Shown: piece by piece, positions 1 through 64,000 of the stretch | How positions within the stretch are numbered: the stretch's first letter is position 1 | Layout of the letters: every line of letters starts with the position of its first letter | Source of the DNA: Fibrobacter sp. UWR2 | GTDB taxonomy: Bacteria > Fibrobacterota > Fibrobacteria > Fibrobacterales > Fibrobacteraceae | Assembly (NCBI RefSeq): GCF_002210285.1 | Contig: NZ_MWQE01000001.1 | Span: 434,001-498,000 of the forward strand | Length of the DNA: 64,000 bases | Direction: 5' to 3' | Position numbers and translations under genes: made by a program | Notes under the pieces: generated by a model | Told to the model about the DNA's origin: nothing | The model's input: only the letters and a program-made list of their open reading frames with translations | Databases searched by the model: none

Positions 1-1011
1 CATATATACAAGGCCGCCGGTTACGATGACTTGCTGAAGGCTCGTGAGCAGGTGGGGCCGCTCAAGGTGGCGCAGGTCGCGGTGACGCCCGCCTTCGCAC
101 TCGATGCCAAATATATCATCCATACTGTCGGGCCCAAGTGGAATGGCGGTGATTCCGGAGAATCGCTGGCCCTTGCCGACTGCTACCGGGGTGCGCTCGA
201 CAAGGCGCAGGAACTGGGCTGCCAGTCCATCGCCTTCCCGCTTATTTCTAGCGGCGTGTTCAAGTTCCCCAAGGATAGTGCGCTAAGGATTGCGTTGAGC
301 GCCATCGGTGAGTTCCTGCAGACGAACGAAATGAATGTAATGCTGGTCGTATTCGACCGCAAGGCGTTTGAAGTCTCGGAAGAACTGAGTAGCGATATTC
401 AGGCATTTATCGACGATAACTACGTACAGGATAAATACGGCGATGTCAATAGGTACGTAAGCAATCGCCGGCGAAATTTGCAGGTCGAACAGGAAGAAAG
501 GTTTTATGCCCTAGAAGCACCGCAATGCGACATTCCCGACGAGGAACCTCACCGTATCTTGGATAGAGAAGAATTCGTCGAAGAAGATGGTGCTGCAGAC
601 GAGTGCGTAAGACTGTGCGTCAAATCAGCGGAAAAAAGCCTCGAAAGCCTCGAGGATATTCTTGCGAAGCCGGGCGAAACCTTCTGTAACAAGCTCTTCA
701 GACTCATTCACGAAAAGAACCAGGACGACGTGGAAGTCTACAAGCGCGCGAATCTCGACCGCAAACATTTTTCCAAGATTCGCAGCAACGTGAATTACAG
801 GCCCACCAAAAAGACGGCGCTCGCGCTCGCCATCGCCTTGCGCTTGAATATGGACGAAACGGCCGACTTGCTTGCCCGCGCCGAACTTGCGCTATCGCCT
901 TCCAACAGGGGCGACCTGATTGTCATGTATTTTATTGAGCGACAGAAGTACGATATCTGGGAAATCAATAGCATGCTTTTCAAGTTCGGGCAACCGACTC
1001 TCGGCGCATAA
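1..1011 (+). CDS. Macro-domain (ADP-ribose binding/hydrolase) protein, 5' end outside the window
   Basis: The reading frame is open from base 1, and the first visible codons (HIYKAAGYDDLL) already lie inside a macro domain, so the N-terminus is missing. The visible 336 residues hold the end of a macro domain (about 1-120), including the ligand loop AFPLISSGVFKFP typical of ADP-ribose/O-acetyl-ADP-ribose binding. An acidic linker (about 130-200) follows, then a helical C-terminal module (about 215-336; YKRANLDRKHFSKIRSN ... TALALAIALRLN) that looks like a helix-turn-helix. Macro proteins of this type usually bind or hydrolyse ADP-ribose derivatives in the cytoplasm. The substrate here cannot be read. 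A VWA gene follows 140 bp downstream on the same strand. The macro fold is clear; the HTH reading of the tail is an inference. Confidence 0.85.
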   Translation, partial: HIYKAAGYDDLLKAREQVGPLKVAQVAVTPAFALDAKYIIHTVGPKWNGGDSGESLALADCYRGALDKAQELGCQSIAFPLISSGVFKFPKDSALRIALSAIGEFLQTNEMNVMLVVFDRKAFEVSEELSSDIQAFIDDNYVQDKYGDVNRYVSNRRRNLQVEQEERFYALEAPQCDIPDEEPHRILDREEFVEEDGAADECVRLCVKSAEKSLESLEDILAKPGETFCNKLFRLIHEKNQDDVEVYKRANLDRKHFSKIRSNVNYRPTKKTALALAIALRLNMDETADLLARAELALSPSNRGDLIVMYFIERQKYDIWEINSMLFKFGQPTLGA

Positions 1012-1014
1012 AAT

Positions 1015-1031
1015 GTCGCCTGCCAGGCGAC
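1015..1031. terminator. Perfect palindrome after the macro gene
   Basis: GTCGCCTG-C-CAGGCGAC lies 4 bp after the macro gene stop. There is no T-tract, so it may be a weak terminator, an RNA-stabilising hairpin or an operator between the macro and VWA genes. Confidence 0.4.
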
Positions 1032-1151
1032 CAAATTTCCCTATATAGCACCTATTATTGCTTTCGTCAACCGGTAGCAAACGCAAAAGTGCGAACGCAC
1101 TAAGCCAGCGACCATCACCTAAGCCGCACTTATAGCGGCACGGACGCAAAT

Positions 1152-1808
1152 ATGAAAAAGGGACTTACCGAAATCGTTTTTATCCTGGACCGCAGCGGTT
1201 CCATGAGCGGGCTCGAAAAGGATACCATCGGCGGATTCAATTCCACCATCGAGAGGCAGAAGCGGGAGGAAGGCGAAGCGATTGTCTCCACCGTACTTTT
1301 CGATGACGACACGGAAGTATTGCACGACCGTGTTTCGCTGGAAAAGATTGCGCCGCTCACCGACAAGGAATACTATGCCCGCGGAAGCACGGCCCTGCTC
1401 GATGCTATCGGCGGGGCAATCCACCACATCGGTAACGTGCACAAGTATGCCCGCGAAGAAGACCGCCCTGAAAAGACCATCTTCGTCATCACCACCGACG
1501 GTTACGAGAATGCGAGCCGCAAGTATTCCTCCGATCGCGTGAAGCAGATGGTGGAACGCCAAAAACAAAAGTACGGCTGGGAATTCATCTTCCTCGGCGC
1601 GAATATAGATGCCGTCGAGACCGCAAGGAATTTCGGTATCGATGAAGAACGTGCCGCAAACTTCGTGAACGATGGAGCCGGAATCGAAGTTATGTACGAA
1701 GCACAGTGCTGCCTTATGAGCGATATCCGCCATAACCGCAAGAACGAGCGCATGTGGAAAAAGAATGTCGACGCCGACTACCAGAAACGCAACAACCGCA
1801 CGAGGTAA
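1152..1808 (+). CDS. VWA-domain protein with intact MIDAS
   Basis: This 218-residue cytoplasmic protein is almost entirely one von Willebrand factor A domain. The metal-ion-dependent adhesion site is complete: DRSGS at residues 13-17, a Thr in GSTALLDA and an Asp in ITTDGYEN. There is no signal peptide or membrane segment. VWA domains of this kind bind a protein partner through a divalent metal. The protein resembles short VWA proteins of the TerY type. It sits downstream of the macro-domain gene on the same strand, which suggests a joint role, possibly in stress or nucleotide-modification signalling (inference). No good Shine-Dalgarno precedes the ATG. It converges with the next gene, with 1 bp between the stops. 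Confidence 0.85.
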   Translation: MKKGLTEIVFILDRSGSMSGLEKDTIGGFNSTIERQKREEGEAIVSTVLFDDDTEVLHDRVSLEKIAPLTDKEYYARGSTALLDAIGGAIHHIGNVHKYAREEDRPEKTIFVITTDGYENASRKYSSDRVKQMVERQKQKYGWEFIFLGANIDAVETARNFGIDEERAANFVNDGAGIEVMYEAQCCLMSDIRHNRKNERMWKKNVDADYQKRNNRTR

Positions 1809-1809
1809 G

Positions 1810-3705
1810 TTATGTGCGGCGGTTCTGGTACCTTACGTAGGCAAACCGTTTGCTGTCGGGGGCCCAGGAATTCACGTTGATGGTTCCCTGGCCGCCGAAT
1901 AGCTTGAGGATGGTGCGGGGCTCGCTCCAGCCGGTTTCATCGCAGCCGGTCATGAGCCGGATTTCTACGTTCTTGTTGGGCACGTGTTCGCCGGGGCGCA
2001 CATCGCGCTCGTGGTAGGCGAGCATCACGACTTTTTCGCGGTCGGGGGAGATGTGTGGGAACCAGGTGTTTGAGTGCGCGTCGAACGTCATCTGCGTCTG
2101 TTCGGAGCCGTCGGCCTTCATGCGCCAAGCCTGCATGCGGCCCGTGCGTACCGAGTTGAACCAGATGTATTCGCCGTCGCAGTCGTATTCCGGCCCGTCG
2201 TTCAGCCCGAAGGCGGTTGTCAACTGTATTTCGTTCCCGCCGGTAGCAGGAATCGTGTAGATGTCGTATTCGCCGTCCCGTTCGGCGCAGTAGGCGAGAG
2301 TCTTGCCGTCGGGAGTGATGCCGTGCAGGTAACTCGGCGCAAGCGGTGTCACGAGTTCCGGCATGCGTCCGTCAAAGAAAATCTTGTAGATGCGCGAAAG
2401 GCCGTCTTCCTTGGTGTGGTGGCTTACGTAAAGGCCCTCGCCATCCGGAGAAAGGACGTGGTCGTTGTTGCAGTTGTCCACGAAGTGGCTCGGCACTTCG
2501 GTAATCGCGCCTGTGGCGAGTTCAAATTTGTAGATTCGCCCTTCGCTGTTGTAGGTGAGGAACTTGCCGTCGGCGCTCCAGTTCGGTGCCTCGATTACGC
2601 GGTCGAATTCCTTGAGCAATTTTGTTTCGCCGGTCTCGATGTCGAAAACTTCCAAGAAGGACCTGTCGTCACTGCGGTCCCAGACTTCTCCCGGGCTGAG
2701 CTCGAACGGGTAAGAGACTCCCCACTGTGCACGGAGCGAGTCCATCTGCGTCATCATCTGCATGGTCTTGCTGTGCGGCATCTCGGGGCATTCCTTCAAT
2801 CCCATCTCGAGGGCGGCTTTGCAGCCCAGCACTTCGTACTCGTAGCAGTTCTCGATGCGGGGCGGTTTCACGGATTCCACGAGTGTTCCGGCGCCATCGA
2901 ATAGCTGGATTTCTACCATGTCGTTGAGGTTCTGCACACGGATAAATCCTTCGGAACCGTAAATCACGCCTTCGTTCTTGAGCGGGGCCACCATAGATGT
3001 CTTGAGGTGGGCAACTTGCCCGCCAGCATACACGAGGTCAATCCAGTCCGTCGCATCTACGCCCGTATGGAACTTGACGCACTTCGTCTTTGTCTGCACG
3101 ACATGATTCGCACCGCCGATTTCTTCGTCCGTCAAAAAGATGTCCGCGAACGTGAGGCTGTAAATCCCCAGGTCAAGCAATGCACCGCCCGCAAGCGCCG
3201 GGTTCTTCAGTCGCTCGATATGCGAAAGCGGCATCGAGAAGTCGGCTTCCACGCTTTCGACCTTGCCAATCTTCCCGGCCAAAATCCAGTCCTTCACCAT
3301 CTGCACCGCGGGCAAAAAGCGGGTCCACATCGCCTCGCTCATGAATACGCCCTTCTCTTCGGCAAGAGCAATTACTTCCGATGCCATCAGCGCATTCGCC
3401 GTAAAGGCCTTCTCCACGAGCAGGTTTCGGCTGTATTCCAGACAAAGTAAAATATTATTATAGTGTTCGGAGTGCGGGGTTGCGATATAAATCAGATCTA
3501 CGTTCGCATCTTTTGCAAGTTCCTCGTAACTGCCATAGGCTCGGCCGAACCCGTAATCGTCGGCAAACTTTTTCGCCTTGTCAAGTGAGCGCGACGCCAC
3601 GGCGTAACATTCTACGCCCATGCCGTTCTTTTCAAGAGCCTTGACCGCCTTGGCCATCTTCGTGGCGATATGGCCACACCCGAGAATTGCAAATTTTAGG
3701 ACCAT
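1810..3705 (-). CDS. Fusion: Gfo/Idh/MocA oxidoreductase + TolB-like beta-propeller
   Basis: The protein has 631 residues in two parts. Residues 1-340 are a Gfo/Idh/MocA NAD(P)-dependent dehydrogenase of the dihydrodiol-dehydrogenase-like branch: Rossmann motif LGCGHIA at 8-14, ATPHSEHY near 75-82, EKA at 98-100 (EKP in most relatives) and GGALLDLGIYSL. Residues 345-631 are a PD40/TolB-type propeller with about six blades, each carrying an SPDG-like turn (NWSADGKFLTY, VLSPDGEGLYV, GITPDGKTLAY, HISPDREKVVM, SWAPDSKRFAY). There is no signal peptide, so both halves are probably cytoplasmic. The start is preceded by AGAGGA. The reading frame is continuous across the joint. The substrate is unknown; a sugar or glycan derivative is plausible given both families. 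Confidence 0.85.
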   Translation of the reverse strand: MVLKFAILGCGHIATKMAKAVKALEKNGMGVECYAVASRSLDKAKKFADDYGFGRAYGSYEELAKDANVDLIYIATPHSEHYNNILLCLEYSRNLLVEKAFTANALMASEVIALAEEKGVFMSEAMWTRFLPAVQMVKDWILAGKIGKVESVEADFSMPLSHIERLKNPALAGGALLDLGIYSLTFADIFLTDEEIGGANHVVQTKTKCVKFHTGVDATDWIDLVYAGGQVAHLKTSMVAPLKNEGVIYGSEGFIRVQNLNDMVEIQLFDGAGTLVESVKPPRIENCYEYEVLGCKAALEMGLKECPEMPHSKTMQMMTQMDSLRAQWGVSYPFELSPGEVWDRSDDRSFLEVFDIETGETKLLKEFDRVIEAPNWSADGKFLTYNSEGRIYKFELATGAITEVPSHFVDNCNNDHVLSPDGEGLYVSHHTKEDGLSRIYKIFFDGRMPELVTPLAPSYLHGITPDGKTLAYCAERDGEYDIYTIPATGGNEIQLTTAFGLNDGPEYDCDGEYIWFNSVRTGRMQAWRMKADGSEQTQMTFDAHSNTWFPHISPDREKVVMLAYHERDVRPGEHVPNKNVEIRLMTGCDETGWSEPRTILKLFGGQGTINVNSWAPDSKRFAYVRYQNRRT

Positions 3706-3812
3706 CTTCTTGTTCCTCTTGGATTCGCCTTTTCTCCAAAAATACTCTCTTTCGGGGCTTATCTGTTGCCTTTTCTGCGTATAATTGGACTCCTGTGTAA
3801 ACAGTTTATTTC

Positions 3813-3820
3813 TACATTTC
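3813..3820 (+). promoter_or_regulatory. -7-like element of scpA (TACATTTC)
   Basis: A TAnnTTT-type octamer lies 7 nt before the scpA ATG, with no Shine-Dalgarno between. This implies a leaderless or nearly leaderless transcript (inference from position). Confidence 0.5.
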
Positions 3821-3827
3821 GGTTTGG

Positions 3828-5186
3828 ATGACTGAACTCGAAGAGCAGGAAGACTACGAAGTACGCATTGGTTCGTTCAACGGGCCGATGGACCTGCTCG
3901 TCTACCTGGTCCAGAAGAAGGAAATGTCGCTCGACCAGATTCCGATTGCCGAAATCGCCGACGACTTCCTTGCGTGGGTCAACAAGATTGGGGTGACCGA
4001 CCTCTCGAAGGCGGGTGACTTCCTCTATATGGCGAGCCGCCTGATGGCTCTCAAGGTGCAGGAACTGCTCCCTGCCGAAGAACGCGACCCCGAACTCGTC
4101 GAGGAATACAATGCCGACCGTGAAAAGCTCATGCAGGAAATGCTTGAGTACCAGCGCTACAAGCAGGTCGCGGGCGGGCTCCAGGACATGGAAGGCAAGA
4201 ACTTCGGTACGTACAGCCGTGGCCGCCTCGAAAAGACGCAGAACGAAGAAGATACTCTTGCCGACGCGAACATCTGGCAGCTGTTCCGCGCTTACCAGAA
4301 GAGCCTCAAGACAAAGATTTCGGATACGGTCCACCATATCGAACTCGACTACGTGACCATCCAGGACCGCCAGCAGGCGATAAACAACTACTTGAGCGTG
4401 AACGGTCGTGCGCTGTTCGAGGACCTGCTCGACAACGACAGCCACCCGATTGTGGCCGCTGTGACATTCATGGCACTCCTCGAAATGATCAAGACCGACG
4501 AGGTGGTGTTCCGCCAGAGCGAACTGTTTGGCCCCATCTGGATCTACCGCAAGAAGAACAATGCGGAGTATGCCGACGAAATGGCTCGCGAAACGGTCTT
4601 CTATTCGAAGGATCCGGATGTAAAACCTGGTCTTGTAGAAGAAATTCGCAACATGGCTCTAGCCCGCTCGCAGGCAGGCAGCGTAGGCGATATCGCCGCC
4701 GTGATGAAGGAGGCCGTACTCTGGACGACCCGCGGTAGGGATGTGACCGAAGACGACCTGCAGGCCATGCTCGAGGGCCGCGAGGACCTGAGCGAAGTCC
4801 AGGAGAACCCGTTTGCCGAGATGATGCGCGAGGACGATGCCGCCGAAGCCGCGATGTCTAATGCGCCTGCCGGTGGAGCGCCGGACCCGTCGCCCCTGCC
4901 GCCGGTACAGGAATCCGTTGCCCCGTCCGAAGATATTTCTGCTCCTGCAGAAGAAGCTATCGCTCCGGCAGAAAATGTCGACAGTGCAGATAAAGTAGTC
5001 GAAGCGTCCGACAAGCCGGCCGACACTTCAAAAATGTCCGATGAGGAATTTGAGGCCTTCATGAAGAAGGCGCAGGCGTTCTACTCCGGCCAGGCCGAGG
5101 AAAATTCCTCAAAAGAAAACATCGCCGAAGATTCCGGCGATGATGATGAGTTTCCGTCGCTGGAAGTTCATTCCGGCGACGACTAA
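3828..5186 (+). CDS. scpA: Segregation and condensation protein A
   Basis: ScpA is the kleisin subunit that bridges the SMC heads, with ScpB, in the bacterial condensin. The first 250 or so residues match the family: YEVRIGSFNGPMDLLVYLV at the start, DFLYMASRLMALKVQELLP, then a C-terminal winged-helix region near 240-310. Most ScpA proteins have 240-280 residues. This one has 452 because of an acidic, Ala/Pro/Ser/Glu-rich, probably disordered tail from about 330 onward. No scpB or smc is adjacent. The ATG has no Shine-Dalgarno and sits just behind a promoter-like element. It converges with the CotH gene, with 9 bp between the stops. Confidence 0.93.
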   Translation: MTELEEQEDYEVRIGSFNGPMDLLVYLVQKKEMSLDQIPIAEIADDFLAWVNKIGVTDLSKAGDFLYMASRLMALKVQELLPAEERDPELVEEYNADREKLMQEMLEYQRYKQVAGGLQDMEGKNFGTYSRGRLEKTQNEEDTLADANIWQLFRAYQKSLKTKISDTVHHIELDYVTIQDRQQAINNYLSVNGRALFEDLLDNDSHPIVAAVTFMALLEMIKTDEVVFRQSELFGPIWIYRKKNNAEYADEMARETVFYSKDPDVKPGLVEEIRNMALARSQAGSVGDIAAVMKEAVLWTTRGRDVTEDDLQAMLEGREDLSEVQENPFAEMMREDDAAEAAMSNAPAGGAPDPSPLPPVQESVAPSEDISAPAEEAIAPAENVDSADKVVEASDKPADTSKMSDEEFEAFMKKAQAFYSGQAEENSSKENIAEDSGDDDEFPSLEVHSGDD

Positions 5187-5195
5187 CAGCTCGAT

Positions 5196-7220
5196 TTACT
5201 CAAAGATTGCGGTAAAAGCATCTCCGTCTGCGGGGGTGACAAGGCGCGGGTTTTCCGTAGAGCCGTCTTCCCACTTGACAAATTTGGAACTGCCTTCCGG
5301 AACAGCGGTCAGGAGCATGTCGTTGCCTTCAAAGAATGTTCCCGTGTAGCTGGAATTCGGGAGGGTCATGCCGTCGAGCAGGACCTTGCCGTTTCCGGTG
5401 GCGGAAATGGTGACAGAAATATCTTCACCCAAGCCAAATTCCTCGCGATATTCGTTGCGCGTACTTGCCGTACGGGTCCTTGCGTATGAGACCACGTATG
5501 CGCCGGTACGGTCAAAGCCTTGCGGGAACGAGCCGTAGGGGCTGTACCTGCGTTGGAAAACTTCCTCGTTATCCAGATCGCGGTCCATTTCCTGTTGCGG
5601 GATTTCGGAATTGACGCGGTCGACAGCCGCTACAATCCGGTCGTATGTCAGGTATGTAGTCAGCATCACGGCGGCGTGGTTCACGAACATCCTGCAGAAA
5701 TCCGCATTCTGCCGCAGCTGGATAAATATGTTGGCAAAGAATCCTGGAGCCGTTCGGCCGGAACCGCGATCGTTCTTGATCCAGTCAAACATGGAACCAA
5801 TGCCCGGCAATGCAGTCCATTCCCATCCGAAGCCCTGGTCTACATCGAACAGGATGAATCGGTAGGGCTGTTCAGCCGTGCGCCAGGCGCGCACGTTGTT
5901 GCTAGGCCAGTCCCCGTTGCGCAGGTATATCTCGGCAGCCATGTAGTCGGCGTAGTTGCCTACATCGAGCAGGGTCTGCGCATGCTTGTAGTTTTCTGCC
6001 GCCTTTTTTGCGACATCTTCATCCGAGGTGTCCGTATTGAAGTTGTTTGCCCCGATAAAGTTCAGCATCTCGATATAGGAATCAGCTGTTCCCCCATTTG
6101 CTGTTACCGTATCCTTCACATGCTTGATCATGTCGACACTCTTGGAATCGATTCCGTGGTTCGTTTCCACAAAGTGCTCGTTCAGGCGTTCGCGCAGGTC
6201 ATGGATTCCCATATATACGCCGTTGTAGAACACCACGACCTGGCGGCTACGCTGGTAATCCACGCTAGATCCTTCCACTACGCTGACCATGGCGGGGTCG
6301 GCCACGAAATCGCCTACAAAGCGGTTTCCGCCATTGCGCAGGTTGAATCCCTTGAACTTGTTGTCTTCGGGGCGCGTGGAGAACAGGTTGTACTTGAGCC
6401 TGCCGTCTTCATAGATTTTTTTCATCTTGATGGCCACGGGCTTCTTGGCGTATGTGCGGCTGTAATTGCCCATCAGGGATATGCCCGCATCGATTTGCCA
6501 TGCCTTCTTGGTGCTGGCGCTCCCGTTCTCGAAGAATTCCACGTGGACAGGGAATTCGGCGTCCTCCATGATGGGGAGCCTGCAGCCATAGGGATTCTCT
6601 CCGAAGCAGTCCGACGTATTGCCGTATCTTGTATAGAAGAATTCTGAATCGACACTGATGGCCACTACCGGCATAGAGACCTGTTCCCGGATAAAGAACG
6701 TGTGGCTGGACTTGCGCGCGATAGTGTCGTCGACAAATTCCGCGCACCGTACCGGAGTATTCCGCATGACCCTGTACGGCTCGGTGAATTCTTCCGTCTC
6801 CTCGTCGGGTTCGCTTCCGTTGAAGGTACAGCGGATAATGCCGCCGTACAGTGGTGCCGGAACGGGAATGGTCAACTCGCTATAGAACCCTGCCGGCGGC
6901 AGCAGGTGGACTTTCGATGCCTCGACAAGTTTCTCGTCGAGGACGATTCCGGAACTGGAACTTACCGATGTGCCCGTCGAATCGCTGCCACTAGAACCCG
7001 ATGGATTTTTTGAACTGGAACTTTTGGGATTTTCCTTGTCGAACTGCTCCAGGTACCAGGAGTAGAGCGAATCGGAATAGAGGATGCTATCGGGAATCAC
7101 CTTGCCGTCTGGCCCGACAACTTCACCGTTATTTTCTGAATTACCCGTAGAGTTGTCATCACCGCAAGCGAGGAACGCGACTGCAAGGAAACTAATGCCT
7201 ATAAGGAATATTTTTTTCAT
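5196..7220 (-). CDS. CotH-kinase family lipoprotein
   Basis: CotH proteins are atypical secreted protein kinases, first known from Bacillus spore coat. This 674-residue protein starts with a lipoprotein signal (lipobox FLAC, Cys 19) and a Ser-rich linker (about 60-90). A chitobiase-C-terminal-like/FN3-like module follows (about 105-195; CTFNGSEPDEETEEFTEPYR), then the CotH domain (about 225-560) with YNGVYMGIHDLRERLNEHF and a DWPSNNVRAWR...FILFDVDQGFG segment holding the presumed metal-binding Asp residues. The tail (about 605-674) resembles an InlB B-type repeat (KFVKWEDGSTENP). The gene overlaps the upstream lipoprotein gene by 4 bp, so the two are translationally coupled. It is likely anchored on the cell surface or in the outer membrane; the phosphorylated target is unknown. 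Confidence 0.9.
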   Translation of the reverse strand: MKKIFLIGISFLAVAFLACGDDNSTGNSENNGEVVGPDGKVIPDSILYSDSLYSWYLEQFDKENPKSSSSKNPSGSSGSDSTGTSVSSSSGIVLDEKLVEASKVHLLPPAGFYSELTIPVPAPLYGGIIRCTFNGSEPDEETEEFTEPYRVMRNTPVRCAEFVDDTIARKSSHTFFIREQVSMPVVAISVDSEFFYTRYGNTSDCFGENPYGCRLPIMEDAEFPVHVEFFENGSASTKKAWQIDAGISLMGNYSRTYAKKPVAIKMKKIYEDGRLKYNLFSTRPEDNKFKGFNLRNGGNRFVGDFVADPAMVSVVEGSSVDYQRSRQVVVFYNGVYMGIHDLRERLNEHFVETNHGIDSKSVDMIKHVKDTVTANGGTADSYIEMLNFIGANNFNTDTSDEDVAKKAAENYKHAQTLLDVGNYADYMAAEIYLRNGDWPSNNVRAWRTAEQPYRFILFDVDQGFGWEWTALPGIGSMFDWIKNDRGSGRTAPGFFANIFIQLRQNADFCRMFVNHAAVMLTTYLTYDRIVAAVDRVNSEIPQQEMDRDLDNEEVFQRRYSPYGSFPQGFDRTGAYVVSYARTRTASTRNEYREEFGLGEDISVTISATGNGKVLLDGMTLPNSSYTGTFFEGNDMLLTAVPEGSSKFVKWEDGSTENPRLVTPADGDAFTAIFE

Positions 7221-9451
7221 GGATCAACCTCGGTTGAGTCGGTGAGCGTCGAGTCGATGGGATTTTCGGGTATTATGCTTATGACGGAAACGGTATCGCA
7301 CCTTACGTTCGCGACGGTGCTGTCCGCGTTTATCACCTGTACAATCGGCGTGAACTCGCCCGTTTCGCTGAAGGCTCTCGTCGCTATGGTGGAGTCTTCC
7401 GCATCTTGCGTATAGTCTTCGTCCCAACTGTAGGTCAGGGGGGCTGCACCGTAGTCTTTACAGCCGGCGACGGTCCACTTGTATACGACCTCGTCGATTG
7501 CGCCTAGGTCGTTCGTATCGGAAACCAGTTCCGAAGTGCATTCGCAACCCAGAATCGGGCGCCCGCTTATAGAAAGGCCGGAACACGTCAGGGTAATCTC
7601 CGTATCCTTGCCTTCGTCTATGGTCAGTGACGCAGAGACTGTTCCCATTTCGGGGTAGGAGAACTTCGGTTCCATCTCGGTACTCTGTACAATGTTGCTG
7701 TCGCTATCCACGAAAGTCCACAGGTAGGTTCCTTCGGTGTAGTTCCCGATTCCGCGAATTTTCCATTGGGTAGAATCGAAACGTGTAATGTATCCGTTTG
7801 CCGGACCGCACGTAACAGGGCTCTTTACCGTACAGATTACATCGCCTTCGGTCGAAAGCGTGTAGGTGTGTCTGCCGGGAACATCCGGCTTGGGAATGGC
7901 GTATGAATTCTCGTTGTAGCCCCAATAGTAGCAAACAGGAATGTATTCTCCATCGTAATACGTCTCGCCCGAAGACGCGCATTTTACCGTGTAGTCTGCC
8001 GAATATCCGTAATCGCTCGTCAGGGCAATCGGAAGCTGGGTGACATAATTGGCATTTCTAAGATCACGCATCTCAATGATAAAATCGTCAGCGCCGGCTT
8101 TGTTGCCGTAATAGCGGTCTCCGAAAAAGACCTCGCAAGTGGCAGAAATATCCTGACGTTGCATTGCGTTGACGGTTGGGCAGGTCACGTCCATCATTTC
8201 GTCGTCGTTGTTGATCGCGGTCAGGACGGGCGCGTATTTCCCGTTATAGTCGATTATCGCCTGGAATGTGTCTCCGTTGAGAATGGTGGATTTCGTGCGG
8301 TTCGACAAGTACCATTCATAGACAAAGTCCGTGCCGCCTTCGCAATCCGAGACGTACCATGTTGCGGTGTCCGGGAATGCTGTGGAAACGCGTACAGATT
8401 TGATATCCGAGTTGCATTTGCAGTTCTTGATGGGGACTCCCGGGATTTTTACGCCGGAACAAACGATCACGTCGCTTTCCGAGGGGAGACCTTCGTTTAC
8501 GATCAATTGTGCCCGGTGGCTACCTCCGCCGTAATAGGTTACAGTCGGGGATACTTCGTCGCTGCTTGGCAGAGAGGCCTTTTCGCCGAAGATCCAGCCA
8601 AACGTGACCGGGGTGCCACCCATGTTGTAGAACACGTACGATACGGAATCGCCGCTTTCGATATTGCTCTTAGATGCGACGCAAACGCCGCGCACCTTCG
8701 TGCTGTCATTGATCGGGACAATGACGACAGTTTCGCTAGAACTGGAAGATGATGTAACGGGATCTTCTTTTCGGCTGGAAGAGGAAGACTGCTTTGGAGA
8801 AGATTCTCCTGTCCGATACCAGTTTCCGTCCTTACAGGTGTACGAGGCCAGCTTGGAAAGGACATACACGCTCTTGTCGTCGCTGCATGTGCCCAAGTCG
8901 GATACGGAGACAACCAGGTCCTGCTGCTTAAGCCACTTCCTGGAAGCGCAGGCATAAAGGTCATCTGCGACATAGGCTAGGTCGCCCTCGCGCTTTTCGG
9001 TGCAGCTTTTCAGCGAGTCTACGGAACTTGCCTTTGCCGTCACGATGGCGGCCACATAGCATTCCATGAATGCGGAATCCGAGAACGTCTTGCCGGAAGA
9101 CTTCTTCCAGGTTCCGGATTTACATTGGTAGGCTTCCTTTCCGGATTCCACATAGACAAATTCGCCTTCGGTATCGCCATTGCAGGCGCGGATGTTGCAG
9201 ACTCCGGCGGCAAAGCCGTCAACCTGCTCCCATACGTTGTCAAAGCATGTGTAGTAGGAGTCCTTTACCTTGACGAGCGTTCCGGAATTTTCGGAAGTGC
9301 ATTCCGGCAATTCGTTTACGGAGGCGTATTCCCCCTGTGCGCCGTGGTTATCCGGTGTATGGGATCCGGCGCTGGATGTATCGTCCCCGCACGCCGAAAA
9401 GAGCGGCAACAATGCTACCGTCGAAAGGAAAAGTGGATTCTGAATTCTCAT
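7217..9451 (-). CDS. Large repeat-containing lipoprotein (Cys/Trp repeats plus PKD-like modules)
   Basis: The start is set at the ATG beginning MRIQNPLFL, which gives a clean lipoprotein signal (LFSAC, Cys 21) and lies 5 nt behind a TATATTTG element. An in-frame start 36 nt upstream would spoil the signal. The mature part has four N-terminal repeats (about 48-75, 87-113, 145-172, 183-210) of the form C-x(5-8)-G-x-hydrophobic-Y/V-V ... Y-x-C-x(4)-W, a Ser linker (about 215-240), then several PKD-like beta modules carrying paired cysteines (NCKCNSD, GCECTSE). No enzyme motif is visible. It overlaps the CotH gene by 4 bp and may be its surface partner or substrate (inference). Confidence 0.8.
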   Translation of the reverse strand: MRIQNPLFLSTVALLPLFSACGDDTSSAGSHTPDNHGAQGEYASVNELPECTSENSGTLVKVKDSYYTCFDNVWEQVDGFAAGVCNIRACNGDTEGEFVYVESGKEAYQCKSGTWKKSSGKTFSDSAFMECYVAAIVTAKASSVDSLKSCTEKREGDLAYVADDLYACASRKWLKQQDLVVSVSDLGTCSDDKSVYVLSKLASYTCKDGNWYRTGESSPKQSSSSSRKEDPVTSSSSSSETVVIVPINDSTKVRGVCVASKSNIESGDSVSYVFYNMGGTPVTFGWIFGEKASLPSSDEVSPTVTYYGGGSHRAQLIVNEGLPSESDVIVCSGVKIPGVPIKNCKCNSDIKSVRVSTAFPDTATWYVSDCEGGTDFVYEWYLSNRTKSTILNGDTFQAIIDYNGKYAPVLTAINNDDEMMDVTCPTVNAMQRQDISATCEVFFGDRYYGNKAGADDFIIEMRDLRNANYVTQLPIALTSDYGYSADYTVKCASSGETYYDGEYIPVCYYWGYNENSYAIPKPDVPGRHTYTLSTEGDVICTVKSPVTCGPANGYITRFDSTQWKIRGIGNYTEGTYLWTFVDSDSNIVQSTEMEPKFSYPEMGTVSASLTIDEGKDTEITLTCSGLSISGRPILGCECTSELVSDTNDLGAIDEVVYKWTVAGCKDYGAAPLTYSWDEDYTQDAEDSTIATRAFSETGEFTPIVQVINADSTVANVRCDTVSVISIIPENPIDSTLTDSTEVDP

Positions 9452-9456
9452 GTAAA

Positions 9457-9464
9457 CAAATATA
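9457..9464 (-). promoter_or_regulatory. -7-like element TATATTTG, 5 nt before the lipoprotein ATG
   Basis: This is a full match to the Bacteroidetes -7 consensus TAnnTTTG. Only TTTAC separates it from the ATG and there is no Shine-Dalgarno, so the lipoprotein-CotH mRNA is probably leaderless. The element sits right after a GGCCG/CGGCC hairpin that ends the preceding operon. Confidence 0.6.
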
Positions 9465-9470
9465 CATAAA

Positions 9471-9497
9471 GAGGGCCGCCTGCGCAAGGTCCGGCCT
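9471..9497 (-). terminator. Probable terminator of the export operon
   Basis: On the minus strand GGCCG and CGGCC arms, with inner CCT/AGG pairs, form an imperfect stem followed by CTCTTTAT. It lies 19-45 bp after the stop of the small zinc-ribbon-like gene. It is a weak T-tract, so only moderately supported. Confidence 0.45.
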
Positions 9498-9515
9498 TCC
9501 TGTATTTCTGTATAA

Positions 9516-9800
9516 TCAGTCCCAGTTGATGCTTGGCGGAGGGTCCTTCAGGTCCTTGTTCTGCTTTGCGGCCTCGAACTTCTTCTGTAGGAGTTCGGCA
9601 CGGTTCTTCTGTGCTTCCTTCGCTGCGGCGAATTTCGCTTCTAGGTCGGAACTGCGGGTGCTCTGTTCTTTCAGGAAGTCGTCGAAAGACTTGACTTCCT
9701 TCTTGAATTCCTTGTGCGAAAGGACTTCGCCCGAATCGGCATCCACGACGATTTCGCCCTTGCACATGGGGCATTCGATGGTAAGAGTCCTTACTGCCAT
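9516..9800 (-). CDS. Small zinc-ribbon-like coiled-coil protein
   Basis: This 94-residue protein begins with CPMCKGEIVVDADSGEVL (residues 10-27), half of a zinc-ribbon knuckle with only one CxxC, followed by a charged, helical, Ala/Lys/Glu-rich region (about 30-85) and an SINWD end. AGGAGG precedes the ATG and overlaps the stop of the YugP-like gene, so it is the last gene of that operon. A longer open frame upstream runs antisense to nothing but through the YugP gene in another frame and was not used. I do not recognise a defined function; with one CxxC it may bind zinc only as a dimer. Confidence 0.75.
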   Translation of the reverse strand: MAVRTLTIECPMCKGEIVVDADSGEVLSHKEFKKEVKSFDDFLKEQSTRSSDLEAKFAAAKEAQKNRAELLQKKFEAAKQNKDLKDPPPSINWD

Positions 9801-9808
9801 AGAGCCTC

Positions 9809-10522
9809 CTAGTCCCTGCGCCCGCCGATAAGGCCCGCACGGTATGCCCAGTAGAGCAACTGCAGGATCGAACTGATGGCGGCTGCTACGTAGGTGAGGC
9901 CTGCGGCAAAGAGCACGCCCGAAACGGTATTGTATTCGCGGCCCTGCGCCACCACGTCCATGCGGGCGAGCGCCTTCTTTGCCCGGCTGGAGGCGTCGAA
10001 TTCCACCGGCACGGTAACCAGCGTGAAGATGGTAGTCGCGGCAAACAGCAGTACGCCGATAATGGCGACGGAGTAGCCGATCGCTTTCCCGAGGCTCATC
10101 AGCATGATTCCGATAATCACGAGCCAGGGCCCGAGACTGCTTCCGATGTTTGCGACCGGGACAATTGCCGACCGCAGCCACATCGGGAAATATCCCTGCG
10201 CATGCTGGATGGCATGGCCCACCTCGTGCGCGGCGACACCTGCGGCACTCGCGTTGCGCCCGTAGTAGACTTCCTTCGAAAGGTTGAGTGTCTTGTTCAG
10301 CGGGTTGTAGTGGTCCGAAAGGAATCCCTGGTGCATTAGCACCTTCACGTCGGTAATGCCTGCGTCCATGAGGATTGCCTTTGCCACGTCGGCGCCGGTA
10401 AGCCCGCTAGAGATGTTCACCTTCTGGCCCGCATTGAAGCGTGTCTTGACAAGCAGTGACACGCCACCCGAAAGGGCAATCGTCACTACGAGAATCATCA
10501 TGTATAAAGGGTCGAGATACAT
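9809..10522 (-). CDS. YugP-like neutral zinc metallopeptidase, membrane-bound
   Basis: The protein has 237 residues. An N-terminal membrane helix (about 8-26) is followed by a catalytic segment with HEVGH near residue 99, the HExxH zinc motif, then about three further membrane helices (about 125-155, 160-180, 205-230). Length and layout fit the YugP family of membrane zinc peptidases (PF04298); their substrates are not established. The gene sits 2 bp after an ABC-2 permease gene and shares its operon, with AGGAGA about 10 nt before the ATG. A role in quality control or processing of the export machinery next to it is possible (inference). Confidence 0.88.
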   Translation of the reverse strand: MYLDPLYMMILVVTIALSGGVSLLVKTRFNAGQKVNISSGLTGADVAKAILMDAGITDVKVLMHQGFLSDHYNPLNKTLNLSKEVYYGRNASAAGVAAHEVGHAIQHAQGYFPMWLRSAIVPVANIGSSLGPWLVIIGIMLMSLGKAIGYSVAIIGVLLFAATTIFTLVTVPVEFDASSRAKKALARMDVVAQGREYNTVSGVLFAAGLTYVAAAISSILQLLYWAYRAGLIGGRRD

Positions 10523-10524
10523 AG

Positions 10525-11706
10525 TTACATGTCTCCTATATCTATCTTCGCCTTGTCACGGGCACGGGTTAGCAACAGTCCAAGTATCAAATATACAACA
10601 GCCTGGATCGCAAGCTGGTAGAGTTTGGGCGCCACATCGTAGATATCGGCCCCCATCTGCTCTATCGAGAGCCACGCGGGTACGGCGAAGGTACTAGGTA
10701 GAATATACGAAATTGCGGTCATCCAGCGCGGCATCAGGTAGGCAGGCCAACTGAAGTTTGCAAGGAACAGCACCGGGATGGAGAGGTATAGGAATAACTG
10801 CATGCTCGATTCGCGACGCAAGAAGATCTGCGAGACAACCATGCCGAGGTTGATAACCGATGCGAGGAATACGATGGAGAAAACCACCATGGGCAGGAGT
10901 TCTCCGCGGCGCGGGAAATCGAAGATATTGTAGACGATGCAGTGATAGAACAGGATGAATGAGCAGTAGTGGACAAAGAAGGCGAGGGAGCGTCCGAAAT
11001 AGCGGTAGGCGACAGTCTCGTTCTCGACGGGACTGTCACGGAACTTTTTGCGGAATCGCCTGTGCGCGCGCGAGCCGCCCAGCACGCAGATGCCGATGAT
11101 GAGCGACTGCTGCAAGATGACTACGAGAACGCTCGGTACCACATAGTTGGCATAGCCGCCGGTACTGTTGTACAGGGTCTGTATGCTGATAGGGATCGGG
11201 TCACGCATGGCGATGGCCTTGGCCGAGGGCACCTTCTTGCCGAGCGCAATCTGCTTCACCTTGTTCGTGGCACCTACCGTCAGGGCGCAGGTGGAGAATG
11301 CCGTTCCGATGGCGCCATGGAACATCACGTAGGCACCGTGCGTAAAGATGTTCACGGTCACCTGGTGCTTGCCGCGGATATCCTTCTCCATGTTCTCGGG
11401 GATGACCATGAACCCGTAAATCTCGTCGCGGGCCATGGCGGCCTCGGCCTGCTGCATGTCGGGGTAGATGGACTTTACCTCGATCTGCTGGGCGGCAGAC
11501 GCCATACGCACCAGGTCGCGGGACATGGCCGTATTGTCGAGGTCGACAACCGCCACGGGCACCTTCGATACCGTCTGGTAGACGTACGGTACCGGGTAGT
11601 AGAACGCATAGATGAGCCCCGCCACCACAAGCAAGAGCACGGCGGCTGGGTCCGTGTATATGAGTTTCCATTCGGCAAAGGCGACTTTCCAGAGGCGCTT
11701 GATCAT
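10525..11706 (-). CDS. ABC-2 type permease, second of a pair
   Basis: This 393-residue inner-membrane protein has one N-terminal helix (about 20-40), a large periplasmic domain (about 45-185, VPVAVVDLDNTAMSRDLVR) and five C-terminal helices (about 190-385). That is the YhhJ/YhgE-like ABC-2 layout associated with HlyD-type adaptor proteins. It overlaps the preceding permease gene by 4 bp. No ABC ATPase gene is in this operon, so the ATP-hydrolysing partner would have to be encoded elsewhere. A drug, lipid or polymer exporter is likely; substrate unknown. Confidence 0.88.
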   Translation of the reverse strand: MIKRLWKVAFAEWKLIYTDPAAVLLLVVAGLIYAFYYPVPYVYQTVSKVPVAVVDLDNTAMSRDLVRMASAAQQIEVKSIYPDMQQAEAAMARDEIYGFMVIPENMEKDIRGKHQVTVNIFTHGAYVMFHGAIGTAFSTCALTVGATNKVKQIALGKKVPSAKAIAMRDPIPISIQTLYNSTGGYANYVVPSVLVVILQQSLIIGICVLGGSRAHRRFRKKFRDSPVENETVAYRYFGRSLAFFVHYCSFILFYHCIVYNIFDFPRRGELLPMVVFSIVFLASVINLGMVVSQIFLRRESSMQLFLYLSIPVLFLANFSWPAYLMPRWMTAISYILPSTFAVPAWLSIEQMGADIYDVAPKLYQLAIQAVVYLILGLLLTRARDKAKIDIGDM

Positions 11707-12872
11707 ATGCTTGCCTCCGCAAGTTTCCTGGCTTCTTCTTCGCGCCTGGTTTCACGACGTGTGAACTGCTTCCAGCGCATCGACATGAGGAACGCTCCGA
11801 GCAGGTTCCAGAACACGGCCATTCCGATGAGGATCTTCATGCTGTTCCACGCGGTCGCCATGTTCACGTCGCCCAGGAGCATGGTCGACTGGATTATGAG
11901 AACGTGGGTGAGGGGCAGGATAAATGCAAAACAGCGAACGGCAAAGGGCATGGCCATCACGGGGAATGTCTGGCCTGCAAATGCAAATGCGGGGCTTCCG
12001 ATAATGCCTGCAGCGCCGGTCGCCATGCGCATCACTCCGAATACGCCGACAAAAACGGTGCCGGCACCGGAGCATGCGAGAATCATGAACAGCTGGGCTG
12101 CTGCCGTCATGACGAATTCTTCGAAGGAGAGCGGTGCGAGAATCCTGTGGCAGTAGGCGTAGCAGCCGAGGGATTCGAGCCAGAGGATAATGTTCATCGG
12201 GAACACGCTAGCCACCCACAAGGTAAGGCGCGAGCCGCCCGCATAGCGGATCATCTCGGTCACGCGGTGGTCTCGAAGCGGGAACGAGGTCACGTACACC
12301 CCGACAATCATTGCCGCGAGGTGGAAAATTGCAGTCACGAGGCCGAACACGAGGAATCCCTGGTAATTGCTCTTGAGGTTCCCTACCGAATGGATTTGCA
12401 CCTTCACGGGGTCTTCCATCTGGGCGGTAAACAGTTCGCTCCCCGCGGCCGCGAGCACGGAGCGGATTTCCTTAGTCGCGAACATGTTGGTGAGGTAGTT
12501 CTGTCCGCTCGAATACACGGGAATAACGGGGGCTTCCAGGCGAAGTGCCCGGCGTTCCATTTCGTTCGGGAAAACGAGGAAGGCCTGGATGTCGCCACGG
12601 ACAACGGCATGCTCGCATTCGCCCATGTCGGAACAGATCATCTTGATGTTGAGTACGGGGCTTGAACGCAGTTTCGATTCAAGCCTGTCTGCAAGTTGGC
12701 CGTTGTCCTGCTTGACAATCCCTATGGGAACGTGCTGCACGATCTGCGAAGAGAACATCCCCATCGTAAACAGGGATACGCCGACAGGCAGGACCACGAG
12801 AATCATCCACAGCACGATATTGTGGCTGAGGTAGATTTTCCGGATGGTTTTTAGTAGGCCATTCAATATCAT
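11703..12872 (-). CDS. ABC-2 type permease, first of a pair
   Basis: This 389-residue permease has the same layout as its neighbour: an N-terminal helix (about 20-40), a periplasmic domain with VPIGIVKQDNGQLADRLESKL (about 48-190), then helices from about 200 to 360. The two are paralogous but diverged, as expected for a heterodimeric exporter core. It lies 12 bp after the HlyD gene. The C-terminus is a charged cytoplasmic tail (RRETRREEEARKLAE). It probably pairs with the next permease and docks to the HlyD-TolC conduit encoded upstream. Confidence 0.87.
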   Translation of the reverse strand: MILNGLLKTIRKIYLSHNIVLWMILVVLPVGVSLFTMGMFSSQIVQHVPIGIVKQDNGQLADRLESKLRSSPVLNIKMICSDMGECEHAVVRGDIQAFLVFPNEMERRALRLEAPVIPVYSSGQNYLTNMFATKEIRSVLAAAGSELFTAQMEDPVKVQIHSVGNLKSNYQGFLVFGLVTAIFHLAAMIVGVYVTSFPLRDHRVTEMIRYAGGSRLTLWVASVFPMNIILWLESLGCYAYCHRILAPLSFEEFVMTAAAQLFMILACSGAGTVFVGVFGVMRMATGAAGIIGSPAFAFAGQTFPVMAMPFAVRCFAFILPLTHVLIIQSTMLLGDVNMATAWNSMKILIGMAVFWNLLGAFLMSMRWKQFTRRETRREEEARKLAEASI

Positions 12873-12884
12873 GGCACAACCGGG

Positions 12885-13883
12885 CTACTTGATGGAGTCA
12901 GCCGAAAGGAGGACGCTCATACCGGGGCGGAGGTTCTCGACCTTTGTCGTCGGGCGGAGGCGCACTTCGAATGTCTTGAGGTCGAATCCGCCGCTTTCCT
13001 TGCTGCTGCGCCAGGTGGCGTAGTCGCCCACGGAGGCGATGTAGCTCACTTCCATCTCGATATCCTTGTCGAGCGCGGGTATGTGCATGGTGAACTTCTT
13101 GCCCTTCGATACATTCTTGAGCATGTCTTCGCGCAGGTGGAATACGGCCCAGGCATCGTCGAGGTCGGTCACCGCGATGACGGGCATGCCGGAACCGACG
13201 ACTTCGCCTTCTTCGGCAAGCTTCAGGGAGACTTCGCCGCTGATGGGGCTCCTGATCTTGGTTTCTTCAAGGTAGGCATCCACTTCGGCGGTGGCACCCT
13301 TCGCCTGCATTACGAGAGCGTTTGCTGCGGCCTTGTCTTCGCTGCGGGCGCCGGCCACGGCCTGGTTGTACTGTGCCTTCGCGGCGTCGGCAGCGGATTG
13401 GCTAGCCTTCATCTGGGTTTCGGCCTCGTCGCGCTTCTGGAGCGGGAGCACGCCTTCGTTAAAGAGCTTCTGCACACGGTCGTAAGTGTTTTTCGCGAGG
13501 GTAGCAGCATCTTGGGCGCGGTCGGCCATGGCCTTGAGCGCGGTAATGTCTTCGCTGCGGGCTCCGTTGCGGGCCTTGCTTGCCTGGGCGCGTGCGGCAC
13601 CGAGGGCGCCCTGGGCTTGCATCTTCTTGGCCTCGATTTCCGGGCTGGAGATGATTGCCACAATGGAATCCTTTGTCACCATGTCGCCCTCGTGCACGAA
13701 CAGGCGTTCGATGCGGCCGGGGACCTTCCCGGCCACGAGCACGCGCCGTGCTTCCATCTGGCCCTGCAAGAAGTTCTCGCGCGGGGCGGTTGCGAATTTC
13801 TGCAATTGGGCGATTCCCAAGACGACAAGTGCAATAAGCACCAGGACAATGATTACCTTACCGATAGCTTTCAGGACGTTCAT
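12885..13883 (-). CDS. HlyD-family periplasmic adaptor (membrane fusion protein)
   Basis: The 332-residue protein has an N-terminal membrane anchor (about 8-27), a split biotinyl-lipoyl domain (AGKVPGRIERLFVHEGDMV near 50-70 and IRSPISGEVSLKLAEEGEVV near 210-230), a long Ala-rich coiled-coil hairpin between them and a C-terminal beta-barrel region. It joins inner-membrane permeases to an outer-membrane TolC. GGAGG precedes the ATG, which overlaps the TolC stop by 4 bp, so the two are translationally coupled. It is one of two HlyD genes in this block. Confidence 0.92.
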   Translation of the reverse strand: MNVLKAIGKVIIVLVLIALVVLGIAQLQKFATAPRENFLQGQMEARRVLVAGKVPGRIERLFVHEGDMVTKDSIVAIISSPEIEAKKMQAQGALGAARAQASKARNGARSEDITALKAMADRAQDAATLAKNTYDRVQKLFNEGVLPLQKRDEAETQMKASQSAADAAKAQYNQAVAGARSEDKAAANALVMQAKGATAEVDAYLEETKIRSPISGEVSLKLAEEGEVVGSGMPVIAVTDLDDAWAVFHLREDMLKNVSKGKKFTMHIPALDKDIEMEVSYIASVGDYATWRSSKESGGFDLKTFEVRLRPTTKVENLRPGMSVLLSADSIK

Positions 13884-15682
13884 TTCTTGACCTCCGTATT
13901 TTCTTTTGCCGCTTCTTCTTTTGCAGGTGCTTCAGCATTCTGGGCCGGAGTCGTTCCGGCAGGTTCCTGCACGTTGGCTGTTGCTTCCGCTGGGCTAGTG
14001 GCCTGTTCGCCGTTGTCCTGGCTTGCCGCATTCTGGTCGGCTGCAGGCTGTGCCGCTGCAGCCGTATCGGCAGGAACTTCGGCCTGTGTCTCAGTTTCGT
14101 TCTTTTCGACCGGGCGTACCGCATTCAGCATGTTGCCGGCTTCTGCTACGTCACCCGAGGCTTCGAGGAGCCCGAGCCATGCGACGACAGCATCGAAATG
14201 CGCCTTGAGGTCGCCGACCTGCAGGCGGGCGAGGGCAAGTTCCGCATCCACCACGTCGAGGCCGGTGGCAAGTCCCGCTTCGTAGGCGCGGGTCTGGCTG
14301 CGGAGCGCCTCGTCGGCGAGTTCACGCGTCTTTCCGAGGCTTGCGAGGCGGCCTTTCGCATGTTCGAGTTCGCGCCAGCGCTTTTCGACGAGCAGGTTGA
14401 TGTTGTCGAGAGTCTGTTCTTCCTTGCTGGCGAGCGATCGTTCCATGGCCTTTGCGGAACTCACCTTCGCTCGGGATTCCGCACCGCCTAGGAAGGGAAG
14501 GTCCCACTGCGCTTTCGCGCCGACGGCCCATTCGGGCTCAAGGATAGTTAAATCTTTCGTGTAGAGTTCGCGGTAGCCGAACAGCGCGATAGTCGGGAAC
14601 CAGTCGGCGCGAGCGGCGCTTACAGCGTCGTGGCTGCGCTTACGTTCCGTGCGCAGCTGGCGCAGTCCTGGGTGCTTTTCGCGGGCGAGCTGCTTGAATT
14701 CTTCCATCGAACGGATCAGTTCGGGAGCCTCGACGGGAGTTGTCGCCGTAATGCTTGTGTCCGTACGGAGTAGGCTTGCGAGAGCCATGCGGGCAAGCGA
14801 CTGGTCGCGAAGGGCGTCTTCGTAGGCGTTTTGAGCCTCGGCGAGGGCCACTTCGGCGCGGAGGCGTTCTGCCTTGCTGATCTGGCCGCCCTCTTCGAGC
14901 TTCTTGGAACGTTCCAGGTGCCCTTCCAGGTTCTTCATTGTCGTTTCGCGCATCACGGTGAGTTCTTCGGCCAGGCGGAGCGTGAAGTACTTGGTCGCGA
15001 CATCCATCAGCACGGCGTTCTGCGCCATGTCGAATTCAGCCTTGCGGGCGTTCACGTTCTCCTTGGCGGCATCGTATGCCGAATAGATCTTGAGGCCGGT
15101 AAAGATGGGCCAGACCACGGTCACGCGCGCGTTGAAGAACACGTCGTCCTGCACCTTCATGCCGAAATCGGTGTCCTTGATTTTCTTGGATGCGGCTTCC
15201 CCGTATTCGCCTGCGGCTTTCTGGGCGAGGTCCCCGACATCCTTGCTGCCCATGACGCCGCTCCTGATTTCGTCGGCCTTCTGGTCGACCATGCTCTTGG
15301 CTGTCGCCTCGTCAAGGCCATAGGCGTTCATGGTCTGCTTCACGGCGTTATCGTAGGCTGTGGAGTACGCAATGTCGTATGCGGAAAGGTAGGCCTTGGA
15401 ATAGGCCGCTGCCCCCGCGATATCGCTAAGGGGTTCCTGCAGGCTGCTCAGGTCAATAATAATGGGGTCATTAATCTTGGTTACGCTGGCAGAAAGGGAT
15501 ATTTTCGGCATGAAACGGGAACGGGCTTCGGTCTTGCCGCTTTCGGCCATGTCCACTTTCGCCCTTTCTGCCTTAATCTGGGAGTTGTTGGATTTTGCCA
15601 TGTCAAGGGCTTCCTGCAGCGTAAGCGGGGAGGCCATTGCCAAAGCGCCCAACGAAACAATGTAAAGTAAGCACTTTTTCAT
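13880..15682 (-). CDS. TolC-family outer-membrane efflux protein with long C-terminal tail
   Basis: The start is set at MKKCLLYIVS, which opens a normal signal peptide (cleavage near MASPLTLQEALDMAKS). Two outer-membrane-factor repeats follow, with the usual TLQEAL opening and AKMALASLLR-like coiled coils. An insertion near residues 70-150 is rich in Ala and Tyr. The last 65 or so residues form an Ala/Glu/Pro/Gln-rich tail not found in typical TolC. First gene of the TolC-HlyD-permease-permease-YugP-zinc-ribbon operon. It forms the outer-membrane channel of the exporter. A TAnnTT-like element lies just before the ATG. Confidence 0.9.
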   Translation of the reverse strand: MKKCLLYIVSLGALAMASPLTLQEALDMAKSNNSQIKAERAKVDMAESGKTEARSRFMPKISLSASVTKINDPIIIDLSSLQEPLSDIAGAAAYSKAYLSAYDIAYSTAYDNAVKQTMNAYGLDEATAKSMVDQKADEIRSGVMGSKDVGDLAQKAAGEYGEAASKKIKDTDFGMKVQDDVFFNARVTVVWPIFTGLKIYSAYDAAKENVNARKAEFDMAQNAVLMDVATKYFTLRLAEELTVMRETTMKNLEGHLERSKKLEEGGQISKAERLRAEVALAEAQNAYEDALRDQSLARMALASLLRTDTSITATTPVEAPELIRSMEEFKQLAREKHPGLRQLRTERKRSHDAVSAARADWFPTIALFGYRELYTKDLTILEPEWAVGAKAQWDLPFLGGAESRAKVSSAKAMERSLASKEEQTLDNINLLVEKRWRELEHAKGRLASLGKTRELADEALRSQTRAYEAGLATGLDVVDAELALARLQVGDLKAHFDAVVAWLGLLEASGDVAEAGNMLNAVRPVEKNETETQAEVPADTAAAAQPAADQNAASQDNGEQATSPAEATANVQEPAGTTPAQNAEAPAKEEAAKENTEVKK

Positions 15683-15772
15683 AGCAAGAATAAGATACAT
15701 ATTTTGTAAAGTTTAGGCAACTCCGTTCGTCGGCTATTTGTGCAATACATCCGACGCCCAGTATACAAGAAA

Positions 15773-15797
15773 GGAACCCGCTTCCTTTGCGGGTTCC
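15773..15797 (-). terminator. Terminator of the DUF4956-to-lamin-tail operon
   Basis: A 9-bp perfect stem (GGAACCCGC / GCGGGTTCC) with a 7-nt loop is followed on the minus strand by TTTCTTGT. It lies 33-57 bp after the lamin-tail gene stop. Confidence 0.85.
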
Positions 15798-15829
15798 TTG
15801 CAATGCTACCAAATGATTACGGCTTCGGA

Positions 15830-17497
15830 TTAGAGCTTGCCCGGAGTCGGAACATCGACCTTCCAGGCCTTGGCCTCGTAGCCCATGGTGGATGTGTCTA
15901 CGCGATGCAGGCTGTAGCCATAGCCGTCTGCTTCGGCAAGGCCATCCCAGTTGTCTGAATAGAGCGTTGCATCGTGCCAGATATAGAAGTACTTGGTAAT
16001 CGAGGCATCCTGGGGATCCTGCTCCTTGGAGAAGGGTTCTTTCACCGCAATCGTTTCGCCGCGGTTAGAGAGTTTGCCCTTGTAGGTCACGATTTGTACT
16101 TCGGCCGGAATCGAATAGGTGGTACGGACGAAATCGGCGTTCCAGTTGGTGATGCCCAAATCTTGCATGTCTACGTCTTCGAGGACCTCAGGAATTAGGA
16201 GCATCAGGCCCTTTGCGGGAATTTTGGTACTGGAGAATTCCAGGTTGATGCCTTCGACCTTCCATCCCTTGTTCACGGAGGAACTGTAGAGGGTGATGTC
16301 TGCATCAGAGCTGTTCACGATTTCCATAAATTCGAACGGAACATTGGTGTTGGATGTTGCCGGATGGTAATGGATTTCGTTGATATAGAGAGAGCCAACC
16401 AAAAGGGCGGAATTCTTTGCACCGGGGGTTGCCGTGGCAAGCGGGCCCTGGGCGGTAGATCCGTCACTCAGGTCGACAACACCGCTCGTCGAGTTGGTTG
16501 CCGACACCCAGATGCTTGATTCATCGCCTTCCTGCGGGCCACGCAGGTAGAATTCACCGCCATCGGGGGCGACAATCAATTCGGCATCAAAAGCTGTTGT
16601 GGCATCTAGAACGAGGTAGTCCTTTGCAGGGACAGTGCCCGACTTAATAGTGAGAGTCTGGCCGCGACGCTTGACTTCGAGAGTCCAGCCTGTGAGATCT
16701 ACGGCCTGGTCGCCCGCGTTGTAGACTTCAATCCAGGATTCCTCGCCGGCCTTGTACGGCTTGATTTCGTTGATGCGTACGTTTGTCGGGGCGACCCACT
16801 GGTCTCCGCCTACGCCCGGGGTTCCGCCGTCAACCTGGCTAGCCGCCCAGGAGTTGGGCTGGGCAGCATTGCCGCCCTTGTACACGAGGGAACGGCCGTT
16901 GCCATCGGCAAGGCTCGGCCAGGGAGGTTCGTTACTGAAGGCGCAGCTCACGTCACCTTCGCCCTGGACCTTCACGTTGACCACGTCACCTTCGTTGAAG
17001 AGCTTGACCGTAGAGGCGTTGTCCCACGGGCCAAAGACCCTCCCGCTAAACGTCGGGTAGGCAGCGGCAAATGCGGCGAGGTCGTTCGTGACCACGACAT
17101 ATTCACCCTTCTTGAGGGGCTCTGCCGGGAACGTGTAATCGACGGCGCCACTCAGGTGAAGGAAAAAGTTCTGCATGTTGTCCATGTCCATGCCGCCCGC
17201 AATGTAGATCTCGATCCATTCGAGCTTGGAATCCTTTGCATGGTACATGATTTCGGAACAGGCCATCTGCGGCTCGGCATTGTCCGCGATAGAGGAACTG
17301 GACTTTACCACGGAAGAACTGCTTCCGGGGTTGTCTCCGCTGCTTCCGGGAACGCCTCCGCTGCTGCCGGGAATCCCTGCGCTCGTTCCAGACGAGGAAC
17401 TATCGGGGTCGGCAGAGGTGGGATCGTCGGAGCAAGCCGAAAATGCACCGAGCATTGCGATGCAGGATCCGGCCAAAAGCCACTTCTTCATGTTCAT
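15830..17497 (-). CDS. Lipoprotein with three lamin-tail (LTD) domains
   Basis: The start chosen is the ATG of MNMKKWLLAG, 8 nt behind AAGGA. The lipobox is FSAC, followed by a Ser/Gly-rich linker (about 28-70). Three LTD modules follow: MACSEIMYHAKDSKLEWIEIY (about 75), VRINEIKPYKAGEESWIEVYNAG (about 240) and LYINEIHYHPATSNTNVPFEF (about 370). LTDs are beta-sandwich modules of surface proteins and are often found with or fused to CotH kinase domains. The gene lies 44 bp after the VTC gene and closes the operon. A surface-exposed binding or structural role is likely; no catalytic residues are visible. Confidence 0.87.
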   Translation of the reverse strand: MNMKKWLLAGSCIAMLGAFSACSDDPTSADPDSSSSGTSAGIPGSSGGVPGSSGDNPGSSSSVVKSSSSIADNAEPQMACSEIMYHAKDSKLEWIEIYIAGGMDMDNMQNFFLHLSGAVDYTFPAEPLKKGEYVVVTNDLAAFAAAYPTFSGRVFGPWDNASTVKLFNEGDVVNVKVQGEGDVSCAFSNEPPWPSLADGNGRSLVYKGGNAAQPNSWAASQVDGGTPGVGGDQWVAPTNVRINEIKPYKAGEESWIEVYNAGDQAVDLTGWTLEVKRRGQTLTIKSGTVPAKDYLVLDATTAFDAELIVAPDGGEFYLRGPQEGDESSIWVSATNSTSGVVDLSDGSTAQGPLATATPGAKNSALLVGSLYINEIHYHPATSNTNVPFEFMEIVNSSDADITLYSSSVNKGWKVEGINLEFSSTKIPAKGLMLLIPEVLEDVDMQDLGITNWNADFVRTTYSIPAEVQIVTYKGKLSNRGETIAVKEPFSKEQDPQDASITKYFYIWHDATLYSDNWDGLAEADGYGYSLHRVDTSTMGYEAKAWKVDVPTPGKL

Positions 17498-17541
17498 AAG
17501 GGCCATCCTTTTTTTATGTCCATAACCTATAGTAAAAGTTC

Positions 17542-18360
17542 CTAGAAGTTGCCAGCCAGTTTTGTCCAGTAGGGACTCTTAAACCGGCGGGGGTTCTCGT
17601 AAACACGCTTCCACTCGGCAGCCGCATTACCGAATTTAGAAAATGCGGCGTGCTTGAGGTTCAAAAATCTTATCAGGTCGAACATCCAGTAGGGAACCTG
17701 TGAGCAAGGACACTTTAATTCGAGCACGGCGTCCATTCCCGGCTGGAAAAAGCGGGGGAGGCCGGTCGAATGCATGTAGTGCGGGTCCACCGTATAGTCG
17801 AATCCGTTCTCTTCGCGGAAGCGCATGCCCGTATCGATGGTGACGCGGGAATATTCTTCGCGGAGTCCGAACCAGGCGCGGCGCTTGTACTGCGTCAAAA
17901 GGCGTGGATGTGCCCCGTGGAGTTCCGTCTTGTACAGGAAATCCTTGAGGTACATGCGGTCCTTTTCGCCCTTGCAGGGCCATTCCTCGGGTTTCATGTT
18001 CCAGACTTCGCCGGGATTGATTCCCTTGATGGTGGCGCGGCTCTTGTAGCAGATGCTGCGGATCTTGCGCTTGACCTCGAAATGGAACGTGCCGTCCTGT
18101 GCGGGGTGTTCACCGTAGGTGCGGATGCGCATGTTGAATCGGTCCAGCAACTGCTTCTTTTTCCAGCCGAGGAACGTCCACTTCGGGGAATCCAGGTAAA
18201 GGTTCGTAATCCAGTAGAATCCGCCCGGTGTAATCTTGGAATAATAGTCCTCTTCACAGTACGGAGCAAGGAAGGCACCAATCCGGTCCGCCCATGCGAC
18301 GGGGATATGGTACTTGAGCTCGAAACGTTCGAGGAGGCTAAAACCGCGGGCTTCTGCCAT
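17542..18360 (-). CDS. VTC-domain protein (polyphosphate polymerase fold)
   Basis: The 272 residues form one VTC domain, the triphosphate-tunnel fold of the yeast vacuolar transporter chaperone that makes polyphosphate from ATP. Tunnel motifs are visible in order: FELKYHI near 13-19, NLYLDSP near 51-57, RIRTYGE near 78-84, FEVKRK near 93-98, TQYKRRAW, SRVTIDT near 170-176 and LELKCP near 212-217. No membrane helix is present, so it acts at the cytoplasmic face or needs a membrane partner, plausibly the DUF4956 protein. It lies 1 bp after the TolC gene. Polymerase activity is inferred from the fold; no bacterial product is proven by this sequence. Confidence 0.9.
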   Translation of the reverse strand: MAEARGFSLLERFELKYHIPVAWADRIGAFLAPYCEEDYYSKITPGGFYWITNLYLDSPKWTFLGWKKKQLLDRFNMRIRTYGEHPAQDGTFHFEVKRKIRSICYKSRATIKGINPGEVWNMKPEEWPCKGEKDRMYLKDFLYKTELHGAHPRLLTQYKRRAWFGLREEYSRVTIDTGMRFREENGFDYTVDPHYMHSTGLPRFFQPGMDAVLELKCPCSQVPYWMFDLIRFLNLKHAAFSKFGNAAAEWKRVYENPRRFKSPYWTKLAGNF

Positions 18361-18361
18361 A

Positions 18362-19741
18362 TTACTTCAAAGCCTCGCGCAAGTGGTTCACGCTGTTTTC
18401 GCGGGCAAGGATGCCTGCGTAGTTGAGCAGTTCAAGGTAGCGGGCGAAAATGTCGTATTCGAGCTTCACTGCCTTCATGTCGCTTTCAAGCGCGCTTTCC
18501 TTGGCGCGCAGGAGCAGCAGCGGGTCGGAACCGGCATTGCGGGCGAACTGTTCCATGAACCCGCTCGCGCCCACCTGTTCCACGAATTCCTTCTGCACCT
18601 TCCACTGGCCAATCAGCGCGAGCACTTCTTCGGTGAGGCGCGCCACCTTCTGGTTAATGTCGCGCACGTCGGCCAGGTAGTCGCTTTCGGCATCGAGCTT
18701 TGCAACCTGGAGCTTGAGGTCGGAATCCTTGCCGCTGTCGAAGAACGGCAGGCGGAAGGCGAGGTTCACGAAGAACTTGTCGGCGGTCTTGCGGCTGTCC
18801 TTATCTGGGACGAGAAAATCCGCTGTTTCGACACAATTTACAGCGGTCGCGCAACCCGTTTTTGTTTTAAAATCTTCTACATAATCGCGATACTGCCCTG
18901 TACCAAACACATCAGATGCGTCCAAAGTCTTGTACTTTTCCATCAGCGATTCGATCTGCAAGGAGTACCCGATACCGATATGCGAGATGTAGTCGCGGCC
19001 CTTGCTCACGTCCTGCTTGGCCTGGGCGACTTCGCTGTCGCGCTTGCCGCGGGCCATCGCCACCAGCGGGAAGTTCTCGTTCACTTCTACGCCGTTCGAG
19101 AGGTTCTGCGCAAGTTCTTCCATCGTCGGGAGGAACGTGGAATCGAGTTCGACGCCATCAAAGTCGGGCACCCAGATTTTCATCTTGAGTTCCGCATCGC
19201 GGAGCGCCGTGCTGTCCGAGAGCAGTTCGGCCTTGATGGATGCGCTTTTCTCGAGCGTGCTCATCAGGTCTTCGGCATTGAACGTCGCCGAACCGGACTT
19301 GAGGTGCAGAACCTCGATGCGGTCGGTGTTCACCTGCAACAGCTGCTTGTTGATTTCGTTGATCTTCTTGCGCATCACATAGCGCACGCCACGTTCGTAG
19401 CGGTCGTAGAGCAACAGCGAGCGTTCAACGCCGAATCTCGCCTTCTCGTAATTCCTTACGGCGTCGGCCCTTTCCTTGTCGGCGCTGCTTTCGCCGAAAG
19501 TCTTCGGGGTCATGCGCAGTTCAAAATCGTGCTTTGCGAAACTGAAACCGTCGAGCTGATAACGCAGTTCCAGTTTGTCCCAGAGCTTGGTGTTCCTTTC
19601 GCCAGACGTAGCTTCGGAACGTTTCTGCGCGGCCTCATAACGGGGGTCGTTCTTTGCGGATTCGACAAGCTTGTCCCATGTGAGGGGGCCTGCGAATACC
19701 GCTGCCGAAAGCAATGCGGGGAGTGCAAAAATGCGCTTCAT
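18362..19741 (-). CDS. TolC-like outer-membrane protein of the VTC operon
   Basis: This 459-residue protein has a signal peptide (cleavage near residue 17, VFAGPLTWDKL) and long amphipathic helices in two halves (about 40-200 and 240-450) typical of outer-membrane efflux proteins. Sequence conservation to classical TolC is low. It overlaps the HlyD stop (TAATG), so it is coupled to it. Together they would form a periplasm-spanning conduit dedicated to the DUF4956/VTC system. Residues about 250-320 include a Cys pair (CATAVNC) that may form a disulfide. Confidence 0.8.
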   Translation of the reverse strand: MKRIFALPALLSAAVFAGPLTWDKLVESAKNDPRYEAAQKRSEATSGERNTKLWDKLELRYQLDGFSFAKHDFELRMTPKTFGESSADKERADAVRNYEKARFGVERSLLLYDRYERGVRYVMRKKINEINKQLLQVNTDRIEVLHLKSGSATFNAEDLMSTLEKSASIKAELLSDSTALRDAELKMKIWVPDFDGVELDSTFLPTMEELAQNLSNGVEVNENFPLVAMARGKRDSEVAQAKQDVSKGRDYISHIGIGYSLQIESLMEKYKTLDASDVFGTGQYRDYVEDFKTKTGCATAVNCVETADFLVPDKDSRKTADKFFVNLAFRLPFFDSGKDSDLKLQVAKLDAESDYLADVRDINQKVARLTEEVLALIGQWKVQKEFVEQVGASGFMEQFARNAGSDPLLLLRAKESALESDMKAVKLEYDIFARYLELLNYAGILARENSVNHLREALK

Positions 19742-20841
19742 TAGTTTTTACCGTCTTTCTTGAGTTTCTTTACGCTTGTCTCGGTGATGGTCACCATCTC
19801 GCCCAGCAGGAACGGATTCTCTTCAGGAATCTTGATGGTCACTTCGCGGCCATAGACAGGCATTTCGGGCATCTTCCACATACGTGTCGGGAAGGGAACG
19901 ATGCGGCTCGAGAGGCCGACAACTTCGCCCACCACGGCCTTACCCGTGCCGGCGAGCGTGGTCACCTTCACGGCTTCGCCCACGTTCATGTTCTGGTAAA
20001 TCTGTTCGTTGATGTAACCGCGCACCAGGGTCGGGCTCTTGTGCGTGAGGGTCACGATCGGGGCGAAGCTCGAAACCTTCTCGCCGTCGCGAACGTTCAC
20101 GTCACCCACGACCCAGTTTTCCTTCGCGATCTGGATGAGTTCTTCCTGCTGCTTCTGGAGTTCCTCGAGTTCCTTCTTCAGGTTCTCGGCTTCGCTCTTG
20201 CCGCTGGTCTTCTGGAGCCTGCCGCTACCGCGGAGGAGTGCAATCTGTTCGTTCGCGCTCTTGGTTGCAAGTGCAAGTTCGTTCTTGAGGCTCTTGATGC
20301 GCATGGCCATCGCGTCGTTGCCGTCACTGCCGGACTTCGAGTTCGAGAGGCTCTTGAGCTTAGCGGAAATGGCCTTGTTGTTCTGGTATTCCGTCTCGAG
20401 GTTGCGGATTTCGGCGGAGAGGGCCAGGCGGCGGGTCTCGAGGTTCGCCTTGACTTCGGCCACCTTCTGGTCGATTTCGGCGGAACTCAGGTTGCTGCGG
20501 CCTTCGAGGGCGTCAAGTTCGCGGGTCAGTTCCGAGATGCGGAGGTTCAGGTCGGGGCGGTTGATTTCGACAATCGTGTCGCCCACCTGGACTTCCTGGC
20601 CGGGAACTACGTGCACCTTCACGATTTCTGTTGCGGAGGGCACGCTGATGATGGTTTCGCTAGCTTCGGCGATGCCGCGGAACATGGCGGCCTTTCCCTG
20701 GTACATGAAGCCGAGCACAATTGCCATGATAAGGCACAGAGCCCATGCGATGGAGAGCTTGTGAGTGTAGACGTATGCTACGCCAGCGTTGTTCTTGTGG
20801 GTGTTCCAGAATGTATCGAGAAAATCTTCAATCTTGTTCAT
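19741..20841 (-). CDS. HlyD-like periplasmic adaptor of the VTC operon
   Basis: The 366-residue protein has a cytoplasmic N-terminus, one membrane helix (about 29-49), a lipoyl-like segment (VHVVPGQEVQVGDTIVEINRPDL near 77-100), a long coiled coil (about 100-235) and a C-terminal half with VRDGEKVSSFAPIVTLTH and NMNVGEAVKVTTLAG. The layout is that of a membrane fusion protein. It lies 9 bp after the DUF4956 gene, with a GGGGT ribosome site. It links the inner-membrane part (DUF4956) to the TolC-like protein encoded next. Confidence 0.88.
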   Translation of the reverse strand: MNKIEDFLDTFWNTHKNNAGVAYVYTHKLSIAWALCLIMAIVLGFMYQGKAAMFRGIAEASETIISVPSATEIVKVHVVPGQEVQVGDTIVEINRPDLNLRISELTRELDALEGRSNLSSAEIDQKVAEVKANLETRRLALSAEIRNLETEYQNNKAISAKLKSLSNSKSGSDGNDAMAMRIKSLKNELALATKSANEQIALLRGSGRLQKTSGKSEAENLKKELEELQKQQEELIQIAKENWVVGDVNVRDGEKVSSFAPIVTLTHKSPTLVRGYINEQIYQNMNVGEAVKVTTLAGTGKAVVGEVVGLSSRIVPFPTRMWKMPEMPVYGREVTIKIPEENPFLLGEMVTITETSVKKLKKDGKN

Positions 20842-20850
20842 CTTCGACCC

Positions 20851-21534
20851 CTACATTTCCGTCGTGGCATCCTGCATCATGAACTGCACGTCCGAGATGC
20901 CATCAAGTTTTGAAAGCTCGTTCAGGATTTCTGCGGCGGGCTTTGTGGCACGGAGCCTAATCTGGTAGGCCACGTCGAGGCGGGCTCCGCCATCGACTTC
21001 GCGCATGGTAATCAGGATGAACGTCTTGAGACTCGTCTTCATGATCTGTTCGACCTGGGCGCGGACCGGGCCTTCGTTGGGGAGGGCGAAGCGGAGCATG
21101 CCGTCAAAGAAGTGCTTGGTGCCAAGCCCTGTGCGGGAGAGGAGGAATGCCACGCAGCAGAAAGCGACCGTACCACCGGCGGCAGCACCCCAGGCGTACA
21201 CGCCGCAACCGATACCTGCGCCTAGCGCAGCGAATATGAACATGATATCTCGTGGATCCTTGAAGCTCGTACGGAAGCGGACGACCGAGAGGGCACCCAT
21301 CATACCGAGGCCGCGGCCGACGTTATCGCCGATGGCCTGCATAATCATTGCCGCCGCGACCGAGCTCAAGACGATGCCCTGGACGAAGTTGCGGGAGTAG
21401 GAAAGGCCGAGGAACGTTTTTTCGTATGTCCACCCGATCATGGAAGAGAGGATAAAGGCCAATGTAAGCGTGTAGATCAGGGTAATGATCGTAGCATTGG
21501 TCGTACTGGATTGGACCGCAAGAAGGTCGAGCAT
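20851..21534 (-). CDS. DUF4956 membrane protein
   Basis: This 227-residue protein has four N-terminal membrane helices (about 15-35, 50-68, 95-115, 120-137) with the family core GALSVVRFRTSFKDPRDIMFIF at residues 80-101. A soluble C-terminal domain (about 145-227) ends in an ACT/ferredoxin-like pattern (ILNELSKLDGISDVQF). The family is uncharacterised but recurrently found with VTC and CotH genes. As first gene of the operon it is the most likely inner-membrane component; it might carry or gate the product of the VTC enzyme (inference). GGAG precedes the ATG. Confidence 0.88.
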   Translation of the reverse strand: MLDLLAVQSSTTNATIITLIYTLTLAFILSSMIGWTYEKTFLGLSYSRNFVQGIVLSSVAAAMIMQAIGDNVGRGLGMMGALSVVRFRTSFKDPRDIMFIFAALGAGIGCGVYAWGAAAGGTVAFCCVAFLLSRTGLGTKHFFDGMLRFALPNEGPVRAQVEQIMKTSLKTFILITMREVDGGARLDVAYQIRLRATKPAAEILNELSKLDGISDVQFMMQDATTEM

Positions 21535-21791
21535 AGCATCTCCATTTATTAATTGCTTTTTGTCTCCATAATCTACTTAAAAAAGCCGTTTTTTAGGGCG
21601 TTTTTCTGTAAAAATGGGTCAACAAAAACATGTTTAATTCCTTAAAAAAGGTGTAGAGTGATGTTTTCACCCGAAAAATAGATAAAAGCACCCCAAAACA
21701 CACGTAAAGAAGAGTTTATAAAGCGAAATCCGTTGTAATTTGGTACACCAGCGGGCGCTTGAAATCGTTGAAAAACATTCAAAAAACTTCC
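21535..21791. other. AT-rich divergent intergenic region
   Basis: No gene is visible. The region separates the minus-strand DUF4956 operon from the plus-strand barrel gene and must hold both promoters. A TAGATTAT element about 35-45 nt upstream of the DUF4956 ATG is a candidate for the operon promoter. The AAAAACGGCTTTTTT-type stretch near 21582 could form a small hairpin. Confidence 0.4.
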
Positions 21792-21799
21792 TATATTTA
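21792..21799 (+). promoter_or_regulatory. -7-like element TATATTTA of the barrel gene
   Basis: This TAnnTTT element lies 22 nt before the ATG and is followed by a strong AGGAGGA ribosome site. It contrasts with the leaderless-type promoters elsewhere in the window. Confidence 0.5.
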
Positions 21800-21821
21800 C
21801 AGAAAATTTACAGGAGGAAAG

Positions 21822-22559
21822 ATGAACCTTTCTAAAGCATTTGCCACTGGAGCGATTGCCGCTACGTGCGCGCTTGCCCAGGAGAATGTTCAGGCTGCTG
21901 ACCAGGGTAACACACAGCCGGTTGCACAGAGCGCAAGCAAGGCTGTGAATGCCGACAAGATCGGCTTCGGGCTACATGGCGATTTCGAGTACGGCTTCCT
22001 TTACGGTCTCGAACAGGACTGGAACGGTGGCGACGAGACCGACGCTCCTTCGGGAATCGGTCTTGACGTGGGTGTGCGCGGTCGCATCCCCATGACGAAC
22101 TTCTTGCAGTTCAACCCCGAGGTGAACTTTCACTACATTAGCCTTACACAGTCGGACGAAGGGACAAAGAGCAGGTTCACGCAGATGGACATCGAGGTTC
22201 CCCTTGCCGTACGCGCATTCGTTATCGACATCTTCTATGTCTCGGCAGGCATTCAGGCAAACCTGAACATCTATTCCGATGCCTCGCTGGAAACGGAAGA
22301 CGCTGTCGATGTCGAGAATGAAATCTTTGTCGACATGGATGACCTGCTTGAAATCGATGTGGAAAATTCCGCCTTCACTCTCGGGCTCGTGTTCGGCGTG
22401 GGCGTCAACATCATGGACCGCCTCACGTTCGATGCCCGCCTTGTTCTTGGCGTGACGGATGCCTACGTTGAAAGCGACGATGCCGAAAGTTCCTGGCTGG
22501 TACTTGACGGCTCGAAACTGATGAGCTTCAAGTTCGGTGTCGGATTCTGGATCCTGTAG
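21822..22559 (+). CDS. Outer-membrane beta-barrel protein
   Basis: The start is the ATG of MNLSKAFATG, 8 nt behind AGGAGGA; an upstream in-frame ATG lies before the promoter. The 245 residues include a signal peptide (cleavage near residue 26), a polar Gln/Ala-rich stretch and alternating hydrophobic strands (IGFGLHGDFEYGF, GIGLDVGVRGRI, FNPEVNFHYISL). They end in the aromatic strand FKFGVGFWIL typical of outer-membrane barrels. An acidic segment (about 165-190) is probably an external loop or periplasmic turn. Function unknown; PorT/OmpA-like size. Confidence 0.75.
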   Translation: MNLSKAFATGAIAATCALAQENVQAADQGNTQPVAQSASKAVNADKIGFGLHGDFEYGFLYGLEQDWNGGDETDAPSGIGLDVGVRGRIPMTNFLQFNPEVNFHYISLTQSDEGTKSRFTQMDIEVPLAVRAFVIDIFYVSAGIQANLNIYSDASLETEDAVDVENEIFVDMDDLLEIDVENSAFTLGLVFGVGVNIMDRLTFDARLVLGVTDAYVESDDAESSWLVLDGSKLMSFKFGVGFWIL

Positions 22560-22607
22560 GAATTCGGATTCCGGAATAGGGAACTGGAAAGTAGTTTGTA
22601 TAAAAAA

Positions 22608-22633
22608 GAAGCCCGCTCGATTGAGCGGGCTTC
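22608..22633. terminator. Bidirectional terminator
   Basis: An 11-bp perfect stem (GAAGCCCGCTC / GAGCGGGCTTC) with a GATT loop lies between convergent genes, with an A-run on the left and TTCTTGTAT on the right. It can serve both. Confidence 0.9.
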
Positions 22634-22656
22634 TTGTATACTCTGATTTGGTTGGA

Positions 22657-23928
22657 TTACCAACCAATGCCGCATTCGATGGGTGCGTTGTCGGATCCGA
22701 GAGTGACCTTCACCGGCATAGCGTATTTCCCAATGGTGTGAGCAACTTGCATCTTGCTTTGTACAGAAACGTAGTTGACACCAGAAAGGGTAATGCCATC
22801 TATGGATACAGAATACGAAGTGTTGCCTCCGTTACAGAATACAGTGCAGGTTTGGTCGCTGTTGTGCCATCCCTGCGGCAAGTCTGCAACCAGGCTGTAT
22901 TCGCCAGACTTGTCGAAAGTGACTCGGTCTTCGGTTGACGAAATAGAAAAGTCGGGAATGTCAGAGTTGATTGCCTTCGCATCGGGGCAGGTGACAGTTA
23001 CGACGGTGTTGTCATCGTTGGCGACGGCAACGGAAACGCCCTTGACCTCTTCGCCCTTCGTAGTGACCGCGGCAGTTGCGGCTTGGCCCGTGGCATCGGC
23101 GGTGGCGCCGGTCCAGGTATAGCTGATGATGTTCGCTCCGGTAGAGGTGCAGCCGGAGAGGATCCACGAGGCGGATTCTCCCTTCGCAATATCAGGTTGG
23201 AGGTTGTCGCCCGAGCACTTGCAGCCCGTGATAGGAATGCCGTTCACCTGGAGTGTCTTGCTGCAGGTAATCGTCTCGGAACCAGTGGCGAGGGACACCT
23301 TGACGGTGGCGGTCTTCTTTCCGGACTTGGAGTAACTCACTTGACCAGAGGTTAAGGAACGGGCTACAGAGGATGTCGTCGGTGTTCCGTCTTCGAAAGT
23401 CCAATCGAACTGGACAGTGGAAATTGCCGTAATGTCTAGGCCCGGTCCCCTGGTGAACTTCCAGGTTGTCGGAGTGTTCAGTTCCACCGTTTCAGTAGCG
23501 GGAGCGCAGTCTCCAAGGCCGGTTAGCGGCGTTTCGGAGGAAGAGGAAGACTGTACGGGAGGCGTAGAAGAACTGCTGCTGTTACCCGGGCCGATGGGGC
23601 CAATCGAGGAGAACGGCATGAAACTAGAAGAACTTGCCTTGACGGAGGACACCGGCGTAGAAGAGGAGACGGGTGCCTCGCTAGAGGACGACTCGAGTTC
23701 GCTTCCGTTTGCCTTGATCATCTCGTTGTAGCAATCGAGATCTTCGGTGCACTGGTTCTTGGCTTTTTCTATCTGCGTAGAAAGCTGAAGACCGCCTTCA
23801 TCTGCATTAAGCATTGCCCTAATAAAGTCATCGTCTGCATTCATGGGTTCCACGGTACCACCGCCGCAGGCCCAAAAGCCGGCCGCGACGCCGATAGCGG
23901 AAAGACCTATCAAAAGTTTCTTCTTCAT
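22657..23928 (-). CDS. Lipoprotein with Ser linker and PKD-like modules
   Basis: The 423-residue protein has a lipobox FWAC (Cys 21), a helical Glu/Cys segment (about 30-75), and an extended Ser-rich linker with Pro/Gly (about 76-135). Two PKD-like beta modules follow (about 140-230 and 235-325), joined at VNGIPITGCKCSGD, the same Cys-x-Cys hinge seen in the large lipoprotein next to CotH. A third region (about 330-423) resembles a ligand-binding beta domain. No catalytic motif is visible. AGAGG precedes the ATG. Likely surface-displayed; role unknown. Confidence 0.75.
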   Translation of the reverse strand: MKKKLLIGLSAIGVAAGFWACGGGTVEPMNADDDFIRAMLNADEGGLQLSTQIEKAKNQCTEDLDCYNEMIKANGSELESSSSEAPVSSSTPVSSVKASSSSFMPFSSIGPIGPGNSSSSSTPPVQSSSSSETPLTGLGDCAPATETVELNTPTTWKFTRGPGLDITAISTVQFDWTFEDGTPTTSSVARSLTSGQVSYSKSGKKTATVKVSLATGSETITCSKTLQVNGIPITGCKCSGDNLQPDIAKGESASWILSGCTSTGANIISYTWTGATADATGQAATAAVTTKGEEVKGVSVAVANDDNTVVTVTCPDAKAINSDIPDFSISSTEDRVTFDKSGEYSLVADLPQGWHNSDQTCTVFCNGGNTSYSVSIDGITLSGVNYVSVQSKMQVAHTIGKYAMPVKVTLGSDNAPIECGIGW

Positions 23929-24051
23929 ACAAAACCTCTTTTGAGGAAATTTACATTAATCTTTATAAAAAAGGACGCCTGAAACAATTTTTCGTGAAAG
24001 AAAACACAGAAAAAACTGCTTTTTAGCCCCAAAAACGGCTTTTTTGACCCT

Positions 24052-24840
24052 CTACTGCTCCTCGTCGACCGAAATTTTCCGCTGTCCGGTGATGAACTGG
24101 TGCACGTAGGGGTTGCTGGTGTTCTTGATCTCGTCGACAGTCCCGACCTCGATGATGCGTCCGTTCAGGAGCATCGCGATGCGGTCGGCCACCTTGAAGG
24201 CGCTCACCATGTCGTGGGTCACCACCACGGATGTCACCCCGAGCTTGCTCTGCATGTCGAGGATGAGGTCGTTGATGACGTCGCTCGTGATGGGGTCGAG
24301 GCCGGTTGTCGGTTCGTCATAGAGGAGGATCTCGGGGTTCAACGCGATGGCGCGGGCAAGGGCTACGCGCTTGCGCATACCGCCCGAAAGTTCGGAGGGC
24401 ATCTTGGTGCGGAACTCGGGGACGAGGTTGATCATCTGGAGCTTTTCGGTCACCACGTCCTGGATCTGCTTCTCGGAAAGTTCCGGGTGGTGCTCGCGGA
24501 GTGCGAACGCGATGTTCTCGCCGGTGTTCATGGAGTCAAAGAGCGCGCCCATCTGGAAGAGCATGCCCATTTTTTTTCGGATGGTATGGGTGTCGAAGAA
24601 TTTCGGCGTACTGATGGTGACACCGTCCACGGAAACTTCACCGCCGTCCGGTTGCAGCAGGCCGATCATGTGCTTCAGGATGACGGACTTGCCGCCACCG
24701 GACTTGCCGATGATGACCATGGTCTCGCCACGGCGGATATCCAGGTTCACGTCCTCGAGCACGGTCTGCGGGCCGAAGGACTTCTTGAGCCCCTTCAGGC
24801 GGATGGCGATATCATTTGGGTCTATCTTTACGTTAGGCAT
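24052..24840 (-). CDS. mlaF: Lipid-transport ABC ATPase, MlaF-like
   Basis: This 262-residue ATPase has Walker A GKSGGGKS (near 44-51), signature LSGGM (near 146), Walker B ILLYDEPTTGLDP and the switch His in VVTHDM. It is the ATPase of an MlaFEDB-type MCE transporter that moves phospholipids between the two membranes. It follows the MlaE permease gene by 18 bp. The MCE substrate-binding protein (MlaD) is not in the window. A TIGR-style alternative (generic Ttg2A) means the same family. Confidence 0.92.
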   Translation of the reverse strand: MPNVKIDPNDIAIRLKGLKKSFGPQTVLEDVNLDIRRGETMVIIGKSGGGKSVILKHMIGLLQPDGGEVSVDGVTISTPKFFDTHTIRKKMGMLFQMGALFDSMNTGENIAFALREHHPELSEKQIQDVVTEKLQMINLVPEFRTKMPSELSGGMRKRVALARAIALNPEILLYDEPTTGLDPITSDVINDLILDMQSKLGVTSVVVTHDMVSAFKVADRIAMLLNGRIIEVGTVDEIKNTSNPYVHQFITGQRKISVDEEQ

Positions 24841-24858
24841 AGTCTCACCTGCAATAAA

Positions 24859-25641
24859 CTAGAAGAACATGATGGCGTCAAGTATAAAGTCCGAGATTAG
24901 GATCATGAGGCAGCTCGACACGACGACGTTCATTGTGGCAAGCCCCACGCCACGCGCGCCGGGCTTGGCGTTGATCCCGTGATAGTAACCGAGAACGAAA
25001 ATCAGCACACCGAACACGAGCGACTTGATCATGCCTGACCAGAGGTCCATGGAATCGAACAGGTACTGCATGCCGGTGGTATAGGTATACGTGGTGATGT
25101 CGAGGCCGAGTACGCATACGATCCAGCCGCCGATAAGGGCCAGCGCGTTCGAGATGGCGGTAAGGCATGGGATCATCGTCATGAAGGCAATAAAGCGAGG
25201 GAGGGCGAGATAGCGGTAGGGTTCGAGCCCGAGCACCGTATAGGCGGCGAGTTCCTCCTTCTCCTTCATGCTCCCGAGTTCTGCGGCGACGGCACTGCCC
25301 ACGCGGCCCGAAAGCACGATGGCCGTGAGCAGGGGGCCAAGTTCGATAAGCACCATCTTGCAGGCGGCTGTTCCGACGAACTTGTCGGCCACCAGGTTCT
25401 GGAACTCGAACTCGGCGCACACGGTCGCCACCATGCCCGTGAATATGGAGGTCACGAACAGGAGCGGGAGGCTCGATACGCCGATGGAGATCATCTGCTT
25501 GACGATGAGGTCGGGATTCTTGAAAACATGCGGCATCTGCTTGAGGGTCAGTAGCAGGATACAGAGGACTTCGCCGATACTCGAAATCCCGTCGACAATG
25601 ACGTGCCCGATCCATGCTACTGGTTTAAGCAGAATAGACAT
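24859..25641 (-). CDS. mlaE: MlaE-family ABC permease
   Basis: The 260-residue permease has a cytoplasmic interfacial N-terminus and five membrane helices (about 50-75, 90-115, 145-180, 195-215, 235-258). The family core VGSAVAAELGSMKEKEELAAYTVLGLEP sits at about 110-140. With MlaF it forms the inner-membrane core of a lipid transporter. Its ATG overlaps the dnaB stop (TAATG), so it is translated as part of the dnaB operon, an unusual linkage. Confidence 0.93.
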   Translation of the reverse strand: MSILLKPVAWIGHVIVDGISSIGEVLCILLLTLKQMPHVFKNPDLIVKQMISIGVSSLPLLFVTSIFTGMVATVCAEFEFQNLVADKFVGTAACKMVLIELGPLLTAIVLSGRVGSAVAAELGSMKEKEELAAYTVLGLEPYRYLALPRFIAFMTMIPCLTAISNALALIGGWIVCVLGLDITTYTYTTGMQYLFDSMDLWSGMIKSLVFGVLIFVLGYYHGINAKPGARGVGLATMNVVVSSCLMILISDFILDAIMFF

Positions 25642-27065
25642 TACTGGTAGTCTCCGAATGAGTAGCCGCTGGCCTGCGGGTCGTCGCTGTAACTATATTC
25701 GCTATCGCCGGCACCACCGTCGCCTTCTTCGTTAGTGGCGTCGTAGAACGTGGTGTATTCGGGGACGAACGAGAGATCGATGTCCCTGACCGAACCGTTA
25801 CGGTGCTTGGCGACGATGAGTTCTGCCTTGTACTTGTCTTCGTCCTTGTGGGTGCGCACGAACTGGCGTTCCACGAACCAGACCATGTCGGCGTCCTGTT
25901 CGATAGAACCCGATTCACGGAGGTCACTGAGCTGGGGCCTTTCGCGCCCCTTCTCTTCGACCTTACGGCTGAGCTGTGCGAGCGCGATGACGGGAATCTG
26001 CAGTTCCTTGGCCAGGATCTTGAGACCGCGGGAAATGGCGCCGATAGCGACCGCACGGTTTTCTTCGCCGCCGGTTTTCATCAACTGCAGGTAGTCGATG
26101 ATGAGCATGTCGAGGTTGCCCTTGCGCTTCAAGTCGCGGGCCTTGCTCATGAGTTCCATGATGCCGAGGTCGGCATTGTCGTCCACATAGAGCGGAGCCT
26201 GGTTGATGGGGGCGACCGTCGCGATGAGCTTGCGCATTTCTTCGGGCGAAAGCTTGTTGTTGCGGAGCTTGCTCTGGTCGATCTGTGCCCTGGAGCAGAG
26301 CAGGCGCTGTGCGAGTTGCACGCCGTCCATTTCGAGGCTGAAGAACGCCACGTTCTTGTGGTAGTCGATAGCCGCGTTTGCTGCAATCGTGAGGGCAAAC
26401 GAGGTCTTGCCGACGCCAGGGCGCGCTGCAAGGATAATCAGGTCGGAATTCTGGAGGCCGTTCGTGAGCTGGTCGAGTTCGGTGATTCCCGTTGGCACGC
26501 CCGTGATGCCGTCCTTGCGGTTGTTCAGGCGGTCGAGGAGCGGGGTCACGAAGTTCTCGATGGGCTTGAGCGAGTTTTTCACCTGCTTTTCGGCGATGGC
26601 GAAAACATCCCTTTCGGCAGCCTGCAGGACTTCGTCCGGGCTGTTGGAGGCGTCCATCGCCTTCTTGATGGTTTCCGACGACATCTTGATGAGCTTGCGG
26701 AGCACGTACTTGTTGCGCAGGTGCTGGAGGTTCCAGTCCACGTTTGCAGACGATGCGACGCTTTCCATCATTTCGAAAATGTATTCGCGCCCGCCAGCCT
26801 GGGGGAGCTTGCCCGCCTTCTCGAGTTCGGCAGGCAGGGTGAGCATGTCGATGGGGGTTCCCTGGCTGTACAGGTTCTTCATGGCATGCCAGATTAGCTG
26901 GTGACGTTCCAGGTAGAAAAACTCGTCTTCGGAAACCACCTCGATGACGGGGGCGATTACATTCGGGTCACGGAGAATGCCACCCAGCAAATAGCGCTCG
27001 GCGTCGCAGTCCATCGGGACTTGGCGGCCTTCGAACTTATCGCTTTCTTTTGCAAATTCTGCCAT
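25641..27065 (-). CDS. dnaB: Replicative DNA helicase DnaB
   Basis: DnaB unwinds DNA at the replication fork as a hexamer. The 474 residues show the N-terminal collar (PMDCDAERYLLGGILRDPNV near 17), a linker and the RecA-like motor with Walker A ARPGVGKT (near 213), VAFFSLEM, Walker B LDMLIIDYLQLM and LSRKVEEKGRERPQLSDLRESGSIEQDADMV loops. The C-terminus carries a Gly/Asp/Ser tail (GDGGAGDSEYSYSDD). Length is normal. It starts the dnaB-mlaE-mlaF operon; a TATATTTC element lies about 48 nt upstream of its ATG. Confidence 0.96.
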   Translation of the reverse strand: MAEFAKESDKFEGRQVPMDCDAERYLLGGILRDPNVIAPVIEVVSEDEFFYLERHQLIWHAMKNLYSQGTPIDMLTLPAELEKAGKLPQAGGREYIFEMMESVASSANVDWNLQHLRNKYVLRKLIKMSSETIKKAMDASNSPDEVLQAAERDVFAIAEKQVKNSLKPIENFVTPLLDRLNNRKDGITGVPTGITELDQLTNGLQNSDLIILAARPGVGKTSFALTIAANAAIDYHKNVAFFSLEMDGVQLAQRLLCSRAQIDQSKLRNNKLSPEEMRKLIATVAPINQAPLYVDDNADLGIMELMSKARDLKRKGNLDMLIIDYLQLMKTGGEENRAVAIGAISRGLKILAKELQIPVIALAQLSRKVEEKGRERPQLSDLRESGSIEQDADMVWFVERQFVRTHKDEDKYKAELIVAKHRNGSVRDIDLSFVPEYTTFYDATNEEGDGGAGDSEYSYSDDPQASGYSFGDYQ

Positions 27066-27129
27066 TTCTGCTTCTTCTGTCGTCTTCTGTTATCGAATGA
27101 TGCTAATGTGCTGAAATATAATTTTTGGT

Positions 27130-27939
27130 TTACGCCTTGAAGTAGGAACACTTGGGAATATGGACTTTCCAGGTGACCCACTTGAGCTGTTTGTCCTTGG
27201 ACATTTCGACCGCGTCGACAAGAGCGCACGTCTTGACGCCCGAAAACTCGAGATCCGTTCCGGCGAGGTCGTTGAAGTTCTTTCCCTTGCCGAATACCTG
27301 GTGGAACAGGGGCTCACCGAAGGTGGCCATGACCTGCGGGGCAATGAAGGAGAGTTCCTTTGTGAGCATCTTGCGGAGGGCCGTTTCGAGCAGGGCAGGG
27401 ATGTTCTTGGCGACAGCGCTCTTGTAGAAGTAGCTGACCCCGATTTCGCCTGCGGAAATGTTCAGGTTCGCAAAGAGCCTTACGAGCATGGCGCCCGGTT
27501 CCGACGAGAAGAAGTCGGCCGTATCGGGAAGCGGGCGCGGCATCAGGAGCAAAAGTTTCGGATTCGTGGGGCCTGCGTAGCGGGCGAGGTTGCCTGCATT
27601 TGCGTAGACGGCTTCGCCCTGGATGGCTTCGTAGAAGGCGTCCAGGGATTCCGCGGATTCGAATGCGGCTGCGGTCTTCTTGACGGCAGGGCGTGCGGCG
27701 GGCATCGCCACTGCGGGCATAATAGGAGGTTCCGGTGCAGGTGCTGCCGGTGCGGTATGCACGGGCTGCGGTGCGGGTTGCGGGTGTGCCGGTATAGCAG
27801 GCCTTGGTACAGGGGCGCTGGCTGCGCGCTGGGGCTTCTGGAGCGTCCAGGGCTCGTCGAGGTACACGTCGGAAAGGCCCATGTCTATCTGGCCTTGCAG
27901 GTAGTTCTGCAATTCGCTAAAGTCAAACTCTTCAGGCAT
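27130..27939 (-). CDS. Uracil-DNA-glycosylase-fold-like protein, motifs degenerate
   Basis: The 269-residue protein has a short N-terminal region, a Pro/Ala-rich linker (about 40-85) and a C-terminal domain (about 95-269). That domain follows the pattern of family 4/5 uracil-DNA glycosylases: PKLLLLMPRP, LVRLFANLNI, FIAPQVMATFGEPLFHQVFG. The usual GEAPG and C-terminal HP(S/A) catalytic motifs and the iron-sulfur cysteines are not there. It may be inactive or have changed its role. The gene overlaps the coaBC stop by 8 bp, so it is coupled to coaBC, with GGAGAG upstream. The fold is suggested by pattern only; a low-confidence name. Confidence 0.5.
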   Translation of the reverse strand: MPEEFDFSELQNYLQGQIDMGLSDVYLDEPWTLQKPQRAASAPVPRPAIPAHPQPAPQPVHTAPAAPAPEPPIMPAVAMPAARPAVKKTAAAFESAESLDAFYEAIQGEAVYANAGNLARYAGPTNPKLLLLMPRPLPDTADFFSSEPGAMLVRLFANLNISAGEIGVSYFYKSAVAKNIPALLETALRKMLTKELSFIAPQVMATFGEPLFHQVFGKGKNFNDLAGTDLEFSGVKTCALVDAVEMSKDKQLKWVTWKVHIPKCSYFKA

Positions 27940-29290
27940 CTGTCTCTCCGCGGCTCTCTTGTAGTTCGTTCAAGGCAAATTCAACAATCTCAGTGGCGAG
28001 GTCGACCTTGCCGCCCAATTTCATTTCGGGGATCTCGGTACCCGGACGGATGAGGGTGTAGCGCACGTCGTCATGGCCGAAACCGCTGCCGCTTGCGACG
28101 GGGGCGTTCAGCAGGAGCGCGTCGGCACCGCTCTTCGTGAGTTTTTCTGCAGCGTGTTCCTTGAAGTGGTCGGTCTCGAGGGCAAAACCTACGATGACCT
28201 GGCGCTTGTCTTCGTTACCGCTGGCAGTGCGGGCGGCGGTGCAGTCGCGCAGTATGTTCGGATTGGGCACGAGTTCTATGGAAAGCTGGCTCCTGCTGTC
28301 CTTGATTTTTTCGGCGGCGGCGGTTTTCGGACGGTAGTCCGCGACAGCCGCGCAGTGGACAATGACATCGGCAGAGGGCTGTCGGGCCATGACGGCGTCG
28401 TGCATTTCCTGGGCGCTGCGTACGCGCGTCACATGGATGCCATCCGCGAATTTTGCTTCCATCGGGCCTGCGACGACTTCGACCTCGAAGCCGTTCGCGT
28501 AGAATACGGAAGCGAGCGCGACGGCTGTCTTGCCGCTGCTGCGGTTGCTGATGTAGCGGACCGGGTCAATCGCTTCTTCGGTGCGGCCCGCGGTCAGGAG
28601 CAACTTCTTGCCGTGTCCGGGGAGGGTTTCGTCCAGAGTCGGGTCGATGTCCTGTGCGACAGGGAATGCCGGCGGTTCGGGGGCGTTGCGGGGATGCCCC
28701 CCGCTAGAAGGGGTAGCGGAAGACGCGCGAGCGGCTGCAGCGAGGGGAGAGCCCTCCCCTTCCAAAAATTCAACAATCTCTGCCGGTTCCATCAGGCGGC
28801 CTTGCCCCACTTCACCGCAGGCGAGTACCCCCGCAGGCGATTCAAGAACGGTTGTGCCTTCGAAGCTGCGCAGGACTTCGAGGTTGCGTTTGACGGCGGG
28901 GCTGTTGTACATCGCGACGTTCATCGCAGGGGCAATGACGCGCGGGCACGTGCAACTCATGAAGCAGAGGCTCACCGGGTCGTCAGCGATGCCGCAGGCG
29001 AACTTGCCGATGGCATTTGCCGTCGCGGGTACCACCAGGTAGAGGTCGGCCCAATGCGGAAAATCAATATGCTGGAAGGGGCGCGCCTCGACGGCTCCGC
29101 TCTTGAGGTAGACGGGGCACTTGCTGAGGCTTGCAAAAGTTAACGGCGCCACGAATTCGGTGGCGGCATCGGTCATGCATACGCGTACCGTGGCTCCCTT
29201 CTTCTGCAACAGGCGCAAGAGTTCGCAACTCTTGTAGGCGGCGATTCCGCCCGAAACGCCAAGGAGGATCTTCTTTCCAGCTAGTTCCAT
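27932..29290 (-). CDS. coaBC: Bifunctional phosphopantothenoylcysteine decarboxylase / phosphopantothenate-cysteine ligase
   Basis: CoaBC makes 4'-phosphopantetheine for coenzyme A in two steps. The CoaC half (about 1-178) has GGIAAYKS, HIDFPHWADL and PAMNVAMYNSP. The CoaB half (about 228-452) has LTAGRTEEAIDPVRYISNRSSGK. The start at MELAGKK follows a TATCTTGC element by 5 nt and has no ribosome site. Between the halves, residues about 179-227 form an unusual Ala/Pro/Ser/Gly insert encoded by GC-rich inverted repeats. The frame stays open. Followed directly by the UDG-like gene. Confidence 0.95.
   Translation of the reverse strand: MELAGKKILLGVSGGIAAYKSCELLRLLQKKGATVRVCMTDAATEFVAPLTFASLSKCPVYLKSGAVEARPFQHIDFPHWADLYLVVPATANAIGKFACGIADDPVSLCFMSCTCPRVIAPAMNVAMYNSPAVKRNLEVLRSFEGTTVLESPAGVLACGEVGQGRLMEPAEIVEFLEGEGSPLAAAARASSATPSSGGHPRNAPEPPAFPVAQDIDPTLDETLPGHGKKLLLTAGRTEEAIDPVRYISNRSSGKTAVALASVFYANGFEVEVVAGPMEAKFADGIHVTRVRSAQEMHDAVMARQPSADVIVHCAAVADYRPKTAAAEKIKDSRSQLSIELVPNPNILRDCTAARTASGNEDKRQVIVGFALETDHFKEHAAEKLTKSGADALLLNAPVASGSGFGHDDVRYTLIRPGTEIPEMKLGGKVDLATEIVEFALNELQESRGETDA
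28688..28760. repeat. GC-rich inverted repeats inside coaBC
   Basis: Two short hairpins, GCGGGG-ATG-CCCCCCGC (28688-28704, with one extra C) and AGGGGA-GAGCCC-TCCCCT (28743-28760), flank a GC-rich segment that encodes the linker between CoaC and CoaB. It looks like a palindromic repeat element read in frame. Confidence 0.5.
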
Positions 29291-29295
29291 ATAAT

Positions 29296-29303
29296 GCAAG
29301 ATA
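29296..29303 (-). promoter_or_regulatory. -7-like element TATCTTGC of coaBC
   Basis: This lies 5 nt before the ATG, with ATTAT between and no Shine-Dalgarno. It directly follows the T-tract of the neighbouring terminator, so terminator and promoter are fused. Confidence 0.5.
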
Positions 29304-29309
29304 GAAAAA

Positions 29310-29329
29310 GGCCGGCATGGCCGGCCCTT
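29310..29329 (-). terminator. Terminator of the collagen-like lipoprotein gene
   Basis: On the minus strand GGGCCGGCCATGCCGGCC is followed by TTTTTC. It begins about 30 bp after the stop. Confidence 0.85.
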
Positions 29330-29358
29330 TCAGGGAAATATTTCTTGCAAGCAAGCGG

Positions 29359-30636
29359 TTAATTTCTAGCGCAGCGAATCGGAAGTGCAATATCCTTCTT
29401 GTATTTTGTGAAGACGGCGTCTTTCCTTTCGCACGAGAACTGGACGCCGTAACCCTTGTCGGCCTCCTGGAACGGAGTCGATGCGGTCCAGTATTCCGCC
29501 ATGCCACCGTAGTTCTGGACATGCTCGTAGCCGTAGTAATCCATGTATTCCATGTGGCCACCAAGATCTGCGGTAAAATCAAACGAGTTCAGGCCGCGAA
29601 TGCCTCCATGGCCGTACCACTGTCCGTAGCATTCCATTCTTTCCCTGAGAACCCACGATGCATTTTCGAGGCCGCCAATAAGAATGAACAAGCCTTCCCA
29701 TTCTTCGATTGTCGGCAGGTGCCAGCCTCTGGGGCAAATGCCTCTCAGCGTTTCGGGGAGATTGCAGTCGACCGAATCATGGCAGTTGATATCGCTGTTC
29801 TCGTAAGTGTAAATGGAATCGATGGCTGCCGCCCACTTGTAGTAGCGGCCACCGGTTTCACAGCTGTCCTTGCACCAGAAATTGTTCTGCAGGCTGGGGG
29901 TCTGGACGCTATCGATGTACCTGAGGTCTTCGGCCATCCACTTCTTGTTACCGATGGTAACATAGTAATACAGCGAACTGTCGCGCACATCGCAGAAGCT
30001 AGTCGAGGGATTAAAGGGAATGCCGCCGCAAAGAGGATATTCCTGTTCGTTCTGGAGGGAGACATCGAGTGTGTCTCCGCTGCATACGAATTTGACCCCA
30101 TTCCTGGTTTTAGCAACGGTGCAACCGCTGCCGTCATCGCCCTTTTCGCCCTTTTCACCCTTCAGCGAAGCGAGCCATTCTTCTTCTGTTCCTGTGAAAC
30201 CGGCTGCAACAGCCTGTTCGTAGGCCGACTTGCCATCAGCACCGTCGTCGCCCTTTTCGCCGTCGTCACCCTTGTCGCCATCATCGCCCTTTGCTCCCTT
30301 GGCGCCATCGTCGCCTTTATCGCCCTTGTCTCCCTTGTCGCCTTTTTCGCCGTCATCACCCTTGTCGCCCTTATCGCCCTTTTCTCCCTTTTTGCCGTCA
30401 AGGCCCTTCACTCTTGTCCATTCGCCTTCGTAGCAGTAGTAGAGCATTGCGGAATCCGCCACGAACACCATGTCGCCGGCGTTATCCTTGGAGCAGTCGC
30501 CAAGTTTCTTGAACGTGGCTACCGACTCTACGCCTTTTGTTTCCGTAATGTTGTCGCCGCAAGCGGCGAGACAAAACATGGAAGTGACGATTCCTGCTGC
30601 GAAAACTCCCCAGCATTGCTTGCTTTTCCCGACCAT
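29359..30636 (-). CDS. Collagen-like lipoprotein with Fibrobacter major paralogous domain
   Basis: The 425-residue lipoprotein (lipobox CLAAC, Cys 26) opens with one Cys/Trp repeat (CSKDNAGDMVFVADS ... YYCYEGEW). A stretch of Gly-x-y triplets rich in GDK, GEK and GDD follows (about 79-175), interrupted by SAYEQAVAAGFTGTEEEWL, a segment type common in phage tail fibres and bacterial collagens. The C-terminal domain (about 215-425) is the Fibrobacter succinogenes major paralogous domain: IGNKKWMAEDLRY, CPRGWHLPTIEEWEGL, YWTASTP and LPIRCARN. A trimeric surface stalk with a globular head is likely. AGGAGA lies before the ATG. Function unknown. Confidence 0.88.
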   Translation of the reverse strand: MVGKSKQCWGVFAAGIVTSMFCLAACGDNITETKGVESVATFKKLGDCSKDNAGDMVFVADSAMLYYCYEGEWTRVKGLDGKKGEKGDKGDKGDDGEKGDKGDKGDKGDDGAKGAKGDDGDKGDDGEKGDDGADGKSAYEQAVAAGFTGTEEEWLASLKGEKGEKGDDGSGCTVAKTRNGVKFVCSGDTLDVSLQNEQEYPLCGGIPFNPSTSFCDVRDSSLYYYVTIGNKKWMAEDLRYIDSVQTPSLQNNFWCKDSCETGGRYYKWAAAIDSIYTYENSDINCHDSVDCNLPETLRGICPRGWHLPTIEEWEGLFILIGGLENASWVLRERMECYGQWYGHGGIRGLNSFDFTADLGGHMEYMDYYGYEHVQNYGGMAEYWTASTPFQEADKGYGVQFSCERKDAVFTKYKKDIALPIRCARN

Positions 30637-30750
30637 CGATTTCTCCTTGTATTGTAGAAATAGGAATGCTAATTTGTTCCGAATGGATAAAATGTAACGA
30701 ATAATTTATATAAATAGCAGTAATTTGTCGATAAAAAATAGAACGAAAAA

Positions 30751-30772
30751 TCCCGTGGTTTTACCCACGGGA
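30751..30772 (-). terminator. Terminator of cmk-rpsA
   Basis: A perfect TCCCGTGG / CCACGGGA stem has an A-run on its left, which reads as TTTTTC after the hairpin on the minus strand. A second small hairpin (GCACTCC-TTAC-GGAGTGC) lies closer to the gene. Confidence 0.85.
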
Positions 30773-30825
30773 CTTTTAATGCTGCAAGTGATTGCCGCAC
30801 TCCTTACGGAGTGCACAACGGCAAC

Positions 30826-32616
30826 TTACTTGGCTTCTTCAGCGGCAGCTTCTTCGGCCGGCTTTTCAGCAGCCTTCTTCTTGGTTGCCTTCTTCTTCGG
30901 AGCGGTAGCTTCGCCAATCGTCGTGCCCGATTCACCCGGCTTGTGGGAGTCCATCCAAGCCTTGAGTTCAGCGGATTCGCGGTTCTTGAAGTAGTCCACC
31001 ACGGAGAGGTAGATCTTGCGGTTGTTCTGGTCGATCTCGGTCACAACAGCCGGAACTTCGTCGCCAACCTTGAATGCATCGGCCGGAACCTTGATGTATT
31101 CAGCGGTGAGCTTGGAGACCGGGATGAAGCCTTCGATACCGTCGTTGAGTTCAACGACGACGCCGCGGTCGAGCATACGGACGATCTTGCCCTTCACTTC
31201 GGCATCAACCGGGTACGTGGTTTCGATAGAATCCCACGGGTCTTCGGTGAGGTGCTTCATGGAGAGGGAAATGCGGCGCTTTTCCTTATCGACAGCGAGC
31301 ACGACGCATTCGACCTTGTCACCCTTCTTGACCATTTCGTTCGGGTGGGTAATCTTCTTGGTCCAGGACATGTCGGAGACGTGGATGAGGCCATCAACAC
31401 CTTCCTTGATTTCGACGAATGCGCCGAAGGAAGCGATGTTGCGGATTTCGCCAACCACGCGGGCACCCGGGGGAAGTTCGGTTTCGATGGAATCCCACGG
31501 ATCGCTTTCGAGCTGCTTCATGCCGAGAGAGATGCGTTCGGCATCTTCTTCAACCTTGAGCACAACGGCTTCCACTTCCTGACCCACAGAGAGGATCTTG
31601 GAGGGGTGCTTGCCGTGCTGGGTCCAGGACATTTCGGAAACGTGGATGAGGCCTTCGACGCCAGAATCCAGTTCGACGAATGCACCGTAATCGGTGATGG
31701 AAACGACCTTGCCCTTGACGATAGCGCCTTCGGGGTAGCGTTCGGCGATGTCCTTCCACGGATGCGGCTTGAGCTGCTTCATGCCGAGAGAAATGCGTTC
31801 CTTCTTGTCGTTGAAGTCGAGCACCATGACTTCGACTTCCTGGCCGAGCTGGACCATTTCGGTCGGGTGGTTGATGCGCTTGTAGCTCATGTCGGTGATG
31901 TGGAGGAGGCCGTCTACGCCGCCGAGGTCAATGAACGCACCGAAGTCGGTGATGTTCTTGACGAGGCCCTTGCGGACCTGGCCCTTCTCGAGAGTTTCGA
32001 GAACGTCGCCACGCTGCTTGTTGCGTTCTTCTTCGAGAACGACGCGGCGAGACACGACGATGTTGCGGCGAGCCTTGTTGACCTTGATGACCTTGAGGTC
32101 GAATTCCTGACCGATGAGGGCGTTGATATCCGGGATCTGACGGAGGTCGATCTGGGAGCCCGGGAGGAAGGCGTCGATGCCGAACAGGTCGACAACCACA
32201 CCGCCCTTGATACGCTTGGTGAGCGTGCCGCGCACGACTTCGTTGTTTTCGAATGCAGCGTGGATGCGATCCCACACGCGCACGAAGTCGGCCTTCTGCT
32301 TCGAAAGGATGAGACGGCCGTCTTCATCTTCGAGCTTTTCGACAAACACTTCGATTTCAGAACCGATTTCGAGAGAGTCAGATTCCTTGAACTCAGCGCG
32401 GTCGATAACACCTTCGCTCTTGTAGTTCACGTCGATCAGGACTTCCTGGTCGTTGACCTGGCTGATCTTGCCCATGACGAGCTTGCCCTGTTCGAGGCAG
32501 CCCATGCCGGCATACACGTCGGCGTTCTGCTTGCGGAAGTCCGGGGAGCATTCACCCTGGGCGGCAAGGATTTCGGCGAGATCTTCAGCGGTTCCGAATT
32601 TGAGATTTTGAGACAT
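30826..32616 (-). CDS. rpsA: 30S ribosomal protein S1
   Basis: S1 binds mRNA on the small subunit. The 596 residues contain six S1 (OB-fold) repeats from about residue 40 to 545, the later ones opening with G-x-V-V/V-G-x(I/V) and ending with RISLGMKQL or KRRISLSMKHL. The last 40 residues form a Lys/Ala/Glu-rich tail. It lies 36 bp after cmk, the classic cmk-rpsA arrangement. S1 matters here because several genes in the window lack a Shine-Dalgarno sequence. Length is slightly above the usual 550-570. Confidence 0.97.
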   Translation of the reverse strand: MSQNLKFGTAEDLAEILAAQGECSPDFRKQNADVYAGMGCLEQGKLVMGKISQVNDQEVLIDVNYKSEGVIDRAEFKESDSLEIGSEIEVFVEKLEDEDGRLILSKQKADFVRVWDRIHAAFENNEVVRGTLTKRIKGGVVVDLFGIDAFLPGSQIDLRQIPDINALIGQEFDLKVIKVNKARRNIVVSRRVVLEEERNKQRGDVLETLEKGQVRKGLVKNITDFGAFIDLGGVDGLLHITDMSYKRINHPTEMVQLGQEVEVMVLDFNDKKERISLGMKQLKPHPWKDIAERYPEGAIVKGKVVSITDYGAFVELDSGVEGLIHVSEMSWTQHGKHPSKILSVGQEVEAVVLKVEEDAERISLGMKQLESDPWDSIETELPPGARVVGEIRNIASFGAFVEIKEGVDGLIHVSDMSWTKKITHPNEMVKKGDKVECVVLAVDKEKRRISLSMKHLTEDPWDSIETTYPVDAEVKGKIVRMLDRGVVVELNDGIEGFIPVSKLTAEYIKVPADAFKVGDEVPAVVTEIDQNNRKIYLSVVDYFKNRESAELKAWMDSHKPGESGTTIGEATAPKKKATKKKAAEKPAEEAAAEEAK

Positions 32617-32652
32617 ATTGTTTAGATTGGGTTGTGGAACAAAGGATTCAGG

Positions 32653-33321
32653 CTACGCCACTACACCTACGTAGTCAAGAATCTTTTGGACCTGTTGTTG
32701 GATTGAGATGTGTGTAGTGTCAATTTCTATAGCGTCGTCCGCCTTCTTTAACGGGGCGTTCGCGCGGGAAGAATCCAGACGGTCGCGTTCGACCAGGTTT
32801 TCGAGGACTTCTTCCAGGGTAACTTTTTCGCCTTTTTCAAGGAGTTCCTTGTAGCGGCGTTCAGCGCGGACTTTCACGTCCGTCACCATGAAGAACTTGT
32901 ACTTTGCGTCGGGGAACACGACGGTGCCGATGTCGCGGCCATCCAGGATGCAGCTCTGCCTCTTGCCGATTTCGCGCTGTTGCGCCGTCATGGCGGCACG
33001 GACGGAGGGGAGGGCGCAGTAGATGCTCACGTTGCTCGACACCTTCATCCCGCGGATTTCGCTTTCGCGGCACACGCCGTTGATGAGGATGTGGTTTTCG
33101 GAGTCGAACCCGAGGGTGAGGTTGGAGAGAAGTTCGTCCATCGCGGGGCCTTCTTCGGCCGGCAGTCCCTTGTCGAGGGCGGCGAGTGTCACCGCGCGGT
33201 ACATGGCGCCCGTGTCGAGGTAGGTGATACCCAGGGTCTTGGCCACGATTTTCGCGGTCGTGCTCTTTCCGGTGCCGGAGCCGCCGTCAAGGGCTATGAC
33301 AAAATTTTCAGAACTACTCAT
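32653..33321 (-). CDS. cmk: Cytidylate kinase
   Basis: Cmk phosphorylates CMP and dCMP with ATP. The 222 residues include Walker A GGSGTGKST (near 12-20), YLDTGAMYRA, the CMP-binding insert with GRDIGTVVFPDA and a lid with RRYKELLEKG. The start is the ATG of MSSSENFVIALDGG, 9 nt behind TATATTTG; a candidate ATG 12 nt upstream lies almost in the promoter element. Co-transcribed with rpsA. Confidence 0.95.
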   Translation of the reverse strand: MSSSENFVIALDGGSGTGKSTTAKIVAKTLGITYLDTGAMYRAVTLAALDKGLPAEEGPAMDELLSNLTLGFDSENHILINGVCRESEIRGMKVSSNVSIYCALPSVRAAMTAQQREIGKRQSCILDGRDIGTVVFPDAKYKFFMVTDVKVRAERRYKELLEKGEKVTLEEVLENLVERDRLDSSRANAPLKKADDAIEIDTTHISIQQQVQKILDYVGVVA

Positions 33322-33330
33322 GAGTGGGCG

Positions 33331-33338
33331 CAAATATA
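33331..33338 (-). promoter_or_regulatory. -7-like element TATATTTG of cmk-rpsA
   Basis: This is a full TAnnTTTG match, 9 nt before the cmk ATG with no ribosome site, so a very short or absent leader is expected. Confidence 0.6.
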
Positions 33339-33350
33339 GAATTATTTGCC

Positions 33351-33782
33351 CTAGTACTCAAGTTCGTAGAGGTAGACGGTGGCCGTATTTTCGCGGGTAT
33401 CCCAGATTACAATCTGTGAACCGTCCTTGTAGAAATACACTTCCCAGTCGTTTTCGATGAAGTGGTAATAGCTCCCGTAGTCGTCGTATCCTAGGGAATA
33501 CTGCCTTTCTGTGTAGTAGTAATTGTACCCGCCGTCTAGGTTGAGCGTGGCGAGGCCATCGGAATCAATCCGGAGCGAGGCCGTGTAGGCGGGGCTTATC
33601 GACTCCTCGTAGCTGCAGTCGTACAGCCCGAACGAATCGTAGCGACAGTCCTTTACGTAGTAGTAGCGGTACGAACGCGAAAACAGGGCGCCATCGGCTT
33701 CCGGCGAACTCGTGGTCCAGCCGTCACCGCATGCAGCCAGGAACAGAATGGTTCCGAACAGTATGGCCTTTATGAATTTCAT
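33351..33782 (-). CDS. Small Tyr-rich lipoprotein
   Basis: The 143-residue protein has a lipoprotein signal (FLAAC, Cys 18) and a mature part unusually rich in Tyr and Asp (SRSYRYYYVKDC, GGYNYYYTERQYSLGYDDYGSYY). It has one Cys pair and probably folds as a small beta sandwich. No known family is recognised. It lies 58 bp downstream of another small lipoprotein gene, with a terminator between, so it is likely transcribed by itself. Confidence 0.75.
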   Translation of the reverse strand: MKFIKAILFGTILFLAACGDGWTTSSPEADGALFSRSYRYYYVKDCRYDSFGLYDCSYEESISPAYTASLRIDSDGLATLNLDGGYNYYYTERQYSLGYDDYGSYYHFIENDWEVYFYKDGSQIVIWDTRENTATVYLYELEY

Positions 33783-33800
33783 GCTTTACCTAAAAAAATA

Positions 33801-33818
33801 CCCCGACCGAGGCCGGGG
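33801..33818 (-). terminator. Terminator of the Glu-rich lipoprotein gene
   Basis: CCCCG and CGGGG arms are flanked on the left by an A-run, so on the minus strand the hairpin is followed by TATTTTTTT. Confidence 0.8.
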
Positions 33819-33840
33819 AAAAAACTAGACGGTGCGAAGA

Positions 33841-34446
33841 TTAGTCGGATTCGTAGTCACCGTTGAAAATCTTCTCTTCGGCTTCCTCGGTGTTCTCGTC
33901 ATGGAACTCTTCGGGAGCCTGGAGGTCGCGCGTACTGCCGTACTTGCGCTTTTCTTCGTCGGTCAGCTTGTTGGTGAACACTTCGACCTGCTGTTCCTGC
34001 TCGGCTTCCTGTTCTTCTTCCTGGAGGATCTTCTGGCCTTCTTCCAGGCGCTGCTGGATGTGCTTCTTTTCCATTTCTTCGAGGTTCGTGCCGACCTTGG
34101 CCTGTTCCTCGGACATCACGTAGCGTTCGTTGGCTTCGTCCATGGCGGCCTTGATGCCGACGAGACGGCCACGGCCATCGACCTGGAGGCCGGCCTTACG
34201 CAGCGTGGAAAGCGGCAGGCGACGTGCGGCAATCTGGTACTCCTGCTTGAATTCGTAGCCGTCGGGGCTAATCTGGTTTGCTTCGTCGGGAGTTACGTAA
34301 TCAAGGGCTTCCTGCCAGCGGGAACCCTGCACACAGGATGTAAAGCCGACAAGTGCGTTGTCCAGGGCCTCAGGATCGTCCGAAGTACCGGCACAACCGA
34401 TAAGTGCGAATGCGGAGAATGCTAAACCCATCAAAATCTTTTTCAT
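33841..34446 (-). CDS. Glu/Gln-rich helical lipoprotein
   Basis: This 201-residue lipoprotein (LIGC lipobox, Cys 18) has a small folded region (about 25-105, WQEALDYVTPDEANQ) resembling lipoproteins that monitor the envelope, and a long charged helix (about 110-160, EEMEKKHIQQRLEEGQKILQEEE). The last 40 residues are acidic. AAGGAGGT precedes the ATG and a TATATTAG element lies further upstream. No family is recognised with certainty. Confidence 0.75.
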   Translation of the reverse strand: MKKILMGLAFSAFALIGCAGTSDDPEALDNALVGFTSCVQGSRWQEALDYVTPDEANQISPDGYEFKQEYQIAARRLPLSTLRKAGLQVDGRGRLVGIKAAMDEANERYVMSEEQAKVGTNLEEMEKKHIQQRLEEGQKILQEEEQEAEQEQQVEVFTNKLTDEEKRKYGSTRDLQAPEEFHDENTEEAEEKIFNGDYESD

Positions 34447-34600
34447 AGGGAGAAACCTCCTTAAAAAATTATCCCATTCCTAATATATAACAATTTTTTC
34501 AGAAATTATCTAAAAAAACGACTATTTTTATCGTAACTCTGTGCCATTATTGCAATTATGGCGTTTTTCCTATGGTACTTTTTCTATTTTCTCGCTCATT

Positions 34601-35773
34601 ATGAGCGAAAACGCAGATATTTACCGCATTGGCACTCCGGATGGTCGTGAAATTATCCTTATTGGGACAGCCCACATATCGAAGGCGTCCAAGGAACTAG
34701 TGCGTGAAACCATCGAGGCGGAGAACCCCGATACGGTCTGTGTCGAACTTGACGAAGGACGTGCGAAATCCATCCAAGATCCGGACCGCTGGAAAAAGAC
34801 CGACCTGAAGGAGGTCATCAAGAAGAAGCAGCTCGCAACACTGATTGCGAACCTCGTGCTTGGGTCGTACCAGAAGAGGATGGGTGAGCAGACCGGCGTG
34901 AAACCGGGTTCCGAACTCAAGGAGGCAGTCGATGTCTCTGGCGAGAAGAACATCCCGGTGGTACTGGCGGACCGCGATATCAAGATAACCCTCAAGCGCA
35001 CGTGGGCGTGTACACCGTGGTACCGCAAGTTCAGCCTGCTGGGCGGGCTGTTCGCGAGCATTTTCGACAAGACGAAGATTAGCGAGGAGGAACTCGCGAA
35101 AATCAAGGAGCAGGACGCCCTCAGCTCCATGATGCAGGAATTCGGGAAGAGCTTCCCCGAGGTGAAGCAGGTGCTTATCGACGAACGAGACCAGTTCCTC
35201 GCAAGCAAGATCAGGAACGCTCCGGGCAAGAAGGTCGTGGCGGTCGTCGGTGCAGGCCACGTGAAGGGCATCGCCTCCGTCATTAGCGAGAACAAGGAAC
35301 TCCCGAGCGAGGAATCTATCTCGGTTATCCCGAAGGGCGCTCCCATCTGGAAGATTATCGGGTGGGCCATCCCGCTCGCGATTGTCGCAAGCATTATTTT
35401 CGTGGGGTACAAGGCGGGCGTCGAGAAGGCGGGCGAACTGAGCCTGCAGTGGGCGATGCTTACGGGCGGCGGCGCCATGCTCGGTACGATTATTGCGGGC
35501 GGGCATCCGGTCACGATTCTTGTGGCTCTGCTGGTCGCTCCGTTTACGGGACTTACTCCGCTTATCGGGGTCGGGTTCTTTACGGCGCTAACGCAGGTGT
35601 ACATGCGCCCGCCGCGAGTGTCCGAGATGGAAACGCTTTCCGACGACATCTGGCAGGTGAAGCGCTGGTGGAAGAACCGCGTGACCCGCGTAATCCTTTG
35701 CTTCCTGTGCCCTGGAATTCCGGCGATTATCGGGAAGATTCTTGCGATATTCCAGATATACCAGGCGTTCTAG
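34601..35773 (+). CDS. TraB/PrgY-family membrane protein
   Basis: The start is the ATG of MSENADIYRI; an upstream in-frame ATG gives an unlikely leader. The N-terminal half (about 1-235) is a TraB/PrgY/GumN domain: LIGTAHISKAS (residues 21-31), VCVELDEGR and VVAVVGAGHVKGI, with the conserved His and Glu residues of the Tiki-like metalloprotease fold. The C-terminal half has about four membrane helices (about 260-280, 293-325, 330-345, 365-388). Members include PrgY, which blocks a peptide pheromone. The substrate here is unknown. Length (390) fits the family. Confidence 0.9.
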   Translation: MSENADIYRIGTPDGREIILIGTAHISKASKELVRETIEAENPDTVCVELDEGRAKSIQDPDRWKKTDLKEVIKKKQLATLIANLVLGSYQKRMGEQTGVKPGSELKEAVDVSGEKNIPVVLADRDIKITLKRTWACTPWYRKFSLLGGLFASIFDKTKISEEELAKIKEQDALSSMMQEFGKSFPEVKQVLIDERDQFLASKIRNAPGKKVVAVVGAGHVKGIASVISENKELPSEESISVIPKGAPIWKIIGWAIPLAIVASIIFVGYKAGVEKAGELSLQWAMLTGGGAMLGTIIAGGHPVTILVALLVAPFTGLTPLIGVGFFTALTQVYMRPPRVSEMETLSDDIWQVKRWWKNRVTRVILCFLCPGIPAIIGKILAIFQIYQAF

Positions 35774-35813
35774 AGCAAGTTCGTGTAGTCTAGACAAAAC
35801 GGCAAAACTTTAC

Positions 35814-35821
35814 TACATTAT
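35814..35821 (+). promoter_or_regulatory. -7-like element of tRNA-Ser (TACATTAT)
   Basis: It ends exactly 9 nt before the tRNA. TAGACA lies 17 nt upstream of it (35791-35796) as a candidate -35/-33 box. Confidence 0.6.
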
Positions 35822-35830
35822 GCGAACCTT

Positions 35831-35915
35831 GGAGAGATGCCAGAGTGGTCGATTGGGCCGGTCTCGAAATCCGGAGACTGTCACAGGTCCGAGGGTTCGA
35901 ATCCCTCTCTCTCCT
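35831..35915 (+). tRNA. tRNA-Ser (anticodon CGA)
   Basis: The cloverleaf is clear: acceptor GGAGAGA / TCTCTCC, anticodon loop CTCGAAA, a long variable arm typical of class II tRNAs and T arm GAGGG-TTCGAAT-CCCTC. CCA is not encoded. Two details stand out: a T-T mismatch closing the anticodon stem (positions 31-39) and T at the discriminator position, where bacterial tRNA-Ser normally has G. Confidence 0.93.
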
Positions 35916-35923
35916 TGAAACGA

Positions 35924-35949
35924 AAACGAGGCTGCAAAGCCTCGTTTTT
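35924..35949 (+). terminator. Terminator of tRNA-Ser
   Basis: A 9-bp stem AAACGAGGC / GCCTCGTTT with a TGCAAA loop runs into TTTTTG. Confidence 0.85.
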
Positions 35950-36024
35950 GTTTCAATAGGCTAGTAGAACGAACCCTCGAAGAGGGCGTGTATATCCACC
36001 CTTGTTTTCGTAGGTGCTTATTTC

Positions 36025-36032
36025 TACATTTG
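36025..36032 (+). promoter_or_regulatory. Promoter of the DEAD-box helicase (TACATTTG)
   Basis: A full TAnnTTTG match with TTGTTT 17 nt upstream (36002-36007). It lies 126 nt before the helicase ATG, so a long leader of about 120 nt is predicted, unlike the leaderless genes in this window. Confidence 0.6.
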
Positions 36033-36158
36033 GCGCCAAATCCAATCAAGCGGATCCAGACAGACTTCAGGTTTATGAGTGCGAGTGCGCTCCGGGGCTT
36101 TTCTTACGATAGTGCGGCATGGGCCGCAGATGAAGTTTACGGGTCCTGAAGGTGAACT

Positions 36159-38582
36159 ATGTCGAAAGATACCGAAGAACGTATCCCTGAAGAGGGTATT
36201 GACCCGAAATCCAAAATTGCTCGCGAAGCGGGCGCGTTCCTAGATGCCATTGCCAGCGGTGCCGACGAAGACGAGGCTGACGAAGCCGCGTTTTTCGCGC
36301 TAAATCCGAATGGCGTTGTTGTTGACGAAGAAGGTGACGTGCTCAGGAAGGGCCCGAAATCCGCCATCGAGGTCGGCACGAAGGTCGAATTTGAAGAAGG
36401 CGAAGTCGAACAGGAAGATGTTGAAGAGGATCCCGCCGAAGAAAACGACAAGGAATACGCCGAGTCGAAGAAGGACTGTGCAGAAAGTGCCGAAGCGGAG
36501 GTGCCTGCAGAGGTGCAGTCCGAAGAACCTGTAGAAGCGGGTGCCGATGTCACTGCCGACGACGCTTCGGCGAACTCGGCGGCCTTGGATTCCGAAGAAG
36601 GTGCCGATGAACCGCTCGTCACGTTCGACGACCTGGGACTTATTCCCGAGGTGCTCGAGGCGGTGAAGAAGGCGGGCTACGAGACTCCGTCCCCGATTCA
36701 GGCGAAGGCGATTCCGGCCCTGCTACAGGGGGCGAACCTGCTCGGTACGGCGCAGACAGGTACGGGAAAGACGGCCGCGTTCTCGCTGCCGCTCCTTTCC
36801 AGGCTGCAGTTCAACGGGCATGAGACATCAATGCTCGTGCTGACGCCGACTCGCGAACTTGCCATTCAGGTGGCCGAAGCGATCCAGCAGTATGCGGTCA
36901 AGATGCCGAAGGTCCACGTGGTTCCGGTTTACGGCGGGCAGGACATCGCCATCCAGATGCGTGCGCTCAAGCGCCAGGCGAACATCATCGTCGCTACTCC
37001 GGGCCGCCTTATCGACCATATCAAGCGCGGTTCCATCGTGCTCTCCGGCGTGAAGGCCATCGTGCTTGACGAAGCCGATGAAATGCTCGACATGGGATTC
37101 ATGGAAGACGTGGAAACCATCCTGAAGGAAATTCCGGCGGATGCCCAGCGCGCCCTTTTCAGTGCGACCATGCCGGCCGACGTGAAGAAGATTATTGACC
37201 AGCACCTCGGTGAATACGAGGAAGCCCGTATCGAGGGCAAGACGACGACGGTAGAAAATATCCGTCAGCGTTTCTTGCTGGTTAAAAGCGAGTACAAGAT
37301 CGAGGCCTTGGCTCGCGTGCTCGAAGGAGAAGATTTTGACGGCGTGCTGATATTCGTGCGTACCAAGCAGAATACCACCGAAGTTGCCGAGAAGCTCGAA
37401 AGCCGCGGGTTCAATGTGGCCCCGCTCAACGGCGACCTTGCGCAGTCCATGCGCGAACGCACCATCAATCGTCTCAAGATGGGCAAACTCGATATCGTCG
37501 TCGCGACGGATGTTGCCGCCCGCGGTATCGACGTGGACCGCATCTCGCTGGTGGTGAACTACGACATTCCCTACGATACGGAATCGTACGTACACCGTAT
37601 TGGCCGTACGGGCCGTGCCGGCAGGAGCGGAAACGCTATCTTGTTCATTACCCCGCGTGAACGCCGCCTGCTGAAGACCATCGAGAAGGCTACTCGCCAG
37701 CCTATCGAAGCAATGGCGATGCCGACTTCCGAACAAATTAGCGAAAAGCGCGTTACGGCTTTCAAGAACAAGGTCAAGAGCGTCGTGAGCTACGGCGAAC
37801 TCGACAAGTTCAAGGCCCTTGTCCGTGCGATGGTCGAAGAAGGCTGCAACATGGAAAACGGCGTGGTGCTTGAAGACGGCTCCGTGCGCGAAATGACTGC
37901 CGAAGACGTCGCTGCGGCAGTCATCAAGATGTACCAGAAAAAGCAGCCGCTGTTCCCGGAACTTGCCCCGCTCGATACGCCGAAGGAAAGGCGCGAGAAG
38001 AAGTTGGGCGGCAGGGATTTCCTCGGTCGTGACGAAAAGTCCGGAGGCGAATTCACCGGTGAAGAAAGGAGCCGCTTGCGCAAGGAACGCAAGGAAGGCA
38101 GCAACGGTGTGGAAGAAGGGTTCCTGCGCTACTACATGGGCGTAGGCCGAATGGACCGCGTGACCCCGAAGGATATCGTGGGCGCCATCGCCGGCGAAGG
38201 CAACATCAGCAGCAGCAACATCGGGCGCATCAAACTCTTCGACAGGTTCAGTACCGTCGAATTGCCCGAGACGCTCCCGCAGGAAGTTCTTGACATTCTC
38301 TCCGGGATGACAATCCGCGGGAACGATTCCAAGTTCCGTCTGATGACTGACGAACCGCCCGCAGGCCCGCGCGAAAGCAGGGAAGGCCGCCGCGGGTTCC
38401 ATCGCGATCGCAAGTTTGAAGGCGGCAAGCCTTTCGAGAACCGCAAGGCGCGTCGCGAAAAGATGTTCGGCGACCGCAAGTTCCACAAGGACCGCGAAGA
38501 CCGTCCGTTCCGCAAGGACCACGATGAGCGCAGTTTCGGCGACAAGCCCTTCCGCAAGACAAGGCGATTCGGCAGAGTGTAA
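36159..38582 (+). CDS. deaD: DEAD-box RNA helicase, DeaD/CsdA type
   Basis: The 807-residue helicase acts on structured RNA, typically in ribosome assembly and cold adaptation. An acidic disordered N-terminus (1-150) precedes the core (about 150-510): Q motif VTFDDLGL...SPIQ, AQTGTGKT, PTRELA, VLDEADEMLD, SATMP, and HRIGRTGRAGR. A DbpA-like RNA-binding domain follows (about 655-735, RYYMGVGRMDRVTPKDIVGAI), then an Arg/Lys/Phe-rich tail. AAGG precedes the ATG. The long leader fits cold-shock-type control, but no CSP-like box was identified. The acidic N-terminus is unusual. Confidence 0.95.
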   Translation: MSKDTEERIPEEGIDPKSKIAREAGAFLDAIASGADEDEADEAAFFALNPNGVVVDEEGDVLRKGPKSAIEVGTKVEFEEGEVEQEDVEEDPAEENDKEYAESKKDCAESAEAEVPAEVQSEEPVEAGADVTADDASANSAALDSEEGADEPLVTFDDLGLIPEVLEAVKKAGYETPSPIQAKAIPALLQGANLLGTAQTGTGKTAAFSLPLLSRLQFNGHETSMLVLTPTRELAIQVAEAIQQYAVKMPKVHVVPVYGGQDIAIQMRALKRQANIIVATPGRLIDHIKRGSIVLSGVKAIVLDEADEMLDMGFMEDVETILKEIPADAQRALFSATMPADVKKIIDQHLGEYEEARIEGKTTTVENIRQRFLLVKSEYKIEALARVLEGEDFDGVLIFVRTKQNTTEVAEKLESRGFNVAPLNGDLAQSMRERTINRLKMGKLDIVVATDVAARGIDVDRISLVVNYDIPYDTESYVHRIGRTGRAGRSGNAILFITPRERRLLKTIEKATRQPIEAMAMPTSEQISEKRVTAFKNKVKSVVSYGELDKFKALVRAMVEEGCNMENGVVLEDGSVREMTAEDVAAAVIKMYQKKQPLFPELAPLDTPKERREKKLGGRDFLGRDEKSGGEFTGEERSRLRKERKEGSNGVEEGFLRYYMGVGRMDRVTPKDIVGAIAGEGNISSSNIGRIKLFDRFSTVELPETLPQEVLDILSGMTIRGNDSKFRLMTDEPPAGPRESREGRRGFHRDRKFEGGKPFENRKARREKMFGDRKFHKDREDRPFRKDHDERSFGDKPFRKTRRFGRV

Positions 38583-38696
38583 TCCTTTTTCGGGACAAAT
38601 CCCCCCAATACCCTAAAACAGCTTGTTTCGGATCGCGGAACGGAGCCGAAGGGGCGTACGCAAGCAAATTGCGACACCTTCCTTGAAATAGAGGTT

Positions 38697-38713
38697 TATT
38701 GTATATTACAATA
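38697..38713. promoter_or_regulatory. 17-bp operator-like palindrome over a -7 element
   Basis: TATTGTA-TAT-TACAATA is a perfect inverted repeat. It contains TATATTAC, a candidate -7 element, so a dimeric repressor bound here would block transcription of the carbohydrate-binding lipoprotein gene 17 nt downstream. Confidence 0.5.
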
Positions 38714-38729
38714 AAAAAGGTGGGATGTT

Positions 38730-40652
38730 ATGAAATTTCCTTATTTGATTCCGTTCGGGATTGCGTCTGCAATGCTAATCGCCTGCGGCGACGATTCCGG
38801 CGTTACCGTACCCGAAGGCGTTCCTGGCGAAGGCTCCGTTGATAGTTCCAGCAGCATCATGCCAGGCGATATTACGTCGTCGACTAACCTGGATCCGTTT
38901 GACACGTCGCTTGTCAAAACGCCACCTGATCTTATTGAATCATCCAGTTCCAACGTCTTACCCGTAAGCAGCGCGAACATCACTCCCGGTGGCAACGGAG
39001 AAAGTGCCGACACCGAAGAAGATGACGTGGTTGCACTCGATGGTTCCGAGACGACCATCATATTCAACGCCACCGACGCAACTGTTACCAATGACAACGG
39101 ATGTCTCGAGAAGGCGGCAAATGCAATTACGGTCAAGTGCTCCGGCAACTACTACCTGCAGGGTGAGGCAAGTAATTACCAGGTTATCGTAAGTACCGCT
39201 ACGACCGACACCGGCAAGGTAGACCTCTTCTTGAACGGTGTCTCGCTCAAGAGCAGCGACGCTCCCATCTACGTGCAGAACGCCGAGAAGGCGGAACTCC
39301 ACCTGGTAAAGGGCACCACGAACTCGCTCGAAGACGGTTCGACCCGCACACAGGTACATACCTATAACGGCAAGGCCGATACCGCGAAGGCGGTCATCTA
39401 CGCAAAAGACGACCTGAGCATCAAGGGTAGCGGCAGTCTCACCGTGAAGGCAAACTACAACAACGGCATCCACACGAGCAACGACCTCAAGATCAAGAAG
39501 AGCACCGGTACGCTGAATGTTACCGCGCAGAACTGCGGCATCAAGGGCAAGGCCTCGCTCACCATCAACGGCGGAAACATCACCGTCAACGCCAGCGGAG
39601 ACGGCATCAAGAGCGACGAGGACGACGTCACTAAGCTTGCCGAAGGCAAGGGCCTTGTGAAGATTGCGGGCGGCACCATTACCATCACGTCGGCATTCGA
39701 TGGCATCAGTGCAAGCAACACTGTGCAGGTGACCAAGGGTGAAACTACCGACGAGCCGACCATCAAGATTACGGCGGGTGGTGGCCAGACCTGCCTCGGC
39801 AACAGCACCGGTGGCCAAGGCGGCCGCGGCGGCATGGGCGGTGGATTCCCCGGAGGCGGATTCGGCGGAGGCAACTCCTGCTCTCCCGACTCCAGCATGA
39901 AGGGCATCAAGGCCGACTCGAATATCGTCATCGAAGCAGGCAAGATTGACATCGACAGCCACGACGACGGCATCCACAGCGATGGCAACCTTACCGTGAA
40001 CGGCGGCTTCGCGAGCGTGAAGACAGATGATGATGGCTTGCTCTCCGAAAAGGCATTGACCATCAAGGGCGGCACCGTGGAAGTCACGATGGCTTACGAA
40101 GGCATGGAAGGTGCCGAGATGAATTTCGAAGGCGGCGTCACGAGCGTCGTGACCACCAACGACGGCTGGAACGCGGCCGGCGGAACGAGCACCTCTACCG
40201 GCGGCAACCAGGGCGGCTGGGGCGGAGGATTCGGCAGCAGCGACGGGAGCAAGGCCAAGGTGACCGGCGGTTTCCATTACATCTACGTGGGCACGGGCGA
40301 CACCGACGGACTCGACAGCAACGGCGACATCGACATATCCGGAGGAGTCGTCGTCATCGAATGCCGCATGAACGGCGGCATGGGAGGCATGGTCGACTCC
40401 GACGGTTCCACGAGCATCACGGGCGGCAAGCTTCTTGGCTTCGGCACGAACAATTCCGAAGAAGGCACGCAGTACAGCGTGAACTTTACCGCCGACAACT
40501 ACTACGGCACATCGGATATCGCGTTCAAGCCGAGCTTCAGCGGAAGCAAGATGGTATCGAACGTGGGTCAGCCCCGCGTGGTGAACAGCGTCGACGGCAT
40601 GCAGAAGCAGTGTTTTGGAAGCAGTACCACGAACTGCGTGTACTATAAGTAA
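38730..40652 (+). CDS. DUF4353 (Cthe_2159-like) carbohydrate-binding lipoprotein
   Basis: The 640-residue lipoprotein (LIAC lipobox) has a Ser/Pro/Asn linker (about 30-95). A long right-handed repeat domain (about 105-600) follows, with rungs such as DLSIKGSGSLTV, GIHTSNDLKIKKSTGTLNV, CGIKGKASLTINGGNITVNASGDGIKS and GKIDIDSHDDGIHSDGNLTVNGG. This matches the DUF4353 family; the Clostridium thermocellum member Cthe_2159 binds cellulose and pectin. A Gly-rich loop (about 365-385) interrupts the rungs, and Asp-Asp-Gly-Ile motifs may bind calcium. GGTGGG precedes the ATG. It probably helps the cell bind plant fibre. Confidence 0.88.
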   Translation: MKFPYLIPFGIASAMLIACGDDSGVTVPEGVPGEGSVDSSSSIMPGDITSSTNLDPFDTSLVKTPPDLIESSSSNVLPVSSANITPGGNGESADTEEDDVVALDGSETTIIFNATDATVTNDNGCLEKAANAITVKCSGNYYLQGEASNYQVIVSTATTDTGKVDLFLNGVSLKSSDAPIYVQNAEKAELHLVKGTTNSLEDGSTRTQVHTYNGKADTAKAVIYAKDDLSIKGSGSLTVKANYNNGIHTSNDLKIKKSTGTLNVTAQNCGIKGKASLTINGGNITVNASGDGIKSDEDDVTKLAEGKGLVKIAGGTITITSAFDGISASNTVQVTKGETTDEPTIKITAGGGQTCLGNSTGGQGGRGGMGGGFPGGGFGGGNSCSPDSSMKGIKADSNIVIEAGKIDIDSHDDGIHSDGNLTVNGGFASVKTDDDGLLSEKALTIKGGTVEVTMAYEGMEGAEMNFEGGVTSVVTTNDGWNAAGGTSTSTGGNQGGWGGGFGSSDGSKAKVTGGFHYIYVGTGDTDGLDSNGDIDISGGVVVIECRMNGGMGGMVDSDGSTSITGGKLLGFGTNNSEEGTQYSVNFTADNYYGTSDIAFKPSFSGSKMVSNVGQPRVVNSVDGMQKQCFGSSTTNCVYYK

Positions 40653-40683
40653 GGCGAGTTTTGGCGACAGACCTTTTACGAGA

Positions 40684-40708
40684 AACGCTGCCATAGGGCG
40701 GCGTTTTT
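40684..40708 (+). terminator. Terminator of the carbohydrate-binding lipoprotein gene
   Basis: AACGCTGCC-ATAG-GGCGGCGTT is followed by TTTTTC; it starts 32 bp after the stop. Confidence 0.85.
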
Positions 40709-40772
40709 TCATGCGCCGGAAAAACGCAACATCTGTTTTTATTAAATTGAGCCGCAGAATTTGATAATCAAC

Positions 40773-42044
40773 ATGAAGCAACTTGTAAAGAAGACCGTTC
40801 TCGATAACGGCATTACCATTCTAACCGACTACATGCCGCACGCATATTCCGTCGCGATGGGGGTGTGGATCCCGCGCGGGTCCCGCCACGAGGCGAAGGA
40901 CGAATACGGACTGAGCCATTTCTATGAGCACCTTGTTTTCAAGGGAACCGAGAACCGCACGGCTCTCGAGATAGCTCGCTCCATCGAGGACAAGGGCGGG
41001 AACCTGGAAGCCTACACCACGAGGCAGGAAACCGGGTTCTACGCGCAGATTGAACGTAGCCACCTTCCGCTCGCCGTCGACGTGATTGCCGACATGCTCA
41101 TGCACCCTCGCATGGACAAGAAGGAGATGGAAAAGGAACGCCGCGTTATCATCGAGGAAATTCACAGCTACGACGATATTCCCGAAGAAATCGTGGGCGA
41201 CGTGTTCAACGCCATCCACTTCAAGGGTTGCGGCATTGCGCATTCCATCACCGGCAATATCAAGCAGGTGAAATCGCTTACGCACAAGCAGATGCTCAAG
41301 TACAGGGAGCAGGTCACGAGCGAAATCCCGCTTCTCATCTGTGCCTCGGGGAAGGTGGACCACGAGGAACTCGTGCAACTTTGTGCGGAAAAGTTCGCGC
41401 AGAAAAAATGCTCCGGCGTGTTGCCCGCAGACACCTACAGGGCACACAACAGCGTGAAGGTCGTGCAGAAGCAGGACATCGCGCAGTCGAACCTCTTCTG
41501 GGGTCTGAGTTTTGACCGCAACCTGATGGACGAGCGCGGGCGCTGCGCCCTCTCGCTCTTCAACGTCGCGATGGGAGCCGGCATGGCAAGCCGCCTCTTC
41601 CAGAAGATTCGTGAAGACAAGGGACTTGCTTACTCCGTGTATTCCACTGCGGACATCTACCGCGACTGCACCGACTGGGGTGTATCGCTTGCGACCGAGC
41701 CGCACCAGCTGAATACTGCCCTCGAGCTTTCGTTGAACGAGACCCGCAACTTCCTGAAGCGCGGGTTCAACAAGGGCGAATTCGAACGCACCAAGACGAA
41801 CATTCTGGGCGGGATGTACCTCGGTGCCGATAGCCCCGAGAAGCGCGTGGTCCGCATGGCGGAACAGATGCTGCACCTCGGGGAATTCCACACGATGGAA
41901 CACTCTGAAAAGATTATCCGCACCATGACCGAAGACGAAGTCGTCGCGACTACGAATAAACTATTCAATGCAGCGAAATTCTCGGCCGCAGTCATCGAAC
42001 CCGCCGGCCGCAAGAAGACCGAACTGCCGGTTGACTTCTTCTAA
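40773..42044 (+). CDS. M16 zinc peptidase (processing-peptidase type)
   Basis: The 423-residue protein has the inverted zinc motif HFYEH (SHFYEHLVFKGTENR, near residue 47), a downstream Glu in the ERRVIIEEI segment and the paired C-terminal M16 domain (about 165-360). It matches single-chain bacterial relatives of mitochondrial processing peptidase (the MPP/PqqL group). No signal peptide is present, so it is probably cytoplasmic. The start is the ATG of MKQLVKKTVL; the codons before it lack a ribosome site. A second, secreted M16 protein is encoded at 49015. Confidence 0.93.
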   Translation: MKQLVKKTVLDNGITILTDYMPHAYSVAMGVWIPRGSRHEAKDEYGLSHFYEHLVFKGTENRTALEIARSIEDKGGNLEAYTTRQETGFYAQIERSHLPLAVDVIADMLMHPRMDKKEMEKERRVIIEEIHSYDDIPEEIVGDVFNAIHFKGCGIAHSITGNIKQVKSLTHKQMLKYREQVTSEIPLLICASGKVDHEELVQLCAEKFAQKKCSGVLPADTYRAHNSVKVVQKQDIAQSNLFWGLSFDRNLMDERGRCALSLFNVAMGAGMASRLFQKIREDKGLAYSVYSTADIYRDCTDWGVSLATEPHQLNTALELSLNETRNFLKRGFNKGEFERTKTNILGGMYLGADSPEKRVVRMAEQMLHLGEFHTMEHSEKIIRTMTEDEVVATTNKLFNAAKFSAAVIEPAGRKKTELPVDFF

Positions 42045-42053
42045 AAAACGCCC

Positions 42054-42118
42054 CACTCGCAAGGAGCCGTGAGCAGCAAGCGACTAGTATTAACTAGTCG
42101 TGGCTGCGAGAGCGAGTG
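42054..42118. repeat. 65-bp imperfect palindrome after the M16 gene
   Basis: Arms CACTCGC/GCGAGTG (outer), GCAGC/GCTGC (middle) and CGACTAGT/ACTAGTCG (inner, 8 bp perfect with an ATTA loop) form a long hairpin. It may be a terminator-like structure or a REP/MITE-like repeat; there is no T-tract. Confidence 0.6.
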
Positions 42119-42168
42119 AGAAACCGGAAGTTCAGCACCATAGACGCCGAACGAGCGATATATAAAAA

Positions 42169-42196
42169 GTCCCCCGCCGTTTTACCGGCAGGGGAC
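42169..42196 (-). terminator. Terminator of infC-rpmI-rplT
   Basis: GTCCCC(T)GCCGG / CGGCGGGGGAC stem with a TAAAA loop, followed on the minus strand by TTTTTATA. Confidence 0.9.
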
Positions 42197-42226
42197 AATT
42201 TCTCGCGTTTTCGCTAAGTCAGCTAA

Positions 42227-42577
42227 TTAGGCAGCCTTCACGACTTCGACGACCTTGGCGAATGCTTCAGGATCGGCGACGGCCATATCAGCAAGAACCT
42301 TGCGGTTCATCTGGATACCGGCCTTGGAAAGCTTGTAAATGAACTGGCTGTAGCTGATGCCGTGTTCACGGACGGCGGCATTGAGGCGGACGATCCACAG
42401 GGAGCGGAACGTGCCCTTCTTGTCACGGCGGTGAGCATAGGCATACTGACCAGCATGGGCGACTGCGTCGATGGCAAGGCGAAGGTTCGACTTGCGACGG
42501 CCGTAGAAGCCCTTGGCGGCCTTGAGGATTTTTTTGCGGCGTTCGCGGGAAGGAACTCTGGTTTTAGCGCGTGGCAT
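42227..42577 (-). CDS. rplT: 50S ribosomal protein L20
   Basis: The 116 residues are typical of L20: [47 protein letters not shown]-like segment and [15 protein letters not shown]. It binds 23S rRNA early in assembly and usually represses its own operon. Last gene of infC-rpmI-rplT, 11 bp after rpmI. Confidence 0.98.
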
Positions 42578-42588
42578 TCTTACTCTCC

Positions 42589-42786
42589 TTATGCTACTAC
42601 AAGCAGACGCTTGACGTGATAGGTGTCGACCTTCTTGACGAGAGCGCCCTTACGAAGGTTGCGCTTACGCTTGGTGGTCATCTTGGCTTGAATGTGGCGC
42701 ATACCAGCGCGCTTGAACTTGACATGGCCGGAACCAGTCAGGCGGAAGCGCTTCTTAGCACCGCTGTGTGTTTTCATTTTAGGCAT
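42589..42786 (-). CDS. rpmI: 50S ribosomal protein L35
   Basis: The 65 residues match L35: [23 protein letters not shown] and [12 protein letters not shown]. Small basic protein of the large subunit, between infC and rplT in the conserved order. Confidence 0.98.
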
Positions 42787-42807
42787 TTTTACCTCGTTAG
42801 GTTAATG

Positions 42808-43425
42808 TTAAGCCTCACCTGCTGCCATGGGCTCGGTTGCGGGCTTCGGTGCCTGGTCCTGCTTTTTGGCAGAACCTGCACCACGTTTAGGACCGTAGAT
42901 AGAAAGCATAGTGTTGCCTTCGACCCTAGAGTCCATTTCCAAATCGCCAAACGGAGCCAAGTCTTCCTTGGCGCGTTCCATCAGGCGCTTGCCGTAGTCC
43001 ATGTGCGCCATCTCGCGCCCACGGAACTGCATGATAAGCTTCACCTTCATACCGTCCTGCAAGAACTCGCCGGCCTGCTTGATCCTGTACTGGTAGTCGT
43101 TCTCGGCAGTCTTCGGGTGCATCTTGATTTCTTTCAGCTTCACCACGTGCTGCTTGGCCTTGGCGGCCTTGGCCTTCTTGACCTGCTCGAACTTGTACTT
43201 GCCGTAGTTGATGATGCGGCATACAGGCGGTTTTGCATTCGGAGACACTTCCACCAGGTCCAGTCCGGCGTCCTTTGCCATCTGCAATGCCTTGCTCGTC
43301 TCGATAATAATGGCCTCGCCATCTTCCTTCACGAGACGAATCGGGGAGATATGGATATCTTCGTTGGTACGGGTCCCATCGCTGGGACGGTTGGGCATGC
43401 GACGATCGCGCGGATTAGGGAACAA
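42808..43425 (-). CDS. infC: Translation initiation factor IF-3, TTG start
   Basis: IF-3 keeps 30S subunits free and checks start codons. The N-domain (about 25-95) has LVEVSPNAKPPVCRIINYGKYKFEQ and the C-domain (about 100-185) has EIKMHPKTAENDYQYRIKQ and GREMAHMDYGKRL. The start assigned is TTG, 5 nt after AAGGAG; the first ATG is nine codons inside. Rare start codons are the known basis of infC autoregulation in E. coli (AUU there). A tail of about 20 residues after the C-domain is Ala/Lys/Pro-rich. First gene of the operon; TAAATTTT lies about 35 nt upstream (43460-43467). Confidence 0.95.
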   Translation of the reverse strand: MFPNPRDRRMPNRPSDGTRTNEDIHISPIRLVKEDGEAIIIETSKALQMAKDAGLDLVEVSPNAKPPVCRIINYGKYKFEQVKKAKAAKAKQHVVKLKEIKMHPKTAENDYQYRIKQAGEFLQDGMKVKLIMQFRGREMAHMDYGKRLMERAKEDLAPFGDLEMDSRVEGNTMLSIYGPKRGAGSAKKQDQAPKPATEPMAAGEA

Positions 43426-43459
43426 GTATACTCCTTGGGTATGATTGTTAATGTGGGCG

Positions 43460-43467
43460 AAAATTTA
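43460..43467 (-). promoter_or_regulatory. -7-like element TAAATTTT of infC
   Basis: A TAnnTTT-type element 34 nt before the infC start, which leaves room for the AAGGAG ribosome site. Confidence 0.45.
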
Positions 43468-43531
43468 GCAAGTTTTAAAAAATTTTCCAATAGTTTTCGC
43501 CTGACCCCTTTATAAAATGGCCCTTTTTTAG

Positions 43532-43539
43532 TACATTTG
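43532..43539 (+). promoter_or_regulatory. -7-like element TACATTTG of tRNA-Gly
   Basis: A full TAnnTTTG match ending exactly 9 nt before the tRNA, the same spacing as for tRNA-Ser. Confidence 0.65.
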
Positions 43540-43548
43540 GGCTAAATT

Positions 43549-43620
43549 GCGGCGGTAGCTCAATGGTAGAGCCTTAGCCTTCCAAGCTAATGGTTGCCGG
43601 TTCGATCCCGGTCCGCCGCT
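43549..43620 (+). tRNA. tRNA-Gly (anticodon TCC)
   Basis: Acceptor GCGGCGG / CCGCCGC, anticodon arm TTAGC-CTTCCAA-GCTAA and a T arm with GGTTCGATCCC give a normal 72-nt class I tRNA. The discriminator is T, as usual for tRNA-Gly. CCA is not encoded. Confidence 0.95.
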
Positions 43621-43623
43621 CTA

Positions 43624-43650
43624 GGACCCCTCTCAGAGGGGTCCTTTTTT
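43624..43650 (+). terminator. Terminator of tRNA-Gly
   Basis: GGACCCCTCTCAGAGGGGTCC hairpin immediately followed by TTTTTTT. Confidence 0.92.
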
Positions 43651-43684
43651 TGCATTTACTTCTCAAAGAGGGCTCTTTTTACAA

Positions 43685-44515
43685 CTAATTACCTTTAAGA
43701 ATTTGTATTACTCCCCTATTATGAGGGGTGTTTACTTCCTTCGAGTCCCTGCTCATCGTATCTCGATTGTCATTTTCAAATATTACGGCTCTTAGAGTTT
43801 TATTTTCACGCCCAACGACGCAAGAGCATCTCTGATGTTTTTTCACCTCTTCCTGGGGTGGCATTTTAAGTTCCACCGCATCAAACATGTCTTGGGATAA
43901 TTTTGTCAAATCACCAAAATTCGAACCAATCTCACCCGACACAGCAAAGCTAAAATAAGTAAAACCGAATTTTTTTGCAGCCTGCACCAAGGGCCTGTAA
44001 GAACGAATTTTTTGGAGAAAAACATCTCTATCTTCCTCCGACTCCACACCGAGCAAAACATCATTCGTATCGGCACGGTATTCGCCCTGCTTGCGGAATT
44101 CAACCAGATTCCAAGCAACTTCATCAAGTGCAGACAAAGGAGCAACAACGCCACCTTTTCCACGATACTTAAAACTTTTTTTCGGCGGAGGATTTTTTCC
44201 GCCTTCGCCAAGGCCTACGGCCGTATACATCTTATGGCTCTTATCGGTAATTACGGTATCGAGCGTTCCATTCTTTTCGGAGTACAGCGCCCACATGATG
44301 CGGCCAGGGTCGTCCTCGCTTTCGCGATGGAGCGTCACGTAACGGGTTCCATACTGGTCGGTCATCGTCGTATAGAAAATATTGGGAGAAAAACCGCCCT
44401 TGGCACCGATGAACATAAAATCCTTCGTAATCACTACAGACAGATCAAGGGTATGGCAATCCGCCCAAGAAAGAACCGAGCAGGCCAAAGTCAAAAACAA
44501 CGCCCAGAATTTCAT
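43685..44515 (-). CDS. Secreted protein of unknown function
   Basis: The start is the ATG of MKFWALFLTL, 10 nt behind GAAGGAAG; it gives a normal signal peptide with cleavage near residue 19 (LSWADCH). The 276-residue mature part mixes beta segments and helices, with YRADTNDVLLGVESEEDRDVFLQKIRSYRP (split here: residues about 150-180) as its most regular region. Three Cys are present. I recognise no family. Base use is more AT-rich than in the neighbours, which could point to a recent arrival. Confidence 0.75.
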   Translation of the reverse strand: MKFWALFLTLACSVLSWADCHTLDLSVVITKDFMFIGAKGGFSPNIFYTTMTDQYGTRYVTLHRESEDDPGRIMWALYSEKNGTLDTVITDKSHKMYTAVGLGEGGKNPPPKKSFKYRGKGGVVAPLSALDEVAWNLVEFRKQGEYRADTNDVLLGVESEEDRDVFLQKIRSYRPLVQAAKKFGFTYFSFAVSGEIGSNFGDLTKLSQDMFDAVELKMPPQEEVKKHQRCSCVVGRENKTLRAVIFENDNRDTMSRDSKEVNTPHNRGVIQILKGN

Positions 44516-44736
44516 GATTTCATCTTCCTTCAACGCAATATTAAACGAGAAATTCCTCGTTACAAGATAAAAAAATGCGGACGAACATTCCCTACTTTGC
44601 AACGATTTTTAAAATCCTCTTTATTAAGGCAACTAACAAGGAGCTAGATTCGTACAAATAATGTTTTTTTTCGTGTTTTTTGTCACCTGTGCGAAGCCTA
44701 TATAATTGTTTACACTCGTTTTTGCGACTCTTAATT
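44516..44736. other. Divergent intergenic region, no gene seen
   Basis: This AT-rich stretch separates the unknown secreted protein (minus) from the GH9 gene (plus). It holds the ribosome site of the former and TTGTTTAC (44706-44713), a loose upstream box for the latter. No RNA gene or ORF with support was found. Confidence 0.4.
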
Positions 44737-44744
44737 TAAATTTG
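44737..44744 (+). promoter_or_regulatory. -7-like element TAAATTTG of the GH9 gene
   Basis: A full TAnnTTTG match with 5 nt to the ATG and no ribosome site: a leaderless GH9-protease mRNA is predicted. Confidence 0.6.
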
Positions 44745-44749
44745 GGAAT

Positions 44750-46918
44750 ATGAAGAAGAACCCTTTTATCAAGAAATTCCCCGCCATGGCCGTTCTCGGT
44801 GCCGTGGCTTTCTCTGTACCCTCCTTTGCTGAGAACGTCTTCTATTTCAACGAGGCGGGTTACGATTCTGATCAGCCTATTTCCATCGTGGTCCGCAGCA
44901 CCGACAACCTCGAAGGGGCCTCGTGGACCCTCTGGTATGATCCGGATGGCGACATGACTGGGGCTTCCGTTGCTTCTGGCAAGTTCGACAAGGGCGAAGA
45001 TCCGGACAATTGGGCTAAGAGCGGTAAGTACTACACCATTAAACTGGCGGACAAGCCTGCGTATTCGGGCAGCTTCCATGTGGAGGTGACTGCGGGTAGC
45101 CCGTCGAGCTCGCAGAAGTTCTTTATCGGCGACAAGGCTCTCGCGCAAAAGACGCTCGGTATGGTTCTCGACTATTTCTACGATGACCGTGCGGTGAACG
45201 AAAATATCGTGAGGGAAGACAAGAACTTGCCTGTGTACGGGAGCGGTGCCACGCGTGATGTCCACGGCGGCTGGTACGATGCCAGCGGCGACGTGAGCAA
45301 GTACCTTTCGCACCTTTCCTATGCGAACTACCTGAACCCGCAGCAGATTCCGCTGACGGTGTGGGCGCTTGCCTTTACGGCGGAACGTATTCCGACTCTG
45401 CTCAGTTCTACCTCTAGCAAGGCGAAAACCTCTGCTGAAGCAGCCTATGGTGCGGATTTCCTGGTGCGCATGCTCGACGACCAGGGATTCTTCTACATGA
45501 CGGTGTTCGACAAGTGGGGTAACCCGATGGACAGGCGCGAACTCTGCGCGTTCAAGGGTTCCGACGGCATAAAGAGTGCCGATTACCAGACTGCATTCCG
45601 TGAAGGCGGTGGCATGGCGATTGCAGGCCTTGCGCGTGTGTCGAAACTCGGTGCGAAGGGAGACTACACCAGCGAACAGTATCTTGCCGCAGCCGAGAAG
45701 GCATTCGCTCACTTGTCCGAAAAGCAGGGTATCGGTAAGTCCTGTGCCTATTGCGACGATGGCAAGGAGAATATCATCGACGACTATACGGCTCTCCTTG
45801 CGGCGACTGAACTTTATGTGGCAACAGGGAAAAGGGATTACCGCATGGCAGCCCGTGACCGCGCTCAGAACCTTTCTAACCGCTTGAGCAGAGATGGCTA
45901 TTTCTGGAGCGACGACGCGAAGACGCGCCCGTTCTGGCATGCGAGCGATGCGGGGCTTCCGCTGGTAGCTCTAGTCCGTTTCGCGGAAATTGAATCCGCG
46001 GTTAAAATGGCCGACGATAACAATGATCTAGATATCTGGGGATGCCCGGACTGCCTTAGTTGCGCTTGCCACAATATGCTTTTGATGGATGTCCTTAATG
46101 CTATTGAAAGGCATTACAACTGGTTGGTTTCTATTACGAACAAGGTTGAAAATCCGTTCGGCTATGCCCGCCAGACATACAAGACGAACAACGCTATCAA
46201 GGATGGCTTCTTTATTCCGCACGACAACGAGAGTGACTACTGGTGGCAGGGTGAGGACGCTCGTATTGCAAGCCTTGCCGCGGCTGCGGTATATGCCGAC
46301 CGTGCTTTGAATGGGACTGTCGCTGATAGCGTGCAAAAATATGCTGCCGACCAGCTTGACTGGATTCTGGGTAAGAACCCGTATGCAACATGCATGATGA
46401 ACGGTATTGGTAAGAAAAATCCTGAGGTGTACAACGGTCAGTCCGAGTACGATGCAACGCTCAAGGGCGGTATCGCGAACGGCATTACGGGCAAGAATAC
46501 GGATGGCTCGGGGATTGCCTGGGACGACGACGGCGTTGCCTATGTGGGATTCTCTTCTTTGGAACCTTGGAACAACTGGCGTTGGATTGAACAGTGGCTT
46601 CCGCATAGCACCTGGTATCTGATGGCGCTTGCGACCCGCTACGACGAGAAGGCGGAAAAGATTCAGTTGCCCGTATCCATCAAGCGTACAGTTGCTGTTT
46701 CGACAGGCTTTGATGTGAAACTTGCTGGCCGTACACTTACGGTGAATGCGGCGAACGCGAAGTCGGCGGCTGTTACTGTAGTTGGGCTTGACGGTGCGAA
46801 GGTGACATCGGGTGCGCTCGTTGCCGGCTATGCTACGGTGGATCTTTCCTCGGTGAAGAGCGGCGCCTACCTAGTGAAGGTTGACGGCTTCGGCGCGAAG
46901 AAGGTGCTTGTCCGCTAG
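44750..46918 (+). CDS. Family 9 glycoside hydrolase (cellulase-like), secreted
   Basis: The 722-residue protein has a signal peptide (cleavage near 27), an Ig-like CelD-type N-domain (about 28-130) and a GH9 (alpha/alpha)6 domain (about 140-625) with HGGWYDASGDVSKY, the metal/catalytic Asp loop of GH9. The usual C-terminal catalytic motif (NE-x-A-x-x-WN) is not visible; GFSSLEPWNNWRWIEQW occupies that region, so its Glu residues are the candidates. The last 75 residues (GRTLTVNAAN...GAYLVKVDGFGAKKVLVR, about 650-722) resemble a type IX sorting tail. It likely cuts beta-1,4-glucan outside the cell; specificity is uncertain. The M6 protease gene follows after 25 bp. Confidence 0.9.
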   Translation: MKKNPFIKKFPAMAVLGAVAFSVPSFAENVFYFNEAGYDSDQPISIVVRSTDNLEGASWTLWYDPDGDMTGASVASGKFDKGEDPDNWAKSGKYYTIKLADKPAYSGSFHVEVTAGSPSSSQKFFIGDKALAQKTLGMVLDYFYDDRAVNENIVREDKNLPVYGSGATRDVHGGWYDASGDVSKYLSHLSYANYLNPQQIPLTVWALAFTAERIPTLLSSTSSKAKTSAEAAYGADFLVRMLDDQGFFYMTVFDKWGNPMDRRELCAFKGSDGIKSADYQTAFREGGGMAIAGLARVSKLGAKGDYTSEQYLAAAEKAFAHLSEKQGIGKSCAYCDDGKENIIDDYTALLAATELYVATGKRDYRMAARDRAQNLSNRLSRDGYFWSDDAKTRPFWHASDAGLPLVALVRFAEIESAVKMADDNNDLDIWGCPDCLSCACHNMLLMDVLNAIERHYNWLVSITNKVENPFGYARQTYKTNNAIKDGFFIPHDNESDYWWQGEDARIASLAAAAVYADRALNGTVADSVQKYAADQLDWILGKNPYATCMMNGIGKKNPEVYNGQSEYDATLKGGIANGITGKNTDGSGIAWDDDGVAYVGFSSLEPWNNWRWIEQWLPHSTWYLMALATRYDEKAEKIQLPVSIKRTVAVSTGFDVKLAGRTLTVNAANAKSAAVTVVGLDGAKVTSGALVAGYATVDLSSVKSGAYLVKVDGFGAKKVLVR

Positions 46919-46943
46919 CAGGACGTGCAATAGGATGTGCTTG

Positions 46944-48971
46944 ATGGGTAGATTTCGCTTGACTGCCGGAATGGCTGCTTTGTGCGTGCTATTGCCGGCG
47001 GCGGTGCTTGCGTCCCCGCTTGATCCTAGTGAACGCCGAGTTGTCATCAACGACGGCGATTCGCTTACGCTCCAGGACCTGGGCGACGAATACTACAGTG
47101 TCACGCGTACGGAGGACGGTTACCTCGTGGTTACCGACGAAAGGAATGTCTTCTACTACGCCGACGAAAATGGCAAGCCCTCGAAATACAAGGCTCGAAA
47201 TTCTCATAAGCGCAGGAGTGCCGAAAGGGCTTTCTTGAACGGGCTCAACCGTGAAAAGGCTTTCAAGGCACACCGGTTGAATACGCCGAATCGTTTCGAA
47301 ATTCCGGATGCGGAACGTAAGGAGGCTCGGGCAGCCTGGATACCTAAAGTGCTCCCGAAGTCGCACCATTCCAAAGGGAAACTGCGTTTCCCCGTTATCC
47401 TTGTGGCAGGGGAGGCTGACGGTAGGGAAAATCTCGATTCTGCGGGCATGTACGCGCGCCTGAGCGCAAAAAACTACAATGAGGATGGTTATCTGGGTTC
47501 TGCCAGGGATTACTTTGCCGACCAGTCGTCCGGTGCGTTTGTCCCGACCTTTGATGTATTCCTGGTAAGCGAGAGCGAACCGTTTATCGGATATATCGGG
47601 AACGAGGCGACCCTCATGAAAAGGGCTGTTATTTCAATGCTCGAAAAATATCCGTCGTTTGACGCGTCGCTATACGATCGTGACAACGATGGCGAAATCG
47701 ATGCGTTCGGCGTGATGTATGCAGGGGACCGTTACAAGAGTGGTACAAAGCACCTGGGCGGATTCCAGACGACACTCAAAAAATACAAGTCGACGGTGGA
47801 AACGGCGGATGGAAAGATTTTCAATACCTGCTTTATCATCGATCAGGGCCCTAGCCATGTCGTGCAGTTGATTCACGAGTTCAGCCATACGATGGGCCTC
47901 AAGGACCACTACTGCGTGCGTTCTAGCGGTTGCTCGGCGAGCTATGCCGACAGCATCTACCAGGCCCCGGGGGCGCATGCTTGGGACGTGATGGCGACTG
48001 GCATGTACAGCGGTAGTTATCGCAAACCGCCCAACTACAATGCGTTCGAGAGGAATTTCATGGGGTGGCTCGATTATACAACGCTTGAGATTGATTCCCA
48101 AGTGAAAGCTGTTCCTCCGCTTGGCACGAATAATTTTGCATACTACGTGAGCGTAAACGATAACGAATGGTATGTTTTCGAGAACCGTCGGCAGGATAAG
48201 TGGGATGGCGGTCTTCCGAATCATGGCATGCTCGTATGGCATATCGACTATAACTCCTCGGCATGGGTGAAGGACACGCTGAACGACAACCCGAAACACC
48301 AACGTGTAGACATTATCGAGGCGGGAGACGTGAGAGTGCTTTCGCAAACAGGCGGCTACATGAGCCAGGGTGGCGGCACAAGGCAGAAGGACGACCCGTT
48401 CCCCGGAAGTCAGAACGTGACGAAACTTTCACCGGTGCTTGCTTGGGACAGTTCTGTGGTGCTTGCGGGCCTCTTCAATATTACTGAGTCCGATACGAAT
48501 GTTTGCTTTGCCCTCGATTCGAATGTCGCCGTGACTGAATGCAAGTTCGTTATGTCTTCGTCAAGCAGCGTGGCTAGTTCCAGCAGTACGGCTAGCTCCA
48601 GTAGTGCGGAGCCCGAGTCGTGTTCGAGCGCGGAATCCTCTTCCAGCGTCACACCGCCGTCAAGCTCTAGCTCGACAAGTGTGTCTACTAGCAGTTCTAT
48701 GTCTGAGTCCAGTTCCTCGACGACAATCGTGAATCATGTTCCGGCAGGTGCAGAAATCCGCGTTGCTCTTGTTGGCCGCACGCTTGAAATTTACGCTCCC
48801 GAAATGGGTGCGAAGGTTGTCCGCATTTTCGACATGCAGGGCAATCTGCTCGCGTCCTCCTCGTTTGCAGGGGCATTGTACCGCATCGGACTTGAAGGCC
48901 TTGCCCGCGGAACGCCGCTTGTAGTGCGCCTGGAATCGCACAATCGCGCGAAGAACTTCATTCTCCGCTGA
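46944..48971 (+). CDS. Secreted M6-family metalloprotease
   Basis: The start is the ATG of MGRFRLTAGM, 8 nt behind AGGA, giving a signal peptide ending near ASPLDP. The 675 residues include a pro-region (about 25-150), and an M6/immune-inhibitor-A-like catalytic domain (about 155-480) with zinc motif HEFSHTMGLKDHY and GAHAWDVMATGMYSG. A Ser-rich linker (about 540-600) leads to a sorting-like tail homologous to that of the GH9 protein (LVGRTLEIYAPEMG ... KNFILR). Co-directional with the GH9 gene, 25 bp apart. It may mature or shed surface enzymes (inference). Confidence 0.9.
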   Translation: MGRFRLTAGMAALCVLLPAAVLASPLDPSERRVVINDGDSLTLQDLGDEYYSVTRTEDGYLVVTDERNVFYYADENGKPSKYKARNSHKRRSAERAFLNGLNREKAFKAHRLNTPNRFEIPDAERKEARAAWIPKVLPKSHHSKGKLRFPVILVAGEADGRENLDSAGMYARLSAKNYNEDGYLGSARDYFADQSSGAFVPTFDVFLVSESEPFIGYIGNEATLMKRAVISMLEKYPSFDASLYDRDNDGEIDAFGVMYAGDRYKSGTKHLGGFQTTLKKYKSTVETADGKIFNTCFIIDQGPSHVVQLIHEFSHTMGLKDHYCVRSSGCSASYADSIYQAPGAHAWDVMATGMYSGSYRKPPNYNAFERNFMGWLDYTTLEIDSQVKAVPPLGTNNFAYYVSVNDNEWYVFENRRQDKWDGGLPNHGMLVWHIDYNSSAWVKDTLNDNPKHQRVDIIEAGDVRVLSQTGGYMSQGGGTRQKDDPFPGSQNVTKLSPVLAWDSSVVLAGLFNITESDTNVCFALDSNVAVTECKFVMSSSSSVASSSSTASSSSAEPESCSSAESSSSVTPPSSSSSTSVSTSSSMSESSSSTTIVNHVPAGAEIRVALVGRTLEIYAPEMGAKVVRIFDMQGNLLASSSFAGALYRIGLEGLARGTPLVVRLESHNRAKNFILR

Positions 48972-49002
48972 TCTGGCGCTGGGCTCTCGCCCGAAAAAAG
49001 TG

Positions 49003-49010
49003 TAAATTTA
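49003..49010 (+). promoter_or_regulatory. -7-like element TAAATTTA of the second M16 gene
   Basis: It lies 4 nt before the ATG with no ribosome site, again leaderless-like. Confidence 0.5.
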
Positions 49011-49014
49011 GGGC

Positions 49015-50571
49015 ATGAGCTTTTTACCGAGAAATTTTGGAAGGCTCGCCGCGGTTACCGCGGCGGTTCTTTCTTTTTGCGTTGTAACCCATGCCGAAGT
49101 GAAACTGGATGTTCACAAGGAAGTTTTGCCGAACGGCCTTACGGTGCTGTTGCACCCGAACAAGCAGGCCCCTACGGTGAGCTGCCGCCTGTTTTACGTG
49201 ACAGGCTCCGTGCACGAAGTCCCGGGCAAGTCGGGCCTGGCGCATATCCTGGAACATGAACTTTTCAAGGGCACCAACAAGGTGGGCGTTACCGACAGCA
49301 TCGCCGATGCGGCGTTCATGGTGCGTGAAGACAGCCTGCAGGCGCTTATCCGTCCGGCGAAACTTGCGGGCGATACGGCTACCGTGAAGAAGCTTACCGC
49401 CGAACACGATTCCCTCCTGAACGAACAGCGCAAGCTCTTTGTGAAGGACGAACTCTGGGGCGCATACCAGTCCGTGGGCGGTACCGGTCTCAATGCGTTT
49501 ACGACGGATTTGATGACGGCCTACATCGTGACGCTCCCGAAAGACAAGATTGAACTTTTCATGTGGCTCGAATCCGACCGCATGCAGAATGCGGTTTTGC
49601 GCGAGTTTTATTCTGAACGTGACGTGGTGCGCGAAGAACGCCGCATGCGTTACGACGACAAGCCCACGGGCCGCTTTTTCGAGACGCTCAATTCCCTGAT
49701 ATACGAAGCTTTCCCGTACCGCGTGCCGACCATCGGCTGGCCGAGCGACATCATGAATTTGACCCGCGAGATGGCCGACGAGCATTACCGCAAGTACTAC
49801 AAGCCCCGCAATGCCATCCTCGTGCTGGCGGGCGACCTGGATACGGCCTCCACGATGGAGATGGTGAAGAAGTATTTCGGGAATATTCCAGCAGGGGAGG
49901 CTTTCCCCCCGCTTACGATCCGCGACCCTGAACAGGTGGGGGAAAAGCGCTTTAAGCAAGTGCGTGCAGATGCCCCGAACCTGTATGTCCTGGTGTTCAA
50001 GACGCCCGAGGTGGGCGATACGAGCCTCTATGCGCTCGACATTGCCGAAGGCGTGCTGAACGGGCGCTCGGGAAGGCTCTACAAGCGCCTGGTGGAACAG
50101 GAAAAGCTTGCCGTGAGCGTGAGTGCCGGCAACAGCCCTAACAAGTATGTCTCGGAATTCACAGTACGTGTGAGCATGCGGCTTGGTGCCGATGCCGATA
50201 AGGTCGAGAAGATTGTCTGGGAAGAACTGGAAAAACTCAAGAACGAACCCGTAAGCGAACACGACTTCCAGAAGGTGAAGAACCACGCCTATGCGGGCCT
50301 GGTGCGCAGCTTTACCGACATGGAGAACGTGGCGACAATGCTTGCCTGGTACGAGATGTTCGGTGATTACCATATCTTCTTGAGGTGGGCTGAGATGCTC
50401 GACAAGGTCAGCGCTGCCGACGTGCAGAAGGCCGCGAAAGAGACGTTCGTGCGCGAAAAGAGCGTGGCGGGTTTCTTGCTGAAGAATGACGGTGTTGTCG
50501 CTGCGAAGGAAGAAAAGGCTTCTGCGAAAGGCGAGGCGAAAAAGGCCGCCAAGGCCCCTGCGAAAAAGTAA
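49015..50571 (+). CDS. Secreted M16 zinc peptidase
   Basis: The 518 residues start with a signal peptide (cleavage near 27, THAEVKLD). HILEH at about residue 75 (LAHILEHELFKGTNK) is the inverted zinc motif, with a downstream Glu in ERRMRYDD, and a C-domain follows (about 230-470). An insert with SIADAAFMVREDS...EQRKLFVKDEL separates the zinc motif from the rest. The tail is Ala/Lys-rich. It is a periplasmic or exported peptidase unlike the cytoplasmic copy at 40773; substrate unknown. Confidence 0.92.
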   Translation: MSFLPRNFGRLAAVTAAVLSFCVVTHAEVKLDVHKEVLPNGLTVLLHPNKQAPTVSCRLFYVTGSVHEVPGKSGLAHILEHELFKGTNKVGVTDSIADAAFMVREDSLQALIRPAKLAGDTATVKKLTAEHDSLLNEQRKLFVKDELWGAYQSVGGTGLNAFTTDLMTAYIVTLPKDKIELFMWLESDRMQNAVLREFYSERDVVREERRMRYDDKPTGRFFETLNSLIYEAFPYRVPTIGWPSDIMNLTREMADEHYRKYYKPRNAILVLAGDLDTASTMEMVKKYFGNIPAGEAFPPLTIRDPEQVGEKRFKQVRADAPNLYVLVFKTPEVGDTSLYALDIAEGVLNGRSGRLYKRLVEQEKLAVSVSAGNSPNKYVSEFTVRVSMRLGADADKVEKIVWEELEKLKNEPVSEHDFQKVKNHAYAGLVRSFTDMENVATMLAWYEMFGDYHIFLRWAEMLDKVSAADVQKAAKETFVREKSVAGFLLKNDGVVAAKEEKASAKGEAKKAAKAPAKK

Positions 50572-50607
50572 CTCTGAATTTCCTGCGAAGGCGTTTTGCC
50601 TGCGCCA

Positions 50608-51624
50608 CTATCTTGTGACGCGGATGTAGTCGACGAGCATTTCGTTCGGGAATTGCGTGTCATCAATCTCGAATCCGGGCCAGTTTCCGCCCACGGCGAC
50701 GTTCAGCAGGAAAAATTGCGGCTTATGGAAGGCGTCGGTCCCGCCGGCATTGTTCTCGATGGAAATTTCGTGGTACTTGAAGTCGTCTACGTACATCGCG
50801 ATGATTTTTTCGTCCCATGTGAGTTTGTATGTGTGGAACTGCGTGATGTCGAGTTCCTTCTTTGCTCCATGGAAATCGCCCGTGTTGTTACCGTATTCGG
50901 CGTGACTACCTTCGAATTGCCAGTGGTTGGTCCCGTAGACAACGCTCTCGTCGTTGATGGATTCGATGATGTCGATTTCGCCACAGGCGGGCCAGCTGAC
51001 TTCGTCAATGTTTGCCCCGAGCATCCAGAACGCGGGCCAGATTCCCTTGCCTGTGGGCAGCGCGATGCGGGCCTCGACGGTGCCGTACGTGAAGCTGAAC
51101 TTGCCCTTGGTAATCATGCGGGCGGATGTGTAGCCGGAACCTTCGTAATCTTCCTTTTTCGCGCGGATGTGGAGGATGCCGTCTTGTACGTAGGCATTTT
51201 CGCTGCGCGCGGTGTAGTACTGCTTTTCGTTGTTGCCCCAGCCGCTCGCTCCCGTGCCGATTTCGAATGTCCATTTTGTGGTGTCGATGGTGTCGAATTC
51301 GTCGTTCCAAAGGTAGGGCGAATCGCTCGAGGAGGAAACTGTGACGGAACTGCTGGAAGATTCCGGGTCAAGCCCGGAATGACGTGACGAGGATAATGTG
51401 AATGATGAACTCGTCATGGCGGGCAAGGACCCGCCATCTGCGCTGCTTGATGAGGACGATGTGCTAGAAGATTCCGGGTCAAGCTCGGAATGACGCGAAG
51501 AACTGGATGACTCTACGGATGTATCATCTGCCGGTCCGGAGCTGTTCGAATCGTCGGAACACGCGAAAAAAAATGCACTTGCTGCCGTGACGGTTATAAG
51601 GGTCGCTGCGAATTTGTTGAGCAT
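50608..51624 (-). CDS. GH16 beta-glucanase lipoprotein
   Basis: The 338-residue lipoprotein (lipobox FFAC, Cys 22) has a Ser-rich linker (about 28-100) that contains the palindrome-encoded peptides RHSELDPES and RHSGLDPES. The GH16 domain (about 105-338) carries the catalytic motif GEIDIIESI (E-x-D-x-x-E) and flanking GIWPAFWMLG and FFLLNVAVGGNWPG. GH16 enzymes of this type cut beta-1,3/1,4-glucans such as laminarin or lichenan. It faces the cell surface or periplasm. Confidence 0.94.
   Translation of the reverse strand: MLNKFAATLITVTAASAFFFACSDDSNSSGPADDTSVESSSSSRHSELDPESSSTSSSSSSADGGSLPAMTSSSFTLSSSRHSGLDPESSSSSVTVSSSSDSPYLWNDEFDTIDTTKWTFEIGTGASGWGNNEKQYYTARSENAYVQDGILHIRAKKEDYEGSGYTSARMITKGKFSFTYGTVEARIALPTGKGIWPAFWMLGANIDEVSWPACGEIDIIESINDESVVYGTNHWQFEGSHAEYGNNTGDFHGAKKELDITQFHTYKLTWDEKIIAMYVDDFKYHEISIENNAGGTDAFHKPQFFLLNVAVGGNWPGFEIDDTQFPNEMLVDYIRVTR
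51360..51491. repeat. Three palindromic units in the GH16 linker
   Basis: ATTCCGGG-TCAAG-CCCGGAAT (51360-51380), ATGGCGGG-CAAGGA-CCCGCCAT (51416-51437) and ATTCCGGG-TCAAG-CTCGGAAT (51471-51491) recur at 55-56 bp intervals and are translated in frame. Confidence 0.8.
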
Positions 51625-51753
51625 TTTTTAAATATAGCCTATAATTCCAATTCATGGGGGAGGGGATACTCCAACTTGGAATAATGGGGGCGATGAAAGC
51701 ACTCAGCAAAACAATGCTTATTGAAGTAGATTTCTAAAAAAAAGGATGTCCAT

Positions 51754-52770
51754 ATGAAAACACTTCTAAAATATGGCTTGATTGCCGCTTGTGCCCTGAC
51801 TGTAAATGCCTTTGCTCAGGATTTCTGTCAAACTGCCGCCCATAGCGGATCCAAGGTCGAGGTCACTTCGAATAAAGTAGGGGCGTTCACCAATGGCATT
51901 GGCTACGAGCTCTGGAACGAAGGTGGAAACGGTGGCTCCGCGACGTTCTACGACGATGGTTCGTTCAATTGTCAGATGACGGGTGCCAAGGACTATCTGT
52001 GCCGTGCTGGTCTTTCTTTCAACAGCGATAAGACCCACGAGGAACTTGGCCACATGAAGGCTGATTTCAAGTTGGTCAAGGGTAATCTTTCCGGAATCGA
52101 TTATTCCTACATCGGTATTTACGGCTGGACTCGTGAACCCCTGGTGGAATGGTACATTGTGGATAACACCGGTAGCCAGTATATGCCTGGTTCGTGGGTT
52201 GCCCAGGGCGCTTCGGCAAAGAATCACGGCGATTATGAAATCGATGGCGCACAGTATACGGTTTACGAGGGAGACCGAACCTCCTATTCCATCGATGGCG
52301 ACAACACTTACTTCAAGCAGTATTTCAGCGTTCGTAAGAGTAAGCGCGATTGCGGTACCATCGACATTACTGCGCACTTCAAGAAGTGGGAAGAACTTGG
52401 CATGAAGATGGGTAAGATGCACGAAGCCAAGATCCTTGGCGAAGCCGGAAGCAATTCGGGTGCAAATGCACGTGGCGAATACGACTTCCCCTATGCCAAG
52501 GTCTATATTGAAGGAGCGTCCAGTTCTTCCGTTGCTCCGCCTAGTTCCTCTGTTATTGCCAGCAGCTCGTCGACCACGGCTATCGCTGAAATTCGTTCTA
52601 TGGCGATCGGCAGCAACACGTCGCTCGTGTTTGACGCCCAGGGCAAGTTCCTCAGTTCCTTTGAAACCGAAAATGACGCCTCCCTGAAAACGGCTATCAA
52701 GGCTAGGTTCCATTCCGGCGTCTTCCTGGTGAAGCAGGGAGGAACCGTCCGTAGCATTTCGGTGAAGTAA
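51754..52770 (+). CDS. GH11 endo-1,4-beta-xylanase, secreted
   Basis: The 338 residues start with a signal peptide (cleavage near 22, AFAQDFCQ) and a GH11 beta-jelly-roll (about 25-250). The nucleophile Glu lies in EPLVEWYIVD and the acid/base Glu in the LGEAGSNSG segment near 228-236. A Ser/Pro linker (about 252-280) joins a C-terminal domain (about 285-338, DAQGKFLSS...GVFLVKQGGTVRSISVK) resembling the sorting tails of GH9 and M6. AAGGATG lies before the ATG. It cuts xylan outside the cell. Confidence 0.95.
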   Translation: MKTLLKYGLIAACALTVNAFAQDFCQTAAHSGSKVEVTSNKVGAFTNGIGYELWNEGGNGGSATFYDDGSFNCQMTGAKDYLCRAGLSFNSDKTHEELGHMKADFKLVKGNLSGIDYSYIGIYGWTREPLVEWYIVDNTGSQYMPGSWVAQGASAKNHGDYEIDGAQYTVYEGDRTSYSIDGDNTYFKQYFSVRKSKRDCGTIDITAHFKKWEELGMKMGKMHEAKILGEAGSNSGANARGEYDFPYAKVYIEGASSSSVAPPSSSVIASSSSTTAIAEIRSMAIGSNTSLVFDAQGKFLSSFETENDASLKTAIKARFHSGVFLVKQGGTVRSISVK

Positions 52771-52792
52771 TCCGGTTTGCTGTGAAATTTTT

Positions 52793-52816
52793 AAGCCTCT
52801 CCTTCGGGAGAGGCTT
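52793..52816 (+). terminator. Terminator between GH11 and ybaK
   Basis: AAGCCTCTCC-TTCG-GGAGAGGCTT then TTTT; a stable UUCG-loop hairpin that suits the plus-strand xylanase gene. Confidence 0.92.
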
Positions 52817-52843
52817 TTTTGATGCGAAACTCTTGTTGCTCGC

Positions 52844-53344
52844 TTAGTCCTGCGGGGCTTCGGGCGGGACACGTGCAATCACGCCCACGGTGGCGCGAGT
52901 CGCCTTTACGAGGTCGGCGGGAGCAACCTTCAGTTGCAGGCCACGTTCGCCCGCGCTCACGTAGATGAACGGGAACTGCATCGCCGTTTCGTGAATGAAA
53001 ATGGGGAAGTTTTTCTTGAGCCCGAGCGGGCTGCAGCCGCCGCGGATGTAGCCAGTAAGCGGGGTGAGGTCCTTGAGCGGGACGGTATCGATTTTCTTGT
53101 TGCCACTCACCTTGGCGGCCCCCTTTAAATCTACTTCGAGATTCCCGGGTACGACGCATACGAGGTAACCGATTTTGTCGCCGTGAACGAGGATGGTCTT
53201 GAAAATTTGGTTGATGTCTTCGCCGAGGCTGTCGGCCACGTGTTGTGCGCCGAGGTCGTTCTCGTCGACCTTGTAGGGGATGAGTTCGTAACTGATTTTC
53301 TGACGGTCCAGAATGCGTGCCGCGTTTGTCTTCTTGATATCCAT
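52844..53344 (-). CDS. ybaK: Cys-tRNA(Pro) deacylase, YbaK/EbsC family
   Basis: YbaK hydrolyses Cys mischarged on tRNA-Pro. The 166 residues match: TNAARILDRQKISYELIPY, VFKTI-like NQIFKTILV, YLVCVVPGN, KKVSGNKK-like AKVSGNKKID and the hallmark GYIRGGCSPLGLKK. The enzyme works in the cytoplasm. The gene converges with the xylanase gene. Confidence 0.95.
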   Translation of the reverse strand: MDIKKTNAARILDRQKISYELIPYKVDENDLGAQHVADSLGEDINQIFKTILVHGDKIGYLVCVVPGNLEVDLKGAAKVSGNKKIDTVPLKDLTPLTGYIRGGCSPLGLKKNFPIFIHETAMQFPFIYVSAGERGLQLKVAPADLVKATRATVGVIARVPPEAPQD

Positions 53345-53368
53345 GATTACTGTTGTCTTAGTGGTGTC

Positions 53369-53388
53369 ATCCTCGCGTAGGCGAGGAT
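53369..53388. repeat. Short palindrome ATCCTCGC/GCGAGGAT
   Basis: An 8-bp perfect stem with a GTAG loop, preceded by GTC as in the other repeat units, lies between ybaK and the phosphopantetheinyl transferase gene. Confidence 0.6.
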
Positions 53389-53446
53389 CTTCTTGCGTTG
53401 CAAAATATAAATCTTTGCGGTATGGCGTGCAATAGGCCTAAATTGC

Positions 53447-53454
53447 TATATTGC
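53447..53454 (+). promoter_or_regulatory. -7-like element TATATTGC of the transferase gene
   Basis: It lies 5 nt before the ATG with no ribosome site. Confidence 0.45.
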
Positions 53455-53459
53455 GCGGT

Positions 53460-54164
53460 ATGGATACGCTTGTCTATACGGCAGATATATCGGTGCTGGA
53501 AGACCCCGCAGTTTTTGAACGGCTGCTCGGGACGGTTCCTGAGTATCGCCGCGAGAAGGCAATGCGTTTCAAGTTTCAGAGCGGGCGCGTGCAGTCACTT
53601 GGCGTGGGGCTGTTGTTGCGCATTGCTTGTCGCGATTTCGGGATTGAAGGTGCGGATGCCCATGTGGTGCTCGGCGAGAACGGAAAACCTGCCTTTCGCG
53701 ATGCGCCGGAGGTGCACTTCAATCTTTCGCATTCCAAGACGCGCGTGATGTGCGTGGTTTCGCCCTACGAGGCGGGTTGCGATGTGGAGCGGGTAAAGGA
53801 AGGCCGCTCCCGACTGGCGGAACGTTTTTTCAAGGAGTCCGAGACGTGCTGGATACATTCCTTCCCGGAAGGCGAAGCGCAAGATGTTGCATTTTGCAGG
53901 CTCTGGACGCTGAAGGAATGCTACATGAAGGTCACGGGTCGCGGTATTTCGCTTTCGCCCGACAAGTTCATGCTGTCGATGATGCCTGATGGCATTGCGC
54001 TGGAACATGAGGGCCCGAGGCCGGAATATAATTTCCGTGAAGTTTTCCATGAAGGCGGCTACTGTGCGGCCTTTTGCCTGAAGGACATGCCTGCGGGGCA
54101 TCGCGTAACTTGCCGTGAAATAGACCTCGCAGAGGTTTTGCCACTTAACGAGGTAAAGCGATGA
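53460..54164 (+). CDS. Sfp-type 4'-phosphopantetheinyl transferase
   Basis: It moves the phosphopantetheine arm of CoA to carrier proteins. The 234 residues include FNLSHSKTR, GCDVERV (magnesium site) and WTLKECYMKVTGRG, all in the right order. The start is ATG; an in-frame TTG nine bases upstream lies inside the promoter-like element. It overlaps the following oxidoreductase by 4 bp. Its target carrier protein is not in the window; fatty acid synthesis or a natural product is possible. Confidence 0.92.
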   Translation: MDTLVYTADISVLEDPAVFERLLGTVPEYRREKAMRFKFQSGRVQSLGVGLLLRIACRDFGIEGADAHVVLGENGKPAFRDAPEVHFNLSHSKTRVMCVVSPYEAGCDVERVKEGRSRLAERFFKESETCWIHSFPEGEAQDVAFCRLWTLKECYMKVTGRGISLSPDKFMLSMMPDGIALEHEGPRPEYNFREVFHEGGYCAAFCLKDMPAGHRVTCREIDLAEVLPLNEVKR

Positions 54165-55042
54165 GAGCGCTCCGTGCAATCCTCGTCGGGAACGGTACCA
54201 TGGGCAAGCGTCACCGCAAGCGTTTTGAAGCGTGCGGCGTGCAGTTTGTCGCCGTCGTAGACAACCAGAATGAATTTGACGGTACTGTAGATAAATTAAA
54301 TGTAGATTTCGCGGTAATCGCGTCGCCTGCGACAACGCATTATGCCTACGCGAAGTTCTTTGTGGAACGTAGAATTCCCGTATTCGTGGAAAAACCGCTT
54401 GCCACTACGGCGGAAGAAGCGCAGGAACTTGTAGACCTCTCGGTGAAAAACGGTACGCTCCTTTTTGTCGCGCAGTCGGAATGCTTCAACCCGCTGTTCC
54501 TGAATTTCCGTAAGCACTTCTTGCTGGAATTGAACGAACTTCTTGATGCCGGTGGCAAACTGCCAGCAGTGCGTCTTGAGTTCCGGCGCGAACACCGGTA
54601 TTCTCCGCGATGCCGCGACGTGGATGTTTCTGTGGACCTGCTGGTACACGACCTCGGGCTGTTTTTCACGCTGTTCAGGTACGAAGATGCCGAAGTCTCG
54701 TTCAAGACTTCAACAGAGTCCTGCGACAGGGCGAGGCTTTACCTGAAGGTGGTGCGTGGGCCCTACAGGGGTGTGACCGCGGACTTCTATGTGAACCGCG
54801 ATAGCGACGTGGATGTGCGCGCGATTTCCGTCAGCTATGGCCGTCAGGGCGGTTCTCCCGGCTCCGATTATACCGTGAGCCTGGCGCATTATCTCGAAAA
54901 CGGGGATATCGCGCATGTTCCCGATTCGCTCGATAACGAACACCGATTCTTCCTGAAACTTTTGGACGGGGCCTGTGGCGACTGGGGCAAACGCCTTGCC
55001 CAGACTGCGGCGAATAGCGTTAAGGTCGCAACGCGTCAATAA
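54161..55042 (+). CDS. Gfo/Idh/MocA-family oxidoreductase
   Basis: The 293 residues have a Rossmann motif (VGNGTMGKRHRKRF, residues 9-22), ASPATTHYAYA, the EKP motif in VEKPLATTAEEA and a C-domain with DVSVDLLVHDLGLF, where His replaces the usual active-site residue position. It is coupled to the transferase gene by a 4-bp overlap. Substrate unknown, probably a sugar or related polyol. Shorter than typical family members (about 340). Confidence 0.85.
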   Translation: MRALRAILVGNGTMGKRHRKRFEACGVQFVAVVDNQNEFDGTVDKLNVDFAVIASPATTHYAYAKFFVERRIPVFVEKPLATTAEEAQELVDLSVKNGTLLFVAQSECFNPLFLNFRKHFLLELNELLDAGGKLPAVRLEFRREHRYSPRCRDVDVSVDLLVHDLGLFFTLFRYEDAEVSFKTSTESCDRARLYLKVVRGPYRGVTADFYVNRDSDVDVRAISVSYGRQGGSPGSDYTVSLAHYLENGDIAHVPDSLDNEHRFFLKLLDGACGDWGKRLAQTAANSVKVATRQ

Positions 55043-55064
55043 ATACTGTCGATAAACGAAAAAA

Positions 55065-55084
55065 TCCCGCGATTTCTCGCGGGA
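55065..55084. terminator. Bidirectional terminator
   Basis: TCCCGCGA-TTTC-TCGCGGGA perfect stem with an A-run on the left and CTTTTG on the right; it can end both converging genes. Confidence 0.88.
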
Positions 55085-55099
55085 CTTTTGACATTCGTC

Positions 55100-55142
55100 A
55101 TGTTCGTCCCGCATCAAGTGCGGGATAAACTCCGGCGAACAT
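55100..55142. repeat. 43-bp nested palindrome before glgP end
   Basis: Outer arms ATGTTCG/CGAACAT enclose TCCCGCA-TCAAG-TGCGGGA. The TCAAG loop is the same as in the GH16 linker units, so it belongs to the same repeat type. Confidence 0.75.
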
Positions 55143-55148
55143 CTTAGA

Positions 55149-57623
55149 TTACAGCTTGATGCTGCAGGGCTTGGCGTTCCAGATTTCTTCGGCGTACTGC
55201 TTGATGGTACGGTCGGAACTGAACTTGCCCATGCGGGCCACGTTGAGGATGGCCTTCTCGGCCCAAGCCTTCTTGTTCTGGTATTCCTTCGCCACCTTGG
55301 CCTGCATGTCCACGTAGCTGCGGAAGTCGGCGCAGAGCATGTACGGGTCGTGGGTGAGGAGTTTGTCTGCAATGTGCTTGAACAGGTCCGGACGGTCGGG
55401 GCTGAAGAAGCCGGAACCGATGAGGTCGATCACGCGGCGCAGGTCGTCGTCCTTCTCGTAGAAGTCGCGCGGACGGTAGCCCTTGGCGAGCAGGTCGGTG
55501 ACTTCTTCCACGGTGAGGCCGAAGATGAAGATGTTCTCGTCGCCGACTTCTTCCTTCATTTCCACGTTGGCACCGTCGAGCGTACCGATGGTGAGCGCGC
55601 CGTTGAGGGCGAACTTCATGTTGCCGGTACCCGAGGCTTCGGTGCCCGCGGTAGAAATCTGTTCGGAGAGGTCTGCCGCCGGAATAATCTTTTCGGCGAA
55701 GGAGACGCGGTAGTTCTCGAGGAACACCATCTTGAGCTTGCCCTTGCAGACCGGGTCGGCGTCGATGATGGCGGCGACGGCATTAGCAAGGCGGATGATC
55801 TGCTTGGCCATCCAGTAACCCGGAGCGGACTTACCACCGATCATGATGGTGCGCGGCATGATTTCCTTGCCGTCCTTGAGCTGGATGTACAGGTGGATGG
55901 CATGGAGAATGTTCAACAGCTGGCGCTTGTATTCGTGGATGCGCTTCACCTGCACGTCGAAGAACATGTTGGTGTCGAGTTCCACGCCCTGCGTTTCCTT
56001 GAGGTACTTGGCGAGGCGTTCCTTGTTCTGCTTCTTGACGGCCATGAATTCCTTCTGGAATTGGGCGTCCTTGGCGAACTTTTCGAGCTTGCGCAGGTCG
56101 TCGAGGTCCTTGACCCAGCTTTCGCCAATCTTGGAAGAGATGAGGCTCGACATGGCGGGGTTGGCCTTGCGGACCCAGCGACGCGGCGTCACGCCGTTCG
56201 TCTTGTTGTTGAACTTTTCGGGCCACAGTTCGTAGAAGTCCTTGAAGAGCGTCGTCTTCAGGAGGTCGCTGTGGAGGGCGGCCACGCCGTTCACGGCGAA
56301 CGAACCCACGATGGAGAGGTAGGCCATGCGGACCATCTTGCAGCCGCCTTCTTCGATAAGGCTCATGCGGGCGAGGCGAGCGTTGTCGCCGGGCCACTTC
56401 ATGCTGACCATGCGCAGGAAGCGAGCGTTGATTTCGTAAATGATCTGGAGGTGACGCGGGAGGAGCTTTTCGAAGAGGCTGACGGGCCACTTTTCGAGGG
56501 CTTCCGGCATCAGGGTGTGGTTCGTGTAGGCGAACGTCTTGGTGACGATGTCCCAGGCTTCGTCCCATTCCATGTTCTCGATGTCGAGGAGAATGCGCAT
56601 CATTTCGGCGATGGAGATTGCCGGGTGCGTGTCGTTCAGCTGGATGGCGACCTTTTCGGGGAACTTCTTCCAGTCACCTTCGTGGAGCTTCTTGAAGCGG
56701 CGGATGATGTCCTGCAGGGAGGCAGAGCACAGGAAGTACTGCTGCTTGAGGCGCAATTCCTTACCGTTCATGGAGGAGTCGTTCGGGTACAGAACCTTCG
56801 AAATCGTTTCAGAGAGTTCCATGTCTTGCACGGCGGCGATGTAGTCGCCGTTGTTGAAGTAGCTGAGGCCGAAATCGTCGGTGGACTTCGCGCTCCAGAG
56901 GCGCAGGTTGTTCACGGTGTTGTTCTTGTAGCCCGGAATCGGGGTGTCGTACGGGAGGGCGAGCACGTAGTCCTTGGTTTCCCAGCGGTTGCGGAGCTTG
57001 CCCTTGTCGTCGACCCAGCTCACCACGTAGCCGTAGAACGGGACCTTGATGGCGTTGGCCGGGCGGGCGATTTCCCAGGGGTTCGGGAGGCGCAGCCAGT
57101 TATCCGGCTGTTCTTCCTGTTCGCCGTTCACGATCTTCTGGCTGAACATGCCGTACTCGTAGCGGATACCCATGCCGGTGGCCGGGAGTTCGAGAGTTGC
57201 CATGGAGTCGAGGAAGCAGGCGGCGAGGCGGCCGAGGCCACCGTTACCCAAGCCCGCGTCAACTTCCTGTTCGCGGAGTTCTTCGAGGGTCATGCCGATT
57301 TCGTCGAGCGCTTCGGTGACGGCGCTTTCGACGTCGAGGTTCAGCACGGAGTTGCCGAGCGTACGGCCAATCAAGAATTCGAGGGAGAGGTAGTAGACGC
57401 GCTTCACGTCCTGCTTGTAGTAGGTCTCCTGGGTCTTGATCCAGCGATCGACGAGGCGGTCGCGCACGGCGTATGCGACGGCGAGGAACTTCTCGTGGTC
57501 GGTCACGGTCACCTTGTTGCGGGCGAGCGTGTGGTGGATGTGGTCGGTGAACGCCTTGCGGAACGATTCCGCATCGGTGCCGAGCACTTCGACTTCTTCA
57601 GCTTTCTTGAATGTTTTTGCCAT
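55149..57623 (-). CDS. glgP: Glycogen phosphorylase
   Basis: GlgP releases glucose-1-phosphate from glycogen. The 824 residues match the family throughout: YYLSLEFLIGRTL near 81, GLGNGGLGRLAACFLDS near 125, NDTHPAI near 337 and EASGTGNMKFALNGALTIG near 672-690, whose Lys binds pyridoxal phosphate. Length is normal. No other glycogen gene is nearby. Fibrobacter stores glycogen, so the role is carbon reserve turnover. Confidence 0.97.
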   Translation of the reverse strand: MAKTFKKAEEVEVLGTDAESFRKAFTDHIHHTLARNKVTVTDHEKFLAVAYAVRDRLVDRWIKTQETYYKQDVKRVYYLSLEFLIGRTLGNSVLNLDVESAVTEALDEIGMTLEELREQEVDAGLGNGGLGRLAACFLDSMATLELPATGMGIRYEYGMFSQKIVNGEQEEQPDNWLRLPNPWEIARPANAIKVPFYGYVVSWVDDKGKLRNRWETKDYVLALPYDTPIPGYKNNTVNNLRLWSAKSTDDFGLSYFNNGDYIAAVQDMELSETISKVLYPNDSSMNGKELRLKQQYFLCSASLQDIIRRFKKLHEGDWKKFPEKVAIQLNDTHPAISIAEMMRILLDIENMEWDEAWDIVTKTFAYTNHTLMPEALEKWPVSLFEKLLPRHLQIIYEINARFLRMVSMKWPGDNARLARMSLIEEGGCKMVRMAYLSIVGSFAVNGVAALHSDLLKTTLFKDFYELWPEKFNNKTNGVTPRRWVRKANPAMSSLISSKIGESWVKDLDDLRKLEKFAKDAQFQKEFMAVKKQNKERLAKYLKETQGVELDTNMFFDVQVKRIHEYKRQLLNILHAIHLYIQLKDGKEIMPRTIMIGGKSAPGYWMAKQIIRLANAVAAIIDADPVCKGKLKMVFLENYRVSFAEKIIPAADLSEQISTAGTEASGTGNMKFALNGALTIGTLDGANVEMKEEVGDENIFIFGLTVEEVTDLLAKGYRPRDFYEKDDDLRRVIDLIGSGFFSPDRPDLFKHIADKLLTHDPYMLCADFRSYVDMQAKVAKEYQNKKAWAEKAILNVARMGKFSSDRTIKQYAEEIWNAKPCSIKL

Positions 57624-57713
57624 GGATGAGCCTATGGGTTAAAGTTTAAATACTGGTTCGGGAAACCCGATTTTTTCGGGGTATAATTTAGAAAACTTTA
57701 CAAGGTTTCAGGG

Positions 57714-57959
57714 TCACTTTTCGCTGTTCAGGGCGGTTTCGTCGGGTGTTTGACCCTGCGTACGGATGTTTTCCATCAGGAAGTGGATTGCCTTGAGCCG
57801 GCCGTTGCATTTCTCGATGCAGTTGTCGTAGAATCCCTTCGTCTTCTCGTCCCATTCGGGCACGATTTCGGAGGCGTACAGGAAATGCTCGACGCAGATG
57901 GAAAGCTGGTCCGCTTCGCGCCGCAGGTCGTCTAGGTTCGATCTCGTGAAGAATGCCAT
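57714..57959 (-). CDS. Small helical protein of unknown function
   Basis: The 81 residues are polar and mostly helical (LDDLRREADQLSICVEHFLYASEIV), with two Cys and no signal peptide. A TAGATTTC element lies 13 nt upstream of the ATG. No family recognised. Its 90-bp distance upstream of glgP allows but does not prove co-transcription. Confidence 0.65.
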   Translation of the reverse strand: MAFFTRSNLDDLRREADQLSICVEHFLYASEIVPEWDEKTKGFYDNCIEKCNGRLKAIHFLMENIRTQGQTPDETALNSEK

Positions 57960-58042
57960 GGTGAAAAAGATAGAAATCTACGCCGACAGCGTCCTAATCA
58001 GTTCTTTTTTGGTAACTCCTTTCTTGATTATTGACTAATGAC

Positions 58043-58050
58043 TAAATTTG
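58043..58050 (+). promoter_or_regulatory. -7-like element TAAATTTG of the NAD(P)-binding gene
   Basis: A full TAnnTTTG match 4 nt before the ATG, with TTCTTG 16 nt upstream of it (58021-58026). Leaderless-like. Confidence 0.6.
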
Positions 58051-58054
58051 CAAC

Positions 58055-58753
58055 ATGAAAGTTGCGCTTTTCGGTTCGACCGGCCTAATCGGAAAAAATG
58101 TCCTGAAACTCCTGGTACGCCTTGACCAGGTGGAGCGTGTGTACTGCCCGGTACGTCGCGTGCCCGAGCCCGCCGAAACAGGAATCCTGGAAGGTGCAGC
58201 GAAGGTAGACTTCGATGTGGTCGACTTTGAGCACGTGGACAAGTTGCGCGAGAAGTTTGCGGGCCTTGATGCGGCGATATGCTGCCTCGGCACGACTATA
58301 AAGCAGGCGGGTAGCAAGCCTGCGCAGGAGAAAATCGATGTGAGGCTCCCGCTATCGCTTGCGGCCGTCGCGAAGAAGGCGGGGGGAAGGCATTTCCTGT
58401 GCGTGAGTGCACAGGGTGCGAATTCGCATTCACCGTTCTTCTACAACCGCCTGAAGGGAATGCTCGAGGAAGGTCTCACGATGATGAACTTCGAGGCGCT
58501 CACGCTCGTGCGGCCGTCGCTGCTGCTCGGCAAGCACAAGGACAAGCGATTCGGTGAAGAACTGATGCAGAAGATTTTTGGCAGGCATCTCGCGATACTG
58601 CCGGCGAGAATCCGCCCGGTGTTCGCGGAAGCCGTCGCGGCTCATCTCGTGGCCTCGATGCTCAAGCCGCCATTTGACCATATATGCGCTTCCGACGGCA
58701 CGAAGGGCAAGCGGATTATATACAACCGCATGCTGTCAAGTACGAAACTTTAG
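58055..58753 (+). CDS. NAD(P)-binding Rossmann protein (atypical SDR)
   Basis: The 232 residues start with the nucleotide loop GSTGLIGKNV (residues 7-16) and continue as an extended/atypical short-chain dehydrogenase like HTATIP2/YwnB-type proteins (FLCVSAQGANSHSPFFYNRLKG; Tyr and Lys in the YxxxK place). The substrate is unknown. Converges with the pilin gene, overlapping it by 4 bp at the 3' ends. Confidence 0.85.
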   Translation: MKVALFGSTGLIGKNVLKLLVRLDQVERVYCPVRRVPEPAETGILEGAAKVDFDVVDFEHVDKLREKFAGLDAAICCLGTTIKQAGSKPAQEKIDVRLPLSLAAVAKKAGGRHFLCVSAQGANSHSPFFYNRLKGMLEEGLTMMNFEALTLVRPSLLLGKHKDKRFGEELMQKIFGRHLAILPARIRPVFAEAVAAHLVASMLKPPFDHICASDGTKGKRIIYNRMLSSTKL

Positions 58754-59982
58754 TTAGAAGACGAAGAAGATGCCACCGTTGTGCAACGCTTGGTACTGGT
58801 GTTGTAGACAGCACATTGTTCCTTAGGGATATAATCTTTATTGTTGCAGTTGCCGTTAGTCTTCGTACATACAGTCGCAGGAATAGATTCATAATTTAAG
58901 GTGTTCCCGTTCTGATCCTTTATTACAGGAACTGCGCTTGAACTGCTTTCTTCACTCGAACTACTTCCTTCGCTAGAACTGCTTTCTTCATCCGGTGTCA
59001 CTGCACTGGTAGGTTGCGCGCTGCTTCCGCCTGCAGATGTGCCCTGGTTAGTGCCGCCACCGCTATTGGTTCCACCGGTACCGCCTCCTGTGCCGGATCC
59101 TCCGGAATTGCTGCTTTGCTGCTGTTCCTGCTCTTTCCTTCGCTGCTCTTCTTCGTATTCCTCGATTTCCTTGTTTACGTCATGGTCCTTTTCGTAATCG
59201 CACAATCTCACGCATGTTTCTGCATCGAGATGCCCCTTGTTTACCGCAAGCCTACATTCTGTTACATAGCACCATCCGCACTTGTTTCCTTTTATTTGTC
59301 TGGGGTCGTCTGCGTGCCCTGTTGCCATTAACGCTTCGCAATCAACGGCGCTCGATGAACTCTGGCTGCTTGTGGAACTCTGGTTGCTTGCGGAACTGCC
59401 CGGTTCCGGTTCCGATGCGCTGGAATTTTCTTCGTTGTCGTCGGAACTTTCCGGCTCCTCTGCCGCGGAACTTTCCGGTTTCATTGCGGTAGTAGCTGCG
59501 CATGCGCCTTCGCCTGCGGCTCCGACGGTCCAGTTGAGTGTCAACGCCCCGCATTCGGCCGAAGAGACAATGTGCTCGTAGTTGAGCTCGTGCTCTCCCA
59601 AGGGATTGATGATTATGGACCAGGAACTGCGCGGGGTGCAGGAATTCAGGCTGGAGAGGTTGAACGCCTGCCAGCCGACCATGCGTTCTCCGCCGGCTTT
59701 CAGTGCAATCTTCCCCTGGATGCATCCGATGTACTCGAAGTTGTCGCTCTTGCCGCCGTCCGGCGCCCCGTAGCCGATATTCTGCCAGCTGCCTACGGCG
59801 TTGTTCTCGTGCAGGTAGGTGTTCTGCAGGCTGATGTAGGTGCCTGCTGCGACAGGGACTTCGGCAGCCTTTGCCTTCGCTATTACGCCGAATAGTTTGG
59901 GAACGCCCACGGCCGCAAGTACGCCCATGATGACGACGACCACCATTATCTCGACGAGTGTAAAACCGTTCCTTTTGGGCAT
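58750..59982 (-). CDS. Type IV pilin-like protein with long C-terminal extension
   Basis: The start is the ATG of MPKRNG, behind GGGAGGG. The prepilin site is NG|FTLVEIMVVV, followed by a normal pilin helix. The globular part (about 30-145) is paralogous to the next upstream pilin (SLQNTYLHENNAVGSWQNIGYG). Then come a Glu/Ser linker, a Cys-rich module (about 185-240, CGWCYVTECRLAVNKGHL...CVRLC) and a Gly/Ser/Gln-rich tail to residue 410. Most pilins have 140-180 residues. It may be a minor pilin or adhesin exposed at the pilus. Fibrobacter pili are linked to fibre adhesion. Confidence 0.88.
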   Translation of the reverse strand: MPKRNGFTLVEIMVVVVIMGVLAAVGVPKLFGVIAKAKAAEVPVAAGTYISLQNTYLHENNAVGSWQNIGYGAPDGGKSDNFEYIGCIQGKIALKAGGERMVGWQAFNLSSLNSCTPRSSWSIIINPLGEHELNYEHIVSSAECGALTLNWTVGAAGEGACAATTAMKPESSAAEEPESSDDNEENSSASEPEPGSSASNQSSTSSQSSSSAVDCEALMATGHADDPRQIKGNKCGWCYVTECRLAVNKGHLDAETCVRLCDYEKDHDVNKEIEEYEEEQRRKEQEQQQSSNSGGSGTGGGTGGTNSGGGTNQGTSAGGSSAQPTSAVTPDEESSSSEGSSSSEESSSSAVPVIKDQNGNTLNYESIPATVCTKTNGNCNNKDYIPKEQCAVYNTSTKRCTTVASSSSSN

Positions 59983-60110
59983 AGGCGAACTCCCTCCCTG
60001 TTTCGTCAGGGAATGCGAACTATAGGAAAAATAAATCAAATTATGGCAATAAGGCTTGGTCATCTTGAAATGATTGTTCCTTTTTAGGTTACTCCGACTT
60101 GGAATATGGG

Positions 60111-60806
60111 CTAGTGCTTGTTTTTGCCATTGCTGCCACTGTTGCCATTACCATTGCCGGGTTTCTCGGCGTCCGGGTTACATTTCTTTTGCTGCCCGTA
60201 GGCGTGCTGGAGGCCTGCGCCTTTTCCGTTGCTTGCGACACAGTTACCTGATGAGTCGTCGTCTGAATCCTGGTCGCCGTCCGATGATTGACTGTTGTCG
60301 CCTGAATCTTGCTGTGCAGTTTGCGTTGTGGCGGCAGTACAGGCGCTCACGTTGATGTTGCCGACTTCCCAGTACCTAGAGAGTGTTGCGCACTCTGCCG
60401 ATGACGCTACCTGGGTGTAGTAGGCCCTGTTTTGGCTAACGGGCGTGATGATGATAGCCCAGGAACTGCGTGCGGTACAGTCGTTGAGGCTGGATAGGTT
60501 TGTCGCATACCATCCAATAAATTCGCCGCCGTCATCGGAAGCGAGGCAGCTCCCGTATTCAAAATAGCTACTCTTTCCGTTTTCAGGGCCTACGTAGCCG
60601 ATATCGTTCCATGTGCCGACGCCGTGCCCCTGGTGTAGGTAGGCGTCTTGCAGGTGGACGTAGGTGCCCGATGCCGCAAGGAGTTCTGCGGCCTTCGCCT
60701 TGGCTATCATGCCGAATAGCTTGGGAACGGCTACCGCTGCCAGTATGCCCATGATGACGATGACCACCATGATTTCGATGAGGGTGAAGGCTTTCTTTTT
60801 ATCCAT
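60111..60806 (-). CDS. Type IV pilin-like protein with Ala at -1
   Basis: The 231-residue protein has the prepilin segment MDKKKA|FTLIEIMVVIVIMG; the residue before the cleavage site is Ala, whereas Gly is normal. The pilin domain (about 30-145) is a close relative of the other pilin (HLQDAYLHQGHGVGTWNDIGYV). The tail (about 160-231) is Asp/Ser/Gly/Asn-rich. AAAGGA precedes the ATG. The two genes lie 128 bp apart in tandem and probably form one unit. Confidence 0.87.
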   Translation of the reverse strand: MDKKKAFTLIEIMVVIVIMGILAAVAVPKLFGMIAKAKAAELLAASGTYVHLQDAYLHQGHGVGTWNDIGYVGPENGKSSYFEYGSCLASDDGGEFIGWYATNLSSLNDCTARSSWAIIITPVSQNRAYYTQVASSAECATLSRYWEVGNINVSACTAATTQTAQQDSGDNSQSSDGDQDSDDDSSGNCVASNGKGAGLQHAYGQQKKCNPDAEKPGNGNGNSGSNGKNKH

Positions 60807-60952
60807 GGTGGTCCTTTGTAAAGTTGAAAATGTAAGTTAACAATAAGAAAAATATAATATACAAGGACGCCTGTCGCAACTTTTTTTGTTTTGTTGCGCT
60901 GAATGCCTGATTATCGTGATTGCCGACAATATGCCGAACGCCAAAGACGTTT

Positions 60953-62155
60953 TTACTTGAACTTCGCGAACTTGACTAGGTACCTTGCTGTCTGGAAGGG
61001 CGTCTTGAGGAAGGCCCTCTTCTTGTACCCGCCGAGGGCGAACCCCTGCAGCACCTTGTAGAGGCCGATCTGGTCTTCACGGTTGATGGCGAGCAGGAAC
61101 CGGCGGAACTTGTACTCGAAGTCGTGCATCTTGCCGAAGTAGCCGTAGCAGCGATTTTCGTACTGTTTGAGGAACTGCTTCGAGAGGTTCCCGGCCTTGA
61201 GGCCCTGGTCCACGTATTCTGCGCAGAACCGGCCGGCCCTCATCGCGGCAGCGATGCCACCACCCGTGAGCGGGTTGGTGTGGTGGGCGGCGTCGCCCAC
61301 GAGGGCGAAACGGTCAAGCGTGTAATCCTTGAGCGTGCTGGAAACGGGCACGAGCCCGCCGACGGTATGGTTGATCTTTGCGCCCGGGAAAAGCTTCTCG
61401 AGCCATTCCATCGTGACTTCGAGGATGTTGCCCGAATGCTTGCCGTTGGCGAGGAAGCCTGCACCGAAGTTCGTGACGTTCGACTTCTGCTTCGGAAAAC
61501 TCCAGATGTAGCCGTCGTTGATAAAGTCGTGGCCTTGCCAGAAGGTGAGGTAGTCGGGCTTGGTCAAGAGCCCCTGTACTTGGATGTCGACGCCCGTGCA
61601 GGTTTCGCGCGGGTCTTGTGCGCTCTTGAGGCCTACCATGCGCCCGATGCGGCTTTCTACGCCGTCGGCCGCGATGACCATCTTTGCAAAAATTTCCTGC
61701 GTGCCGGTCTCGGTGACGCTACCGTCGCCGTTGCCTTTCCCGAGTACGACGCGCACCATGCGGGTGTCGCCTTCGACGCCGCCTACGAATTCGGCACGTG
61801 CACAAGTTTCTACCTGGGCGCCGTCGTCGGCCGCAAGCTTGGCGAGCCACGGGTCAAAGACTTCGCGGTTCAGCATGATTCCCGTGCCCGGTTGCGGAAC
61901 TTCAATGTTCACGCCGGCAGGGCCGTAAATATAAAGCCCGTTGATAATGCTTTCGATGCAACTATCGTCGATGGGGCCGTAAGTCTGAAGGTCGGAAAGT
62001 TTGGTGCTCGCTTCGCCGCAGCGTACCGGGAAGCCGATGCGTTCGCGCTTTTCGAGGAGCAGTACCTTGTGCCCCGCCCGTGCCAAGTTCCTTGCGGCAA
62101 CGGAGCCGCCGGGCCCCGCGCCAATCACCACGACATCGTAACGGGAATCAAGCAT
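60953..62155 (-). CDS. Geranylgeranyl-reductase-family flavoprotein
   Basis: The 400 residues have the FAD motif GAGPGGSVAARNLA near 13, CGEAST near 47, GYIWSFPK and the second FAD motif GDAAHHTNPLTGGGI near 287. Family members reduce isoprenoid or other polyprenyl double bonds. Its ATG overlaps the ferredoxin stop by 8 bp, which fits a ferredoxin-dependent reductase. The substrate (quinone tail, carotenoid or lipid) is not visible. Confidence 0.88.
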   Translation of the reverse strand: MLDSRYDVVVIGAGPGGSVAARNLARAGHKVLLLEKRERIGFPVRCGEASTKLSDLQTYGPIDDSCIESIINGLYIYGPAGVNIEVPQPGTGIMLNREVFDPWLAKLAADDGAQVETCARAEFVGGVEGDTRMVRVVLGKGNGDGSVTETGTQEIFAKMVIAADGVESRIGRMVGLKSAQDPRETCTGVDIQVQGLLTKPDYLTFWQGHDFINDGYIWSFPKQKSNVTNFGAGFLANGKHSGNILEVTMEWLEKLFPGAKINHTVGGLVPVSSTLKDYTLDRFALVGDAAHHTNPLTGGGIAAAMRAGRFCAEYVDQGLKAGNLSKQFLKQYENRCYGYFGKMHDFEYKFRRFLLAINREDQIGLYKVLQGFALGGYKKRAFLKTPFQTARYLVKFAKFK

Positions 62156-62339
62156 CGTTCACCTCCGTAATCGTGAGCGCACCGACGGGGCATGCCTTTG
62201 TGCAAATGCCGCACTTGATGCATTTTTCGGAATCAATCTGCAGGTCGAGCCCAAACATGTCGAGCGCCATCTTGGGGCAAATGCCCACACAGCCGGCGCA
62301 CTGCAGGCATTTGCTTTTGTTGTGAGCGAGACGTTTCAT
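62148..62339 (-). CDS. 2[4Fe-4S] ferredoxin
   Basis: The start is the ATG of MKRLAHNKSK; TATATTTT lies 5 nt upstream and no ribosome site. The 63 residues carry two cluster motifs, CLQCAGCVGICP and CIKCGICTKACP. It is a small electron carrier, coupled to the flavoprotein gene and probably its electron donor. Confidence 0.93.
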   Translation of the reverse strand: MKRLAHNKSKCLQCAGCVGICPKMALDMFGLDLQIDSEKCIKCGICTKACPVGALTITEVNDA

Positions 62340-62344
62340 AAAGG

Positions 62345-62352
62345 AAAATATA
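62345..62352 (-). promoter_or_regulatory. -7-like element TATATTTT of the ferredoxin gene
   Basis: It lies 5 nt before the ATG; a second match, TATCTTTG, lies just upstream (62353-62360). No ribosome site. Confidence 0.5.
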
Positions 62353-62410
62353 CAAAGATATCGCCGCAAGAGTGCGGCGACAATCACAAAGAATCAGGAA
62401 TAAACAGATT

Positions 62411-63964
62411 CTAGTCTAGGATGGCGGGTTCTTTTTGCAACTCGTAAAAAACGCTGAGCCAGCTTTGCAGTTGCTGCCAGGTGGTGTCGCCTTTGGCCCG
62501 GATGGAATCGTCGAAAGACGTGAGGAAGATTTCGTCGATTTCTCCATTGAAGGCGTTTTTCCCTCCGATACCAATGTTGAACTGCAATTCAGAAAAATCG
62601 TCGCTAATTTTGATATCGGTGTTGCGGATGGTTTTCCCGTCAACGGCAATGGTCAGGTGCTTTTGCACAAAAACGACAAAGTAGTGGTGCCAGGAACCAT
62701 CGAGAATTTTGGCGCTTCCGTAGAGGGTTGTGTCGGTGGATGCGGATTCAAGGCCACTATAGATTCTTGTGCAGATGGTGGCGGGGTCCTTTGAACATTG
62801 CCTGATTTCAAAGCCTCCGTTGACGGAGGGTGTAGATGAAAAGATAGTGAACCCGGTGTCGGCAGGGGTTTCTCCCTTGATCCAAAAACTGAACCCTAGA
62901 CTTCCGTCTTCGAACAGCGGGAATCCATCGGCATATTTGTGGACCTTGAGGTCTTTTTTTGTTGAATCCAGGTGTAGGCCGGTTCCGTAGAAGCCTTCGC
63001 TGTCGTATTCGTCCAGGTTGTAAAAGGTGTAGGGGTGGGGCCCGAAGGAAAGGTAGGTGGGCTCGATTTCGCGCAGGCTTAATACGTTTCCGTCCAGCAT
63101 GTTTGCCGAAATTTCGGGAAGGTCCATCAGCAACACTTCTTTTCCCTTGGCGGATTTTGCATCCAGCAGGTAATCGATTTCGTAGCCGTTGGCATCGATC
63201 AGGGTTGGGACTGTTTCGGACTTACTTTCCACCAAGATGGGTATGTGCTTCAGCGTGATGCCTGCATCCATGGCCTTGAGGGTTGCCACGACACTGTCGT
63301 TGAATGTCATTTTGCGGAGTCCCACCAAATAGCCGGGCTTGTTCCTGGTCACAAGGAGGGTGTCTTCAGAGCGGAAGCTCCAGTAGACGGAATCCGTCTC
63401 CGTTTCGCCTTCTGCAGTCATGATGGTGATTTTCTCAAAATAAGCATTGGGAATGCCATCGGCCAGTATGTAGCCACGGTCCACGTCTTCGGAATTCACG
63501 ACGAAGCAATTCAGCGAGCCGTCGATGCATATCGTGTCGCCAAGAGCGAGGTCGTAGGCGTTCAGTTCCAGCTTCAGGTTCGAGCCTTCGGAGACCTCAA
63601 AGCGATAGACGGAATCCTCAGGCTTCGTGATGTCGAGAATATTCCTGAAGTCCAGCAATCCGTCGGATGAGACCTGGATGTTGAAGGAGTCGCTTTTTAT
63701 ATCTTCAAAAGAGAATTTCCCGGAATCGTCGGTGGTCGTCTCCATTTCGGGATTGTCTCTCACGGCAATGAAGTCTCTCCGCATGAGGGCGACTTTGGCG
63801 CCCTTGATGGTGTTGCCGTCAAAGTCCGTCACGATGCCCGCGATGGTCTTCCCCGATTCCGTCTCGGAAATCACGCCCGCGGTGTCTTCGCCGTTGCTGC
63901 ACGCCATAAACAGCGACAGCAGTGCCGCCGCGCTAAAAAAGGAAATTTTATTTACTCCAATCAT
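62411..63964 (-). CDS. Lipoprotein with carboxypeptidase-regulatory-like and LamG-like domains
   Basis: The 517-residue lipoprotein (FMAC lipobox, Cys 22) has a carboxypeptidase-regulatory-like domain (about 40-115, IVTDFDGNTIKGAKVAL), a middle beta region and a C-terminal LamG/concanavalin-like domain (about 320-500, GSLGFSFWIKGE ... DGSWHHYFVVFV ... GEIDEIFL). Such proteins bind glycans at the surface. GGAGTAGGG lies before the ATG. A stop codon of a preceding frame lies 3 bp upstream of the ATG. Confidence 0.85.
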   Translation of the reverse strand: MIGVNKISFFSAAALLSLFMACSNGEDTAGVISETESGKTIAGIVTDFDGNTIKGAKVALMRRDFIAVRDNPEMETTTDDSGKFSFEDIKSDSFNIQVSSDGLLDFRNILDITKPEDSVYRFEVSEGSNLKLELNAYDLALGDTICIDGSLNCFVVNSEDVDRGYILADGIPNAYFEKITIMTAEGETETDSVYWSFRSEDTLLVTRNKPGYLVGLRKMTFNDSVVATLKAMDAGITLKHIPILVESKSETVPTLIDANGYEIDYLLDAKSAKGKEVLLMDLPEISANMLDGNVLSLREIEPTYLSFGPHPYTFYNLDEYDSEGFYGTGLHLDSTKKDLKVHKYADGFPLFEDGSLGFSFWIKGETPADTGFTIFSSTPSVNGGFEIRQCSKDPATICTRIYSGLESASTDTTLYGSAKILDGSWHHYFVVFVQKHLTIAVDGKTIRNTDIKISDDFSELQFNIGIGGKNAFNGEIDEIFLTSFDDSIRAKGDTTWQQLQSWLSVFYELQKEPAILD

Positions 63965-63966
63965 CC

Positions 63967-63999
63967 CTACTCCAAATTCGAAAACAGGTGGATGTTCAT
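63967..63999 (-). CDS. Possible 3' end of an upstream gene
   Basis: A frame reading NIHLFSNLE-stop enters from beyond the window edge and ends 2 bp before the lipoprotein ATG. The close spacing suggests an operon, but only ten codons are visible. Confidence 0.3.
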   Translation of the reverse strand: MNIHLFSNLE

Positions 64000-64000
64000 C

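Follow-up and report, generated by a model that had tools for sequence, protein, structure and literature searches.

What does a bacterium make, and where does it send it, when a polyphosphate-polymerase-fold enzyme is encoded in one tight row of genes with a periplasmic adaptor and an outer-membrane channel? In bacteria, polyphosphate is mainly known as a product of PPK that is stored inside the cell, and we know of no machine dedicated to its export. In the literature searched, we found no description of a VTC-HlyD-TolC unit, no paper combining the VTC domain with TolC, none relevantly combining HlyD with VTC-related terms, nothing pertinent on polyphosphate in F. succinogenes and no report of an assay of any bacterial VTC protein. 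We present here the analysis of such a row in a 64-kb stretch of DNA from Fibrobacter sp. UWR2, hereafter the window.

Five genes form a probable single transcription unit

An open reading frame check of the window placed five genes on the minus strand, running from 21534 to 15830 in the order DUF4956, HlyD, TolC-like, VTC and lamin-tail-domain (LTD) lipoprotein (Table 1). Successive genes are spaced by a 9-bp gap, a 1-bp overlap, 1 bp and a 35-bp gap, the last being the maximum. The genes, span and tight packing are exactly those of the original prediction, and the identities it gave were also correct, four of them by Pfam matches and the TolC-like protein by its predicted fold. A strong intrinsic terminator follows the last stop codon and another, belonging to the upstream same-strand gene, marks the upstream limit, so that the five genes are probably transcribed together. 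The efflux genes (TolC/HlyD/ABC-2) at 10525-15700 appear to lie outside this unit. Co-transcription with that downstream operon was considered and rejected, given the intervening terminator and a linkage found in only part of the family. The host genome holds one copy each of VTC and DUF4956. A PADLOC search returned no match and so gave no hint of a known defence system.

Table 1 Features of the operon and its surroundings (positions in the window).
Feature	Length	Position	Strand	Evidence
DUF4956 membrane protein	227 aa	20851..21534	-	PF16316 4.5e-12
HlyD-family periplasmic adaptor	366 aa	19741..20841	-	HlyD_3 8.5e-10
Divergent TolC-family outer-membrane channel (predicted)	459 aa	18362..19741	-	OEP 0.0015 (below cut-off) and AlphaFold2 fold
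VTC-family triphosphate-tunnel enzyme	272 aa	17542..18360	-	PF09359 5.8e-29
Lamin-tail-domain (LTD, x3) lipoprotein	558 aa	15830..17506	-	PF00932 6.4e-27, 3 stretches
Intrinsic terminator after last operon stop		15771..15799	-	11-bp stem, 7-nt loop, T tail
Intrinsic terminator of upstream same-strand gene (upstream limit of operon)		22606..22635	-	
CotH kinase-domain lipoprotein, outside operon	674 aa	5196..7220	-	PF08757 8e-24

The four-gene core is conserved across phyla

The original prediction would have been refuted by neighbourhoods in which the five genes do not stay together, but they are conserved together. Of the 43 Fibrobacterota loci of this layout that were sampled, 41 keep the core order and tight spacing, the other two being cut by contig ends, and the LTD gene lies downstream of the core in 40/43. 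The flanks of the core vary between Fibrobacterota lineages. A genome-wide scan found the DUF4956 subfamily encoded in 304 stretches, and among the best 80 of these, 65 carried all four core genes at full length, 23 of the 65 outside Fibrobacterota. The DUF4956-HlyD-TolC-VTC core was thereby recovered in Desulfobacterota, Campylobacterota, Gammaproteobacteria, Bdellovibrionota, Calditrichota and others, and this conservation rules out chance adjacency. Pairwise distances of the four core proteins correlate at 0.93-0.97. In the VTC and HlyD trees, phyla mostly group together, with deep forks lacking support and some rows long-branched, a pattern compatible with descent with or without horizontal transfer. 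One locus (L161) counts against the export model given below: it has DUF4956-HlyD-TolC without an adjoining VTC gene. Its core is followed by a DUF47/PhoU-like gene and a PHO4/PiT permease, and in another locus (L197) a phytase-like esterase gene follows VTC; these phosphate-related neighbours speak for the model.

The VTC enzyme retains Vtc4-type active-site residues

Searched alone against the PDB, the VTC sequence had no match, but the family profile matched yeast Vtc4 (3g3q) at 3.4e-17 as its best match. No transmembrane segment was seen in the protein. Using the profile-to-3g3q alignment to map Vtc4 residues, we found that 19 of the 20 tunnel and active-site positions checked are invariant in 66/66 loci and the remaining one is kept in 65/66. 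The equivalents of Vtc4 K200, R264, R266, K281, K294, R361, R373, E426, S457 and the catalytic K458 are all invariant in the 66 type-B loci. PPK1 and PPK2 are absent from the host genome (100% complete), leaving VTC as its only recognised polyphosphate polymerase; Ppx-GppA is present. On these residues, we propose that the VTC protein is a putative cytosolic polyphosphate polymerase.

A predicted adaptor-channel duct, DUF4956 and candidate surface lipoproteins

The HlyD family profile matches EmrA (8zar, 4.4e-7), with HlyD_3 above the cut-off, and in most relatives outside Fibrobacteraceae the adaptor carries a fused C-terminal beta-propeller. The TolC-like protein begins with a signal-peptide-like stretch. 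Its Pfam OEP match is weak, and the TolC-family profile found no match in the PDB; structure prediction decided instead. The AlphaFold2 model (mean pLDDT 86.6) aligned to TolC/OMF structures with a VIA Z of 23.5 and an rmsd of 5.2 over 382 residues, the first unrelated chain scoring 8.8, and Foldseek matched the same structures at 2.1e-11, so the protein is predicted to have a TolC fold. In none of the lineages examined does the conserved unit include an ABC, MFS or RND pump, although one could be encoded elsewhere.

For DUF4956, we propose about five helices, with the N terminus outside, the C terminus inside and a cytosolic ACT-like C-terminal domain, the topology being read from charges. 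R86 and R88 are invariant, and K92 and R95 are always basic (49/49 loci); together they may form a basic cytosolic mouth, and DUF4956 is proposed as an inner-membrane channel or coupling subunit. Its AlphaFold2 model is of moderate confidence for the inner-membrane part (mean pLDDT 74.5, pTM 0.55). The family profile had no match in the PDB, and the structure search matched the ACT-like domain only (VIA Z about 9-11), not the membrane part. With a moderate-confidence membrane model and no solved structure found, a pore in DUF4956 is a guess.

The LTD lipoprotein has a lipobox-like FSAC and a Ser-rich linker, and we propose it as a surface partner. The CotH lipoprotein (lipobox-like LAC), which the original prediction did not include, lies about 8.6 kb downstream of the operon and is a candidate trans-acting partner; the host genome encodes 13 CotH proteins in all. 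CotH or LTD proteins flank the core in many related loci, and LTD is fused to a CotH kinase in other lineages.

A model of synthesis-coupled export and its relation to known systems

We give a probability of about 0.5 to reading the operon as a trans-envelope exporter that couples transport to synthesis and whose cargo is a phosphate polymer, with inorganic polyphosphate the likeliest. We infer its activity, product, direction and assembly as follows. Cytosolic VTC would polymerise phosphate from ATP within its tunnel, as does yeast Vtc4, and the growing anionic chain would enter the inner membrane via DUF4956, whose four basic residues would line the cytosolic mouth; DUF4956 would thus stand in for the membrane domains of yeast Vtc1/3/4. 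HlyD and the TolC-like protein would form a sealed duct from the periplasm through the outer membrane, with transport powered by polymer synthesis, so that the proposal needs no separate pump. Lamin-tail and CotH proteins on the outside of the cell might bind the polymer or put it to use, for instance as a matrix that binds cations or as a source of phosphate. The CotH and LTD genes that border the core in many loci, and the co-occurrence of CotH with VTC detailed below, speak for this model. In the original prediction, synthesis at the inner membrane was joined to a dedicated conduit; to this, we can add a gene set conserved as a unit, an intact polymerase-type VTC site, a predicted TolC fold and no other inner-membrane transporter in the unit, while the making of a polymer, its export and the surface location are what we infer. 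Counting against polymer export, a TolC barrel has far more room than a polyphosphate chain needs.

One of the closest known systems is the yeast Vtc1/3/4 complex (3g3q, 8i6v; PMC9911596), in which synthesis is coupled to translocation along a basic belt. It shares with the operon a tunnel enzyme that is homologous and has identical active-site residues, and a membrane partner with conserved basic residues on the cytosolic side. Unlike the yeast complex, the operon has no SPX domain, has DUF4956 instead of a VTC1-type transmembrane domain and adds a periplasmic adaptor and outer-membrane duct, the proposed target being the cell surface rather than the vacuole. With EmrAB-TolC, type I secretion and AcrAB-TolC, it shares an EmrA-related adaptor and a TolC-fold outer-membrane factor; it differs from these tripartite exporters in its pump-less conserved unit, in an adaptor that is often beta-propeller-fused and in an inner-membrane partner that would be DUF4956, driven by synthesis.

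In Gram-positive bacteria, VTC (PPP)/DUF4956/CotH/DUF4832 accessory clusters adjoin pel loci, according to the accessible text of PMC7112168. As in the operon, a VTC-family polymerase is paired with DUF4956; CotH is near the pair in those clusters. That text names no HlyD, TolC or lamin-tail gene and links the clusters to pel polysaccharide genes. In the window, VTC and DUF4956 share an operon and CotH is 8.6 kb off, although it is adjacent in many relatives. The compact VTC-DUF4956 layout described in that text resembles the type-A clusters of other Fibrobacterota (L107-L121), where VTC likewise adjoins DUF4956 and the genes that come next often encode a putative outer-membrane barrel protein and CotH kinases. 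HlyD and TolC are missing from type-A clusters, with a weakly Porin_O_P-like protein in the place of the duct; a search with one of the barrel proteins found no relative in the PDB, at least one cluster holds a Cthe_2159 protein, and their VTC and DUF4956 are only about 20% identical to the window proteins.

Alternative explanations

It is unlikely, but deserves weight, that CotH kinases depend on VTC and DUF4956 for their phosphate donor, short polyphosphate or some other energy-rich phosphate delivered to the periplasm and surface, and use it to modify Ser-rich proteins of the surface, among them the lamin-tail lipoprotein; polymer would then not be the end product. CotH is generally described as ATP-using, which counts against this idea, as do its absence from the side of the core in some lineages, including most Fibrobacter, and the difficulty of explaining a full TolC duct by short periplasmic donors. 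Support comes from the co-occurrence of CotH with VTC (of 151 genomes, both in 119, neither in 24 and a mismatch in 8, in raw counts that ignore kinship), from its place adjoining the core in many loci, from the sorting tails or lipoboxes of CotH proteins and from the Ser-rich LTD linker. The phosphorylation of Ser-rich coat-protein repeats by B. subtilis CotH, given in the accessible text of PMC7821199, points the same way.

Somewhat more doubtful is that HlyD-TolC exports a small molecule or the lamin-tail and CotH proteins, with VTC and DUF4956 as a regulatory or energising module that responds to phosphate. Export of unrelated cargo is common among TolC/HlyD pairs, and EmrA, which the adaptor resembles, is usually a drug-efflux adaptor. 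The ACT-like domain of DUF4956 could equally be regulatory, and its weak similarity to MgtC (NCBIfam) could point to the same role. Such a division of labour fits poorly with a conserved unit free of ABC, MFS or RND pumps, with VTC and DUF4956 evolving in step with the duct genes, with the polymerase residues retained in VTC and with the LTD protein's own lipoprotein signal.

We consider it improbable that VTC is a triphosphate-tunnel hydrolase or other nucleotide enzyme that makes no polymer. The TTM superfamily is catalytically diverse, and its hydrolases and cyclases have Glu at four acidic-patch positions where the polymerase is basic (PMC4641920). Applying this distinction, with equivalences anchored by the motif and the VTC-Vtc4 alignment, we found three of the AtTTM3 glutamates (E2, E4, E90, E171) replaced by basic residues (R12, K106, K216); the fourth position, E14 of the ExExK motif, stays acidic in 66/66 loci, which counts against a polymerase. 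The three basic replacements argue for one, as do Vtc4 being the best profile match and the invariant equivalent of K458, a lysine dispensable in the hydrolase TTM3 (PMC4641920).

That ordinary efflux genes merely happen to lie beside a VTC/DUF4956 pair is suggested by the genuine ABC-2 efflux operon directly downstream in the window, which has a HlyD and a TolC of its own, but a terminator separates the two and the core order is conserved across Fibrobacterota and other phyla while the flanks are not, which already refutes it.

Implications

Since the four-gene core recurs in several phyla, it may be an undescribed machine for phosphate-polymer synthesis and export. Tentatively, we go further and suggest a pump-less TolC-type tripartite duct in which a polymerase pushes polyphosphate via DUF4956 to the surface, as a new class of machine, widespread in diderms, that serves CotH and lamin-tail proteins. 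If true, this would add a further polyphosphate route and a principle of synthesis-driven export, in organisms that can be without PPK. It would also give DUF4956 a role and suggest a purpose for the VTC/DUF4956/CotH clusters that recur, among them the ones close to pel loci and at a disease-associated locus of C. perfringens.

Conservation of a five-gene unit in Fibrobacterota and of its four-gene core beyond

The original prediction placed five packed genes at 15830-21534, and all five open reading frames lie there on the minus strand. In order of transcription, a gap of 9 bp is followed by an overlap of 1 bp and then by gaps of 1 bp and 35 bp. The window spans 434-498 kb of contig 1 of the host genome. 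Pfam bore out the DUF4956, HlyD, and VTC identities and found three lamin-tail domains, while the TolC match fell under the Pfam cut-off and draws its support from the fold of an AlphaFold2 model (mean pLDDT 86.6, built from 51 aligned relatives). This model matched the TolC fold with a Foldseek E of 2.1e-11 and a VIA-align Z of 23.5 (rmsd 5.2 over 382 residues; first unrelated chain, Z 8.8), so that a TolC fold is predicted. Because terminators bound the five-gene unit, the efflux genes downstream form a separate operon, whose linkage or spacing to the unit differs in two relatives (L066 and L075).

Features of the window and of related loci
Locus	Coordinates	Strand	Feature
Window	21534-20851	-	DUF4956
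Window	20841-19741	-	HlyD
Window	19741-18362	-	TolC-like
Window	18360-17542	-	VTC
Window	17506-15830	-	Lamin-tail lipoprotein
Window	15799-15771	-	Strong terminator hairpin, end of unit
Window	22635-22606	-	Second terminator hairpin, upstream of unit
Window	15700-10525	-	Ordinary efflux operon: TolC, HlyD, two ABC-2-type permeases
Window	5196-7220	-	CotH kinase lipoprotein
Window	21759-22559	+	Outer-membrane beta-barrel protein (OMP_b-brl_2, 1.2e-12), divergent, at operon head
Window	22657-23928	-	Upstream protein, weak PKD-domain matches, Ser-rich linker; own terminator at end
L157	13729-17058		Large core-adjoining protein
L159	13469-16798		Large core-adjoining protein
L166	5411-8857		Large core-adjoining protein
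L168	13088-15558		Large core-adjoining protein, cut at 823 aa
L113	5981-7492		Cthe_2159-family protein
L165	6853-8985		Cthe_2159-family protein
L161	12860-13915		DUF47/PhoU-like gene and PHO4/PiT phosphate permease
L197	6636-8288		Full phytase-like esterase (PF13449, 2.4e-46)

In a sample of 151 genomes of the phylum, DUF4956 (119 genomes) and VTC (121) usually lie near each other on one contig, in two layouts. In type A, VTC adjoins DUF4956, and the genes that often come next encode CotH kinases and a putative outer-membrane barrel protein; the layout in the window is type B, with HlyD and TolC. The five genes proved to be conserved together, the opposite of what would have counted against the original prediction: the order DUF4956-HlyD-TolC-VTC is kept in 41 of 43 fetched type-B loci, the remaining two being cut by contig ends, and the lamin-tail gene lies downstream in 40, once after two extra open reading frames. 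The flanks of type-B loci are not conserved between lineages, and therefore selection keeps the unit together.

A type-B DUF4956 profile scan over the genomes of 84,980 species confirmed 304 stretches, of which the best 80 were fetched. All four core genes are full length in 65 of these, 23 of them outside Fibrobacterota: in Desulfobacterota (e.g. Desulfonema magnum and Desulfoluna), Campylobacterota, Gammaproteobacteria (Crenothrix, Methylococcales), Bdellovibrionota, Calditrichota, and Delongbacteria. The other 15 are mostly cut by contig ends; exceptions include a split VTC (L143), a fragmented contig (L171), L165, which has a divergent TolC in place (2e-36, wider profile), and L161, where no VTC adjoins the other genes. 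DUF4956 is the last rather than the first core gene in several lineages. Pairwise distances of the four core proteins correlate at 0.93-0.97 across the 65 loci, as co-inheritance would predict, although shared ancestry alone raises such figures too. In Bdellovibrionota, proteins of 1109-1148 aa lacking a Pfam match adjoin the core, and proteins of the Cthe_2159 carbohydrate-binding family recur next to VTC/DUF4956 clusters of both layouts.

VTC resembles a polyphosphate polymerase

Searched against the PDB, the VTC family profile matched yeast Vtc4 (3.4e-17). Of 20 checked tunnel and active-site positions, 19 are invariant across all 66 type-B VTC sequences (R12, E14, K16, Y55, D57, R78, R80, Y82, E95, K97, K106, R108, R160, R172, D176, E214, K216, S241, and K242), and F240 is kept in 65. 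Equivalents of Vtc4 K200, R264, R266, K281, K294, R361, R373, E426, S457, and K458, read through the profile-to-Vtc4 alignment, are among the conserved positions. The polymerase Vtc4p carries four basic residues at sites that are glutamates in TTM hydrolases, and the hydrolase TTM3 is little affected when its counterpart of the catalytic K458 is mutated (PMC4641920). Since three of these four positions are basic in type-B VTC and the fourth, E14, is acidic, the enzyme looks, from its sequence, like a polymerase retaining one acidic hold-over. Neither PPK1 nor PPK2 was found in the host genome (3.28 Mb, 100% complete), which encodes a Ppx-GppA protein; PPK1 occurs in only 50 of the 151 sampled genomes.

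DUF4956 and a proposed trans-envelope duct

The conserved core contains no ABC, MFS, or RND pump, and DUF4956 is therefore the sole candidate inner-membrane component. Its model (pTM 0.55, moderate confidence) has about five helices and a C-terminal ACT-like domain. Neither R86 nor R88 varies in either layout, and positions K92 and R95 are always basic in type B; by the positive-inside rule, all four would sit at the cytosolic mouth in the topology we infer. In yeast VTC, a belt of basic residues leads from the Vtc4 tunnel exit into the channel through the membrane, and the complex couples synthesis with translocation (PMC9911596).

The window HlyD is related to EmrA. Outside Fibrobacteraceae, most lineages fuse a C-terminal beta-propeller to HlyD, with weak phytase-like (PF13449), SdiA-regulated, or DUF3616 matches. 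In a Methylococcales locus (L197), a phytase-like esterase directly follows VTC. In a gammaproteobacterial metagenome-assembled genome (L161), no VTC adjoins DUF4956-HlyD/propeller-TolC, and phosphate-related genes stand at its place. These single loci lend the core a phosphate flavor.

Proposed surface partners and export route

The window lamin-tail protein reads as lipoprotein-like, with a Ser-rich linker. CotH kinases, often lamin-tail-fused, neighbor the core in Desulfobacterota, Calditrichota, Delongbacteria, and others, and lie directly upstream of the operon in several Fibrobacterota loci; the host genome encodes 13 CotH proteins. VTC and CotH presence agrees in 143 of 151 genomes (119 both, 24 neither, 2 VTC only, 6 CotH only; raw counts that ignore kinship), and in one genus (g14) CotH occurs in exactly the two genomes that have VTC. 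VTC/CotH also occur in a disease-associated locus of C. perfringens (PMC2879425).

The most economical reading, to which we give a probability of about 0.5, is a pump-less exporter. VTC would polymerize phosphate in the cytosol, the chain would cross the inner membrane via DUF4956, HlyD-TolC would carry it outside, and CotH or lamin-tail proteins would use or hold it. The genes, the unit, its conservation, the active site, and the lack of PPK are observed, and the TolC fold is predicted; from these we infer the activity, cargo, direction, assembly, and surface role of the exporter. The putative type-A barrel protein, at the duct's place, fits the same export logic. The first of two main alternatives, a system supplying a phosphate donor to the CotH kinases, we consider unlikely. 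The second, in which the duct serves some other cargo and bears a regulatory module, is slightly less likely.

One study (PMC7112168) describes VTC (PPP), DUF4956, CotH, and DUF4832 as accessory genes adjoining Gram-positive pel loci. A search of the literature outside subscription papers and preprints returned no paper joining a VTC domain with TolC, and a wider one over the same literature gave nothing relevant involving HlyD. We place the five-gene unit among the VTC/DUF4956 clusters, to which it adds a trans-envelope duct. If pump-less, synthesis-driven export were shown, it would constitute a new class.
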